Assembly: GCA_948567375.1 (NCBI GenBank)
Contig: OX419756.1
Location: 71,128,333 to 71,192,332 of the forward strand
Direction of reading: 5' to 3'
Source of the DNA: Lunularia cruciata
Lineage: Eukaryota > Streptophyta > Marchantiopsida > Lunulariales > Lunulariaceae
Length of the DNA stretch: 64,000 nt
In this document: positions 1-64,000 of the stretch, one piece after another
Numbering within the stretch: position 1 is the stretch's first letter
Layout: each line of letters begins with the position of its first letter
Made by a program: the position numbers and the translations under genes
The notes under the pieces: model-generated
What the model saw: the letters and a program-made list of their open reading frames with translations, nothing else
Database searches by the model: none
Told to the model about the DNA's origin: nothing

Positions 1-596
1 ACTCCTCCAAGGCTAACACTCCAAGACTCAAGGCATTGCTCACTAGAGAACTCAATGAGAGAGAGATAGTTGCAAATGAAAGGATGATGAGTACCTCCTC
101 ACCACTTGTTTATATAGTGGTGAAATAGTTACGTACCAAAGTTACTAATTACCGTAGTAACTCAAGTTACAAGACTAAAAGTCAAGTAAAGTCAAAAAGC
201 AGAAAGGAATATCCATTCACATGGGCATATTCCCCTAAGCATGTGATCTTATCTTGACCCAACCACTAAGTCAAGGATTCCTTCACATGGGCTATCCTTG
301 GACTAAAGAAGAATCCAAAACAAAAAGGTTTGCGGGCCCAAGAGTTCTCAACTCTTTCCTCAAAGCCAAACACCTAGGAATAATACCAAGTCAACACACT
401 AAAATCCAAAATAGTAGTGCTTATCTTTTCTACTTCCTCTAAAGTAAGGTCCCCTCTATCTTAGCTATGACTAACTTTAGCTAACCATGACTAATATAGA
501 ACCATCCTTTATCTCTATATAAATAATATCTCTTAAGTACTTGTAATACCAAGCTAAATATCACAATACCACACACATGCACAAATGGGTGTTACA
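1..596 (-). repeat. Family A LTR, minus orientation, cut by the window edge
   Basis: This is the reverse complement of the LTR found at 3556-4234 and 10679-11357, with scattered substitutions. The LTR 5' terminus (TGTAACACCC on the minus strand) lies at 596; the last ~83 bp of the LTR fall outside the window. Because its start points right and family B sequence follows at once, it is either the 5' LTR of a minus-strand element lying to the left or a solo LTR. It is more diverged from the 3556/10679 pair than those two are from each other, so it is an older insertion. Confidence 0.9.
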
Positions 597-719
597 TGTC
601 TTAGATTCTAGGGTCATGCAGGAAGATCCCGTGTTTCTCTCCTGGGCCGAGAGGGAAGTTGGCAAGGTTGGGCAGGAGTTGAGTTTTCACAATGGAAGAG
701 CTGCCAGTTTCAGGAAATG

Positions 720-2290
720 AGGAGAAGAGTTTCGGGAAAGTGTAGAGGATTTCGAGAGAAGACAGTAGGGAAGTATTGAGAATTATCGAAAGGTGAGCAG
801 GGCTGCCAGTTTTCGGGAAATCAAGAGAGGAGTTTCAGAGAGAGAAAGTTGCAGAAGATTTCTAGAAAAAAACAGTAGAGTTTTTGGGAAAGTGTAGAGG
901 ATTTTGAGAGAAGACAGAAGGGAAGTGATGAATAATTATTGAAAGTGAGAAGAGCTGCCAGTTTTGGGAAAGTGCATAGGATTTTGAGAGGAGACAGTGG
1001 GGAAATGATGGAGAAATATCAAAAGTGAGAAGAGCTGCCAGTTTCGGGAAATGAGGAGAAGAGTTTCGGGAAAGTGCAGAGGATTTCAAGAAAAGAACAG
1101 TAGGGTTTTTGGGAAAGTGCAGAGGATTTCGAGAGAAGACAGTAGGGAAGTGATGGAGAATTAACGAAAGTGAGAACAGCTGCCAGTTTTGGGAAAGTGC
1201 AGAGGATTTTCGAGAGAAGACAGTAGGGAAGTGATGGAGAAATATCGAAAGTGAGTAGAGCTGCCAGTTTCGGGAAATGAGGAGAAGAGTTTCGGGAAAG
1301 TGCAGAGGATTTCGAGAGAAGACAGTAGGAAAGATTGAGAATTATCGAAAGGTGAGAAGGCTGCCAGTTTCGGGAAATCAAGAGAGGAGTTTCAGAGAGA
1401 GAAAGTTGCAGAAGATTTCTACAAAAGAACAGTAGAGTTTTCGGGAAAGTGCAGAGGATTTCGAGAGAAGACAGTAGGGAAGTGATGGAGAATTATAGAA
1501 AGTGAGAAGAGCTGCCTGTTTCGGGAAATGAGGGGAAGAGTTTTGGGAAAGTGCAGAGGACTTTGAGAAAAGAACAGTAGGGTTTTTGGGAAAGTGCAGA
1601 GGATTTTGAGAGAAGACAGTAGGGAAGTGATGGAGAATTATCGAAAGTGAGAACAGCTGCCAGTTTTGGGAAAGTGCAGAGGATTTCGGGAGAAGATAGT
1701 AGGGAAGTGATGGAGAAATATCAAAAGTGAGAAGAGCTGCCAGTTTCGGGAAATGAGGAGAAGAGATTCGGGAAAGTGCAGAGGATTTTGAGAGAAGCCA
1801 GTAGGGAAGTATTGAGAATTATCAAAAGGTGAGAAGGCTGCCACTTTCGAGAAATCAAGAGAGGAGTTTCAGAGAGAGAAAGTTGCAGAAGATTTCTAGA
1901 CAAAAACAGTAGAGTTTTCAGGAAAGTGCAGAGGATTTTGAGAGAAGACACTAGGGAAGTGATGGAGAATTATCGAAAGTGAGAAGAGCTGCCTGTTTCG
2001 GGAAATGAGGGGAAGAGTTTCGGGAAAGTGTAGAGGATTTTGAAAAAAGAACAGTAGGGTTTTTGGGAAAGTGCAGAGGATTTCGAGAGAAGACAGTAGG
2101 GAAGTGATGGAGAATTATCGAAAGTGAGAACAGCTGCCAGTTTTGGGAAAGTGCAGAGGATTTCGGGAGAAGACAGTAGGGAAGCGATGGAGAAATATCG
2201 AAAGTGAGAAGAGCTGCCTGTTTCGGGAAATGAGGAGAGGAGTTTCAAGAGAGAAAGTTGCAGAGGATTTCAAGAGGGAAGTTGGCAAGG
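720..2290 (+). repeat. GA-rich minisatellite inside family B 5' LTR
   Basis: About 1.6 kb of imperfect tandem repeats. The basic unit is roughly 78 bp and combines a GAGAAGACAGTAGGGAAGTG block, a GAAAGTGAGAAGAGCTGCC block and a GGGAAAGTGCAGAGGATTT block, with a higher-order period near 0.5 kb. The plus strand is strongly purine-rich. The matching array in the 3' LTR (17950-19590) has a slightly different number and order of units. Long minus-strand open frames across it are a by-product of the repeat. Confidence 0.9.
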
Positions 2291-3039
2291 TTGGGCAGGA
2301 GTTGAGTTTTTCACAGTGAGAAGGACTGACAGTTTTCGGGAAATGCCAAAGGAGTCTCAAGAAAGAAGTTTGCAGGAAATTTTGAGAGAGACAGAGGGTG
2401 TTCAGAGGAGAAAGCATTGATGGGAGTGCTGCTGGGAGGTGAAGGAAGAAGTCCGGAGGGTGAGTCGTCTTTACTGTTATCGGACAGAGTGCGTGTGAAG
2501 GCACCAGCTGAAATGATTTTCTGTCATAATTTAGTGCATACTATGTATGAACTGGAGTTGGTTGGCTTTTCCAAACTTGTGAACCTTGCAGCTAGAATTT
2601 TATGAATGACAAATCCTGAGAAAATGGTGTGTTTGATCTGTGACTAGCGCCGAGGAAGTTCCATTTTAGGAGCTCTCATTCCGTCTATATGAATGGTTTG
2701 GTTCAGTAGTCTGGGTGCCGGGTTGAGCCAAATAGAATACTATTTGTTGTTTGTGAAATTCCCAGCCATTCCTAGGGACCGTCAGGTCCAAAACCATAGC
2801 AGAACCTGCATGAACTAGCCAATTCTGCCAAGGCCAAAGACAAACACAAACCCTTGAGAAGCCCAACATCAGGAAACAAAGGAAAACCCAAAATTTTACA
2901 GAGTTGAGATTTCCAACACACTAGGAATAGGAAGAGAATGATAGGCTACGAGAAACTCTAAATCAACTACAATAACGGCAAACTAAGCACAAGGAGGCTA
3001 GTGCTTGGTGCACTCTCGAGGCCAACAAATTCCCCGACA
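2291..3039 (+). repeat. Non-repetitive end of family B 5' LTR
   Basis: This part matches 19591-20350 closely. It contains no minisatellite units and carries the LTR 3' terminus. No gene is supported; short ORFs here recur in the other LTR with substitutions and have no recognisable domain. Confidence 0.7.
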
Positions 3040-3043
3040 TAAG

Positions 3044-3061
3044 TGGCGACCATGCTGGGGA
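3044..3061 (+). other. Family B primer binding site
   Basis: The bases TGGCGACCATGCTGGGGA begin five bases after the LTR end (GACA at 3039). TGG complements the CCA of a tRNA 3' end, as expected of an LTR-element PBS. I did not identify the tRNA. Confidence 0.6.
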
Positions 3062-3168
3062 ATCTCGAGGCTTGTGCTTAGACGTTACGACTAGTTGGAG
3101 TTGGGGAAGGGAACAAGGATAGATTGAACTGATCTAAGTGGACAGTAGTGAGCTGTGCTGAGGTGGAG

Positions 3169-3555
3169 ATGGGCCTAGAGGCTTCATCTGCAGCTATGAC
3201 AAGAGAACAAGAGATCTCACTGATTGTCATGGCAACCATGAGAGCCATGAAGGATCAAGACAAAGAAAGAGACAGGGTGAAAGCGCAGTCTTCCCAAGTC
3301 ACAAAGTGTCTGCGCGCTGTGGTAGATCAGCAAGGGGAATTTGATGGTAAGGATGTGACAAAGTACCTGAAGGTCTACTGGAGGGAGGTTAAGCTTCATG
3401 ATCTGGATGAGAACATTGCCATTGCTAGGTTTCCTACGTTGGCTGAACTTGAAATCAGGAAGGTGGTTGAGGGCTTGGTGAGAAGGGCGGAGACGTGGGA
3501 GGAGTTCTCCTAGATGATGAAGGAGGAATTCTTACTGCAGGATGCAGATCGGGTC
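3169..3555 (+). pseudogene. Family B gag, N-terminal part (split by family A)
   Basis: The first ATG in the frame is at 3169. The ~115-residue product is charged and helical, the usual look of a Ty3 capsid N-terminus, and lacks a zinc knuckle in this piece. An in-frame TAG at 3511-3513 interrupts it; after that the frame continues to 3555, where the family A LTR starts. The frame resumes at 11358 behind the 3' LTR of A, with the 4-bp target duplication GGTC on each side. Confidence 0.7.
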
Positions 3556-4234
3556 TGTAACACCCATTTGTGCATGTGTGTGGTATTGTGATATTTAGCT
3601 TGGTATTACAAGTACTTAAGAGATATTATTTATATAGAGATAAAGGATGGTTCTATATTAGTCATGGTTAGCTAAAGTTAGTCATAGCTAAGATAGATGG
3701 GACCTTACTTTAGAGGAAGTAGAAAAGATGAGCACCACTATTTTGGATTTTAGTGTGTTGACTTGGTATTATTCCTAGGTGTTTGGCTTTGGGGAAAGAG
3801 TTGAGAACTCTTGGGCCCGCAAGCCTTTTTGTTTTGGATTCTTCTTTAGTCCAAGGATAGCCCATGTGAAGGAATCCTTGCTTTAGTGGTTGGGTCAAGA
3901 TAAGGGGAATATGCCCATGTGAATGGATATTCCTTTGTACTTTTTGACTTTACTTGACTTTTAGTCTAGTAACTTGAGTTACTACGGTAATTAGTAACTT
4001 TGGTACGTAACTATTTCACAAGTATATAAACAAGGAGTGAGGAGGTACTCATCATCCTTTCATTTGCAACTATCTCTCTCTCATTGAGTTCTCTAGTGAG
4101 CAATGTCTTGAGTCTTGGAGTGTTAGCCTTGGAGGAGTATGATGGAGTTGGGGTTCCTTGCCTTCTTAGTCCATGGTGCGCTACCATAATAGCCATCAGA
4201 GGTTCATCCTGAGTGAGAGACAGGCCGGCTCACA
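3556..4234 (+). repeat. Family A 5' LTR
   Basis: 679 bp, TG...CA, followed five bases later by the primer binding site. A TATATAAA stretch at 4023-4030 is a plausible core promoter, placing the transcription start in the 3' third of the LTR. Identical on reading to 10679-11357. Confidence 0.95.
4023..4030 (+). promoter_or_regulatory. Probable TATA box of family A LTR
   Basis: TATATAAA sits ~210 bp before the LTR end, in a normal U3/R position. The same site is present in the 3' LTR at 11146-11153. Inferred from sequence alone. Confidence 0.5.
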
Positions 4235-4238
4235 TTTT

Positions 4239-4257
4239 TGGTTCCGTTGCCGGGACC
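4239..4257 (+). other. Family A primer binding site
   Basis: TGGTTCCGTTGCCGGGACC follows the LTR end after five T. The layout (LTR, short T run, TGG...GCCGGG) resembles Ty3 elements of the Tat/Athila type, though the exact tRNA is not identified. Confidence 0.7.
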
Positions 4258-4275
4258 TCTCTAGAAGGCAAGATA

Positions 4276-4446
4276 ATGTTCCGCGTCCAATTCTACATTA
4301 GGCAGAAGGAGGCTATGAGAGCTCACTTGGAGAGAACATTAGGAGAGGAGAGGGCTGAACTTATGTTAGAGAACCAAGATCCATTTGTATACCCTGTAGT
4401 TCATTATGATGTCTTTGAGGTGATTTTGTACATCTTGTACACATGA
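4276..4446 (+). CDS. Small leader ORF 1 of family A
   Basis: A 56-residue ORF in the leader between PBS and gag, starting at an ATG 19 bases after the PBS. I recognise no family. Its C-terminal ~43 residues align without gaps to the second small ORF at 5571-5735: both have M-R near the middle, then T-L-G, L-E, P-F-V-x-P-x-V-x-Y and end in Y-I-L-Y. About 40% of these positions agree, so the two look like a diverged duplication. Function unknown; part of an accessory region not needed in a minimal Ty3 element. Confidence 0.5.
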   Translation: MFRVQFYIRQKEAMRAHLERTLGEERAELMLENQDPFVYPVVHYDVFEVILYILYT

Positions 4447-5094
4447 GAGGAATTGGAGAGATTGTGTGAGGTGGATTGCAGATTTTGGGGATTAAGGTGA
4501 TTTTGGGCAAAATCTCAAGTTTGAGATCTGGACTTGAGATTTCTACACATGATAGCTTGGGTTATCTTTCAGTTAGCACACTTGAAATTATTGAGAGAGC
4601 TTCTATGCGCACTGGGCTAGAATTTTTGAAAGTTGATAGGGTAAAGTGCTCCCGCAACTGCATGTTCTCTGGAAAATTGTACAGAGTCTGCCATTTCTTC
4701 AATTTTTAGTGAATTGTCCTGAAAATTTCCAAGAAAATTCAGTGCATTGTATCCTACCTGGTGCCACAAAAATTAGAGAGAGATCATTTTTGCGCAGTGC
4801 GTTATGAGTTTTTGAAGTGAGGGGGGTGGTTTTCAGACCAAATCTGAAATATGGGTGCTGAATAGAAAGGTGTCTAGGCCAAATGGCTCGATGAAAAGAT
4901 CTGAAATTTTGCAGGGAGGGACGCCCTGGAGTTGTGATCAAGTGTGGAAAATTTAAGAGGACTGTGACATATTGGTTGGGAGATTTGAGTGACATTGTGA
5001 GGAAGGGTCAATTCTGCAGAGTGGAGATCTCATGCATGAGAAGTTTGAGATCAACAAAAAGCATGTTTGAGTGTTTAGATTCATCTTTGGGAAC
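4447..5094 (+). other. Family A leader between small ORF 1 and the zinc-knuckle ORF
   Basis: Contains an open frame at 4476-4709 and a further one at 4934-5122, neither with a recognisable domain. They may be decayed pieces of a single accessory gene or plain leader RNA. No firm gene call. Confidence 0.4.
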
Positions 5095-5568
5095 ATGGAG
5101 GGTCATCAAGAGTGGAAATTGAGATTATGCAAGGTTCCCCAAGGGTTTGAGGTGATTGTAGGGGTGGATTCGAGGAAAAGAGAGTTTACAATAGAATTTG
5201 AAGAGAGTGTTGAGAGGATCCAAAAACCTACACCACTTGGAGGAAAGAGTGAGTCTAAGTGCTTTCTATGTGGAGAGAAGGGACATAAGGCAAGTTCATG
5301 TCCATTAACCTTTGAGAGCAAGAGATTGAGGGAAAGGAGAGGCTTACTTGACTTGGGTTTGCATGTTGGACCTTCTTCACCAAGATTAGGAGGGAGAAGA
5401 TCTAAGACCAAGGAGTTGTGTGAGGTTTGTGGAGTTGAAGGACTTCCAAAAGGACATGAGTGTAGTGGAGTAAAAGCACTTTTGGAAACTTTGGTGAAGG
5501 ATCTTGGAGAGAGTCTTAGTACAGCTACAGAAATACTACCACCTTCATCAGCTAGTTCTCAAGATTAG
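5095..5568 (+). CDS. Accessory zinc-knuckle protein in family A leader
   Basis: A 157-residue ORF from the ATG at 5095, upstream of and separate from gag. It has a textbook CCHC knuckle, CFLCGEKGHKASSCP (C-x2-C-x4-H-x5-C), at about residues 56-70, then a basic Arg/Lys-rich stretch and a second Cys/His cluster (C-EVC-...-HEC) near residues 110-125. The gag of the same element has its own knuckle, so this is an extra nucleic-acid-binding protein. Family unknown. It sits between the two related small ORFs. A role in RNA binding or packaging is inference. Confidence 0.55.
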   Translation: MEGHQEWKLRLCKVPQGFEVIVGVDSRKREFTIEFEESVERIQKPTPLGGKSESKCFLCGEKGHKASSCPLTFESKRLRERRGLLDLGLHVGPSSPRLGGRRSKTKELCEVCGVEGLPKGHECSGVKALLETLVKDLGESLSTATEILPPSSASSQD

Positions 5569-5570
5569 TG

Positions 5571-5735
5571 ATGGAGATAATCTTTCAACTTATGGATAAA
5601 CTATCCATGAGAGTTAGATTAATATGCACTCTAGGATTTGATGTTGCTATAGAAATCTTGGAGCAACCTGAACCTTTTGTGTTCCCTAGAGTGGATTATT
5701 CTCAGATGGTGTTAGTCATGTATATACTCTATTAG
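5571..5735 (+). CDS. Small leader ORF 2 of family A
   Basis: A 54-residue ORF starting with the ATG just after the stop of the zinc-knuckle ORF. Homologous to the ORF at 4276-4446 along its length (shared TLG, PFV-P-V-Y and terminal YILY). Not recognised. It is followed by a purine-rich run (5736-5800) and the gag-pol start. Confidence 0.45.
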   Translation: MEIIFQLMDKLSMRVRLICTLGFDVAIEILEQPEPFVFPRVDYSQMVLVMYILY

Positions 5736-5804
5736 TAATAGAGTGAGAGAAAAGAAAAGAGAAAAAAAAAAATTAAGAGAAAAGAAAGATAGTGAGGGGT
5801 TAAG

Positions 5805-8528
5805 ATGGGGAAACTTCCGGTTTTCTTTGGCAAGGATGGAGAAGATGTGGAGGCCTTTGTGAGAGACTTCAAGAGAGCTTGCATAGGAAACAATGAGAGG
5901 AGGAAGAATGAGTGGGCCTCATTATTACCAGATTTCTTTGAGGATGCAGCACTTACATGGTATGAGTCAGAATACCAAAAGAGAGAGAGGAGAGAGGGGG
6001 AAGAGGAGTCTTGGGAGACTTTGACTTCAGCACTCATTGAGAACTTTCTTCCTGATGAGAGTTATGAGAGATTGATGAGTGAGGTTACATTTCTCAAGCA
6101 AGGAGATGGAGAGAAAGTGAGGGTCTATGTGGAAAGAGTGGAAAAGTTGGAGTCCAGATTTCGCATAGTGTTGAGGAAGGGTGGGGATGATGTGGAGACT
6201 ACAATGATTGGCATAGGAGCCATGCTCACCAAGAATTTTGTGGGAGGATTGAGACCACAAATTAGAAGCAAGGTGAGATATGAGAAACCTTCTTCCAAGG
6301 TTGAAGCTATCAAGATCGCAATTCGTATGGAGGAGAGTTTGGAAGGGGATGAGAGTGATTTGGTGGTGAAGGAGGTTGTGCATCCTCCTCAAGGCTACAA
6401 GTATGGTGGAACTTCTGATACTTTGGTGACAAGGGTTGCACCACAAGTAGTAGTTGCTCCAATTCTTGCACCTCCACCAAAAGATCCACTCCAAACCATC
6501 ACAGAACAACTTGCGGATCTCAAGATCAATGTGGTGCAACTATGGGAGAAGAGAGAGGTGGATCAGAATGTAGGGAGAGGACCTAGGAGTTATGGAAACT
6601 ATCCATATAGAGGAGGCCAACCAGCCAACAATTTCAATGATAGAAATTGTTTTGGTTGTGGAGGAAGAGGCCATATCCAAAGGAATTGCCCAAATTCCAC
6701 TTACCATGGAGGAAGGGGTTATGAGGGAGCCAATAGAGGGAAAGAGGGAGGTAGTGAAACCCAAGTGGCTCCTAATCCCAACAAAGGTAAGGGGATAGCA
6801 TCCATAGATGTGGTTGAGAGCAAGTATGAGAAGGGAGAGTGCTCAAACTCCAAGGGTCCTAATTTGGAGCTTTTGGCACAAGAGAAGAAGAGAGCTCGTT
6901 TTGCAGAGGATGTTCACTCTTCTCAAGGATTTACTTCAAGCAAGGATACTCCTATGTCTACTAGGAGCACTCGCACCTCAGCACCATCAACAACAAAGAC
7001 TCCAAGGAAGAAGTTGGGGATGGAGGACTTCTTGATCTCAAAGCAACAATGGAACTACAATGTGTTGGAGGATGTTGGTAGTCACAAGGCTAACATCACA
7101 GTGGGCCAATTAATTGCTTTGAACCCTACCTTGAGAAAGGAGCTTAGAGGTGGTTTGAGTTCTACAAGGAGCAAGAAGAAGAAGAAGGCAAAAGTTCCAG
7201 TATCAATGGGGGTGGTGGATGCCAAGCCAGCACCATGGGAGGCTTGTGAATATGCCTCCAAGATTGATGTGAGAGTGAATGGTCACAACATCAAGGATGC
7301 ATTGGTTGATGGAGGATCAGCAGTGAATGCCATGTCAGAAAGGTTGATGAAGAAGTTGGGTATGATACCCTCAAGACCTTCAACATTTGTGGTGAGCATG
7401 GCAAACAAGCAACAAGTTCGACCAGTAGGAGTGATGGATAAGGTGGTAGTTTCAGTTATGGGAGTCCAAAATCTCATGACTTTCCAAGTCTTGAAGGATT
7501 CAAGCTATGACTTACTTCTTGGGAGGCCATGGTTGAGAGCAGCACGCACAACTGATCGATGGCACAAAGGGTACTTAAGGATTGGGCCATCAAACCATAG
7601 AGTCACTGTTCTTGTGACTAACACCACCAACACTTCACATTCAGATACCCCATCTTCTGATTATTGGGAATCAGATTCTGAAGGAGGAGCTTCAGGTGTG
7701 GACACAAGCATGGAAGAGGAGACTTCCACGGAGGAGGATGAATCTGAATCTGATTCAGATGTGTATCCTTTATGTGCTATGGATTTTGCACCTAAGCCAG
7801 AGGTTTTGAAGGACCCAGATAAATCACCATTGACACTTGAGGAGGTAGAGAGAAGGTTATCTACCCTCAAGTATGGCCCAAATGTTACCAAGGAGGAGAA
7901 GGTGAGATTTGAGGAGATTTTCCGCAAGTTCATCCATGTGTTTGCTTTTAGTTACAAGGATTTGAAGGAAGTCACCTTGGAGGAGCACAAGATAGAGGTG
8001 GAGTCACATGCAAGACCAATCCGCCAAAAGCAACGTCGCATTAGCCCACCAATATCTTTGGTTGTGAAGGAGGAGATTGATAAGCTCAAGGAGGCTGGAT
8101 TTATCTTTGAGGTGGAGAATTCAGAATGGGTGTCTCCAATTGTCATTGTGAAGAAAAAGAATGGCAAGCTTCGGGTATGTGTGGATTACAAGAAGCTCAA
8201 TGCTGTTACCAAGAAGGACTACTACCCATTGCCATTCATTGATGAGATCTTGGAGGAGGTTGCAGGTCATGAGAGGTACAGTTTTGGAGATGGTTATAGT
8301 GGATATAACCAAATCAAGATTGCACCAGAGCATCAACAACTCACCACATTCACCACACCTTGGGGAACTTACGCTTTCAAGGTCATGCCTTTTGGGCTTT
8401 GCAATGCTCCAGCCACATTCCAACGGTTCATGAACAAGGTATTTGAACCTTTCATTGGGAAATTTGTGAGAGATTTCATTGATGACTTTTGTGCTATGGG
8501 AGCAAGGAGGAGCACTTTGAGCACCTAA
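5805..8528 (+). CDS. Family A gag-protease-RT polyprotein, 5' part
   Basis: A 907-residue frame with an ATG start after an A/G-rich leader. Order: gag capsid (~residues 1-240), CCHC zinc knuckle CFGCGGRGHIQRNCP (~282-296), basic linker, aspartic protease with active site Asp ~502 in VDGGSAVN, an acidic Ser/Glu linker, then RT with FGDGYSGYNQ, MPFGLCNAPATFQRF and FIDD (Asp ~893-894). Right after FIDD the frame is lost: compared with the related copy at 27,860, one T is missing near 8492, and the frame ends after some ten unrelated residues. The remaining RT, RNase H and integrase continue in the next frame. In the family these parts form one polyprotein, so this copy is broken by a single base. 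Confidence 0.93.
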   Translation: MGKLPVFFGKDGEDVEAFVRDFKRACIGNNERRKNEWASLLPDFFEDAALTWYESEYQKRERREGEEESWETLTSALIENFLPDESYERLMSEVTFLKQGDGEKVRVYVERVEKLESRFRIVLRKGGDDVETTMIGIGAMLTKNFVGGLRPQIRSKVRYEKPSSKVEAIKIAIRMEESLEGDESDLVVKEVVHPPQGYKYGGTSDTLVTRVAPQVVVAPILAPPPKDPLQTITEQLADLKINVVQLWEKREVDQNVGRGPRSYGNYPYRGGQPANNFNDRNCFGCGGRGHIQRNCPNSTYHGGRGYEGANRGKEGGSETQVAPNPNKGKGIASIDVVESKYEKGECSNSKGPNLELLAQEKKRARFAEDVHSSQGFTSSKDTPMSTRSTRTSAPSTTKTPRKKLGMEDFLISKQQWNYNVLEDVGSHKANITVGQLIALNPTLRKELRGGLSSTRSKKKKKAKVPVSMGVVDAKPAPWEACEYASKIDVRVNGHNIKDALVDGGSAVNAMSERLMKKLGMIPSRPSTFVVSMANKQQVRPVGVMDKVVVSVMGVQNLMTFQVLKDSSYDLLLGRPWLRAARTTDRWHKGYLRIGPSNHRVTVLVTNTTNTSHSDTPSSDYWESDSEGGASGVDTSMEEETSTEEDESESDSDVYPLCAMDFAPKPEVLKDPDKSPLTLEEVERRLSTLKYGPNVTKEEKVRFEEIFRKFIHVFAFSYKDLKEVTLEEHKIEVESHARPIRQKQRRISPPISLVVKEEIDKLKEAGFIFEVENSEWVSPIVIVKKKNGKLRVCVDYKKLNAVTKKDYYPLPFIDEILEEVAGHERYSFGDGYSGYNQIKIAPEHQQLTTFTTPWGTYAFKVMPFGLCNAPATFQRFMNKVFEPFIGKFVRDFIDDFCAMGARRSTLST

Positions 8529-10630
8529 TCAAAGTCTTGCAACGCTTGGATGAGGCAAATGCATCACTCAACCCAGAGAAGTGCATTTTTGGATGTGAAG
8601 AAGGTCTTCTTTTGGGGCACATCATCTCCAAGGATGGAATAGCAGTTGATCCTGAGAAGGTGAGGAAAATCTCAGACCTTCCATTCCCTTCAAGCTTGAC
8701 AAAGTTACGCCAATTCTTGGGAATGGTTGGGTACTACAGGAGGTTCATCTTCTCATTTTCCAACAAGGCTTATGCATTGACCATCTACATGAAGAAGGGT
8801 GTAGATTACATGGTGATTTTGGAAGACAAGGAGGCTCTCAAAGCTTTTGAGGAGCTCAAGCAATCCCTTGTTGTAGCTCCAATTCTTGCTAAACCTGATT
8901 GGAGTAAGCCTTTCATCCTCTACACTGATGCTTCTAATGTAGCTATAGGATGCACTCTTAGTCAATTAGACCAAGATGGGCATGATCATCCAATAGCTTA
9001 TGCTAGTAGGCAGATGGTTTCAGCAGAGAAGAACTACTCTGTCACAGAGAGAGAAGGGTTGGCAGTGATCTTTGGTCTCAAGAAGTTTAGACACTACTTG
9101 ATTGGAGGGAAAGCCACAATTGTCACGGATCACAAGGCTTTGAAGTACATCTTCAACAAGCCTAATGTTGAAGGGAGACTAGCAAGGTGGATGATACTCT
9201 TGTCTGAGTATGACTACACAATTGAGGATAGGCCAGGAAAGAAACATGCAAATGCTGATTTGTTATCTAGAGCCTATGATCATGATGGAGATGAGCCAGT
9301 AGATGATTCCTTCCCGGATGAGGAGCTCATGACAATCTCAGTCACTCAAGAGATTCCAATGGAGTACAAGGAGATTATGGATTTTGTGACAAGAGGTAAC
9401 TATCCAGAAGGGATGCATGCTAGGGAGAGGAAGGCCCTTGCAGCAAGATCTAGACCTTACACAATGGTGGAGGATATTCTTTTTCACCAAGGAGCAGATG
9501 GTCTACTTCGAAGAGCAGTGGGTAAGGAAGAGTCTATCTTACTCATAAAGGAGTTTCATGAAGGTTTAGTATGTGGAGGACACTTTGCAGGAAAGGTGAC
9601 TGCTTTCAAGATTCTAGATGCAGATTACCATTGGAGAGGGATTTTCAAGAATTGTCTTGATTATTGCAAAACTTGTCATGTTTGTCAAGCTTTTGCTAGA
9701 AAGTCTACATCCACTCCACCACTTAGATCAATTCCATTGCTAGGACCTTTTGAGAAGTGGGGAATTGATTTTGTAGGACCTCTCAATAGAACCCCAAGGA
9801 ACAATCGGTACATTGTGGTAGTTACTGATTACCTTACCAAGTGGGTTGAGGCTACACCATTGAGGGACAAGAATGAAGATGAAGTGGGTAGATTTCTTTA
9901 TGAACGCATTATCACTAGGTTTGGATGCCCTTTGGAGTTGGTTTCTGATAGAGGAGGAGAGTTTACAGGAAGCATTACTACAGCCATGCTACGACATTTC
10001 TCTATCACACATAGAGTAACTACATCCTATAAGACAAATTCCAATGGCTTGGCAGAGAGAACCAATCAGACATTGTGCATGATGTTGGCCAAAGATGCAG
10101 AAATGGAGGGGGCTAAACATCATTGGGACAAGAGGATTCATGCAATTTTGTGGGAGTATAGGACAACCATGAAGACTTCCACTGGATATTCTCCATTCCA
10201 ATTGGTGTATGGTATTGAGTCTACCTTACCTATTCACTTTGATCTTCCTACCTTCCAAAGCATTCATAGGAGATTGAAGAAAGCACAAGGAAGTGATGCA
10301 GGGAAGTCAAGGAAGGATCAACTCATGGAGTTGGAAGAGGCAAGAGCAGTTGCTATGGTTCGAGTGGAGCAAGCCCAAAGGAAACAAAAGGAGAGCTATG
10401 ACAAGAGGCAAGGCAAGAAGAAGGTGGAGCCTTTCAAAGAAGGTGATTGGGTAATGTTGTTTGATTCCATTCGATTCAAGAGAGTGCAAAAGAAGTTTTT
10501 GCCTAAGTACTTTGGACCTTTCATAGTAGAGAAGGTGTGGGGCAATTACACCTATGATCTCAAGGAGTTGGGAGGAAGACACTTTGATAGGATTAACCAT
10601 GATAAGTTGAAGATGTACCATAGAAGGTAG
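8493..10630 (+). CDS. Family A pol, 3' part: RT thumb, RNase H, integrase
   Basis: A ~710-residue frame continuing the polyprotein after the one-base deletion. It carries the end of RT (CIFGCEEGLLLGHIISKDGI, FLGMVGYYRRF), Ty3 RNase H with the YTDAS motif (~8921) and an integrase: HHCC zinc domain (HEG...GGHF...YCKTCHVCQ, 9556-9690), catalytic core with Asp in GIDFVGP, Asp in SDRGGEF and Glu in GLAERTN, then a basic C-terminus ending MYHRR. No chromodomain or other tail. It has no start codon of its own that makes biological sense. Confidence 0.92.
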
Positions 10631-10669
10631 AGAGACCTTCACTTTGAGGACAAAGTGAAAACTTAGTCC

Positions 10670-10678
10670 GGGGGTAAA
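10670..10678 (+). other. Family A polypurine tract
   Basis: GGGGGTAAA directly precedes the TG of the 3' LTR. It primes plus-strand DNA synthesis in LTR elements; the position is exactly as expected. Confidence 0.85.
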
Positions 10679-11357
10679 TGTAACACCCATTTGTGCATGT
10701 GTGTGGTATTGTGATATTTAGCTTGGTATTACAAGTACTTAAGAGATATTATTTATATAGAGATAAAGGATGGTTCTATATTAGTCATGGTTAGCTAAAG
10801 TTAGTCATAGCTAAGATAGATGGGACCTTACTTTAGAGGAAGTAGAAAAGATGAGCACCACTATTTTGGATTTTAGTGTGTTGACTTGGTATTATTCCTA
10901 GGTGTTTGGCTTTGGGGAAAGAGTTGAGAACTCTTGGGCCCGCAAGCCTTTTTGTTTTGGATTCTTCTTTAGTCCAAGGATAGCCCATGTGAAGGAATCC
11001 TTGCTTTAGTGGTTGGGTCAAGATAAGGGGAATATGCCCATGTGAATGGATATTCCTTTGTACTTTTTGACTTTACTTGACTTTTAGTCTAGTAACTTGA
11101 GTTACTACGGTAATTAGTAACTTTGGTACGTAACTATTTCACAAGTATATAAACAAGGAGTGAGGAGGTACTCATCATCCTTTCATTTGCAACTATCTCT
11201 CTCTCATTGAGTTCTCTAGTGAGCAATGTCTTGAGTCTTGGAGTGTTAGCCTTGGAGGAGTATGATGGAGTTGGGGTTCCTTGCCTTCTTAGTCCATGGT
11301 GCGCTACCATAATAGCCATCAGAGGTTCATCCTGAGTGAGAGACAGGCCGGCTCACA
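10679..11357 (+). repeat. Family A 3' LTR
   Basis: 679 bp, TGTAAC...CTCACA, apparently identical to 3556-4234. Followed by the target duplication GGTC and the resumed gag frame of family B. Confidence 0.95.
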
Positions 11358-12888
11358 GGTCACCCAGGCCATGTTCTTGGATTGGGTGAACGACAGGAGT
11401 AAAAACTTGGGGCCTCAAGATCTCCTAAGAGAGTTTAACAAGAGACTGGGGCATCTGTCAGCTTATGAAGCTGAGGCCATTAGACTACAAAGGTCTAACT
11501 ATTTTCTGCGAGCTGCGGATAGTCGTTTGCGGGATGAGTTGGAGTATGCCCTCGATTTGCTCCAACCTGATCGGTTGGGAGCGGTAGAGTGGGGAAAGAT
11601 TGAGGAGGCGGTTGTTTGGGTAAGCCGCAGGCGGAGGCAGAGAGAGTTGGATGAAGAAGCAATAGCCAAAGCGCCTATTTGGAGTAACGCGATTGGGTTC
11701 GGGAGAGGGAAGGAGGGACAGTGAGTGAGTGAGATGCCCAAAGAAGGAGCAGTGGATGAGATCTCACGACTGATGGAGGGGTTGAAGATCCTGACAACCA
11801 AGGTCGACCAGTTGCAGAGTGGGAGTAGCACTACGAGGACGGATGGAGAGAGGAGGCAACCCTATGGGTGCATGTGGTGTGACAGTAAGAGTCATGCCAA
11901 AAGGGACTGCCAAGAACTATCAGAAGCAGTACGCAAACAGTGGGTGAAGTTTGTTGGAGAACACGGGATGAAGAAGATAGCCTTCTATGATACTGGGGAG
12001 CCAATACCGCTGAATGGTAACAGGGGAGGAATGAAGGCTCTGCTGGAAAGACACATGGGCAAGCGTGAAGTAAGTATGGCAGTCGCTGCATTTGAGCCTA
12101 GTGTGTATAGTGCAATGAGTGAAGTGAAGCAATGTGCAGACCTAGGAGAAGTTGAGAAGAAGAGACTAGCAGAGCAGGTCCGGAGGAAATCAGGGTGGGA
12201 TGTGCCGGTGGTAATAACTGCCATCACTGCTGAAGTTGGTGCCACTTGGGATGCTATGGTGGAAGAGAAACGAAAATCTGATCAATGGGTAGATAATGAA
12301 GGGCAACCAAGGGAAAAGCAACAGCAAGTGGAACCAGAGAGGAGACAAGTTAGAAGGAGAGAGGTGCAGTTCAGCGATGCGCAAAAGAGCAGGGATCAGA
12401 ATTTGGGCGTTGGAGAAGAGTCACAAATGGACACAGAAGGGGCAGCAAACCAAAAGCCGGGAGAGAGATCTCCTAGGAAGGGGCCGGGTTGGCTATTGAG
12501 CCGGGACATAGAAATGGAACTGGATCCGCAAGAGATTGCCAAAAAGTTCTTGAAGCAAGAGGTGAGGGGTTTCACAAACGAAGAGTTCTTTGGTAGCTTG
12601 AGGAAGGATGTGCAGGACCGTATCCTTGTCAAGGCAAAGAAGAAACAATTCAACAAGGAAGGACCGCACACATCCTTGCCGTACGAGGACGGGAGTGAGG
12701 CTGAAGGAGAGGTGGGAACTTTCGGGCTTGAGCTTGAACAAGAAAAACTAGAGGAAGAGACCCAAGAAGCACGTGTCTATGATGCGGCTCTTGAGGATGA
12801 GAAGTCTTTTGTGCCCTTGTCAGAGGAGGTTCAAGACTCTTTTGGGCAAGAAGTTGCAGCGAGTGCGAGATCGAGATGCAAGGAGTGA
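11358..12888 (+). pseudogene. Family B gag, C-terminal part with zinc knuckle
   Basis: Continues the capsid frame from 3555. A TGA at 11722-11724 breaks it, and the same frame goes on to 12888. It holds a CCHC knuckle CMWCDSKSHAKRDC (codons 11869-11910) and a long Glu/Lys/Gln-rich tail. The protease frame (open from 12801) overlaps its last ~88 bases in the -1 frame, the usual gag-pol arrangement of many Ty3 elements. I found no convincing slippery heptamer, so whether this is a programmed shift or decay is open. Confidence 0.8.
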
Positions 12889-13220
12889 AAGCACCGGTGA
12901 GAGTGCTGATTGATTCAGGATCTGAGGTCAATCTCGTGTCAAAGGCGGTCTACAATGAAGGGCAATGGAAGGTGGACCGTGACATCAATTGGAAGGTAAA
13001 CTCAGTGAATAGGACCAGAAATGCATTGTGGGGAGCTTGTCCGGAGGTCAAAATCAAGATAGGGAATGTGGTAGAGCCTATTAATGTGTTCATGCATGAT
13101 ACCTTGCCCTACCCGGTGATCCTAGGACAACCCTTCATTACTCAGTTTAGAATGGAGAGCAAAGTTCTGAATGATGGGACTCATGTGGCAAAGGTTAGAA
13201 GTCAGAACGGACCAGAATAG
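12801..13220 (+). pseudogene. Family B aspartic protease
   Basis: Open in the -1 frame relative to gag. Contains VLIDSGSEVNLVS with the catalytic Asp codon at 12912-12914 (Asp-Ser-Gly), and the flap/second-half motif VILGQPFI further on. Typical retropepsin. Ends in a TAG, after which the frame changes again before RT. Confidence 0.8.
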
Positions 13221-16200
13221 TACAATTTCCTACTGTGTTGCCGGGCAGTGACAGGAACAGGAGAGAGTTAAGGGATCCAGAAAAGCCTACTGGAAGGTGG
13301 GGTTTCCACTAGGCATCTTGTCAGAGAAGGTGGGGGGACAAGGCGCCCTATGCTACATTCCACCACAAGAGATCAATGAGGAGTTTTGTTTTGATAGGAC
13401 CTATGTGGGAATCCAGAGTGGTAGAACTGTTTGCTTTGCACATGTAGGGAGTACCACGGGAATTTTGCAGAAGAGAATGAAAGGGAAAGAGAGAGTACTG
13501 AAAACAACAAGGGAAATGGATGATAGCGAGACTATCATTGGACTGTTGGAGGATTGGGGAGAAGGTAGGGCAGTCCAGAAGGTGATCGGGGCAATGGAGA
13601 AAGGAGAACCCGTGATTGAAATAGGAAGGGAGCTTCATGAAACACTTTCAAAGTTGGTTCATGAAGTGAGATGTGACACTAAGTACAAAACAGTGGACAA
13701 AAAGGTTCATCCTATTGCTGTCCCATTGCCATTGGATGCTTCTGATTTGATGCGTAGGACTAGAGAGGAACCGAGACTGAGGTAGGAGAAGGATATTGGT
13801 CATTCCTTTACTAAAGAGACCTTGGATAAGCTTACGGTTGGAGGGGATGGATTGCTCACAGAAGTTGAGCGCTGTGCATTTAAGGAAATGATTGGGAGGT
13901 GCGGGAAGGCTTTTGCTTTCAAGATCGAGGAGATTGGGTGTGTGAAACCGCAGGAAATCACACCGATGATAATTTTCACGGTTCCGCATGTACCGTGGGA
14001 TCTGAGACCAATACCAGTGCCAAAGGCGCTTCTGCCCCAGCTGACAGAACTATTGAAGGAGAAAGTTCAGGCAAAGATTTTAGAACCATCAGAAGCGCCA
14101 TACTCAAATCGCTGGTTCACCGTTCGGAAGAAAAATGGTAAGTTGCGGTTCATACAGGATATGCAACCGCCAAATAAGGCAACAATCCGGAATTCTGGTG
14201 TTGGACCGGCTGTGGATGAGTTTGCTGAGGAGTTTGCAGGGAGGGCAATCTATCCTATAGGAGATTTTTATTTAGGTTATGATCAGTTTCAGCTTGCTGA
14301 AGGGAGCCGGGACATAACCACGATGCGAACACCATTAGGGCTGATGCGTATGTGCACTCTCCCAATGGGGGCTACTAACTTTGTGGCACATATGCAAAGC
14401 GCTATGAATCAAATTTTGCAGTCTTTTATCCTTGAGAAGACCCGTCCATTCTTGGATGATATACCTGTCAAGGGCTGCATAGAGAGCAAAAAAGATGAAA
14501 CTTTGGTGGATGGAGGTATTAGGAGGTTTGTCATAGATCACATTCAAGATGTGGAGGCGATACTAAGAAGGTTGATGGAAGCGGGGGTGACTCTCTTTGG
14601 AGAGAAGTCGGCATTTGGACTTGGAGAAATCCTTGTGGTGGAACACCTGTGTGGCTCGTATGGAAGGAAGCCAAATCCAGAAAAGGTGGACATAATAGGG
14701 AAGATCAAGGACTGTTCCTCAGTTCAGGAAGTAAGAAGGTTCTTAGGGGCATGCGTTTTCTACCGTATATGGATTCCACACTTTGGTCATGTTGCAGAGC
14801 CGCTCTACCAGCTTTTGAGGAAAAGGATCAGGTTTGTTTGGAGATCGGAACAATCGGATGCTATGGCAAAACTGAAGAAAGCGCTGCAGAACCTGCCTGT
14901 GCTCCAACCGCTTGACTACCGCTGTAGATGACCAATTATAGTTACAGTTGACTCAAGTCCCTACGCTGTTGGTTGGGCTGTGGGCCAAGACGACAAGAAC
15001 GGCAGCAGATTTGCAGCAAGGTTTGGAGCAAGGATCTTCACGGAACGGCAACGGAGGTACCCTCAGATCAAACGGGAATTGTGGGGTGCCAAGATAGCAC
15101 TAAGACAGGATAGAAAGTGCCTAATAGGGACCTTTGTCATCCTAGAGACAGATTGCTTGCCGCTGCTTGGAATGGTTGCCAATTGTGACACTCCAGACAT
15201 TGCCATGTTGCACTGGATAGCGTTCATTCGGATGTTTAATCCAGAGCTAAGGTACATAGCTGGGAAGGACAATCCGGTAGCTGATATGTCTAGAGCATGT
15301 TATGAAGGAGTTGAAAATGACTGTATGGTGGATGTGCATGAGCTGGACTTGAACTTACCCTTTAGAGAAGAACTGTACAAAGATGATCTTCTAGCTGTTG
15401 GGAAGTATCTTAGTTCTCTAGAGAAGAACTCCGAATGGATCAGGGAAGAATTTGAGAAGATCAGAAGGAGATCGGGAAAATTCTTGTTGAAGGATGGGTA
15501 TCTCTGGCAAAGGCCCAAGGGCAGCTCTGGAGTTCCACTAAGAGTGTTGGGAGATGAGGAGACGAAGCGAAGAGTGCTACGGGAGTCACACGACGCGGAT
15601 GCTGCCGGACACCGTGGGGTTTAGGGTACCTACGAGCGCATCCGGGGTTTGTCTTGGTGGCCAGGTATTTACACAGAGGTATGGCGGTATGTAGAAACTT
15701 GTGAAATCTGTCAGATCTACTCCAAGGTAAGGCACAAAGATGGGTTGAAACCTACTTATCCGCTTAATCTCCATTTTCAATGGGTTTTGGACTTGGTTCA
15801 CATGCCTTTAGGAGTCCGAGGAGCTAAATATCTAGTGCTAGCTAGGAAAGACCTGTCTAATTATGTGGAGGGAAGAGCATTGTCGTCTACACATACCCAA
15901 CAGGTGTGTCGGTTTGTCTTAGAGGATATCATTGCCAGGCACGGATGTTTCTACCGGATGAGGGCAGATCGAGGTGAATTGGATGCAAGGGAAGCAGCTG
16001 ACTTCTTTGCTAAGTTCAATATCAAGCTGAACCTGACTACTGCCTACAATCCAAAAGCCAATGGTAAGAGTGAACGAGGTCATCCGCCGATAGTGAATGC
16101 TTTGGTGAAGGCTTGCCAAGGTGAGACATATAGATGGCCTGATTTGCTGCCCTTAGCACTTATGGCTGATAGGTTAACTTGCAGCTTGGTAACTGGGATG

Positions 16201-16881
16201 CCACCTGCTGAGTTAGTATCAGGGCACTTACCTATTATGCCTGTGGAAGAGGACATCATTAGTTGGAGAACTGTTCAGTGGGAGGATAATGTGTCTACAG
16301 AGGAGTTGATATCGCGCAGGATCGAGCACTTTAACCTGACACCACAGAGAATACAAGTGGCACGAGAGAAGGTGAAGGAAGCACGGCTGAGGAACAAAGT
16401 ATACTTTGACAAGACTCACCGACTGCGACCAATACCTATCAATGAAGGGGACAGGGTGCTGATTTCTGATAAAATCCTAGACGTACAACATTCGACCCTC
16501 AAGAAGTTTGCCCGCCGTTGGCATGGTCCATTTGTTGTTACCAAGGTCCACGGGAATCCCACCTATAGTGTGCAAGAGCTAGATGGTACAAAACATTGTC
16601 TGTCATATGCAGGGGAAAGGCTTAAAGTTTTCAAGAGGCAATCAAGAGCCGAGGAGGAAAGAGATCATCAGGAGGTGATTTGGAAGATGCTACTGAAGAA
16701 AGCTTATTTTGATCACTCCGGACTTGCTGGTGCAGACTGGTGGCTGCACAGGATTGGTGGGGTGTCGTCCGGAAAAGGCCAGATGAGAGTGGTAAGGAGT
16801 GGTTGCAGGATTTCAAGAAGAGGAGTTGGCTGGACAAAAGCCCCAAACTGGGGTGGTTCAGCGCAGAGAATAGGTGGATAG
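13221..16881 (+). pseudogene. Family B pol: RT, RNase H, integrase
   Basis: One frame from 13297 to 16881 with in-frame stops at 13783-13785 (TAG), 14929-14931 (TGA) and 15622-15624 (TAG). RT: KKNGKLRFIQDMQPPN, GDFYLGYDQFQLAEGSRD, TLPMGATN and FLDDIPVKG (Asp codons 14455-14460). RNase H: VTVDSSPYAVGWAVGQ (~14944), ending DNPVADMSRA. Integrase: C-EICQ of the zinc domain, Asp in VLDLVHMP, Asp in ADRGE, Glu in ANGKSERGH, and a C-terminal WHGPFVVTKV segment. The TLPMGATN/FLDD signature sets it apart from the other Ty3 elements here. Only a few stops separate it from function. Confidence 0.88.
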
Positions 16882-16986
16882 AAACTCTATGCTCGGAGAA
16901 TGAGATTGTAACAACGTCCAGGTTTGGGGGTGGAGTGTTTGTTAGCCGAGGTCTGTAAGTGAGACGAGGTCCTTCCTTTCAGATTT

Positions 16987-16997
16987 GGGGGGGTAGG
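16987..16997 (+). other. Probable family B polypurine tract
   Basis: GGGGGGGTAGG lies 105 bp after the integrase stop. It is the only strong polypurine tract before the 3' LTR, so the LTR should start just downstream (17000-17020), not at 17841 where homology with the truncated 5' LTR begins. Confidence 0.6.
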
Positions 16998-19900
16998 TAT
17001 CAATGCCTTGGCTGCTGTCATGAACACCAAAGCCGAATTGCATGATGCAATTGCAGTTGGCTGGTTACAGAGTTCTGGGAGTTTACAACATGATCTGGGA
17101 AACATTCTCTGTTATCGGCCAGGAACAATGTAGCAGCTCCATTTTTTGCATTAGCTCGCACTATCCTGTGTTCATCAGGGCTAACGGAGAAAGGACTGGA
17201 CACCATGCGAGGAGATTCAAATTTGGCACGAGAGTCCTTCAGCCAGGACGTGCATATTCTATACTTGGACCGGTGTAATGGGGTGTTTAGCCAGGAATGG
17301 AAGGCGGGTGGGAGATGATTATGGTGTTGTAATGAAAGGTTAGAAAGGTCCTGCGTGTAGGAGTTTGAGAACTCTAAAGGGTGGAGGCGTCGGGGTTATA
17401 GGAAAAGTAAAGGATGATTCCTAGGGTGAGACAAGAAAGAGGAGGAGCACAGAAGTATGAGTTTATAACAAGCTCATTGTTGTAGGGAAGTCCAGAAAGG
17501 AGGTGGAAGGGACTGGGTTGATTACAAAGGGGGCTTTGCGTGTATTTCTTGGCTCTCCATCTTCATGGTGAAGGATAATTGGACTGTGCAAAAGTTTTTA
17601 GCCTCTATACGTGGATGTACCGGTTGTGTTCAAATCCTCTCCCCGTCCACAGCAAATGCGGGTTCAGATGCTCTGCTGTGTTTGAACACACGGAAGTCAA
17701 ATTGCTCACCATTTAGTTGAATTTTTCTTGACATATGTTGGCTAAGAAGGATTTTGCTACAACGAGATTGTGGAGCAGGCCAGTTTGGGTCCCTGTGGTT
17801 GATGAATGTGGAGGAAGTAGACAGGAACTGGGTATCGTTGGGTCTTAGATTCTAGGGTCATGCTGGAAGATCCCGTGTTTCTCTCCTGGGCCGAGAGGGA
17901 AGTTGGCAAGGTTGGGCAGAAGTTGAGTTTTCATAGTGAGAAGAGCTGCCAGTTTCAGGAAATGAGGAGAAGAGTTTCGGGAAAGTGCAGAGGATTTCGA
18001 GAGAAGACAATAGGGAAGTATTGAGAATTATCGAAAGGTGAGAAGGGCTGCCAGTTTTTGGGAAATCAAGAGAGGAGTTTCAAAGTGAGAAAGTTGCAGA
18101 AGATTTCTAGAAAAAAACAGTAGAGTTTTCGGGAAAGTGTAGAGGATTTTGAGAGAAGACAGTAGGGAAGTGATGGAGAAATATCAAAAGTGAGAAGAGC
18201 TGCCAGTTTCGGGAAATGAGGAGAAGAGTTTTGGGAAAGTGCAAAGGATTTCAAGAAAAGAACAGTAGGGTTTTTGGGAAAGTGCAGAGGATTTCGAGAG
18301 AAGACAGTAGGGAAGTGATGGAGAAATATCAAAAGTGAGAAGAGCTGCCAGTTTCGGGAAATGAGGAGAAGAGTTTTGGGAAAGTGCAGAGGATTTCAAG
18401 AAAAGAACAGTAGGGTTTTTGGGAAAGTGCAGAGGATTTTGAGAGAAGACAGTAGGGAAGTGATGGAGAATTATCGAAAGTGAGAACAGCTGCCAGTTTC
18501 GGGAAAGTGCAGAGGATTTTTGAGAGAAGACAGTAGGGAAGTGATGGAGAAATATCAAAAGTGAGAAGAGCTGCCAGTTTTGGGAAATGAGGAGAAGAGT
18601 TTCAGGAAAGTGCAGAGGATTTCGAGAGAAGACAATAGGGAAGTATTGAGAATTATCGAAAGGTGAGAAGGCTGCCAGTTTCGAGAAATCAAGAGAGGAG
18701 TTTCAGAGAGAGAAAGTTGCAAAAGATTTCTAGAAAAGAACAGTAGAGTTTTCGGGAAAGTGCAGAGGATTTTGAGAGAAGACAGTAGGGAAGTGATGGA
18801 GAATTATAGAAAGTGAGAAGAGCTGCCTGTTTCGGGAAATGAGGGGAAGAGTTTTGGGAAAGTGCAGAGGATTTTGAGAAAAGAACAGTAGGGTTTTTGG
18901 GAAAGTGCAGAGGATTTTGAGAGAAGACAGTAGGGAAGTGATGGAGAATTATTGAAAGTGAGAACAGCTGCCAGTTTTGGGAAAGTGCAGAGGATTTTGG
19001 GAGAAGACAGAAGGGAAGTGATGGAGAAATATCAAAAGTGAGAAGAGCTGCCAATTTCGGGAAATGAGGAGAAGAGTTTCGGGAAAGTGCAGAGGATTTT
19101 GAGAGAAGACAGTAGGGAAGTATCAAGAATTATCAAAAGGTGAGAAGGCTGCCAGTTTTGGGAAATCAAGAGAGGAGTTTCAGAGAGAGAAAGTTGCAGA
19201 AGATTTCTAGAAAAAAACAGTAGATTTTTCGGGAAAGTGCAGAGGATTTTGAGAGAAGACAGTAGGGAAGTGATGGAGAATTATTGAAAGTGAGAAGAGC
19301 TGCCTGTTTTGGGAAATGAGGGGAAGAGTTTCCGGAAAGTGCAGAGGATTTCAAGAAAAGAACAGTAGGGTTTTTGGGAAAGTGCAGAGGATTTTGAGAG
19401 AAGACAATAGGGAAGTGATGGAGAATTATCAAAAGTGAGAACAGCTGCCAGATTCGGGAAAGTGCAGAGGATTTCGGGAGAAGACAGTAGGGAAGCGATG
19501 GAGAAATATTGAAAGTGAGAAGAGCTGCCTGTTTCGGGAAATGAGGAGAGGAGTTTCAAGAGAGAAAGTTGGAGAGGATTTCGAGAGGGAAGTTGGCAAG
19601 GTTGGGTTGGAGTTGAGTTTTTCACAGTGAGAAGGACTGACAGTTTTCGGGAAATGCCAAAGGAGTCTCAAGAAAGAAGTTTGCAGGAAATTTTGAGAGA
19701 GACAGAGGGTGTTCAGAGGAGAAAGCATTGATGGGAGTGCTGCTGGAAGGTGAAGGAAGAAGTTCGGAGGGTGAGTCGTCTTTACTGTTATCGGACAGAG
19801 TGCGTGTGAAGGCACCAGCTGAAATGATTTTCTGTCATAATTTAGTGCATACACTGTACTAACTGGAGTTGGTTGGCTTTTCCAAACTTGTGAACCTTGC

Positions 19901-20350
19901 AGTTGGAATTTTATGAATGACAAATCCTAAGAAAATGGTGTGTTTGATCTGTGACTAGCACCGAGGAAGTTCCATTTTAGGAGCTCTCATTCCGTCTATA
20001 TGAATGGTTTGGTTCAGTAGTCTGGGTGCCGTGTTGAGCCAAATAGAATACTATTTGTTGTTTGTGAAATTCCCAGCCATTCCTAGGGACCGTCAGGTCC
20101 GAAACCGTAGCAGAACCTGCTTGAACTAGCCAGTTCTGCGAAGGCCAAAGACAAACACAAACCCTCAAGAAGCCCAACATCAGGAAACAAAGGAAAACCC
20201 AAAATTTTACAGAGTTGAGATTTCCAACACACTAGGAATAGGAAGAGAATGATAGTCTATGAGAAACTCTAAATCAACTACAATAACGGCAAACTAAGCA
20301 CAAGCAGCTAGGTGCTCGGTGCACTCTCAAGGCCAACAAATTCCTTGACA
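16998..20350 (+). repeat. Family B 3' LTR (start uncertain)
   Basis: From 17841 on it matches 597-3039; its right end, CCTTGACA, is at 20350. The part 16998-17840 has no counterpart in the window but follows the polypurine tract, so it is probably the U3 start, absent from the left copy because a family A element cut it off. It could instead be 3' untranslated sequence, with the LTR starting at ~17840. Confidence 0.65.
17950..19590 (+). repeat. GA-rich minisatellite inside family B 3' LTR
   Basis: Same unit family as 720-2290 (about 78 bp, higher-order period near 0.5-0.6 kb), a little longer, with units shuffled relative to the 5' copy. Purine-rich on the plus strand. Confidence 0.9.
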
Positions 20351-20805
20351 ATGTCCTAGTGCAGGTGTGGTAGGTGGCAATGAAGTGCATGATGGACTAC
20401 CTACTAGTCAACTACCTGCTACTACATAGACTGAGTCAAGCACGATGTTGGGGGCGGTTCAGCTGATTATGCGGTGCCCTTTGTTTTTAGCCAATAACAT
20501 GTTTACATTGGAAGTTGACCCAACCCCAATGTTTTGATTGGTTGCCATACTTTGCGAGAGTAGAGATGATGTGGTTCCTACTACTAGAGCAGAGGTAGTT
20601 GGTAGTGGAGCTGACTTGGTTGAGGAGCATGAGATCCACTTAGCGACCAATGGTTTATGGTAGGCAGCAACGGCTAGACTAGAGGAGTTGCCAACTAGAC
20701 CGGCCTTTGAGAGAGCGTGGTTCACACTTGGTGTTGTCCTATTGGGATAACCAAAGGGGGATTTTCCATTTGGTGGGACCTTCAAGGAAGGTCTATACAC
20801 CATAG
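20351..20805 (+). pseudogene. Family C gag remnant
   Basis: Begins abruptly at the family B LTR end. On the reverse strand it matches 31068-31490, including the GTCCTAGTGCA start and the segment before the protease. Stop-rich; no zinc knuckle in this piece (the knuckle is retained in the minus-strand copy at ~32050). Known as gag only by position and by that match. Confidence 0.6.
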
Positions 20806-21495
20806 AGACTCTTGTTAGACTATGGTGCACAACCCCTTATGTTGGAGAAGACTGTAGTAGTCGATTTGTAGTTACAGAATACCGATGTTGAGAGGTGTCC
20901 ATTTTAGATCCAAACATCTCTAGGTGGTGGTTCAACACAATACATCACACGTGGGGGGCTTCTTGTCCAAGTTCAGCCTGGTCATCCGATTGATAGCTTG
21001 GTGGTGATAGCTCAAGCTATTGCGACAATAGCTGAGTCATATGATGTGTTAGTTGGTAGAGTAGTGTTATACTCCATGGATTTCAATATTGACTATTGGA
21101 AGGATACAACCTCTTATAGACCAGGTTGGCAGACTAGTGAGGGACGGGTATATTGCCTACTGGTATGCTGCAGTAGTGCCAATCTTGGCTCATTATAGCC
21201 CGGGACCATAGCAACATCAATTTTAGCCTTCAGTGGTGTAGTTACTTGGCTTGGTGACTTGTTGGAGAGGAACGCACATGCAAAGGATACTCCAGTACCA
21301 GAGGAGATCACCCGGATTTGGAGTACAAGTGGGATTGTTCCATCCACCTTGGATGTTCCATTGTGGAGTTCACAGGAGGCATTGTAGCAGCATGTAGATC
21401 AATTGGTGCAATAGGCTTGGAGTGGAGTCTTTGTACCATCAAGAGATGAGTGTGAGGATGAGCCTCCAAAGTCAATTACTTTGACACCTCTGGAT
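20806..21495 (+). pseudogene. Family C aspartic protease and linker
   Basis: LLDYGAQPLML places the protease active site (Asp codon 20818-20820; Asp-Tyr-Gly in place of Asp-Ser/Thr-Gly). The linker reads VLVGRVVLYSMDFNIDYWKD and YRPGWQTSEGR (~21040-21150), a conserved-looking segment I cannot assign, then leads in frame to the methyltransferase. The minus-strand copy has Asp-Phe-Gly at the same place (30566-30568). Confidence 0.7.
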
Positions 21496-22460
21496 ACCAC
21501 ACTCCTTGCTTGGTAGTATCCAATAGAGGAGATATGTCTATTGGAGTTGTTTGGTGAGATTAACATTGGACTAGCTACAATATTACATGCAGGTATATGA
21601 GTACAAAGGTACTTGTATGTAGAGAGAGATGAGACTGCTTGGCGAGTCTCTCTACATCATGTGGCACACTTGGCCTACCGGTATCTTGAGTTATTATTGA
21701 TGTCAGCAGTTAGAGGTTACTAGAAGGCTTTACTAGCATACATTTCCTTATTGGGGGCGCATGATCTAGAGCAACATGTGCCTATTCACTTGGTGATTTT
21801 TGGATGGCCATGTCAAGTACATACACGTGTTGGCCGGGGTTTTGGTCTTTAGGATCCTTGTTCTAGTGTGTTTTGGGAGATGTTACGGATATTACAACAT
21901 CTCTAGGTTCATCAGTCCATTTCTCTAGCTTACCTTTTGGAGAACGTTCCTTTGATGGGTGATTCTTGCACCAAAGTGCTGGCAAGTACACATCAAGTCC
22001 ATTCTTGGATGGGATTTATTGTATTGTTAGATGCATCCAAAGTAGGATCACGGGCTCATCGTCTTTGTCTTTACCCCAGAAGGTTCTATAGCGTGCATAT
22101 CATGGGATTCAACAACTAGACCATATCCCTTGTTAATGATATCTTGGATGTTGGGCTGCAGTCTCAGACAGTGGTAGTGGTTGATAGATCATCTATGGTA
22201 GTGGTGAACCTAGTTGGATAGCCTACAGTTGCATTTTCTACACTCATGAGTTTCCTAAGCTCTCGTGCTTTTTGAGAGGGAGGACTTGGACTTGTTTATA
22301 GCAATTGGTGGAGCCTAATGCCAATGAGAGAGAGCGGGCGATGGGTTTTTGCACCGGTATTACCGTTATTCTAGTAGTATTAGAGGCATCCATGCATTAG
22401 GTGTTAGGTCAGGCTATGGACTATTTGACCTGGATTATGAGCCTTGGTTTGGCAAAGCAG
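21496..22460 (+). pseudogene. Cytosine-5 DNA methyltransferase domain inside family C pol
   Basis: Transfers a methyl group from S-adenosylmethionine to C5 of cytosine in DNA. Visible motifs in order: I, LELFGEINIG (21541-21570, SAM binding); II-like acidic end of YLYVERD; IV, IFGWPCQ with Pro-Cys-Gln at 21808-21816 (catalytic Cys codon 21811-21813); VI, LENVPL with Glu-Asn-Val at 21940-21948; VIII, GSRAHR (22045-22062); IX-like NERERAMGF (22323-22349); X, GQAMD (22407-22421). Motifs I-VIII lie in one frame, with stops at 21598, 21721, 21850 and 21904 and a frame end at 22117-22119; IX-X lie one frameshift later. Only ~200 bp separate VIII from IX, so the target-recognition region is short and the whole domain is about 310 residues. 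It lies between protease and RT in the same orientation, so it is part of the element, not a host gene. Confidence 0.88.
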
Positions 22461-23039
22461 CGTAGGATGCGCTTGATAGGCATCACCACTCAAACACTTG
22501 TGAGCCTTGTGCCTATCAAGACAATTTAGGCACATGTTAGGGGCAATGGACCAAGTGGACAAGGTATTTTTGGGATATAGCCAGTAGCTACTAGGGAGAG
22601 TGGTCTACTTGGAGTCCATCCAAGTGAGCATATGCTACTTGGATTACACCCTTGGTCCACTTAGGATGCAACTAGAGGACGTGTGGAGCTTGCAGCCAAA
22701 GTAGAGGGAGTTTTTCACACTAAGGTTAGGACCTCTAGTGGTCAGGGCATGACACTACTACTCCCAAGGGCCCAATGAAGCAGCCAGTCAGTACGTCTTC
22801 CACTCCTACAACAGTTATAGAGGATACTTGGGAGCCAGATCTTGGACCTAAGCTTACTATGGAGGAAAGATGAAGATTTTGGAGGTCTTGAGGAGCTACA
22901 CAAGTTGTTTTGCCTTCAATATGAAGGCAAACTCTAAAGGGACCTAGTATATGGATTGAGCTAACTAGCAATACACAAGTTTTTTGATGTCCTTATTGCT
23001 ATAGTGACATGGAGAGGACATTGATTCAGAGCCGGAGTA
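22461..23039 (+). pseudogene. Linker between methyltransferase and RT of family C
   Basis: Stop-rich sequence in the direction of pol, with no recognisable domain. Probably a decayed inter-domain linker. Confidence 0.5.
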
Positions 23040-24240
23040 GAGACCTTTTTGAGGCTAGTTTGGTAGAGATCTCACATGGAGAGTATGCATCAACTATAGT
23101 GATGCCAGCCAAGAAGGATATGCATGGCAACTACACAAATAGGCAGATGTGTGGAGATTACCGTCCTATCAACTAATAGACTAGGGCTGATTGGTATGTC
23201 ATGCATACAACAAAGGAGATTTTTGATGCAATTGGGCATGCAAAGGTCTTTAGTACTTTGGATCTTTGAGTGGGATATAATCAATTGCTGATCTAGGAGA
23301 AGGATAAGTCCAAGATAGCATTTTAGGCTATTGATCCTCACTGCAAGGATGTGTTATATTAGTGGAGGTTCTTATCATTTGGGTTAAAGAATACTCTTGC
23401 TGAGTTCCAGAGGGTCATGGATAGGATCCTAGCTGGATTGGATTTTGCTCAATGCTATATTGATGACATTTTAGTCTATAGCACTATTGTGGAGGAGCAT
23501 GAGCTATAGCTATTGGAGGTGTTTGAGAGGTTGAGATCTCATGGACTCCATTACATCCTAGGAAGTGTAGATTCTTCTATGAGTAGGTTGAGTTTTTGGG
23601 TCACACTATCTACCCTAGAGGACTCAGTGTTTAGTAGACCAAGGTGGAGGCTATTTCATATATTCCTTGGCCTACAGATGTGAGCAGAGTGCAAGCATTC
23701 CTTGGGTTGGCAAACTTCTATTGCCGCTATGTTAGAGAATTTAGTGCTATTGCCAACGGTTTGACAAAGCTGACCAAGTTTGCACAAGTGTGGTGTTGGA
23801 GAGATGAGCAAGAGAGAGCTTTTGTAGAGCTCAAGGAGAGGTTGACATCTGCTCCTATTTTGAGGAGACCAATCAGAGGATGACCATTTCAAGTTCATAT
23901 TGATTAGATTATGTTAGGGCTTGGAGTAGTGCTCACCTAGCATGATGATGAGGTGAAGGAGTTTGTGGTCGCCTATGCTAGTCGCTCCAACAATTCAATA
24001 GAGGCAAAGTATAGTTCATATGAGAGAGAGTGCTTGGTAGCAGTTTTGGCAATAGCACATTTCTGATGTTACATATTTGGTAACCCCTTCACCCTCATCA
24101 CTGATCATCAGCCATTGAAGTGGTTGATGGAATCCGACAAGCTTTCACAAAAGCTTGCACGATGGGCTCTAATTTTATAAGAGTATGATTTCATGATTAT
24201 TTTATAGACTAGGAGTGAACCGTGATGCAGATGGGTTGAG
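23040..24240 (+). pseudogene. Family C reverse transcriptase and RNase H
   Basis: RT: IVMPAKKD...CGDYRPIN (~23095-23178), STLDL (~23260), FGLKNT-AEFQRVMD, and the catalytic YIDDILVYS (~23457-23483), then FLGLANFYCRYVREF (~23698-23745). RNase H follows with EFVVAYASRS, ERECL and LITDHQPLKWLM (to ~24135), then LARWAL. Several stops and frame changes. Standard Ty3 RT/RNase H. Confidence 0.85.
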
Positions 24241-25739
24241 TAGAAACCCATGTTCCAGCCAGCAAGATGAGACCGGAGCACGTTGGCATGGTGAGACAAA
24301 TGAGGAGATGGTGCCAGGTTGGCATGCATCAGCCTTTCTGTATATATTTTTTGAGGCTTTGGTGGTATCTCTCTCAATGCATACAAGAGGAGTTATTGAG
24401 GCCACATATCCAAAGAGTGAAGATATTGGTACATTCCAACAAGACATTCATGGTGATGTCATAGTGATGGACTATCTTTGCACTGGTGTTGTGGATGGCA
24501 TAGTTGGAGCCAAGGAGAGAGACCGTGTTCTTCAGTGAGCTAGACGGTTCAGATTGGAAGGCAAACACTTTTTGCATGTATGGGAGGATGGTAGAGTGAG
24601 AGTAGTAACACTTCCATCTTAGAGACTATAGTTAGTTTGTCATGCTCATGACGAGCTAGGACATTTTGGAGTAAAGCATACATATAGCTTACTCCAAAGT
24701 CACTATTGGTGGCACGGTATGCAAACCAAGGGACAATAGTTTGTTGCCAAATGTGTGGTTTTTGATTGAGTTAGAGCATCATTCAATGCTCCTACACCAC
24801 AATTACACCTATTACCTATCATGGGATTAGGTTACCGTTGGAGTTTAGATTTTGCCGGACCTTTACCGTTGATTGTGAGACATTATTGGTATGTTTTGGT
24901 GATGGTGGAGCACTTCTCCAAGTGGATTGAGTTGGTGGCACTTCCTGATAAGTCCAATGAAGGAATGGCTTACTCATTCCTAGATCAAGTTCTTAGTCAT
25001 TTTGGTGCACCAGTTGAGGTTTTGACTGATCAAGGTACAAAGTTCTTGGGGGAGTTTCAAGTCTTGTGTGACAAGGCTTTGATTGATCATTGTACCACAT
25101 CTCAAGATCACCCTAAGGCCGATGGCTTAGTAGAGAGAGTGGTTCAGACAGTCAAGAAAGGATTATGAAAGTATAGTTTGCAGAGAGGCCACTTGGGAGA
25201 TTTGGATCTCCAATTACCTTGGTTGGCCATGGGCTATCGGTTCAACCGACCAGCCTTCTTAGCATCCTTCTCTCCTTACTTTCTAATTTATGGACAAGAT
25301 CCAGATTTACCTGCAACCATTTGTCAAGATGCTACTGTAGTCTTGGACATGGATGATCCAGATGTATGGGTGAGCGCATGTTCTCACTAGGTAGAGATCT
25401 TTTGGAGAATGATGCCGATGGCCTTTGAGAACTTAGCAATTGCTCAGTATAGGGATACCTTACGTTATGCTACTACTCAAGGAGGAGGTTATACCCTTGA
25501 TCCGTTGATTTCATCCAAGTGACTATGTATATCTACAGCAAACAACACCAACAACATTTGATGTTTTGATAGGTTGCACTATCTTGAGAGTGCATGAGGT
25601 TTTGCCATCTGGAGTCCTTGTGTTAGAAGGACGTGATTGTGTTGTTTGTAAGGATTATGTGCACAATCTTGCACCATGCCACCTCCCAAACATTAATGGT
25701 GCTATGGACTCAAGCTTGACACTTGTAAGTGCAAGCTTG
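24241..25739 (+). pseudogene. Family C integrase
   Basis: Zinc domain His residues in HAHDELGHFGVKHTY (~24640-24685), then WWHGMQ and a Cys pair. The core ORF 24821-25168 has Asp in SLDFAGPLP, Asp in LTDQGTKF and Glu in DGLVERVVQ. The C-terminal part (25178-25390, then from ~25500) includes CTILRVHEVLPSGVLVLEGR and runs without interruption into the PHD finger in one frame (25566-25862). Confidence 0.87.
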
Positions 25740-25742
25740 AGG

Positions 25743-25877
25743 TGTATGTTATGTGGCTCTTTTGGTGGAGCTGTTACTATGTTAGTGTGTGATAGATGTT
25801 CGAGAGGATGGCATATAGCATGTATGACTCCTCCCCTCATAGTGGTTCCTCAAGGACAATAGATATGTCCTAGATGT
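25743..25877 (+). pseudogene. PHD finger fused to the C-terminus of family C integrase
   Basis: Cys/His order fits a PHD finger: C-x2-C (CMLC), then C-x2-C (VCDRC), W-H-x2-C (GWHIAC), then ICPRC as the last pair. The Trp expected just before ICPRC is replaced by an in-frame TAG at 25860-25862 (TGG to TAG is one step). PHD fingers commonly read histone H3 tails, so it could play the targeting role a chromodomain plays in chromoviruses; that is inference. It shares a frame with the integrase tail, so it is a true fusion. Confidence 0.82.
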
Positions 25878-26040
25878 ATTTGACCTATAGCTAGTTCATT
25901 CTTTATATGGTATAGATTGCACACAGGCGACTAACAATGGGGCTCTATAGCACCCGGCCTCTTGATCTTTGCCCATCATAGGGTATGTCATATACTTGGA
26001 GAAGATGGCTAGTTGGAGTTAGAGAGACCTAACCGCCAGC

Positions 26041-26053
26041 TAGGGGAGGTGGT
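26041..26053 (+). other. Probable family C polypurine tract
   Basis: TAGGGGAGGTGGT immediately precedes TGTGGCAC, the apparent LTR start. Confidence 0.55.
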
Positions 26054-26611
26054 TGTGGCACTTTAGAGTTTATGTATGACTTATGTGGGAGTTGTGCTTC
26101 TATAGTGTATGATGTTGACAGTGATGTATGTTGTGTAGCAATATATATATGCACGACAGCTGTCACACCATTTTTAGTGTTGCATCTAGATTGCTTGGAC
26201 ATTGGAGTTCCAGTGATAGTAGTTAGAGGAATTTTGGCCGTTACTCATAGACAACTTTCCGATGGTCAGATTTTGTGTTTAGGGTATTGACTTCATGGTG
26301 GAGCATACTGTCACTTGCACCATCTACACCGTCAAGTGTTCCATCAGCAAGACCATTGGGATGAGATCTAGGTCAAAATCAAGAGTATACCCTAGAAATA
26401 CACCTCCAAAGAGCTCACTTCTCTAATGTTGAGCCTTTGAGTTCTTGGCTAGAGTGGACAAAAAGCCGGTGAGCATCACCTGGAGTCTCTTAGGTAGAGT
26501 GGGTGTGGCTTGATTGTAATCAATGCCTTGTTGTTAGCAAGTTGTTGCAGATTAGATCAAGTATTGATTTGAGATTGATTGATTTGAGTTGTAAATGATC
26601 TGATTATTTGG
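26054..26611 (+). repeat. Family C 3' LTR
   Basis: Starts TGTGGCACTTTAGAG after the polypurine tract. The start block (~105 bp, ending CACGACA) recurs at 26612-26709 and 30337-30440. The rest (~26225-26605) recurs at 29963-30336 and, reversed, at ~40800-41228. The right boundary is uncertain because a second LTR start follows directly. Confidence 0.65.
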
Positions 26612-26709
26612 CACTTTAGAGTTTATGTATGGCTTATGTGAGTTGTATTTTTATAGTGTATGATGTTGACAATAATGTATGTTATGTAGTGATGCATATA
26701 CGCACGACA
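26612..26709 (+). repeat. Second, interrupted family C LTR (start block)
   Basis: Repeats the first ~100 bp of 26054-26158 and stops at CACGACA, where family A protease sequence begins. The remainder of this LTR seems to resume at ~29956. Confidence 0.55.
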
Positions 26710-29700
26710 AGGTTGATGAAGAAGTTGGGTATGATATCTTCAAGACCTTCAACATTTGTGGTGAGCATGGCAAACAAGCAACAAGTTTGACAAGTAGGGG
26801 TGATGGATAAAGTGGCAATTTTAGTTACGGGAGTTCAAATCTCATGACTTTCCAAGTCTTGAAGGATTCAAGCTATGATTTAATTCTTGGGAGGCCATGG
26901 TTGAGAGCAACACTCACAACTAATCAATGGCACAAAAGGCATTTGAGGATTGGGCCATCAAACCATAGAGTCACAATTCTTGTGACTAACACCACCAACA
27001 CTTCACATTCAGATACTTCATCTTCTGATTATTGAGAATCAGATCCTGATGAAGGAGCTTTAGGTGTGGACACAAGCATGGAAGAGGAGACTTCTATTGA
27101 GGAAGATGAATCTAAATCTGACTCTGATTTAGATGTATATCCCTTGTGTGCTATGGATTTTGCACCTAAGCCATAGGTTTTGAAGGACCCAAATAAATCA
27201 CCATTGACACTTGAGGAGATAGAGAGGAGATTATCTACACTCAAGTATGGTCCAAGTGTTACCAAGGATGAGAAGATGAGATTTGGGGAGATTTTCCGCA
27301 AGTTCATTCATGTGTTTGCTTTTAGTTACAAGGAATTGAAGGAAGTCACCTTGGAGGAGCACAAGATAGAGGTGAAGTCACATGCAAGACCAATCCACCA
27401 AAAGCAATGTTGCATTAGCCCACCAATATCTTTGGTTGTGAAGGAGGAGATTGATAAGCTCAAGGAGGCGGATTTATCTTTGAGGTAGAGAATTCAGAAT
27501 GGGTGTCTCTAATTGTCATTATGAAGAAAAAGAATGGCAAGCTTTGGGTATGTGTGGATTACAAGAAGCTCAACGCTATTACCAAGAAGGACTACTACCC
27601 ATTACCCATTGCATTCATTGATGAGATGTTAGAGGAGGTTGCAGGTCATGAGAGGTACAATTTTGGAGATGGTTATAGTGGATACAACCAAATCAAGATT
27701 GCACCAGAGCATCAACAACTCACCACATTCACCACACCTTAGAGAACTTACGCTTTCAAGGTCATGCATTTTGGGCTTTGCAATGCTCTAGCCACATTCC
27801 AACGGTTCATGAACAAGGTACTTGAACCTTTCATTGGGAAATTTGTGAGAGACTTCATTGATGACTTTTGTGTCTATGGGAGCAAAGAGGAGCACTTTGA
27901 GCCCCTAATCAAGGTCTTGCAATGCTTGGATGAGGCAAATGCATCACTCAACCCCAAGAAGTGCATTTTTGGATGTGAAGAAGGTCTACTTTTGGGGCAC
28001 ATCATCTCCAAGGATAGAATATAAATTGATCCTAAGAAGGTGAGGAAAATCTCAAACCTTCTATTCTCTTCAAGCTTGATAAAGTTACGACAATTCTTGG
28101 GGATGGTTGGGTTCTATAGGAGGTTCATATTCTCATTTTCCATCAAGGTTTATGCATTGACTATCTACATGAAGAAGGGTGTAGATTACATGGTGATTTT
28201 GGAAGACAAGGAGGCTCTCAAAGCTTTTGAGGACCTCAAGCAATCCCTTGTTGTAGCTCCAATTCTTGCTCAACTTGATTGGAGTAAGCTTTTCATCCTC
28301 TACACTGATGCTTCTAATGAAGCTTAGGATGTACTCTTAGTCAATTAGACCAATATGGGTATAATCATCCAATATCTTATGCTAGTAGGCCAATAGTTTC
28401 AGCAGAGAAGAACTACTCTATCACAAAGAGAAAATGGTTGCCAGTGATCTTTGGTCTCAAGAAGTTTAGACACTGCTTTACTGGAGGGAAAGCCACCATT
28501 GTCACAGATCACAAGGCTTTGAAGTACATCTTCAACAAGCCTAATCTGGAAGGGAGACTAGCAAGGTGGATGATACTCTTGTTTGAGTATGACTACACCA
28601 TTGAGGATAGGCCAGGAAAGAAACATGCAAATGCAGATTTGTTATATAGAGCCTATGATCATGATGGAGATGAGCCACTAGATAATTCCTTCCCAGATGA
28701 GGAGCTCATAACAATCTCATTCACTCAAGAGGTTACAATGGAGTACAAGGAGATTGTGGATTTTGTGACAAGAGGTAACTATCCAGAAGGGGTGCATGCT
28801 AGGGAGAAGAAGGCCCTTGTAGCAAGATCTAGACCTTATACAATGGTGGAGGATATTCTTTTTCACCAAGGAGCAGATGGTCTACTTCGTAGAGTAGTGG
28901 GTAAGGAAGAGTCTATCCTACTCATAAAGGAGTTTCATGAAGGTTTAGTATATGGAGGACACTTTGTAAGAAAGGTGACTACTTTCAAGATTTTAGATGC
29001 AGATTACCATTGGAGAGTGATTTTCAAGGATTTTCTTGATTATTGCAAAACTTGTCATGTTTGTCAAGTTTTTGTTGGAAAGTCTACATCCACTACACCA
29101 GTTAGATCAATTCCATTGCTAGGACCTTTTGAGAAGTGTGGAATTGATTTTGTAGGTCCTCTCAATAGAACCCCAAGGAACAATCGGTACATTGTGATAG
29201 TTAGTGATTACCTTACTAAGTGGGTTGAGGCTAGACCATTGAGGGACAAGAATGAAAATGAAGTTGGTAGATTTCTTTATGAACTTATTATCATTAGGTT
29301 TGGATGCCTTTTGGAGTTGGTTCTTGATAAAGGAGAGGAGTTTACAAGAAGCATCACTATAGCCATGCTACAATATTTCTCTATCACACATAGAGTAACT
29401 ACATCCTATAAGCCAAATTCCAATGGCTTGGCAGAAAGAGCCAATGAGACCTTGTGCATGATATTGGCTATAGATGCAGAAATGGAAGGGGCTAAACATC
29501 ATTGGGACAAGAGGATTCATGCAATTTTGTGGGAGTATAAGACAACCATGAAGACTTCTACTAGATATTCTCCATTTCAATTGGTATATGGTTTTCAGTC
29601 TACCCTACCTATTCACTTTGATCTTCCTACCTTCCAAAGCATTCATAGGAGATTGAAGAAAGCACAAGGAGGTGATGCAGAGAAGTCAAGGAAGGAACAA

Positions 29701-29950
29701 CTCATGAAGTTGGAAGAGGCAAGAGCAGTTGCTATGGTTTGAGTGGAGCAAGCCCAAAGGAAACAAAAGGAGAGCTATGACAAGAGGCAAAGCAAGAAGA
29801 AGGTGGAGCCTTTGAAAGAAGGTGATCGGGTAATGTTGTTTGACTCCATTCAATTCAAGAGAGTACAAAAGAAATTTTTGCCTAAGTACTTTGGACCTTT
29901 CATGGTGAAGAAGGTGTGGGGCAATTACACCTATGATCTCAAGGAGTTAC
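26709..29950 (+). pseudogene. Family A protease-to-integrase fragment without LTRs
   Basis: Aligns with 7340-10568 of the full family A element, starting in the protease just after its active site and ending in the integrase C-terminus. Neither LTR, gag nor polypurine tract is present. Nucleotide similarity is high, with scattered stops (near 27034, 27174, 27486, 27742, 28023, 28324, 29740) and small indels. At the site homologous to 8492 it keeps the T missing from the full element, showing that the break there is specific to the younger copy. RT, RNase H and all integrase motifs are readable. Ends are not element ends, so it arrived by recombination or a chimeric template, not simple transposition. 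Confidence 0.9.
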
Positions 29951-30440
29951 TTAAGGAGTTAGCAGTCACTCATAGACTACTTTCTGATGGTCAGATTTTG
30001 TGTTTGGGGTATTGACTTCATGGTAAGGCCTACCATCACTTTGCAATGTTTGCACCATTGGGTGTGTTATTAGCAGGACCGTTAGGGTTTTAGACCTAGC
30101 TCAAGTCCATGGGTATACTTTTAAAGTGCATCTTTGGAGAGTTTACTTCTTTGATGTTGACCCTTCAAGTTCTTGGCTATGGTGGATAGAGGTTGGCAAG
30201 CATCATATGGATTCTCTTAGCTAGAACGTGTGTAGCTTGACTATAATTAGTGCACAATTGTTGGTAGTTTATAGAGTGACAAATCAAGTATTGATCTGAG
30301 TTGAGTTGATTTGAGTGATGTAAACAAACTGATTATTGTGGCACTTTAGAGTCTATGTATGACTTACGTGTGAGTTATGTATCTATAATGTATGATGTTG
30401 ATAGTGATGTACATTGTGTAATGATGTATATACGCATGAC
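29951..30440 (+). repeat. Family C LTR remainder plus a third LTR start block
   Basis: 29963-30336 matches ~26230-26610; 30337-30440 matches the LTR start block (TGTGGCAC...CATGACA). Together with 26054-26709 this forms a tandem series of family C LTRs with a family A fragment inside the second. No coding sequence. Confidence 0.65.
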
Positions 30441-30599
30441 ATGTATTATATATAACCATCTCCTAAAGATGTTTGGATCTAAAATGGATATCTTTCCACA
30501 TTGGTCCTTCATACTTCAAGCCAAACAATTGTAGCTTTCTCCAACATAAGGGACTATATACCAAAGTCTAATAAAACCCTATGTGGTATGCAGACCTTT
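30441..30599 (-). pseudogene. Family C protease, minus-strand copy (truncated)
   Basis: On the reverse strand this matches 20806-20930, including the protease active-site region (Asp-Phe-Gly, Asp codon at 30566-30568). It is cut at 30440 by a plus-strand LTR block, so the methyltransferase part of this copy is absent. Confidence 0.7.
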
Positions 30600-30690
30600 T
30601 GTAACAATATAGAATTGACCAACAAGTTAGTCAAGACCAACTATGTAGCAAATAGCCCAAATTAGCCTAGAATATTCTAGAAGCATCTAG

Positions 30691-30930
30691 GAAGCTTCTT
30701 GGTACCTTCCAAGTATTGGGTAATGTGCATGCCAAGTGATGAATCATAAGAGGAAGCTTCTTGGGAAGCTTCTTGGCTAGCTTAGCTTACACACCAAGTA
30801 GACAGTTTCTAGAAGGAAACTTCTTGAAGAAGCTAACCGGGACCGCTTCTTGAGAAGCTTCTTGTTTAGTTTGACTTCCACTCTAAGAAATCAAATTTGA
30901 GGAAGCTTCTGGAGAAGCTTCTCAAGAGCC
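30691..30930 (+). promoter_or_regulatory. Cluster of heat-shock-element-like sites
   Basis: Heat-shock factors bind alternating GAA/TTC triplets with two-base spacing. GAAACTTCTTGAA at 30816-30828 is a perfect three-unit site; GAAGCTTC cores occur near 30691, 30753, 30765, 30854, 30902 and 30914. They stand 20-250 bp upstream of the TATA box. That heat drives this LTR is inference from motif content, in analogy with known heat-responsive plant LTRs. Confidence 0.55.
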
Positions 30931-30943
30931 TTGTATACCTCCC

Positions 30944-30951
30944 TATAAATA
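30944..30951 (+). promoter_or_regulatory. TATA box of the solo LTR
   Basis: TATAAATA in the context CCCTATAAATACC, placed after the heat-shock-like cluster and ~115 bp before the LTR end. Confidence 0.6.
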
Positions 30952-31067
30952 CCAAAGCCCAAGCTCATGCTAGGCATTTGGAATTTTCCTCATTCAAGAG
31001 TTCCAATGTGAGCTTTTACCTTCATCTTCCATCCTCCTATTTCTCTCTTTGATCTTGGTCGTTTGCA

Positions 31068-32344
31068 CCTTCCCTAAAGGTCCCACCAAAAATAAAATGT
31101 CACTCTATTTATCCAATAGGACAACTCCAAGTGTGAATTGAGCTTGCTCAATAGCAAATCTAGATGGTAACTCCTCTAACCTAACTATTATTGCCTATTA
31201 TAAACCATTGGTTGATGAACTATCCTATGCTCAACCAAGTAAGCTCTACTACCAACCACCTTTGCTCTAAAAGCAAGAGACCCATCCTCCCTAATATTAC
31301 AAAGTGTGCCAACAAACTAGAACACTGGAATTGGATCAACTCCCAATGTAACCATGTCACTAGTTGAGCACAAAGAGAAGCACATGATCAATTGAGCTAC
31401 TCCTAACATTGTGCTAGACTCAATTTGTGTAATAGAAAGTGGATGACTAGTATTTAGTCCATCTTTCACTCCATTACTTCATACCACATGTGCACTAGGA
31501 CGTTTAGGAGGTATGTATGTTGTTTGTAGTGCTTTAGAGAATGTGAAAAACTAAGGAGCTCTAACTTATCCACCAGCTTCTCTTCTCTATGGGTCCAACT
31601 CCAATGATGCTCCTCTGGGCTTTGAAGTACATGCCACAATCTTAGTTACTATAGCAATATTGCCTATGTTGTTCTACATGTAAAGTCCAAGATATCTCTA
31701 TCACAAACATAAGAGGTTGTAGTTAAAGCACCTAAATCTGATCTCCTTTGAGATATGGCCATGCTAGCTAATCTTTACTCCAATTGCTTAATTTGAATAG
31801 TCATTTTTGTATTGGAAGCAAGTGTAGGTATTGGGCTCCTACTAGGTGTAGGTCCTCTACTACCACCTTGTCTTCCATGACCTGGAGCTCCTCTATCACT
31901 TGCCATAACAACCTTACCACTCTGTAACTCCGGATGAAGGTCAAAGCATTGGTCATTAGTTTGACCAAATCTATGGCTATGGTCACATTTTCTATATGTT
32001 GGTTGTGATGCACCATAGGTATCATGCACATTGCCTTAAGTGCACTCTCTCTTGTGATGAGGTCCACCACAAGTCCAACAAGCAATACCACCACTCATTA
32101 GTTGCTACTGACCCAAAAATGAAAGTAAGGGTCTAGTTGCACTAGGCCCTCCACTCACTCCATAAGATCTAGGTTTTCCACTCCACCCTTGGAAGCCAAC
32201 ATGGTGTGGTGTACTCTGTTACACTCTAGATGAAGTAACAACTATGATGAGGTTTCCGTACTAACTCTAGATGTCACCATTCTCTCTTTCATATTGAGCT
32301 CAATGCACTAAGCCAAACTAAAGACCACCACCAATGTAGGTGAG
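31068..32344 (-). pseudogene. Family C gag with zinc knuckle, minus-strand copy (3' part)
   Basis: Reverse-strand match to 20351-20800 at its left end. Further right, on the minus strand, it reads CWTCGGPHHKREC (a C-x2-C-x4-H-x4-C knuckle, ~32035-32075) followed by a stop and a second Cys/His stretch (YRKCDHSHRFG). A Gly/Arg/Pro-rich tail follows (31775-31930). Interrupted at 32344 by the chromovirus LTR; its upstream part continues beyond 38582. Confidence 0.65.
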
Positions 32345-32940
32345 TGTAATATTATAAGGATAAGAGAACCCACAAGAGAAACACAATAGAAGAAACACAA
32401 AGTTTCACACTCATTACTCCAATGCCCCAAAGGAGCACCTTGTTGTTATTATATAGCAAAGAGGATTCTCTCAAGGGAAGCTCCACCCTTGGATCAGATA
32501 TATGGAGTAGTAACATGTCAACAAGCTCCACCTTTAGTTCAGATACATGCATGGATGACATGTTGGTTCTTGTCCTATCTAGTTGGTCAAACAAGTTTAA
32601 CTAGAGGGAATCTTTAGAGAATCTTCTTGTAAAAAGCTCACAATCATATGGATGAGGTACCATTGGAAAGCTCTCAACAAGATAACAATGTGGAAAGAAG
32701 GTATGCCTATTTTCCCAAAGGGAGGAGAAATCTTACCATTTTTGAGGCCTACTTCCTTTGTTTAGGCCTCCAAAATTGACTCAAGTTTTCATGGTGTTTT
32801 TGGCTCCTACCTTATTAGTAGAATTACTCTTTTGGTGACACCTCTATTCAATCTACTTAATCCATTATATATAACATCATGCTAGATATTACCAAGCTAA
32901 CTTTTATCTCTAGATAATATGTCTAGCTAATGGTATTACA
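32345..32940 (-). repeat. Chromovirus 3' LTR
   Basis: 596 bp with inverted ends (TGTAATA...TATTACA). Similar to 36960-37554 and 37979-38581. The adjoining AAAAGAAGGG run on the minus strand (32941-32960) serves as polypurine tract. Confidence 0.8.
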
Positions 32941-32953
32941 AATATCCCTTCTT

Positions 32954-33172
32954 TTAAGATGCAACATCTTCATTGCAAAGTTGTTGCTCAAAAGATTGCA
33001 TTAACACCAATGCATGGTTGGTTGCTAGCTCCCATGTTGCCTCATATAGTGGGTATCCTTTCCAATGTACAAGATATTGTACACACGAATGGCGGGCACA
33101 ACAAATGCATCTTTGGAGAATGTGTTCAACCTCATATTCCATCGTGCCATCAATGATTTTGGACAAGGTCAA
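32954..33172 (-). pseudogene. Chromodomain at the integrase C-terminus
   Basis: The 72-residue frame contains YEVEHILQR, then YLVHWKGYP and ATWELA, the strand and helix signatures of a chromodomain. Chromodomains of chromoviruses bind methylated histone tails and steer integration to heterochromatin. It joins the decayed integrase upstream (to the right). Confidence 0.88.
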
Positions 33173-34510
33173 ATTTCTTGTATGGAAGGAAAGTGGAGTA
33201 GCTAGGATAGATATCTACCTAGTAAGGAAACATGGAACAATAGATGGATCTTCATGTGTGGCGGTAGCTTGAGGTGATAGGCCATTGTATTGATTTTCCA
33301 AAGGATGGGAAAAGGCCCAATAAAACAAGGTCTGAGCTTACAAGTGCCAACTAACATGAGGTTGGTTGTGGACAGCTAGACTTGATTCCTATTAGTGAAC
33401 TCCATGTGCCAGAAATGTGCATCTACATACTATTTTTGTTAATTTTGGATGTTCTACAACTTGTGTTTAGTCTTCTCTACTCTTTGTTAGATTCTAGAAA
33501 CAAAATTGTTGACAACATCAACCTTGGTAGCCACCAGGTGGATCTTCATCAAGCTCAAAGGTGTGAAAAGATGCTTTTCATACATGCGGACAAATAGTAT
33601 GACCTATGTGGATGCATTCACTAAATTGTTGTAGGTAAATTCTACCAATGGAAGTAAGTTGTCCTACCTCTCTTGCTCGTCTAAGGTGAAGCCCTGGAAC
33701 ATGTCTTCAATAGTGCAATTAGCCTGGTCTGTTTGTCCATTGGTCTATGGATAGTAAGCCATAGGTATGGCCAATTTGGTTTTGAAGATGCCAAAGAGTT
33801 TTCTCCAAAACAAACTAGTGAATTGAATTGCCTCTATTGGTGATGAGCACTTGAGGTAGGCCATGGTGAGAAAAGACTGCATCTATGTACAATTGAGCTA
33901 ATTATGGAGTAGCCATGTCATTGGTGGTAAGATGCACATGAATCATTTTGCTAAGTTGATTGAAAAAGACTACATGGAGTCAAATCTTGAGGTGGTCTTG
34001 GGCAATTCACAACCAAGTCTATGCTTACCTATTCCCAAGGTTATGTAAGAATAGCAAGGAGTTGAAGAAGTCTTGTGGGACCTTAATTAGAAGCTTTATT
34101 GTGTTGATAGAGTAGGTAGTTTTGAACATATTCCATCAAATTGTTGCTCATCTTTGGCCAATAGTAATGGCATTTCATTTCATCTAAGGTCTTGTTTATT
34201 CCAATGTGACCTGCAATGGAAAAATTCATAACATTTTGCTAGGATGGTAGTTCTTATGTCTATGCATTTAGATCCATAACTTGCCATCACAAAAGGTGAT
34301 TCCTTGGGTATTGATGATGCCTTTAGATGAATTTTTAGATGAATAGATAAATACAATCTATGGATTAGTTTTTGTAGCAACAAAAATCCTTGGCCAGAAT
34401 TTTTGGTTCATCTTGATCTCTACCACCAAATTGTTTGCCATAGGCATTTGGGTGTATGCATCTGCAAGTTGCTTCTTCCCTTCCACATATGTGATTGTCA
34501 TGTTGAACCG
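33173..34510 (-). pseudogene. Chromovirus integrase
   Basis: Stop-rich minus-strand sequence. HYYWPKM and the Cys pair of the zinc domain lie near 34110-34190, and PWE-VS-D of the catalytic core near 34020. The frame is broken many times. Identified mainly by order between RNase H and chromodomain. Confidence 0.65.
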
Positions 34511-35500
34511 CTATGTTGCTCTACCCACCAAATCTATTGATGAGATAAAAAAAAATTTCTTGAGATAGACTAGAGGTTTGTGGTCTATCTCCACTACAAG
34601 TGCCTTCTTGCCAAGATAGTGCTTCCAATGTTTGGTTGCAAGAACAATGGTCAACTCTTCTTGTTTTGTGTTGAGATAGTTGCATTCAACTAGTAACAAT
34701 TTTTGAGAGAAATATGCAATAGGGTACCATCTATCATGCCATTCTTCTTGTAGGATTGCTCTTATTGCTACACTTGATGCATCTATAGATAACTTGATTG
34801 GAGGTTTTAAATCATACCATTTCAAGATTGGTGCATGTAGTAATATGTCTTTCAATTCTTGAAAGGCCAACTCTTGTGCAATTCTCTTCATCCACTTCTT
34901 CCCCTTTCCGAGTAGTGTTGTTAGAGGTTGTGCAACCTTGAAAAAGTCCTTGAAAATTTGACAATCAAACCCCATCAATCCTAAATATTTATTGAGTTGA
35001 GATTGATCTTTTGGAGCACCCCATTTTTGAATGACATTTATTTTATTTTTTAACACTTGGATACCTTTTCCACTTACTCTATGCCATAAGTAGTCTACTT
35101 TAGATTTTCCAAACTTGCACTTTGAAATTTTGGCATAAAATTTTTTCACTAAATTTGGAGAACTTTTCACAAATGATAACTATGCTCCATCATCTTCCTA
35201 TTGTAGAGTAAGATTTCATTCTAGGAAAATGATACTAGATTTATCCAAGTATGGAAAAAACATATCATTCATCAAATTCATAAAAGTGACTAGTGCGTTG
35301 GTGAGACCAAACGGCGTCACCAGGAACTCAAAGTGATTATACCTTGTTTAAAAGGTTATTTTGTATATATCTTCCTCTGCAATCTTGATTTGGTTGTAAT
35401 TTCTACGCAGATCAAGTTTGGTGAAGTGTTTTTGCTGAAATGAGTTGATTGAATAGATCATTCATGTAGGGTAAAGGATATTTTTTCTTCACCATTTGTT
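34511..35500 (-). pseudogene. Chromovirus reverse transcriptase and RNase H
   Basis: The 34511-35170 frame (219 residues) covers the RT thumb (FGKSKVDYLWHRVSGKGIQV, NKYLGLMGF) and RNase H (LSIDASSVAIRAIL, YFSQKL, VEIDHKPLVYL). Upstream to ~35500 the palm is readable in pieces: FTKLDLR-NYNQI and TPFGLTNA. The catalytic YxDD region (around 35180-35220) is not clearly preserved. Confidence 0.82.
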
Positions 35501-36959
35501 GATTTAGGCCCTAATAGTCAATGCATATACAAATTGTACCATCCTTCTTCTTCACAAACAAGATAGGAGCTCCCGTATGGTGATATGTTGGGTTGGATAA
35601 ACCATATTTATAGTATATCCTTGATTTGATCCTAACACTCCTCTAACTCATGAGACAATTGTCAATATGAGGTCTTACACGAGGTATCTTCCCATGAAAT
35701 ATCTTGATTTTATGATCTACTTTCCTTTTTGGTGTTAATCCTCAGGGTAAGTCATTTGGGAAAGACTTCTTGAAACTCATTGACCACATCTTTAAATTTA
35801 TAAATAATTTCCCATCTAGTTGTGCACTCTAGACTTCTCTTATTAGGCCCATGAAATATCTATCTTATAGATAGTTGTTGTCCCTATAATATAGAGAGGC
35901 AATTCCTACCTATGTGATCTTTCTTTAACCCGTATGATATTCCATTAGCAAGTTTTCACTACTTTCTTTCTCCAATTAACCATGGGATTTTAATGCTCCA
36001 TCCATGACATGCTTAAGATTACATTATAATGAGTGAACCGTATCACTTGCCACTCAATCTCTTCATAACACTCTCCTATAGAGAGTATTACCTTTTCATG
36101 TAACAACTCAATCTTCTTTGTTTGGCCATTTGGTAACTCTACTTATTTATTTTCATCCTTCTCTAGATCCATCTCCAACCTTATTGCAACAGAGCAAACT
36201 CAAGAAATTCTCTATTGCTCTAAGGTCTATCAATACTCTCATCTGATTGCCTTTTAGGATTCAATTCAAGATAATCAATTGTGATTTTGTTTTCCTCAAC
36301 CTTTGCACACTCTCCTCATCCCCTCCTCTTACCTTTTTTTTCTCTTATCCATTGAGCCAATAAGGCCACAAGGTACATTAACTAGAAATCTTTGTTTTCC
36401 AATGTGATTTCCGCATTCTTCTCTTCAAATTGTCTCTCCATTGGCATGAGTGATTCTCTAGGTACTTCAGCCATTGATATTGGGTTTTGGGATGGTTCTT
36501 CTTCTTGCATTTCTTGATTGTTCCTGAAGGTACGCACTTGACTTTACAATGCCTCCATGATCATCTTATCTCCCAAAACTCATTCAAAATCCCCTAGATT
36601 CCTTGTATCAAATCTTGCAACTATAAATCCATGATTCTTACACACCATAAACACTTCCTATTTCAATAGAGATTTAATATGATCACTCAAGAGAGTGAAT
36701 GCACTTTTGAGACTACCATTGGGACTTTAGAGATTATCACTTGTTGATAATATTCTTCACCAAAATTATGAATTATAAAAACCCTAAATATCACTTTTGA
36801 TCTAATAATATAATGGATTTCTACTTGAGTGTTGAAAGGGACAGGATTGGATATATTTAGATCTATTGTATCATAAGAAAATGTAGATTTTTAAATTCCA
36901 CTCTCTATTATATATCACCACATGTAGAATCACCAGGTTTGTGAATTCATCACTATATC
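35501..36959 (-). pseudogene. Chromovirus gag/protease region
   Basis: Mostly unreadable. QMRVLIDLRAIENFLS (~36200-36245, minus strand) is a protease active site with Asp-Leu-Arg where Asp-Ser/Thr-Gly is expected, so it is inactive. A Glu/Lys-rich stretch at 36290-36520 may be the end of gag. Confidence 0.55.
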
Positions 36960-37709
36960 CATGAATTATAATCTTTTAAGGATAGAGACCTTAAGAGATA
37001 TAAAAGAAAAAACACAAAGTTTCACACTCAATATTTTGATGCTCCAAATGAGCACCTTATCTTTATTATATAGCAAAGAGGATCTCTCGAAAGGAAGCTC
37101 TACCCTTGGATCATCTATATGGATTGGTGACATGGCAATGAGCTCTACCCTTAGATTAGTTGCATGCATGGGTGACATGTTGGTTTTGGTCATATTTGGT
37201 TAGTCAAACAAGCTTTGATTGGACAGAATCTTTAAAGAATATTCTTATATGAATCTTAGAATTGCATGGGTGAGGTACTATTGGAAAATTCTTAACAAGA
37301 CAAGTAGGAGGGAGAGAAGGCCAACCTTTTCTTTCCCTATGGGAGAACTGGCATATTTTCCAAGTCTAGTTCATCTGTTTAGGCCTCTGAAATTGGCTCT
37401 AAAGTTTGACTATTTTTTATTCTTACCTTATTATTAGAAGTACTCTTTTGGTGAAACTTTGATCTAATCTACCTAGTCTATTATCTATAACATCTTTCTA
37501 GATATTACCAATCCAATTTTCATCTCTAGATAATGTCTAGATATTGATATTACATTTCTAGGCTATTTTCAACTCCTACTCTATTAGTAGAAGTACTTTT
37601 TTGGTGACACCTCTATCTGATCTACCTAGCCCATCATACCTAACATCCTTCTAGATGTTACCAAGCCAATTTTCATATAAAGATGATATGTTTAGTTACT
37701 AGTATTACA
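36960..37709 (-). repeat. Extra chromovirus LTR (36960-37554) and LTR fragment (37555-37709)
   Basis: The first is a whole LTR related to 32345-32940. The second repeats only the outer ~150 bp, ending TATTACA at 37709. They sit between the protease region and the PBS, so they are a secondary insertion or the remains of unequal recombination between elements. The 36960 copy has no recognisable PBS beside it. Confidence 0.7.
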
Positions 37710-37960
37710 TGAACTCTACTCCAAAGTTGTAAACAAGATATACTCTCACTTAATCACATTATATGTACATAATCTTGATATAAGCTAGATTCAAGAACAA
37801 AAAGTGGGGTGCATAAAATTCTCTTCTAGGAGCCTCCATCCCATCTCCTCTCTAAAACACTCTTAATCTATCAATTGCACTATGGTTTCTCCCTTGAAAT
37901 TATACAGTCTCAATAGTCCATGTTCCTTTGAGAGGGGTGATCCACTCTCTTGGATTGAAA
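37710..37960 (-). other. Chromovirus leader remnant
   Basis: About 250 bp between the LTR fragment and the PBS, with no ORF of note. Expected 5' untranslated leader. Confidence 0.45.
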
Positions 37961-37977
37961 CCGAAGCTCTAATACCA
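37961..37977 (-). other. Chromovirus primer binding site
   Basis: On the minus strand TGGTATTAGAGCTTCGG, differing by one or two bases from the initiator methionine tRNA complement typical of plant LTR elements. It adjoins the LTR at 37979 and fixes that copy as the 5' LTR. Confidence 0.85.
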
Positions 37978-37978
37978 T

Positions 37979-38581
37979 TTTAATATTCTAAGGATAGGAG
38001 AACACTCAAGAGAAACACAAGAGAAGAAACATAAAGCTTCACACGCAATACTCTAGTGTCCCAAAGGAGCACATTGTCTTTATTATATAGCAAATAAGAT
38101 TTTCTCAAAGGAAGCTCCACCCTTGGATCAAACACATGGATTAGTGATATGTCAAAAAGCTCCACCCTTAGATCAGATATATGGATGGGTTGTATGTTGA
38201 TTCTTTTCCTATATATCTTGACAAGAGAGAATCTTTAGAGAATCTTCTTGGGTGAATATATACAAATAGATGCTTAGAATCACATGGGTGAGGTATTGTT
38301 GGAAAGCTCTCAATGAGTTGAATAGTTGGGAGGAGAGGAGGAGAATGCAAACCTTTTGTCTTGAAGGGGTGGAATCTCTCCACTTTCAAGGCCTAATCCT
38401 CCATTTAAGTCTCCAAAATTGATTGAAGTTTTGTGTGTTTTCAACTCTTGCACTATTAGCAAAAGTATTCTTTTGGTGACAAATCTATTTGATCTACTCA
38501 GTCCATCATATATAACATCCTTCTAGAACATACCAATCCAAATTTCACCTCTGGATAATATTTCTAGCTAATGATATTACA
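37979..38581 (-). repeat. Chromovirus 5' LTR
   Basis: 603 bp, similar to the other two copies, with the PBS on its inner side and gag of family C on its outer side. Confidence 0.8.
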
Positions 38582-40799
38582 ATGAGGTAGCCTATAACAA
38601 CATAACATCACATGCTCTATGTTGCAACTCCTTGTCTAGGATCTCATACCCAAATTGGACTATTTAGGCCTTATTATCTCCTTGAGTGAAACTGATCAGT
38701 TATCTCATATGAATATATGCTTTGCATAAGCTCTCTCTAGCCTTCTTGTAGAATTCTTGCACGCTCCTTAGCTTGTTAGTCTACACTTCTTGGTAGTTCT
38801 ACTTCAAGCCACTAGAAGAACTCTACCAAGGGGTTGAATGCCAATATTGCACCACCTCCTAACATGGTACTTCCACTTGTAGTAAAGCCATCTCCAACTA
38901 GTGCACGCCTATTGAATACAACAATGTTACTAGAGCTAGAACTTGTAGGTATTGCCGATCTACTCTAGAAATTGAGCTTAAAATGATGAAGATGTAGTTT
39001 GGAGACAAATATTATCTCTATAGCTCAATATCCCCTAAGTGAACTCTCTTGATCTCATGTCAATCATTCATTGATGGATCTTCCAAGTGTTAAAATAATC
39101 TCTTCCATACTCTTGAAGAGTTTGAACAAAGTCAGGTTCTACATATGATATAGATCATATCAACTATCAAACTCCTAGATGAAGTCATTGAACTCAATAA
39201 TACCCATTGTACCAAAGTAGCACTTGTGGCACTTGGATGTCTTGTAAATCTTATCCATATTCCACAACAATATTGTGGACAAACCAAGTGCATTCTCAAC
39301 CAAATCAACTTCCTTATCAAACTCCAAATTAGAGTCAATCTCCTTCCTCAATGGGATCTCATATACATGCTAATATTGAGTGCCCCTCTATGTAAACCCA
39401 CTATGTATTGCAACAATATCTCCTTTAGAATATCCAAAAAACTCCATTATGATAATGTAACTCAAATTCTAACCATAACCACTAGAAATGCCCTACCTAC
39501 GATCACACCAAGTGCCACTACCAATTGAACACCACTCACTAATGTAGCTCTAACTTTGACAACTAAACTAGAGGAAAAGATGACCTTTAACCTAGCATCA
39601 CAATATGCACTCTCATGATCTACAAGTTGTCATTTTTTGCCTCACCAAAGAGAAATATATGTACTCTAATTGGTCATTCTAGTCTCATTATCAAGAGCAC
39701 ACCAAAGCACCAATGCTTTAAAGTCAAGGCATCTCATATAAACATGGTGTACAAATAGGAAGTAAAGAATAAAGGAGGTCCAATCACAAGAAATTAAAAC
39801 AATAATACTCCATCTCACATATCAAAATTGGATTGATTGTGCAATCATTTGACATATGACATAGTACAAGTGTTTATTGACTCCTACATTACCAAGATCA
39901 CCAAAGATGAGATCAAATTGTCTCTCCTAGCCAAAGCTACATGAGTATATGTATTAGTCTACCAATCACTAAGACAAAAAAAAGGGTGGAAAAATTTACT
40001 AGAGTTGACCAATTTACTAGAGTAACATTTTGAGAACCAAAAATTTGAGGTTCAAACCCTATTGAGGATAATCTTGAGGGTGTGCTGATCTTGCCAAATA
40101 ACTACCAAGAGCTCATCTAAACTAAGTATATTCATACTAACAAGCTGGTCTTTTTAGCCTTTCTAGCCCATAACCCTATGCCTCAAAGCCTTGAAATGAC
40201 CAAATAAGGCCTTTCTTCTTGCCAAATCAAACCCAATCTCCAAATCGGGTTAACCTCCACCAACTCGAGCACTAGCTAGTGCAAGCCACCAGCAAATCTA
40301 ACCCAACTCAAGTAACCTCTAACTCCAGATGGCCTCCACCAACTAACTTCCAAATTTGGAACCTATGCTAATCTGTCTTACCTCTATTATAGTTGGCTGA
40401 CCTCTAAATCCATTGCTAATTGTCAAATCAGGCCAAATTGAGTAGATGAGGATCTCCAAATTCCTAATTTGAGGTGATAGGTTCTCAAATCCATCTCCAA
40501 TTTGCAAATCACAATTCTCAATTGCCAATTTGAATTCCCACTCTCGAATCATCTCATTGATCAGTGAAATTGAATGCCAAGTCTCAATTTGATCTCAATC
40601 TTCATCAAATTTTGGTGGCGTGTCCACACACCATCTGCCTCACTATCAAATTTGTAATAAATCACATAGTGCTTTTGCACATGATCACTCTCAAGGAAAT
40701 CCTAGACCACAATCAAAATTCACAATCCACCAACGCCCCCAATTCCTACATCTGATTTCCTTTGACATTGACTTCTTTGATGCAATTAGTTCACTCTTC
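38582..40799 (-). pseudogene. Probable gag/leader of minus-strand family C copy (5' part)
   Basis: On the minus strand a gag-like stretch is readable near 38600-38880 (LVEFF-WLEVELPRS, ERARILQEG-REL, YSYEITDQFHSRR). Farther right the sequence is AT-rich and stop-filled. It connects a reversed family C LTR (to its right) with the knuckle-bearing gag across the chromovirus (to its left). No other gene seen; the plus-strand ORF at 39226 has no recognisable domain. Confidence 0.5.
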
Positions 40800-41228
40800 C
40801 ACTTAAATCATACTCAAATTGGATCTGATTTTGATCCTTAACTCAAAAATCTACCAAAAATTGTGCACTGAATATAGTCAAGCCACACCCACTCTAGCTA
40901 AGTGACTCCTAATGAAGCTTGTTGGCCTTTGTCCACCATAGCTAGGAACTCAAAGGTACAACATCAAAGAAGTGAGCTCTCTAAAGCTACACTTTGAAAA
41001 TATACTCCTCTGCTCACCCTAGGTCTCTAGCCCTAACGGTGTTATTGATGGTGCAAATGGGTGTAAGTGAAAATGGGTCTTACCATGAGATCAACAACCC
41101 TAACATAAAATTTGGCCGCAATCAAGTGATCCATGAGCAACTACTTAAATAACTATGAGTGCAAACACTACCATTCCAAAGTCCATGCAAACTAGCTTTG
41201 GTGCTACAAATGTTGTGACAATCAACTT
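40800..41228 (-). repeat. Family C LTR, minus orientation (partial)
   Basis: The reverse complement matches 26160-26530 and 29963-30250, including the block around a CTCATGGTAAGA-like site and GGTGTGGCTTGA. It is the 5' LTR of the minus-strand copy. Both ends are degraded. Confidence 0.65.
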
Positions 41229-41510
41229 TGGATGCTCAAACCATATGACTTAGGCTAGGATATTTAGTTCCAAAGAAGCTTATTTGAATTACTAAATACA
41301 AGTGATGATACCAAGCATACTATTACTAATACAATTAACATCCCATTCTTCTCTCAAGTAGCTTTTGTGGTTGATGAGAATTCCTCTATGTGCCTACAAT
41401 CACCAAGAATTTAGTTTTTGTTGGAGAAATTACCAAGAAGTGTTTTCAAGTAATATTCAACCAAGATATTATGTTTTTCTACAAGTTAAACTTGGATAAA
41501 TAAATAGAGG
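41229..41510. other. Unassigned spacer
   Basis: AT-rich, no ORF or repeat recognised; possibly the 5' part of the copia fragment that follows. Confidence 0.3.
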
Positions 41511-44021
41511 ATGTTTAAATTAAACATCAACACTCATACTACTACAAAACAAAATTTTATGTTTCTTCATGACTCAAATGAGTTTTTAGATCTTGAAATG
41601 TGCAATAAAAGAGTGGGTCAATTGAACCTACAAAGATTAAAGGTGCTACCTACCTCATATCTGAAGGTTCCAATATTTTCTGATCCTTTGCTTAAAAAGG
41701 TTTGTGAGGCTTGTAAATTTGGTAAGCAAGCTAGATATCCTTTTAAGCATCATGGTACAAGAGCCTCCAAGGTGTTAGAGCTCATCCATACTGATATATG
41801 GACTGCTTCTAGAAAAAATTCTAACATGCTCTAAATATTTTGTTTCATTTATTGATGACATTTCAAGATATAAGCATGGGTATATTTTTTGAAAGCAAAA
41901 TCAAATCTTCTTTGGATAGGATAGGATAACCATATTGCTTCTTGTGGAGAAGCATATGGTTATCCTATCCTATGTCAATTTTCTGTTGGAGGAGGAGATT
42001 TTATTTCAAATATGATTTTCTACGCTTGCAAGGTATTAAGCATGAAGTCATTGCAGTTACACACCTCAACAAAATGGAGTTGCTGAGGAATAATGGTCAT
42101 GTTTCAAAGGTTACAAGAGCCATGCTCAACAAGAAGGCAATGCCCAATAGGACTTGTACATGATGTCCACGTCTTATTGGTAGGTAACTGTGCTATTTAC
42201 TTAATGAATAGATATTTTATTGCAGTGGTGCACAAAAATGACACCTTTTCAAGCTCTTAAATGTACAAAACCTGATTTATTAAATCTGAATTTTTTGGTT
42301 GTATTTTCATTGTTCATATTCTTGATGAGAAGAACCAAAAACTAGAGCATAACTCATAAAAATGTGTCTTTCTTGGATATACCTCTAATTTGAAAGGATA
42401 AAGTTGTTATAATCCTGATTTCAATACTTTTTTTATTAGTATAGATGTCTATTTGAGGAGCCCTTGGTATTGGTCTCCTACAAGCTGCACATCTGATTAA
42501 CCACTTAGGGTACACTCTACCCCTTAGATTGGTCCAAGTAATATTTCTATTCCACATGCTAGTACTTCAATTGCTATTGGTGCTTCTAGTGAGCACTCTA
42601 GTCCTCATCTATTTATTAATCCTTGGTCAAGATAGGCTTTTGAGAAGCCTTTAGTCCAAGTATCTCAACCCATAGGACATTTACTCCCTGCTTTGTCCAC
42701 TAAGATTTCTCATCTTCTGTTAGAACATATGATCAGTCAACTAAGTAACTCAAAAATTAAATTAATTGGAATATAAATAAAATATAAATATCTAAATTAA
42801 ATGGAACCAAAGTTCCAATTAATATATGGTAAAGACTATAAAAGACAGAGAATCAAATTCTCTTGAGGAAGTGATGCATCATGCAGACTGAGTGCAAGCT
42901 GTGGAGCTTGAAGTTACAACACTACATCACTAACAAACATGAGAGTTTTGTGGATTTAACTCTTGGTAAGAAGGCAATTTGGTGCAAGTGGATTTTTAAG
43001 ATAAAGAGAAATTATTATGGTTGGTACAGTGAGTAGGTACAAGGCAAGACTCATGGCAAAGGGCTGAATGCAGCAATATAGACTTGATTTTGATAAGACA
43101 TTGAGCCCCGTTACTAAGATGGCTTCAATTTGTACTCCTTCAGCATTTTCCACTTTAAATAACTGGAAGCTTTATCAAATGAAATTTAACAATGCTTCCC
43201 CAATGGAGATTGGAGAAGGAGGTTTGCATGCTCCAACCCCTTGGTTTATAAAGATCCAATATATCCAAATAAATTTTATTTACAAAACAAAGGCTCTGTA
43301 TGGACTTAAGCAAGCTCCATCAGTTTAGAATTCCAAGATAAATACCTATCTTTTATCCATTGGATTTAGAGTGTCCAGATCAGACTCTTTGCTATACAGA
43401 CTATAAGCTGGTGAAAAAATGATTTTATTACTCATCTCTGTTGATGACTTGATTATCACCTGTAACTGTTAAGATCTTATTTGGCAAGTACAAGAATTGA
43501 AAGAAGAGTTTGACATCAAGAACTTGGGGAGAACTCAAATACTTCTTCAGTATTGAGTTTATTCAAGACTGCAATGACTTTTGGTTACTGCAACGTCAAT
43601 ATTCTCTCAACATGTTGGAGAAGTATGGTATTCTATTTTTACTCCATTTAACTTCCTTAAGTTAAGTGCCAAAGATGGTGTGTTGTTTGCTGATTCAAAT
43701 ATATACAGATAGATTGAAATCTGATATTTTTTCCTCTTACTGGACCAGATCTAAGCTTCGCCGTTGGACTGGTGAGTCAATTTGTGCAAGCACCAAGGAA
43801 GCCAAATCTTGATATGGTTAGAAGAATGTTACATTACGTGTAATGTACCATGCATTTTGGTCTTCACTATTCAACTGGTTACCCACTCTAAAAGGTTTTA
43901 TTGATATGGAAATGCTCAAGATCTAAACTAATCTCAAATTCTTTTTTTAACCTTGGAAATTTTACAAATAGTGAGTCCTCAAAGAAACAACCTATTGTTG
44001 CTTTATATTGAACATTTATCT
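41511..44021 (+). pseudogene. Ty1/copia pol debris
   Basis: 41511-41834 holds the pre-integrase zinc region (RVGQLNLQRL, CEACKFGKQARYPF) and the start of the integrase core (ELIHTDIW). Further pieces: QQNGVAE-like sequence ~42058-42090, CVFLGYTSN ~42362, RT fragments KAIWCKWIFKIK (~42970), YGLKQAPSV (~43298-43325) and LISVDDLIIT (~43433-43462). Copia order (integrase before RT) is kept on the plus strand. Heavy frameshifting. No LTRs were recognised. Confidence 0.82.
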
Positions 44022-44500
44022 TCAGGCTACTAGATCATGTCTTCACTCTTGCTCCGGCAAGGGTGCAAGCTCTTGGATCCTATCTTGACTGTGCATTAGG
44101 GCATTTCGACTCGCACCAACTACTTTTCTCTATAGGAATGAGGGTTTGCCTAGGTTTGATTCACACATCTTTGTAGAACCACACTCACTTGTGAGTGTGG
44201 TTCTATACTAAATGAAGCAGCGGTCCACATGACACGGTGTCCTTTTGGAGGACAGAGGATAGCTACCCATGATGCTATTAGGGACATAATGTTTATTATG
44301 GCCTAAGAGTGTGGATACTTGGCTTGGAGGTAGAGTTCATATACTTTGCAGACGACACATGTTAGTGCAGACTTATATTTGGTCCGAGATGATCAGATGA
44401 CAATAGCAGATGTCGTGGTTATAGACCCATGTGGGATACAATTTTGGAGGGAGTGATTACCCATCCCCTGGATGGACGACGAGTGCAGCAGCAGGTCGCA
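44022..44500 (+). pseudogene. Internal fragment of the R2-like element, inserted in copia debris
   Basis: Matches the reverse complement of about 58685-59170: the C-terminal zinc finger and nuclease region (CECGS...AVHMTRCPFGGQRIATHD, then ADLYLVRDD). It lacks the element's 3' end, so it is not a simple target-primed insertion. It splits the copia RNase H. Confidence 0.8.
44174..44205. repeat. Perfect 32-bp palindrome in the R2-like fragment
   Basis: TAGAACCACACTCAC, then TT, then its exact reverse complement. The homologous sites near 59000 and 62720 have only the right arm; the left arm replaces different sequence there. Confidence 0.85.
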
Positions 44501-44925
44501 AGGTGATATCATCAATAAAAACAAAATATATAGGAGTGCTATTAGTGATACGTGTGAATCCATTTGGCTTCACACCTTATTACAAGATATGAAAATATAT
44601 ACTTCATAATTCAATAATCTTACATATATATAATAATAGTAATATTAAACTTGCTAATAATCCCATATTTCATGCTAGTACCACATATATGCCAGAAATA
44701 GATTTGCAATATATTCTACATATGAGCAAGTAGTTGCTATTTTCACCAAAGCTTTACCTAGAGATAAATTTGAATATTTCAAATCTCCGCTGGGTATGAA
44801 AGATATTGACATTAGCTGGAGAGAGAATGTTGATAGAGTATTGCAAGCTAATATTTCTAGCGACTAATGCAATCTTAAATTTGATCTTTAGTCACCCTTT
44901 CAAGTGAGGAGTGACTCAACATACT
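44501..44925 (+). pseudogene. Copia RNase H end
   Basis: IFTKALPRDKFEYFKSPLGM (~44737-44797) is the conserved end of copia RNase H, here after the inserted R2-like fragment. It marks the 3' end of the copia coding part; about 200 bp of AT-rich 3' sequence follow. Confidence 0.75.
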
Positions 44926-45026
44926 TGTGTAACTTTCTCTTCCTATATATCGCATCAGGACTTGGGTCCCGCTGACCACTTGGTATCTCCATTCTCATTT
45001 TTCATCTCAGAATAAGCTCAAGGGCC

Positions 45027-45386
45027 ATGGCCGTGAGACCCACGGAAGTCCTCAAAAGAACAAAGAGAGAAATTGGAGAATGCTCACAAAGGAACTCCGT
45101 GGAAATTTACCGAGAGAGTTTACTCTTTCTTGAATGACAGGGGAGTACGAAGAAGCAAGGAGCTAGAGGAGCCGACTATACTCTTGTGAGTTGGACTTAT
45201 GCCAAATTGAAATTACAGGAAGAGTCGGAGCGCCTTCAAGCCGAGCTAGATGAAATTGCGGAGAATTGGAATGCAGTAAAAGCCAGACGACAGAGATTTT
45301 GCAAGATGTCGCATAATGACCTCAATGATACGCAGAACTATGGGGAGTTTAGCCGAAATGAGCTCGCTGGCTTGATGCATGTGTAG
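45027..45386 (+). pseudogene. Coiled-coil ORF of unknown family, copy 1
   Basis: One frame from the ATG at 45027 with a single stop (TGA, ~45135) and an end at 45386. N-terminal part: MAVRPTEVLKRTKREIGE. C-terminal part: charged helix ESERLQAELDEIAENWNAVK and ARRQR. Related sequence occurs at 45771-45902 and ~46035-46150 in a different order. I do not recognise the family; it may be a host gene fragment or a mobile-element gag. Base composition is less AT-rich than the flanks. Confidence 0.4.
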
Positions 45387-45770
45387 CGTGGAAAGGGTGG
45401 ATATAAAACTTACAGAGCAGAGTCTGAGTTTATATCCGTGTATCACCTAGCTAAAGTTTCCGAAGCTTCGAGCATTACTGGTATACCGGTCTCAGGAACC
45501 CGATTACTGAGTTTTGATTTCAAATCATGGAAATACGTATGAACGTCCAAAGTTACGCAAAAGCTGCTGGGCACGTTAACATGGAAGTTTCGGAGTCGTA
45601 GATGCGGCACCAACTGTCCAATGGCTGAAATGTTTCCGCCTGCTCATGCGCTATGCGGTGAGAGGAATGTAACGTGGTGGATTAAATATACACACTCCCA
45701 CTGTGTAAGTTTTAACAAGCTTAGTGCAAGCCCAAGTCTATAATTGCAGCGTCTCTAGCGCGAGAGAGAA

Positions 45771-45902
45771 ATGGGGTCTTACAGCAATTTTTTGGAATTA
45801 GACGAAGGGGCGGGGCGCCTTGAAGCCGAGATAGATGAAGTGGCCGTGAAGTTGAACGCTGTAAGAGCCAGACGACAGAGATCCCGAAAATATTTCCTAT
45901 AA
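45771..45902 (+). CDS. Coiled-coil ORF of unknown family, copy 2
   Basis: A 43-residue ORF starting at ATG 45771: MGSYSNFLELDEGAGRLEAE, then IDEVAVKLNAVRARRQRSRK. About half of 29 positions agree with the charged helix in copy 1 (RL-AE-DE-A, NAV-ARRQR). Too short to name; possibly one exon or a decayed piece. Confidence 0.4.
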   Translation: MGSYSNFLELDEGAGRLEAEIDEVAVKLNAVRARRQRSRKYFL

Positions 45903-46029
45903 CATCCTTAATGGCAGAGAATGTCTCAAGTGCACAAGAGACTCCGGAGAAAGTTTTGACAGTGGAGGAACAGCACGATAGACGGGGGAAAGCAGTTGTA
46001 CAGTGGAGATCGCAATAGATTGACGAGTG

Positions 46030-46150
46030 TGAGATCGAGAGCCATGGTGACTTTCGGGGAGGCCCACGGGAGTCCGCAAAGATGAAAGAGAAACCGTCAT
46101 GGCGGAGAGTCACCGCGCAGATCCATATTACAGAAATCCTAGGACTTTCA
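46030..46150 (+). pseudogene. Fragment related to the N-terminus of the coiled-coil ORF
   Basis: Reads GRPTGVRKDERETVMAES, resembling VRPTEVLKRTKREIGECS of 45030-45085. It lies after, not before, the coiled-coil segment, so the locus looks like a broken tandem duplication. Confidence 0.35.
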
Positions 46151-46199
46151 CCAATAGAGTGTCTCAGAACAAGCTTCATTGCCGATCATTTCTGTAGAA

Positions 46200-48734
46200 T
46201 ACTAGGTGAAAACCATTCAGCCGTAGGATAGTTGGTCGACGATTACCTGTGAAACTTACATATTGCGCAAGTAGCTGTAGCATAACCTTGGACAGCCATT
46301 TGTATGTTTTGATAATCCGAAACAGTGCAATCGTAAGCTCGGAGCTCCAGGTTGATTAGACGGCAGGAGCGTGTGGCATTGTGGAGATATTATTGTGTAT
46401 ACCTTTTCTCTGATGAATACGCTATAATGTCTAGTGTACTCGCATTGAGGACATTCTACATTGCCGAATGCACTCACATGGAGAGTCAGTGCAGTCTTCA
46501 TCAAAGTAAATACCACAAATATCGTCAAACTTTAACGTCCTCACTGTCACTAGAGCGTTTCTATGCGTATGTGGACATAAACTTATCTCTGAGTGTAGAA
46601 TCTGAAATATTCATATAGTTGTGTGCAACATACAGTTTTCTTAACTTTGAATCTATCATAAGTAGAAGCCACACCAGAAGTGGAGTCTTCTACTATGTCT
46701 ACCGGCTTTGGCGTGGATAACAACGTTGACATTCACTTGACGACACTTCACCTCTCGCCAGAGGTTGTGTTTGTCGTCAAAGTCACCTCTCATGCTTGAT
46801 AGTGGAGATCCATCTGAAGGTGACAGAAACCTTGATTTGACTCGAAGTGTTGAAATTACATTTCAAATGGTAGTACATGTGGTATGGTATGTGATAATTG
46901 AGGTTGGTATAGCTTGTACGCTACACCGTATAAGTTAGGGGTTGTACATAGCACCCAGTCCGTGGCGTTAGTTAGTGTAGAACAGCTTGTATGTAGGTCT
47001 TTATCTTTCAATGAGAAAAATTCTTATTCCAACGAGATGCTAGTGGCCCAGTCAAAAAAGCTTGAGAGCAAGGTCCGTGAGAGAAACAATAAGAAGAACC
47101 AAGGCCAAGCAGCACAACCAACAACTTGCATACTAGATTTCACGTATTCTGTTTTTCATTTTATGTGATTCGATCTACAATAAAACAAAATACACCTGGA
47201 TGCTTTGAGTATTTTTTAGTGTTCCTTGTGTTTTGTAATTTTGCAAATTTGCATCAGTTTCAAAACAGTTTTCGCCATGATGCCCGAAATCGCTCCCCCT
47301 CAAAATCCAAAAACAAAAACAGTTTGGATATCGACCATTTCGTGCGTTATTCGAGAGTGTCTTCTCCAAATTCCTTTAGTTACCCCTAGAAACATCTATC
47401 GATGAATCAACGATTAGAGCACATAAGCTTCAAATGATGGACATAAAGTGAGAGGAGACACAGGGCAAGATATACACAGATTTGATGATTGAGATTCACT
47501 CATTCCTATGGTCGAAGCTAGGCCACTTCTCGGCACTGAGCAGTAGATCCAGTAGCTTCGATGTTAGATGCTCTAAATCCTTGATGGAATTAATATGCGA
47601 TTATGTGGTTAATTAACCTACTCCCAGAGAATTGAAATTAATACCTGTGATTGTGATTATGTGTATTTCAGCCTTGGTCTTTGATCTCGAATTTGACATC
47701 ATCCGTACACCATACATTAAACATAGAGCCAGTGAATTCGATCAGAGTCTGATCTGTTCTTAACTTCTTGAATCTTAACGGTAATGAATGTCAACCTTGC
47801 TGTTGCTGTCTAGGCCAAAGCCGGTAGGTAGGTAGAGTAGACTCCCCTTCTGGTATGGCATCTACTTATAATAGAATAAAACTTGAGGAAAACACAAAAC
47901 CAGGAATGCAAAAGACACATTAGCCTCTTCGGTATCAAGATAGCTAGGTAGATGTGAGACATAGATTGTGAATGAGAAAGAGAGCGAGACGGGCCGCACA
48001 TCCAATCTATCGAGCTGAATGAATGCCTGTAAATATCAAGGACTATACTCATACACAGACGAGGAAATAATCTAGCTGATGTATCCACATGAATTCTCTA
48101 AGGATTCGAGATGAATTTGTTCAAGCGAACAGATTCCTCTCGACTCCTATGCTATGCATCAATGAAATGACAAAAGCAAACTTCATTGTATCATTTGATT
48201 TTCTCTTTCATATACCTTTTGTACTTTCCGAATCTTGTTTAATCTTGTGTAATCTTGTTTAATCTTGGAGAGAACTTACAACAAGAAAACTAGCTACAAC
48301 ACGGTATTTAAGACTGTAATTGACTCTAAATCTAGGAGTAACCATTCATAACATGCTATGGATTATATTTGCTTGGATTAGTAAACCAAATCTATTCACT
48401 AATTTTAAACTGTACGATGTCCATTTCTATACTCTCGAAATTATCTCAACGATTACATGAATGTCCATAAACATCAATAAAAAGAAGTCCAAATTCAGAT
48501 TCCATTTACCTTGTGAGCTTTTTATCCAAATATTTTAGATAAAATTAGGATTAAGTAGCAAGTTTATTAATGAAGAATATGTTCAGGACAACTATGTCCA
48601 TAGCAGCTACAGCAGTATATAATGGTGTATTGGTTCAATTTTATGAATATGAAGGCGGAATTTCCTCATATAATCCAAATTATTTTTATAACTATTATTT
48701 TTCCATTGTACTTCGTATTCAGAAAACCGAATAA
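46200..48734. other. Stretch without recognisable genes
   Basis: No ORF with a domain I can name. A hairpin lies at 46737-46780 (arms TTGACGACA... and ...TGTCGTCAA, imperfect, ~20 bp). A short triplication of (T)AATCTTGT(G/T) sits near 48236-48266. Could be host intergenic or intron sequence. Confidence 0.4.
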
Positions 48735-48956
48735 ATAGTATATTTTACAAGTTCATCTAGCTCATCTCAATCAGATGATAGAGAACATTATCCATATATT
48801 AGAGCAAATCCTCTTGGAAAACGTTCAATACTGGATGAACTGTATCTTTTACGACTATATGCCTTAGCTTTGAATTTTGGAATAAACATTTTACGAGTAC
48901 AATTAAATAACATAGGCACACGAATATTAGAATATAGGAGAGTAGATAGAGCTTAA
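48735..48956 (+). other. ATG-less open frame in AT-rich sequence
   Basis: About 73 codons open between two stops with no ATG near the start. The product reads protein-like: a Ser run, then HYPYIRANPLGKRSILDELY and further Leu-rich helix. Openness over 220 bp is uncommon at this AT content, so it may be an exon or gene relic. No family recognised. Confidence 0.25.
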
Positions 48957-49789
48957 TATATACCTAGGCTTGGAATGAGAAAACTAAATCTCAAGATAAG
49001 GCCAGAGTCTATCTATGAGAAATATATCTTGTAAAGGATAATGAAATACTAAAGGTACCAACATTGACAGCATTGTGCAACCCATCTTGCACATTTAATA
49101 TTAAATATCAATGTGCAAGATGGCTCCATTAAAGTTTCCACAACCCGTGTAGAAAAATATAATCTGCACATCAACTTAAAAAAGTGGTATATAACCAAAA
49201 TCGAATTCTCTTACATATAAATGAATAGTTACAACGATAATATCCTTATAACATAGCACTTCCACACCATGTACTAGAATGAGAAGATATCAAGTCGTCA
49301 TTAAGATCAAGCACTTGGAGCATCAATGGTCATTCTTACTTTAGAGGATTATATGTCGATATACATTCATGATATCCATTAAGTAAAACAAGAAAGAAGT
49401 GGAAAGCTAGCAAATATTTACCAACCAAAATCTAAAAATACCATAAAACTCAACTTATAGAAAAATTGGTATTTGCAGATATAAAAACTATGCTATTTGT
49501 TGCATATACAAGAAAGGCCTCAAGTGCTTTCATTGGTATATCAACATAGCTAAATATAGGAGAGAGCTGCATGTTTCCAATTATAGTCACATAATGACTG
49601 TTCTTAAATTCTCTTCTCTAGTTTGCTCAACCTGCTCAAGCAAGTCAGCCTCATAGTAATATCTCTCTACTCTTCCGGTCAAAGATAGTAATCTTGGAGT
49701 CTATGTGTTTCTTATTATAAATTACTTTTGATCATGAGACTCATCCTTGTGGGATGATAACTTTTGAGCTCCTTGAGGACAACTAACCT
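48957..49789. other. AT-rich stretch without genes; hairpin at 49082-49123
   Basis: The inverted repeat CCATCTTGCACATT / AATGTGCAAGATGG is perfect over 14 bp around a 14-base AT loop. Nothing else recognised. Confidence 0.5.
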
Positions 49790-49946
49790 TAACGTAAAGG
49801 AAGCACTATTTCCACCACACTTTTTTCTATTTCCACTACAACACTCTAGTTTTAATAACCCGTACACTAATCCAGGTTCTGGGGTCTGGAGATAAATGGG
49901 GTGGAAATAATAAAAACTGTGGTGGAAATAGTACTTCCCTAACGTA
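49790..49946. mobile_element. MITE-like element with 7-bp target duplication
   Basis: TAACGTA at 49790-49796 and again at 49940-49946 flanks a 143-bp insert. Its ends are inverted repeats matching at 20 of 22 positions (AGGAAGCACTATTTCCACCA at the left; reverse complement GGGAAGTACTATTTCCACCA at the right). A second inverted pair lies further inside (CTATTTCCACTACA / GGGGTGGAAATAAT). Non-coding. The superfamily is not settled: an 8-bp duplication with one mismatch (TTAACGTA/CTAACGTA) would suit hAT. Confidence 0.75.
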
Positions 49947-51701
49947 TACTCATAAACAATTTTACAACCATCCAAACATCCTATCAAGACTGCAAGGAGC
50001 AATAAACGACTCAAGGTCACGTTGTAAATGAAGACTATGTTCATTGAAAGAAGTCATCTATGAATAAATTTACACTATTATTTCTGATCTCCAGAAAACA
50101 TAGCTATATTCACAAGAATCTTTACTCAAAGAATCTTTACAAGCAATTGACCTCTTAAAGCAATAGGTAATGTCACACTAAATCCATATAATTTGTGTAA
50201 CAAATCCAGAAATTGGTCTTCAAATGAACTATTTTCCTCCCTATACACCATATGCTTACTAGACTTTTGGGTTGACCCATATTTAAATTCATTGCCCTCT
50301 TGCAAATGACAATACATATTATAAGAGGATGTCGGGAAACACAATCTAGAAAAGTTTCATACGAGCTACTTCTTAAGTGAATCCACAACTTTAAAATTTC
50401 TAATCAAGCCTTATTTGCTAGAATCCAATATAATATTTTATCTTGAGAAGCCAATAATCATTCGTGATAACTTTACTATCACGCTAGTATTTTTCTCACT
50501 AATTCTCTTGTGAATTGCTTTGTATTAGTTCTACTCTTTCCAAAAGCTGATTTGATCTCCTCTATTCTTTAGAACAAGCATTGTGTGGTAGGCTCACCTC
50601 CTCTTGTTTCAATCATCATAACATGTATAACAATTCTAACTATTGTACCTGTTGGTATCGGTAACAGTTAGAGAATACATATCTTGTGATGCTTCGCTTA
50701 CTATCTAATACTTCTATACTGCACTTAATTTATAAAAATAAATTACATTTAATTAATTTATATTTAAAATTTAAAAATAAATAAAAATACCATCATAGAC
50801 CAAAGTCCAAACAAACCAATCTTGCCAAGCGAAACTACCCAAGGAAATAAAAAGGTGATTTACTGTTGGCTCTATATTCCAATTCTTTGCTTGAAATAAA
50901 TTTAAATGGTATAATTCTATTGAGAAGTTTAAGTACTAATAGAAGCATACCAAAGTTGAGAGAATTTATGATCTAGGTCATGAATTTAATGTTAAATATA
51001 TAAACCAAATATGATTTTATAGCATATTCTCCACACACTGCATTATAATGTGAAAAGTATTTGGGAAGAGAAAATTTTGGGATGTATATTCTCCTTATCA
51101 TTCACTCTACTTCATCTTCCGTCCTTTCATATTATTTCCGACTTGAGAAGATAAAGCTAAAATCTGACTTAAAACATTTACTTGTTCTATGATCTCTTCT
51201 AACTTGCCAATACAAGCTTCTTTAAGTATCTCCCCAATTCTTTCTGCACTTAAAGGCATAACATATACCTTATTTAAACAGATGATCCACTCTCATAATA
51301 AAGAATATCTACTCTTGTACCAAAGTAAATTAGGTGCACACAAAGACTTCTCCAAAGTGAATTCCACAGATAAGATAAGATGCCCCAAGTATTATTCTCC
51401 TTTATTTATATATTTGAAATGCTATCATAAACTTAATCATCGTCCCTCATTCATGTTCATATGGATTGGTCAGACGGCACCTAAGATAAACACAACCAGC
51501 AGATTAGTTTGAGATTTCATGTACAGATCTTGATCAACTACTCTTAACTTTTCTACAAGATTTCACCTACAATACTCTAGACTTTATACACAAGTCTTCC
51601 CCAACTATTTATTGGTTAGTATTCTCAAATAAATAAGAGTTATAACTTTATCCTAACTAACTAAAGATAGTTACAAGATAACTAGAGTTTTTTTTTCTTC
51701 C

Positions 51702-51776
<75 letters not shown>

Positions 51777-53339
51777 GATTTCATTCTAAGAGATTAATCT
51801 TTATTCTTTGGCTCCAAATTTAACTTAAATTATATATAGAATCACTTTTTATGTTTTAGAGGCCAAATTACCATTTCTTATTGTCATTGCTTCAAAAAAT
51901 TATTAGACAAATATTGTCACATTAGAATGCATATAGTTGTTCTAATGATCTTTAACTATATCTTATAAGCAAGAACGTTCCTTGTTTATGGGAATATAAA
52001 GCTTAAGTGTGATTGAACTTCACTATTACTATTACTGCAATTTGATAGCAATTTGATGTATCACGTACTATTATTGCAATTAATGGGTTAAAACCCCCAA
52101 AGTGTTACATCTACAACTAAACAACAACTTATAAGAAAAAAAGTTTATAATCTTAAATAATTTATCTTTTTAAATAATATCATTATACCAAATTATAATA
52201 TTTATTTTAGTAAAGATAATCAAATAAAAAAGATCATATCCTCAATAAGATTAATATGAGTTTGAGAAGAAAGGTTTTGCCTATATCACTCTACTTACCA
52301 TGATAAGCTCAATCAAAGTGTTTTACCATCAAGGACAAAAACTATATCATTTTTGTTGAAGAAAAACATAACATACTAACATTAACTCAAGAGATCATTT
52401 TGGATGAAACAATCTAGTAAAAAGTGTATGATCTTATTTGATCGACAATTTAAGTTCAATTTGATAAACAAAGATATAAAAATTTGAATACACAATGTTT
52501 TGAAGAGGATTTACGACCTTAATGACACAAGTGAACTCGGAATGAGACAAATTCTAAGGGGTCCATAGAATAAAAATTTGGATTGACCTCTAATTCGATA
52601 AGTCTAAAAGTATTCAGAAGTTAGATGGAAGGTCAAACGATGGAGGCTTTGTCATTTGTCTACATATAGGAGCTTGTCTTTTACATATTATTCTGACATT
52701 GATCAAATAAAAATGTGTGTAAACTTTTCTTTGCTCCTTTAGTAACTATTTTATTCTTCATCTCAACTCGTCAACATAAAGTAGCCGTCATTTCGTTCTT
52801 CGTCTCAACTTGTCAAGACGGAGTAAACGTTATTTCATCTTTTTGTCTGGATTTGTCCGTTAATGTTGGACTTCATTTTGAGCCAACCACTATTGATGCA
52901 AACTTTAAACGCTAAACGCCAAAAATCTTGGCTCCTTCCATTCACCGCTTAACATGAATTTAGATCTGTGTAGAGAAATTTGATGTTCAACAATGTTACA
53001 TAAGTAGCAAGGTTTGCATTGAGTGAACAGATGGGCGGAGAATGTGAGTTGCTATTTGTTGGCCAGGTTTGAACCGAACGCTTCGACAATTTCAACTGTT
53101 GCTTGATGACCACATCTGTGTTTGAATCCGAACTTCTCTCGGCGCATTACACATGAACTCCATCAAACCAAAACGTATATGGTGTAGCCGAGCAAGTCCG
53201 TGAAGCCGTAATTCACTTGACTATCCAGTATAGAAATTATTGAACCAGTGAATTATGATCTGCCAGCAGTTTCAATGACACAGTCTAAGAAAGTGCTGAT
53301 ACCGGATTGTACGAAGGAATCACAACGCGAAAGCGATGA
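49947..53339. other. AT-rich stretch without recognisable genes
   Basis: Only short unconvincing ORFs. The frame at 52715-52915 mirrors three imperfect ~40-bp tandem repeats (~52750-52870, TTCNTCTCAACTYGTCAA type), so I do not call it a gene. Confidence 0.5.
51705..51774. repeat. TA microsatellite, 35 units
   Basis: Uninterrupted TA dinucleotides over 70 bp, preceded by a short pyrimidine tract. Confidence 0.98.
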
Positions 53340-56300
53340 TTGCATCGTACATCATCAGAACTACCTGCAAGGGTAGAAGTTCGCTCTGACTTCAAAATTT
53401 CAGAGCAAGTATTGATGTTAGACGCGAAATCGCACAATCGGGAAGCAAGGATGAAATGTTTACAATTTCATGTAACTTCTACATATGTCATGAAACTGGA
53501 GAATGGGAAACCTTGGCCTCTGGAAAGCAGAAGTTACTATACACAGAGGATTACTAATAAATTTGGGCACCGCTTCTCAGCTGGAAAGATGTGCAAGAGA
53601 TCGATCCCAATCGACTCGTTCATCATCGGGCAATTTCAATTTACAGTTGCACAGAATCTGTCACTTGTAGTCTATTCTCAAAAGGCTTTGCGCGCAATGA
53701 GCCCAAAGCAGATTCCCTTACAACATTGATGACAGAAAGGGTTACGAGGTGGAGACTGACTAGGAGAAGCAATCCAGTCCAGCCAGGGTTGGAAACCCAA
53801 TTTAGTGGTGCTCAAAATTCCTTGACTATAAGGTAAAAGAGTTCGTTACTTGCTTCGAGCAGACACTGGTCAACACAAAACCACAAGAATAGGTTGCAGA
53901 ACAGGTATAAGGGATAGGCAAACACAGATGGAAGACCCGGTACCAACAACGACATGCGGCGTTGTACAAGCATTTGGAGAAATACCAACAGATTAATCCG
54001 TGTCTGTCTACAGATGAAAGGAAAAGTGAGGCTCCCATTGTCTCTGTCGCAGAGAAATTGGGAATCTCATGTCTCACTTTCGCCTTACACTGCTCTTTCT
54101 ATCCTTCTTGTTATCTCCTGTGTGTCGCGTTTCTCTTACACGGCTTCAATATAAGAAGCATGAACGGCACTGGGGTCGAGCCTGCTACCATAATGGCCGA
54201 CACCCTTGCTAACTCTGTAGGAAGCTATGGAAGGATGAGCAGCTTTAGGGGAAATCGACTGCTAAATCAATAAACAGAGCATTCTATATCCAGGCAGAAG
54301 ACACCTACCATGCAGTACGGTCTGCCAAAGCCAAAACTGAAGAAAAGCTTTCGATTCATAAGCATGATGGTGAAAGAGGAGTGGCTGAACTCCTCTTTCA
54401 CACTTAGTCCAAGGGAGGATCGACGGCAGGAGTATCTTTTCGACAGCGCTCGAGCACCAAGGGCCTAAAAGCCCCGGCATAGAGGGATATCAAGATGTGA
54501 CGAGCGAGGAACGCCCTTTGATTTTCTCTTAGGCGTCGGAGCTCGTATTGACTAAAGGCCAGGCAGTAGTTGGAGGATTGATGGCGGCGTACTATCAGAT
54601 AGACTTAGAGATAGTGAGGAGGAACCTATGTCAAGCGTAGGCGATGGAGGGGGCCCGGAATTGTTGAGAATCCAGGTCCCACGCCAACGTTTGTGGAATA
54701 GCCTGTGAGTGCGGCTTTGCTGTGCTGCGCTGGATGCCGTTGTTCCTTCCATCATGCAGCCTAGTCGGATGATATACAGAATTGCAGCCCTGATGTCTGC
54801 CTGGAGATCTATTTGAATCAGGCGACCAACATTCACGGGGAAAGGAAATAGTTGTGCTCGTATACCGCTGTAAAACCTTGATGATGATGGAAATTGTGTT
54901 CTCGATCTTCGAGTTTATGTTCGTAATACCGTTAGACCCTGGGGTGCACGTGTGCTTTAAGTAACGGTGTCCGAAGGTATGTCCCTGGAGGTTGGAACTT
55001 GGTTGCGCATACTGTACTGATATAGAGACAGTAATCTTTGTCACCTCTACTGTAGACTTTGATCTACATCAAACTGGGATTGGCATCGAAAGTCTGTAAA
55101 TCTATGACCCCCGTAACTCTCTGGTATATCCCTACACGCTACAACCGTGTCGTGACCTCAACTTCAGACCTGCCAGTGACAATAAGGAAAAGCAAAGATG
55201 CTTCATCAGCTCGACTCACCTCACCTCGTCAAGGATGCCCGCGAGAAAGCTCTTACAAGCTTATATAGGGATGCGAAGGGGTTGGCAGGCGATGTCTGAA
55301 CGAGTATGATAAATATTAAAGTTATCAAAGAAGGGGCACAACAACTGTAGTAGTACAGTGCACAAATTAACGATTTGTCAAGTCCAAAGGTGATGTGCAT
55401 GGGACTGCATAATGCACGAGGCCGATGTAAGATTCGGCGTGGCGAGCCAAATCTGTCACTACTAGATTATTGTGTTCTTTGAGGTCGCAAGTTGGAGTTA
55501 AAGAGTCGGCAGTTAAGTCTTGGCATTGAAGTGGAGGCATCGGGTCACGCTCAGTGTTACATTTCCATCTTGTGTGGGGGTGGTTGAGGGCGAGCCACTG
55601 GATGTGTTTGTGAGTATAGATGCAGTAATGTAGACCACAGTTGCATTACCGTATGATTGACAGCTAAAACACAGAACTATCGCCTGGAAGATGCTCTCTC
55701 TTTCTCTTCTGGCTCAGACGCTCAGGTGCTTTTACTGTGCAGACTGATGATGTCGATGTTGCGGTGAGTTAAGCTCAACAGTTGTAAACACGGATCCACT
55801 TTCCTATATTCATATTCAAGTAATCGCGTTGCATTGGTTGCTAGCCCTCAAATCGGTTTCCACAACATCAAGCTGTTTTCACCTACTGTGAAGTGCCACA
55901 ATGGCACTTCCAGACCCTACGATTGTCGTGTCGGTGTCCTTTTGACGTCTTCCTGCGCATCATTTCCGCATGCATACTTTCATGCATGATTACTCTGTCA
56001 CTGATGCAGATATCCGCTGATGGATTGTGGGATCTACATTCCATACATGTGCTAGTGTATACTTCCTGCACCAAGTTACCGCTTTATGTTAACTTTGTCA
56101 TCCTGTGGGCCATCCGTGTCCATGAAACTTTGGACAATCACGGTGATCGCCCACATGATCTATTGATCGAAGACCCTTGGGTTGCGGTCCCCACACTTTC
56201 TTCATCTCTTGCTCCAAGATACGGAACCTTAAAACAACCGAGGGAGAATGCTTTGTACTAGGAGCTCTTGTTTCATCAATGTACGGTAAAGCCCGCTTCC

Positions 56301-58218
56301 GACTGAAAAGAAACTGTTCGCCTTGCGCAAGTTTAACCTAATAATGTTACGCGATCAATCAATGTCCTATCGATGGCACCCAATTCCTGCCTGCGGTCCT
56401 AAAGAAAAGTCCCTTCACGCGATTCATGTAGCACGGAGTAACGGGGTACGATAAGCTTCCACCACGTCAGAGAACCTTACATTTTCAACTCGTGCAGATG
56501 CTCACTATCAGAGCGACGCAGCGCCGCACAGATGGATATTGTTCTGTAAAGTAGTAAATTGATGGGTTGAGTCAGTCAAGACAAAGAACTCCTTTTCTTC
56601 AAGTCGTCACTTCTTTCGGCGTCGTAGACCTTAGGCAGGTGCAATCACCAGCATGAAGACTCTAGACATGGAGAAGAATCTACCAATTAGCCCAGGGCTA
56701 TCAAGAACCTTTTTGTCAGTTTCTATGCCTACACAATCTTAAGAAAGCTACTACCGCACGACTTAGGAGATCGATATGATGGCCCAAGCTACGCACAAAA
56801 GCATAGTTCCGTGGCTTTAGTCCCTACGATCGATGCCGATGCTCCCCGCTCCCTGCGCGGAATTCGGGCAAACACATGGTTCTATCTGATCTGATCTATT
56901 CGCTTGGATCGACGGCGCTTTTCAACAACGAGAGCAACTGTGCCGCGATTGCAATCGTCGCCTGCTCAACAACGACCTCGTAACATGAAGATCCTCGACA
57001 AACCTTGACGCCCAGCAGAGCCGAGCTCATGCCTGAAGAACAAGTCAATAATCAAGAAACTAAAGAATCTCGAACCACTGCCTTTGACTTGTGATCCAAC
57101 GCGCAAGTGGACGTGGTTGGTGGATGAGACCTGATGATTTTCTCGCGAAAGTATATAAACTTCTATTAAACGCTGTACTTTCTGCAGTGTGCTTGATGTG
57201 ACACATTGTCGCACAAGCGCTGTTCAGTTTCCCAAGTTCTGGGGACGCTCGAGGAGCTTTCCCAGAAAGGAGGAAATCAGTCTCTACAGTATTTTCCAAA
57301 ATTCCAATTTCCGAAACTTCCAACGAAGGCATAAGGAATCGGCTTCGCTTGAGTCAAGTACTTCATCCGCGTCGAATCCGTAGAATGCTCTTAGCTAGTA
57401 CAGAACTGAATTACTAAAGTTTGAAATTCGGCATCATCCATTCACGACACAAGTAAATCTGCTGATATTACCATTGGATTTAGCTCGCACGTACATTATA
57501 TAATCAACAAGTCTAAATCCAATCTCGCCTGACGTCTCCTTAAATGTTCAAAGCTCAAACTGAAAGATAGTTTTTGCAAGGAAATCAAAGAATGACGACC
57601 GCGTAGAAAAAATTGCAAGGAAATTGCGTAATCAAATCTATGTTTGTTAAGCGGGCAAATCGAGTTTTGCGAAAAGTCTTTTCCCGAGGCACACTCACCA
57701 TTTTGCTGACGGGTTTCTGTACCTGGGTCGTTATCCTGCTTAGAACGTGACGAAAGCATTGCACTAAGTTGTCATCTCCTGTGGACCGTGTCAACTTCTG
57801 TCAATTACTGCCCAGATTCAAGCACGCTCCCTGAGTCGTGGCTTCAAAGGGCGGCGGATAAGGCACAGGTGGACAAAGCGAAATTCTTCTTGACATTGAT
57901 ATCAAGCTAAAGCGAAAATTCTTCTTGACATTGATATCAAGCTAACACATTAAATTACCGACTTGTTTAAGACTAGAAATTTCGCGTAGAACAACTATTT
58001 GGAACATGATACCGCTGTACCCAGTCGTACGGATTCCAAAATCTCATAACAGACCTCGTGGATTCACCCGTCAATTGCGTCGGTCACGTATACTTTCCAG
58101 TTAAGTAGCTCGTTATTGTTCCCTTCTTACTCTTTACAGAACTAGCTGCTTGTATTGTAAAATTACTATGTAGACCGGTTCAGATAAGACCGGTGTGCAA
58201 CTGTTCCCAAGCTATATT
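53340..58218. other. Stretch without recognisable genes, less AT-rich
   Basis: Several ORFs of 60-140 codons on both strands (53340-53729 +, 54631-55044 -, 55893-56261 +) show no domain, no convincing codon bias and no repeat family I know. It could hold exons of a host gene that cannot be recognised without homology search. A 9-bp-arm palindrome (GAAGTGCCA-CAA-TGGCACTTC) is at 55890-55910. Confidence 0.4.
57877..57945. repeat. Tandem duplication of ~35 bp
   Basis: Two adjacent copies of AGCGAAATTCTTCTTGACAT continuing to CAAGCTAA, differing by one A. A recent simple duplication. Confidence 0.95.
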
Positions 58219-58231
58219 GCAAACCCATAGA

Positions 58232-58633
58232 GAAATGGCCACCGCCAAGAAAACGGAAACCGCGTAGGATAAATGAAGGATGGGAAGACCCCATCAAGCC
58301 GCACAAGGGAGAGACAAAAAAGGTAACATGGGGCTAAACCCCAATAGAGTCTATATGATAAATATGCCCTACCTACTGCACCTAAGATATCCGAACTATG
58401 CAAGACGTATGGTCTACACACAATTGGAGCATCCGAAGAAACATCACCTAATGTTATTGCTCTCCTATGGATTGCACCCGCCACTGCACTCTATAGAGCA
58501 ATGGACACACGCTGTCTAAAATATGCTATAAAGTATAAGAGTGAGAGTGGTACCCCTGACACCTAACATGATAAGCTCTCGTGCACTCCTTGACAAATAT
58601 GTCAAATGCCGTGTCCATCGCTCCATATAACTC
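58232..58633 (-). other. 3' end of the R2-like element
   Basis: Sequence downstream of the ORF stop on the minus strand. The first ~80 bp still read protein-like after the stop, so the ancestral protein may have ended near 58555. The rest is the 3' untranslated region, matched by 61977-62390 of the second copy. No poly(A) tail seen. Confidence 0.65.
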
Positions 58634-61476
58634 CTATGCTAGAGGAACAAAGAGGTGACCTTGCTGCATGCCCCTATACTTGGAGACCTTGCAACCTGCT
58701 ACTGCACTTGCTGCCCATCCAAGGAGATGTGTAATCACTCCCTCCAAAACTGTATCCCGCATAGGGTCCGTGACCACGAGATCCGCTACTGTCACCAAAT
58801 CATCTCGGACCAAGTATAAGTTTGCCCTGACACGTGTCATTTGCAACGCATACAAATGCTCCTTCCAAGCCAAGTATCCACTCTCTCGCGCCATAGCAAA
58901 CACTATGTCTCTAATGGCATCATGGGTAGCTATCCTCTGTCCTCCAAAAGGACACCGTGTCATGTGGACCGCCGCTGCATCTAGTGTAGAACCACACTCA
59001 CAAGTGAGTAGTGAAGATGCAGATGGGTGGACCAAACCTAGGCAAAACCTCATTGCTGTAGAGAAAGTAGTCGGTGCGAGTCGGAAAGCCCTTATGCATG
59101 GTCAAGCTAGGATCCACGAGCATGCATTCTTGCCGGAGCAAGAGCGTAGACGTGCTCTAGTAGCCTGAGGAATGGACAAGTCAACTAAGAGAGAATGTAG
59201 CGTATGCTCACACTGTCGTTCCATCAAGGAAGACTGTAGATCTCTAGTCCAATCTGACGATAGTGAAGCAAACGGTAGAAAACCCTCTTGTGCTCGTGGG
59301 GATAGACTATTTCTCGTCGGCCACAATAACACTTGGAGAGAAAAGGATCCTCCCTCCACCTTTGTCACATAAGTCTCCAAAATTGGCCTATAAGCAACCA
59401 CAAAATGAGAGGAAAGTAGGGGTGCCGAGAGATCCCAACTACCCAAAAACGCTATAGGTGACATCTCCTCCATAGAAAGCAAGCCAACCCCACCACATGA
59501 GATCGGTAGAGCCGTCTGTCTACGTGCCAAATCCCCTGTCACACTCTCAAAAGTCCTTGGTCCAATATCACCAAAGACTCCCATAATCCTCCTATCAAAT
59601 CATGATAGGAAGGACGGTGAGGGAGGAACTGTACGGATGAGGTAGGATGGTCGACAAGCAATACTGGAAGAGAGTATACCAAATGCCACCTGTGGATCTC
59701 CTAGTAATGGAAGGTCATCCACATGGAGAACATCCTCTGCAAGGGCAGCGTCCAAGAAGCGTGTGACAAAATCCTCCGATCCTACTGGCACTCCAAGAAC
59801 ACAAAGTCCATCTGTGGATGTGATACACCCCTCTGGAAGCTCAAGGTGGACAGGGATACCTAAAGGGGACCATGCCCTACACTTTGACACCTTGACTCTC
59901 AAGTCTACTAGATGTAGCTCGGTAGTCAAGTAGTCAAAGGCCTGCCTAATCTGATCTACAGGGCCTACGATGTGTGTATCATCTACCAAGGAGGGAACAC
60001 AACCTGGCATGGCCAAAGTAGTAGATAGGAGAGCTCTAAAGTGAGCCATGGCAAATAAGAGCCCCCCCAAAGGATCTCCCCGACGTGTACCAACAATTGA
60101 CTCCAAGATGGTGACTCCCTCCTGTGAACCACCATGTTGGTAGCAAGAGAGCCATAAAAAGACCGCACAAAAGGAATGAGACTTGCCAAGGATCCACCAA
60201 CCTCCCTAAGCTCTCTAAAGATGGATGCACATGAGACGATATTAAAAGCATTCTCAACATCCACCTATAGGACGACCCACTCCGGATGGATATCTAGGAG
60301 TGCTCTAATGCCTAGAGATATAGCCTCACATCCTCCAGGTGTAGCTACTCCAAACTGATGTGGACTAAGGTGTTGTCAAAAGTGAGAACGATGTTGAAGG
60401 ACAATGGTACGACTGACCAAACTCAAAAAGATCTCTCCAATAGCAATCGGTCTAATGCCTCCCGTGTCCTTCTCGATCGCGAGAAGTCGACTAGCACCTA
60501 AGACCTGACTAACAGACATAGGAATGTCTCCCTCGCTACTGCTGCAGCCACCTGAAACAACTCGGTAAAACCACTAGAAGGGTCATCTGCCTGGAAGCAA
60601 TCTCGAAGGTGCTCATAAACATCGTTGACAAGCCTCTTGAGGAAAGGCGAGGGGCAGTGCACAACGCTTGTGCAAATAGCGACCTATCAAGACATAAGGC
60701 TGCTCAGGCTGATAATCTAAGACCTCTAGTGGTAGTCCTTCTACTGCTATAGGATGCAATGAGCGTAGGGAAGAGATAGTCTCATCAATACGACTTGCTA
60801 TAGACAAAGTGTGTAGCGCTCGTGTTGCTCTACTAAACTCTCCCGCCTGACCCAATGTCCTACATCGTCATAATCGAGTGGAATCTGTGGTATCCTGTGG
60901 CGATGCCTGTCTCCTAAATTGTGTAGCCTTAATAGACTCCTCCTGAAGGGCTGCCCAATCCCCCACTCGGAATCGATGAAATCTAGCAGCCACCTCTCTA
61001 TGCCCCGCACGTCTCCCTCTAGCATAACGAAGACACCATCGAGGGAGTAGGAGGAATAGGAACCATGCTAACTCGTCCAAGGGATCACGTCCCAAACGAT
61101 CTAGTGGTAGGCGAAAAGCATGTCTAGCCTCATCATGGAGTGTGCGGGGTAGCCTATGGAATAGACGTGGACATGGAAAACTAGTCTCAAATAACCCCAA
61201 AATGCAACCCGCCTAAGAAGCTAACCACACCCACGACTCGATCGATATCCCTAGAACGATCAATGAAGGTATAGAAGAAGCGTGCGTAATCTCGAGTGTC
61301 GCTGCTGTCAATGTGGTCGCTTGTCTCACGTGGGCATCCCAAGTAGTCCAATCATAGTCCTTGTGCATCCTTCACACATGGGTCTTTACCCCTTGCGAGG
61401 TAAAGCGTAGGTGACACACCGGGCATGGTGTATCCCGACCCGCTCTTGTCGACCCCACATGGGAAGGTGTAGCCAT
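58634..61476 (-). pseudogene. R2-like retrotransposon protein: C2H2 finger, RT, zinc finger and restriction-like nuclease
   Basis: About 945 codons on the minus strand from the ATG at 61476. One frame runs 61476 to ~60115 and a second ~60115 to 58634, so one frameshift plus a few stops (e.g. ~61370, 60866, 60611, 59600, 59102) break it. N-terminus: CPVCHLRFTS...TH-V-RMH, a C2H2 finger (~61365-61425). RT: VENAFN with motif A Asp (~60260), RRGDPLGGLLF (~60085-60050), LVDDTH (Asp codons 59978-59983). C-terminus: CECGSTLDAAAVHMTRC (C-x-C...H-x3-C, ~58950-59002), then THDAIRD and ANLYLVRDD...VADLVV, the pattern of a PD-(D/E)XK restriction-like nuclease as in R2/CRE/NeSL-type elements. No apurinic-type endonuclease seen. 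Confidence 0.82.
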
Positions 61477-61976
61477 GGCTAGCACAAGAATAGTGATATT
61501 AACACATGATACTCCTCTCCATATCTCCCCATATCTGCAAAACCACAACCCCTCACATCACAACTCACATAAGAAAACAATCTCTCCAAACCCTAAAATC
61601 TATAAACTCTCATAACTTTCAATTTCCATCTCCAAAATTTTCAAATTAAATTCCCATGGAACTTAATCATGAAAATCAAGAGAGTGGAAATGAAAATTCC
61701 CAACCCATCACTCTCAATGTATAATGATCACTCTCAACCCTAAAAAAGCTAAAAATCTTCATAACTTTCTACTTCATTCTCCATAGTCTTCAATTTAGGT
61801 GTCAATGGAACCGAAATTGAAAAACAAAGAGAATCTACTATTCACTTGAATGCTACATGCTAGAGAGCCCTCAGAAATTATCAAAATTTTCTCACGTCTC
61901 TCCCTCTCCTCTCCCGTCTCCACACTCTCCCGCAGCTCTCCCGCAGCTCCCCCGCACTCCTAAGTCCTCAGTCGAC
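61477..61976 (-). other. Leader/junction between the two R2-like copies
   Basis: Purine-rich on the minus strand with two similar ~45-bp blocks (around 61600-61640 and 61755-61795, CATAACTTTC...). It is the 5' untranslated leader of the downstream copy. It has no ORF. Confidence 0.5.
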
Positions 61977-63015
61977 TGCCAAGAAAACAAGAAGATGGGG
62001 AGACCCATCAAGCCGTACAAGGCATAGAAGCAAAAGGTAAAACGGAGCTAAGCCCCCATAGAGTCTATATGAGAAATCTGCCCTGCAGCATATGAGAAAT
62101 CGGCCCGTGCTAGACTTGAGATATCAGTACTATTTATATACTTCCCGTCTACAAACAACTAGAGCCTCCAATGAAGCCTCACCTAGTGTAAATGGTTTCT
62201 TGTGGATTGCACCCACCATTGCCTTTTCTAGAACAATAGACACAAGTTGTTTAAAATATATTACAAAATATGAGAGTGAGATGATACCCCGACACCTAAC
62301 ATGATAAGCTCTCATGCACTCCTTGACAAATGTGTCAAATGCCATATCCGTAACTCCATATAACTCCAAGGCTAGAGGAACAAAGATGTATATCCCCGCA
62401 TGTCCCTATACTTGGAAACCTTACGATCTATTGTTGCACTCGCTGCCCATGCAAGGGATGTGTAATCACTCCCTCAAAAACTGTATCTCATGGAGGCTTC
62501 GTAACCATCACATCCGCTACTATCACCTTATCATCTTGGACCAAGTATAAGTCTGCCCTCACATGTGTTATTTGTAAAGCATACAATTGCTCCCTCCAAG
62601 CCAAGTATCTACTCTCTCGTGCCATAGCAAACACTATGTCCCTAATCGCATCTTGGGTTGCTATCCTCTATCTTCCAAAAGGACACCATGTCATATGGAC
62701 CATTGTTGCATTTGGTGTAGAACCACATTCACAAGTAAGTAATGAAAATGCAGATGGGTGGACCAAACCTAGGCAAAACCTAACCAAACCTAGACGAAAC
62801 CTAATCATAGTAGAGAAAATAGTTGGTGCGAGTCGAAATGCCACAATGTAAGGTTGAGCTTGGATCCAAGAGCCTGCACCCTCTGCCAGAGCAAGAGTGA
62901 AGACTTGCTCTAGTAACTTGAGAAATGGATAAGTCAACTAAGAAAGAATGCAACTTATGCTCACATGGTTGCTCCATCAAGGAAAATGGTCAATCTATAG
63001 TCCAATCAGTACATA
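61977..63015 (-). pseudogene. 5'-truncated R2-like copy
   Basis: Parallels 58241-59275 of the longer copy: 3' untranslated part, C-terminal nuclease and zinc finger, and a bit of the preceding region. The zinc-finger frame is at 62668-62937 (CECGSTPNATMVHMTWCPFG) and contains a short in-frame duplication in the LGLVRF-LGLVHP stretch. Truncated at the 5' side, as usual for target-primed insertions. Confidence 0.82.
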
Positions 63016-63028
63016 GCAAACCCATAGA

Positions 63029-64000
63029 AGGACTTAACAAGGCTCCAACTTTGGCATTTGGACTTAACCGCACCCCAAGTTGGCAAAAACACTTCACAAT
63101 ACCCACAAGCTCGACTTGGAATTAGTTAGCTCGTGCTGGCGCTGAACTTTTCAGACAACTAGACGAGAAGCAAACTCCGCATAGATTATCGATGCTCGAG
63201 AGAATCCTAATTATGTAACATAAGTAAAAAGCAATCCCGCCTTGGCCAGAAAGGTCTACTGCAGGGCCCGCATTTTCTGCCAACTAGGATAACCAGCTGC
63301 CACGTTGGTCGATTTCTACCTGCCAAGTAGTACAAGCAGTTGCCACGTTGATCCATGTGAAGATTTGGGGTACTGTCAAGTATGGTTTTCTAGCTGAAAG
63401 TATGTTTTGCTAGCTTGGGGAGCCGTTAACTCTAACTGCCAAAATTGGGGTACTTGTAAATTTGTAGAGCACATAAGGTTGCATTTCAGATGCATCTGAT
63501 CATTAGCAGGAACTGAGACCACGGTCCATGCTTGAGCAATACCAGCGCTACCGAAACTGCCGTTGCTTTATTCCCAATTTGTAGAAACCATTTGACTTGG
63601 ACTATATGAGCACTCTCCGGTCACTAAATCTAAGTTGAACGTTGACTGAACCTAACCTAAAAGTGCGTTGTAGTTTTCACCCCAAAAGAATTCAAACCAT
63701 TTTCGAGGTCGAGGAATTTCCTCGTTTCTGATGTTCCTCCGTCCTCTGAATTTAAATCCACATCTTGACTTGCTTCAATAACGGGTTCACTGAAAATGAA
63801 CCCGTGATTAAAGGTACCATCCGTTGGGAGAGACTACGGCTGCTGCAGGGGGAACAAGTCCAGCACCGACTTGAAGAGACGTCATGAAGTTATGGCGAGT
63901 ACCTTCAGCTGAAGGAGAATTTATTATGGTCCGAGCTGGCTCTTGAGGGAAGTGCATTCACCTAACTCTTACAAGATCGCGAAGAAACTGTTCATGAATT
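63029..64000. other. Right edge without recognisable genes
   Basis: No domain-bearing ORF. Two short imperfect repeats (AGCTGCCACGTTGGTC / CAGTTGCCACGTTGATC) are near 63291-63352. Charged helix-like codons occur near 63820-63880 but are soon stopped. Confidence 0.4.

What the first reader, a model, noticed from the sequence alone, without database searches (positions are those of the whole stretch)
21496..22460. Ty3/gypsy element encoding a cytosine-5 DNA methyltransferase between protease and RT
Seen: motifs I (LELFGEINIG), IV (GWPCQ, catalytic Cys at 21811), VI (LENV), VIII (SRAHR), IX (RERAMGF) and X (GQAMD) in the right order and spacing, flanked by a Ty3 protease (20818) and RT (23040-23483) in the same orientation. 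Known: these motifs define C5-MTases; retrotransposon-borne MTases have been described in a few eukaryote lineages, but standard plant Ty3 elements lack one. Inference: the element methylated its own or host DNA, perhaps to hide copies or to maintain a mark its PHD tail or host readers recognise. The very short target-recognition region suggests loose specificity.
Basis: partly seen in the sequence, partly recalled or inferred. Interest (0 to 1): 0.93.

Follow-up and report, generated by a model that had tools for sequence, protein, structure and literature searches.

The report
Retrotransposon carrying its own DNA methyltransferase
A jumping gene in a probably moss- or liverwort-like plant carries its own enzyme for putting methyl marks on DNA; the copy in this window is dead, but its family is abundant in the same genome and resembles one already described from a green alga.

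Summary
Window 21511-22472 encodes a decayed DNMT3-type cytosine methyltransferase between the protease and reverse transcriptase of a Ty3/gypsy element (20341-26710). This copy is dead: about ten in-frame stops and a frame change in the methyltransferase alone. It is not a one-off. The host genome (566 Mb, unnamed) holds 3,396 places matching the catalytic motif within 2 mismatches (control 0), against 4,223 for an RT motif. Of the 90 methyltransferase matches scored, 90 reach E<=1.1e-182 and 50 are stop-free. Of 20 copies picked by RT alone, 20 have the motif at the expected offset. Relatives (48-74% identity) occur in Marchantia, Calypogeia and Sphagnum. Copies read gag-protease-DNMT, UAG, then RT-RNaseH-integrase-PHD in the same frame. 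Their repeats run A-coding-B-A-B as in DIRS elements, yet with retroviral-type ends, a DDE integrase and 4-bp target duplications. Klebsormidium nitens Gypsy-Dnmt3 (PMC5890265) is the precedent: same domain, superfamily and repeat plan. So this is a new, probably land-plant, member of a known kind, with a chromatin-reader tail and likely readthrough control. Enzyme activity and purpose are inferred.

The parts
20341..26710 (+). Element C1: the part of one DNMT-bearing Ty3 copy that lies in the window up to its first tail repeat; 5' side cut by element B
   Evidence: 86-87% identity to host copy L031/L032 over this span; B LTR ends at 20350
20355..20816 (+). C-terminal gag/linker remnant
   Evidence: tblastn with ORF1 of L031, 67% identity, 4 stops
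20746..21258 (+). Aspartic protease and following linker (decayed; LLDYGAQ where relatives have LLDSGAQ)
   Evidence: tblastn 75% to L031 ORF1, 4 stops; collinear with P0041
21511..22472 (+). DNMT3-type C5-cytosine methyltransferase domain, decayed (motifs I-VIII frame +1, IX-X frame +3)
   Evidence: Cys codon 21811
22778..22780 (+). Codon AAG at the ORF1/ORF2 boundary where 30 of 30 aligned host copies have TAG
22781..23491 (+). Reverse transcriptase (decayed, 10 stops)
   Evidence: intact equivalent RVT_1 E=8.7e-20
23551..25492 (+). RT end, RNase H, H2C2 and DDE integrase core (15 stops in two frames)
   Evidence: intact equivalent RT_RNaseH 1.6e-36, Integrase_H2C2 7e-18, rve 2.3e-12
25743..25877 (+). 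PHD finger at the integrase C-terminus
   Evidence: PF00628 E=1.1e-6 in the window, 5.2e-11 in host copy; coordinates
26053..26158 (+). Repeat B1
   Evidence: 92% to B of L032
26161..26606 (+). Repeat A2
   Evidence: 77% to A1 of L031
26609..26710 (+). Repeat B2
   Evidence: 88% to B of L032
29960..30441 (+). Further A-B unit, read as the end of a tandem tail split by an A-family fragment at about 26710-29948
   Evidence: 80.9% to A-B of L032; a tandem tail is seen in host copy L048; the reading is inference
30435..41220 (-). Older inverted copy C2, in pieces: A 41220-40727, gag 40169-38584 and 32343-31067, protease 30598-30435; no methyltransferase part in the window
   Evidence: 69-75% identity

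Best explanation
The segment is the dead methyltransferase domain of one copy of an abundant Ty3/gypsy family with the order gag-protease-DNMT, UAG, RT-RNase H-integrase-PHD. SHOWN (sequence): domains and order; the in-frame UAG; A-coding-B-A-B repeats with TGTCAC...ACGACA ends and 4-bp target duplications; the DNMT in every RT-picked copy tested; relatives in Marchantia, Calypogeia and Sphagnum. INFERRED: since the DNMT lies before the UAG it is made in Gag-like amounts and packed in the particle, while RT-integrase-PHD come only from occasional readthrough. The DNMT methylates the new double-stranded cDNA, or the fresh insertion, de novo. The PHD finger tethers the integrase to histone H3 tails. 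New copies would arrive methylated in tolerated chromatin, which spares the host and lets the family multiply. Identity and anatomy about 0.97; catalytic activity in intact copies about 0.7; action on its own cDNA about 0.4. The confidence below is for identity and anatomy together with a working DNMT.
For: Homologues E=2.3e-76, 400 at E<=1e-6 of 8,000 scored. DNMT3 is the nearest solved class: profile DNMT3A 8.4e-20, DNMT3B 3e-17, 4onj 'DNA methyltransferase' 3.5e-8, DRM2 4.5e-6, HaeIII 3.7e-5, HhaI 4.7e-5, tRNA methylase/DNMT2 7e-3; single host copy DNMT3A 1.1e-10, HaeIII 9.1e-4, DRM2 7.5e-3. Catalytic Cys in 50 of 53, Glu of ENV in 55 of 59, Asn in 59 of 59 aligned relatives. Host: 90 of 90 scored matches E<=1.1e-182, 50 stop-free; motif IV pattern 3,396 places, control 0. 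20 of 20 RT-picked copies have motif IV in place, Cys in 20 of 20. TAG in 30 of 30 and TAG-CAR-YYA in 29 of 30. Split repeats: tail in 10 of 10, 5' A in 9 of 10; 4-bp duplications in 8 of 8 read. PHD nearest solved chains include CHD4, KMT2D, KDM5, PHF21A and ATXR5. Retrotransposon DNMTs can methylate CG de novo (PMC5890265, abstract and discussion).
Against: No activity, expression or methylation data. pN/pS in the DNMT is 0.32 among 30 copies chosen by DNMT match but 0.66 over 43 codons in 20 RT-chosen copies, so recent constraint is weakly supported. The RT motif is commoner than the DNMT motif (4,223 against 3,396), so DNMT-less or related copies may exist. Elements without a DNMT (family A, identical LTRs) also multiply in this genome. 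PMC5890265 notes that non-DNMT elements thrive in the same hosts and that the tested SymbioLINE enzyme did not methylate DNA in yeast.
Confidence: 0.7

Rival explanations
1. A one-off insertion of a host methyltransferase gene or pseudogene into an unrelated retrotransposon.
For: The window itself holds one such copy.
Against: 90 of 90 scored genome matches, 20 of 20 RT-picked copies, 3,396 motif places, and protease-DNMT fusions in Sphagnum, Calypogeia and Marchantia proteins.
Confidence: 0.01
2. The DNMT domain no longer methylates DNA; it is kept as a structural or nucleic-acid-binding part of the Gag polyprotein, or acts on RNA.
For: pN/pS only 0.66 in the RT-picked sample; SymbioLINE-Dnmt was inactive on DNA in yeast and an RNA role was suggested (PMC5890265 discussion).
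Against: Catalytic residues are kept across distant branches and Cys in 20 of 20 RT-picked copies; the nearest solved class is DNMT3, with DNMT2 far behind.
Confidence: 0.2
3. The enzyme is active but acts in trans on host chromatin, or mainly helps the host to silence the element (self-restraint), rather than on cDNA.
For: Copies show excess C/T differences at CG (0.044) and CHG (0.034) against CHH (0.013), a footprint of methylated DNA; the family is still young and abundant.
Against: The footprint fits ordinary host methylation equally well and does not tell who wrote it.
Confidence: 0.25
4. The DNMT was taken from a bacterium or virus rather than from a eukaryotic DNMT3.
For: One relative, P0068, is named from a bacterial metagenome bin.
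Against: DNMT3A beats the best bacterial chain by about 15 orders of magnitude in the profile search; scans of viral contigs and prokaryote genome contigs confirmed 0 relatives among 16 and 20 pattern matches; P0068 groups with unnamed sequences such as P0074 that carry a protease.
Confidence: 0.05

Closest known systems
KnitGypsy-Dnmt3 of the charophyte Klebsormidium nitens (PMC5890265, section 9 read)
   Same: Gypsy-type domains, an intronless Dnmt3-type DNMT in the polyprotein, and DIRS-like A-coding-B-A-B repeats.
   Different: Its sequence could not be obtained, so common descent is untested. The sections read place the DNMT in the Pol ORF and do not mention a PHD finger, a UAG boundary or target duplications; the figure itself was not seen. 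Reported there as few copies; here thousands of motif places.
SymbioDIRS-Dnmt3 of Symbiodinium (PMC5890265, section 6 read)
   Same: A Dnmt3-type DNMT in a retrotransposon with split repeats.
   Different: That element uses a tyrosine recombinase; this one has H2C2 and rve integrase domains, TG...CA ends and 4-bp duplications.
Animal DNMT3A/3B
   Same: Motif order I-IV-VI-VIII-IX-X and nearest solved sequences.
   Different: GWPCQ in place of GSPCN in motif IV; Pfam found no PWWP or ADD-like domain in the four pieces scanned.
Chromoviruses (Ty3 elements with a chromodomain after the integrase; recalled)
   Same: A chromatin-reader domain at the integrase C-terminus.

Membership tests
DNMT3-class C5-methyltransferase | Motifs I, IV (PC), VI (ENV), VIII, IX, X in unrearranged order | tested here: met
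   Host copy L032: ELFGG at residue 95, GWPCQ 181, LENV 226, SRAHR 263, WWTNL 271, DERERAMGF 364, LGQAMD 391 (counted from 1)
DNMT3-class C5-methyltransferase | Closer to DNMT3 than to DNMT1, DNMT2, DRM or bacterial enzymes | tested here: met
   (solved chains only; no DNMT1 or CMT chain among the 51 listed at E<=0.01)
DNMT3-class C5-methyltransferase | Placed inside the DNMT3 clade in a tree | not tested
   No cellular DNMT sequences were fetched; the tree holds only this family
DNMT3-class C5-methyltransferase | De novo DNA methylation activity | not testable with these tools
   Needs an experiment
Ty3/gypsy retrotransposon | Order protease, RT, RNase H, DDE integrase | tested here: met
   the protease rests on its DSGAQ motif and homologues, since Pfam gave 0 families for the gag-protease piece
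Ty3/gypsy retrotransposon | Two identical LTRs at the ends | tested here: not met
   A at the 5' end, B-A-B at the 3' end
Ty3/gypsy retrotransposon | Short fixed target duplication and TG...CA ends | tested here: met
   8 of 8 copies read by eye
DIRS-type retrotransposon | Split direct repeats A-coding-B-A-B | tested here: met
   tail in 10 of 10, 5' A in 9 of 10
DIRS-type retrotransposon | Tyrosine recombinase and no target duplication | tested here: not met
   No phage-integrase domain in the four pieces scanned; 4-bp duplications
KnitGypsy-Dnmt3 lineage | Dnmt3 in a Gypsy polyprotein with DIRS-like repeats | tested here: met
KnitGypsy-Dnmt3 lineage | Common descent of the captured DNMT and the element | not testable with these tools
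   No K. nitens sequence obtained; none of the listed hits is named Klebsormidium (one search listed 120 of 400)

The most novel reading that the evidence does not exclude
One ancient capture, older than the split of Klebsormidium from land plants, founded a lineage of hybrid retrotransposons (Ty3 enzymes and DDE integrase with DIRS-like split repeats) that still multiplies in bryophytes. It carries a matched writer and reader: a de novo DNMT made with Gag, and a PHD finger on the integrase, so that each new copy is methylated in the particle and delivered to chosen chromatin.
Probability: 0.3. Interest if true: 0.82.

Novelty: new member of a known kind. Interest (0 to 1): 0.6.

Why it matters
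Retrotransposons are usually the targets of DNA methylation; here a probably land-plant family carries the enzyme itself and has become abundant. The genome offers thousands of related places, many young copies with open frames, a DNMT-free Ty3 element with identical LTRs in the same window as a control, and relatives in the model plant Marchantia polymorpha. The question left open in 2018, why an element would carry a DNMT, becomes directly testable. The pairing of a DDE integrase with DIRS-like split repeats also bears on how such repeats are copied and inserted.

Tried and rejected
One-off capture: rejected. A reassigned TAG codon, suggested by 12 TAG, 1 TGA and 0 TAA in frame +1 of 20746-22272: rejected, because the 910- and 714-residue stop-to-stop frames of the A element by definition hold no TAG, and among 76 in-frame stops in 30 copies 35 trace to CAG. 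Viral or prokaryotic relatives: none confirmed. Within-copy likeness of A1 and A2 as a sign of template-made repeats: weak (A 98.9% within, 98.3% between, own partner best in 4 of 8; B 98.95% and 98.7%, own partner best in 1 of 8). Purifying selection from copy polymorphism: inconclusive. P0038 as bait for Klebsormidium-like sequences: 20 hits including itself, none with an organism name. Structure prediction failed and was then off, so no fold comparison was made.

Full report
WHAT IS IN THE WINDOW. Frame +1 from 21511 carries C5-methyltransferase motifs I to VIII and frame +3 carries IX and X, with the catalytic Cys codon at 21811. The profile hit in the window itself is marginal because of decay (PF00145, E=0.001, 19 bits against a cut-off of 22). 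The homology is not: with stops as X, 38 proteins reach E<=0.1 of 680 candidates, the best 2.3e-76 at 56% identity over the whole query. A profile of 14 of them finds 400 proteins at E<=1e-6 of 8,000 scored, of which 120 were listed. PF00145 is met by 10 of 10 scanned relatives.

THE ELEMENT. tblastn with relatives shows a collinear run of protease, linker and methyltransferase from 20746 to 22709. BLAST with a host copy shows 86-87% identity over 20341-26710. The window copy (C1) is cut on its 5' side by the right LTR of another element, B (598-3039 and 17842-20350, 93.5%). It is dead: 4 stops in the protease piece, 10 in each of the two overlapping methyltransferase frames as aligned, 10 in RT, 15 in RNase H-integrase and 2 in the integrase tail-PHD piece. 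It appears to be nested in an older inverted copy, C2 (inference from the break at 30435-30441).

THE FAMILY IN THE HOST. The window lies in a 565,766,749-base genome of 74 contigs; eight contigs of 60-85 Mb sum to about 558 Mb (lengths). A protein search scored the best 90 of 14,025 first-look candidates: 90 of 90 match at E<=1.1e-182 and 50 have no stop in the matched part. First-look numbers are not copy counts. Exact-pattern counts, each with up to 2 mismatches and 0 in the reversed-pattern control, are: motif IV of the methyltransferase 3,396 (1,675 forward, 1,721 reverse); RT catalytic motif 4,223 (2,132 and 2,091); start of repeat A 3,357 (1,647 and 1,710). A complete element has two A repeats but one DNMT, so many of the counted copies are not complete or have drifted in A. 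The RT motif being about a quarter commoner than the DNMT motif may mean related or truncated copies without a DNMT, or only a more conserved motif; this was not resolved.

IS THE METHYLTRANSFERASE ALWAYS THERE? Copies were picked by RT alone (best 150 of 35,653 first-look candidates scored, all 97% or more identical; by my count of the printed table 128 of 150 have no stop in the RT match). Going down that ranking and leaving out copies already in the methyltransferase list, 20 of the 150 were tested by reading 150 bases where motif IV should be. 20 of 20 have it, at 93.9-100% identity, with the Cys codon in 20 of 20. One has a stop in place of the Trp before PCQ, two a stop further on, and one Arg for Gly before WPCQ. 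Only top-ranked, young copies were tested.

READING FRAMES. In copy L031/L032 ORF1 is 1,428 residues stop to stop (911 + 517 in the two loci: gag with CCHC-like knuckles, protease, methyltransferase) and ends in TAG. ORF2 follows in the same frame (RT, RNase H, H2C2, integrase core, PHD), with one further stop in this copy. Pfam gave no family for the gag-protease piece; these two rest on motifs and homologues. Some rows list a 1,037-residue ORF2; no copy is singled out here. TAG is present at the boundary in 30 of 30 aligned copies, and 29 of 30 continue CAR-YYA, a leaky-stop context known from tobamoviruses (recalled). Relatives P0006, P0011, P0027, P0058, P0068, P0074, P0105 and P0115 also end within roughly 60-160 residues after motif X, which suggests the same boundary elsewhere. 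Readthrough itself is inferred.

ENDS AND REPEATS. Ten copies were fetched with 8 kb on each side of a point at or near the start of the match. The tail B-A-B is seen in 10 of 10 (expanded to three A units in one) and the 5' copy of A in 9 of 10: A about 450 bp, B about 108 bp. In 8 of 8 copies read by eye the element begins TGTCAC, ends ACGACA and is flanked by a perfect 4-bp duplication (ACTT, CATA, ACTC, AAGG, GAGA, TAGA, GTGC, GAGC); the dinucleotide between B1 and A2 is GC in 7 of 8 and CC in 1. The other two copies were not read. This is the DIRS-type split-repeat plan with retroviral-type integration. PMC5890265 gives the same pairing for K. [quoted passage not shown] B1-GC-A2 forms the palindrome GACAGCTGTC, which looks like two unprocessed ends joined, and a purine-rich stretch lies just before B1 (AGGGGGGCG in 7 of 8). 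I read these as signs of a circular or end-joined replication step; that is inference.

CLASS OF THE METHYLTRANSFERASE. The 59-protein profile hits DNMT3A (8.4e-20), DNMT3B (3e-17), 4onj listed as 'DNA methyltransferase' (3.5e-8), DRM2 (4.5e-6), HaeIII (3.7e-5), HhaI (4.7e-5) and the tRNA methylase/DNMT2 (7e-3) among solved chains. A single host copy gives the same leader (DNMT3A 1.1e-10). Motif order is unrearranged, unlike DRM. In a tree of 55 rows the two host copies and the window copy form one group (SH-aLRT 99) inside a 23-row clade (99) that holds all 11 rows named as Marchantia, Calypogeia or Sphagnum; the other rows have no plant name. Identities of the host copy to those 11 run from 48% to 74% over 116-351 residues. 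The host is therefore probably a bryophyte, but no tool names it.

FOOTPRINT OF METHYLATION. Among 30 copies, unpolarised C/T and G/A differences are commoner in CG (0.044) and CHG (0.034) than CHH (0.013) contexts; transversions run at 0.008. Of 76 in-frame stops in those copies 35 are CAG to TAG. The matched frame has 26 CAG and no CAA codons, which itself explains part of the lack of TAA among the 54 stops of the 90 copies (45 TAG, 9 TGA). So the host probably methylates these copies in CG and CHG contexts; this does not show that the element's enzyme does it.

SELECTION. In the 30 DNMT-selected copies pN/pS is 0.32 for the DNMT, 0.27 for its tail, 0.32 for the protease region, 0.45 for RT and 0.63 for gag. 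That choice favours conserved DNMTs. In the 20 RT-selected copies it is 0.66 over 43 codons. Conservation of catalytic residues between distant branches (Cys 50 of 53, Glu 55 of 59, Asn 59 of 59) is the better argument for function.

WHAT IS KNOWN. PMC5890265 (abstract, sections 6, 9 and 11 and passages seen) reports Dnmt3 in a K. nitens Gypsy element under purifying selection, Dnmt3 in Symbiodinium DIRS elements, another DNMT in LINEs, and de novo CG methylation by retrotransposon DNMTs. Its main text mentions bryophytes once, for sequences that cluster with the cellular Dnmt3, and Marchantia or moss 0 times. PMC12344493 (passages) repeats the streptophyte and dinoflagellate cases. Passages of PMC8616336, PMC10952607, PMC6453930 and PMC3286476 add nothing on retroelement DNMTs in bryophytes. 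Ten paper searches brought no report of this family in land plants or of an integrase PHD finger together with a DNMT; the library lacks most subscription papers and all preprints, and supplements were not seen.

VERDICT. Real, well supported in anatomy, and an extension of a known phenomenon rather than a new kind. The interest lies in the probable land-plant host, the abundance with open frames, the DNMT placed before a UAG, the PHD tail, and the pairing of split repeats with a DDE integrase.

Noticed in passing
window 3556-4234 and 10679-11357: LTRs of a Ty3 element without a DNMT (frames 5796-8528 and 8486-10630) are 100% identical over 679 bp: a very recent insertion.
   Followed up: no
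window 598-3039 and 17842-20350: Element B has about 2.5-kb LTRs built largely of diverged tandem units and is inserted in C1.
   Followed up: no
window 26710-29948: A piece of A-family coding sequence (93% to 7340-10569) without the A-family LTRs, lying inside the repeat tail of C1.
   Followed up: partly
P0145 (metagenome protein): A 415-residue protein joins the C-terminal half of a related DNMT to an H2C2 integrase domain with no RT between, so another domain order seems to exist elsewhere.
   Followed up: no
window 51704-51775: A perfect 72-bp palindrome by self-BLAST.
   Followed up: no
window 58279-59254 and 61994-63007; ORF 60205-59600 (-): A diverged repeat pair (78%) around a reverse-strand frame that looks like a non-LTR reverse transcriptase by eye.
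   Followed up: no
G000 DNMT frame: 26 Gln codons are CAG and none CAA in the matched frame of L008, a strong bias in an element whose CAG codons decay to TAG.
   Followed up: no
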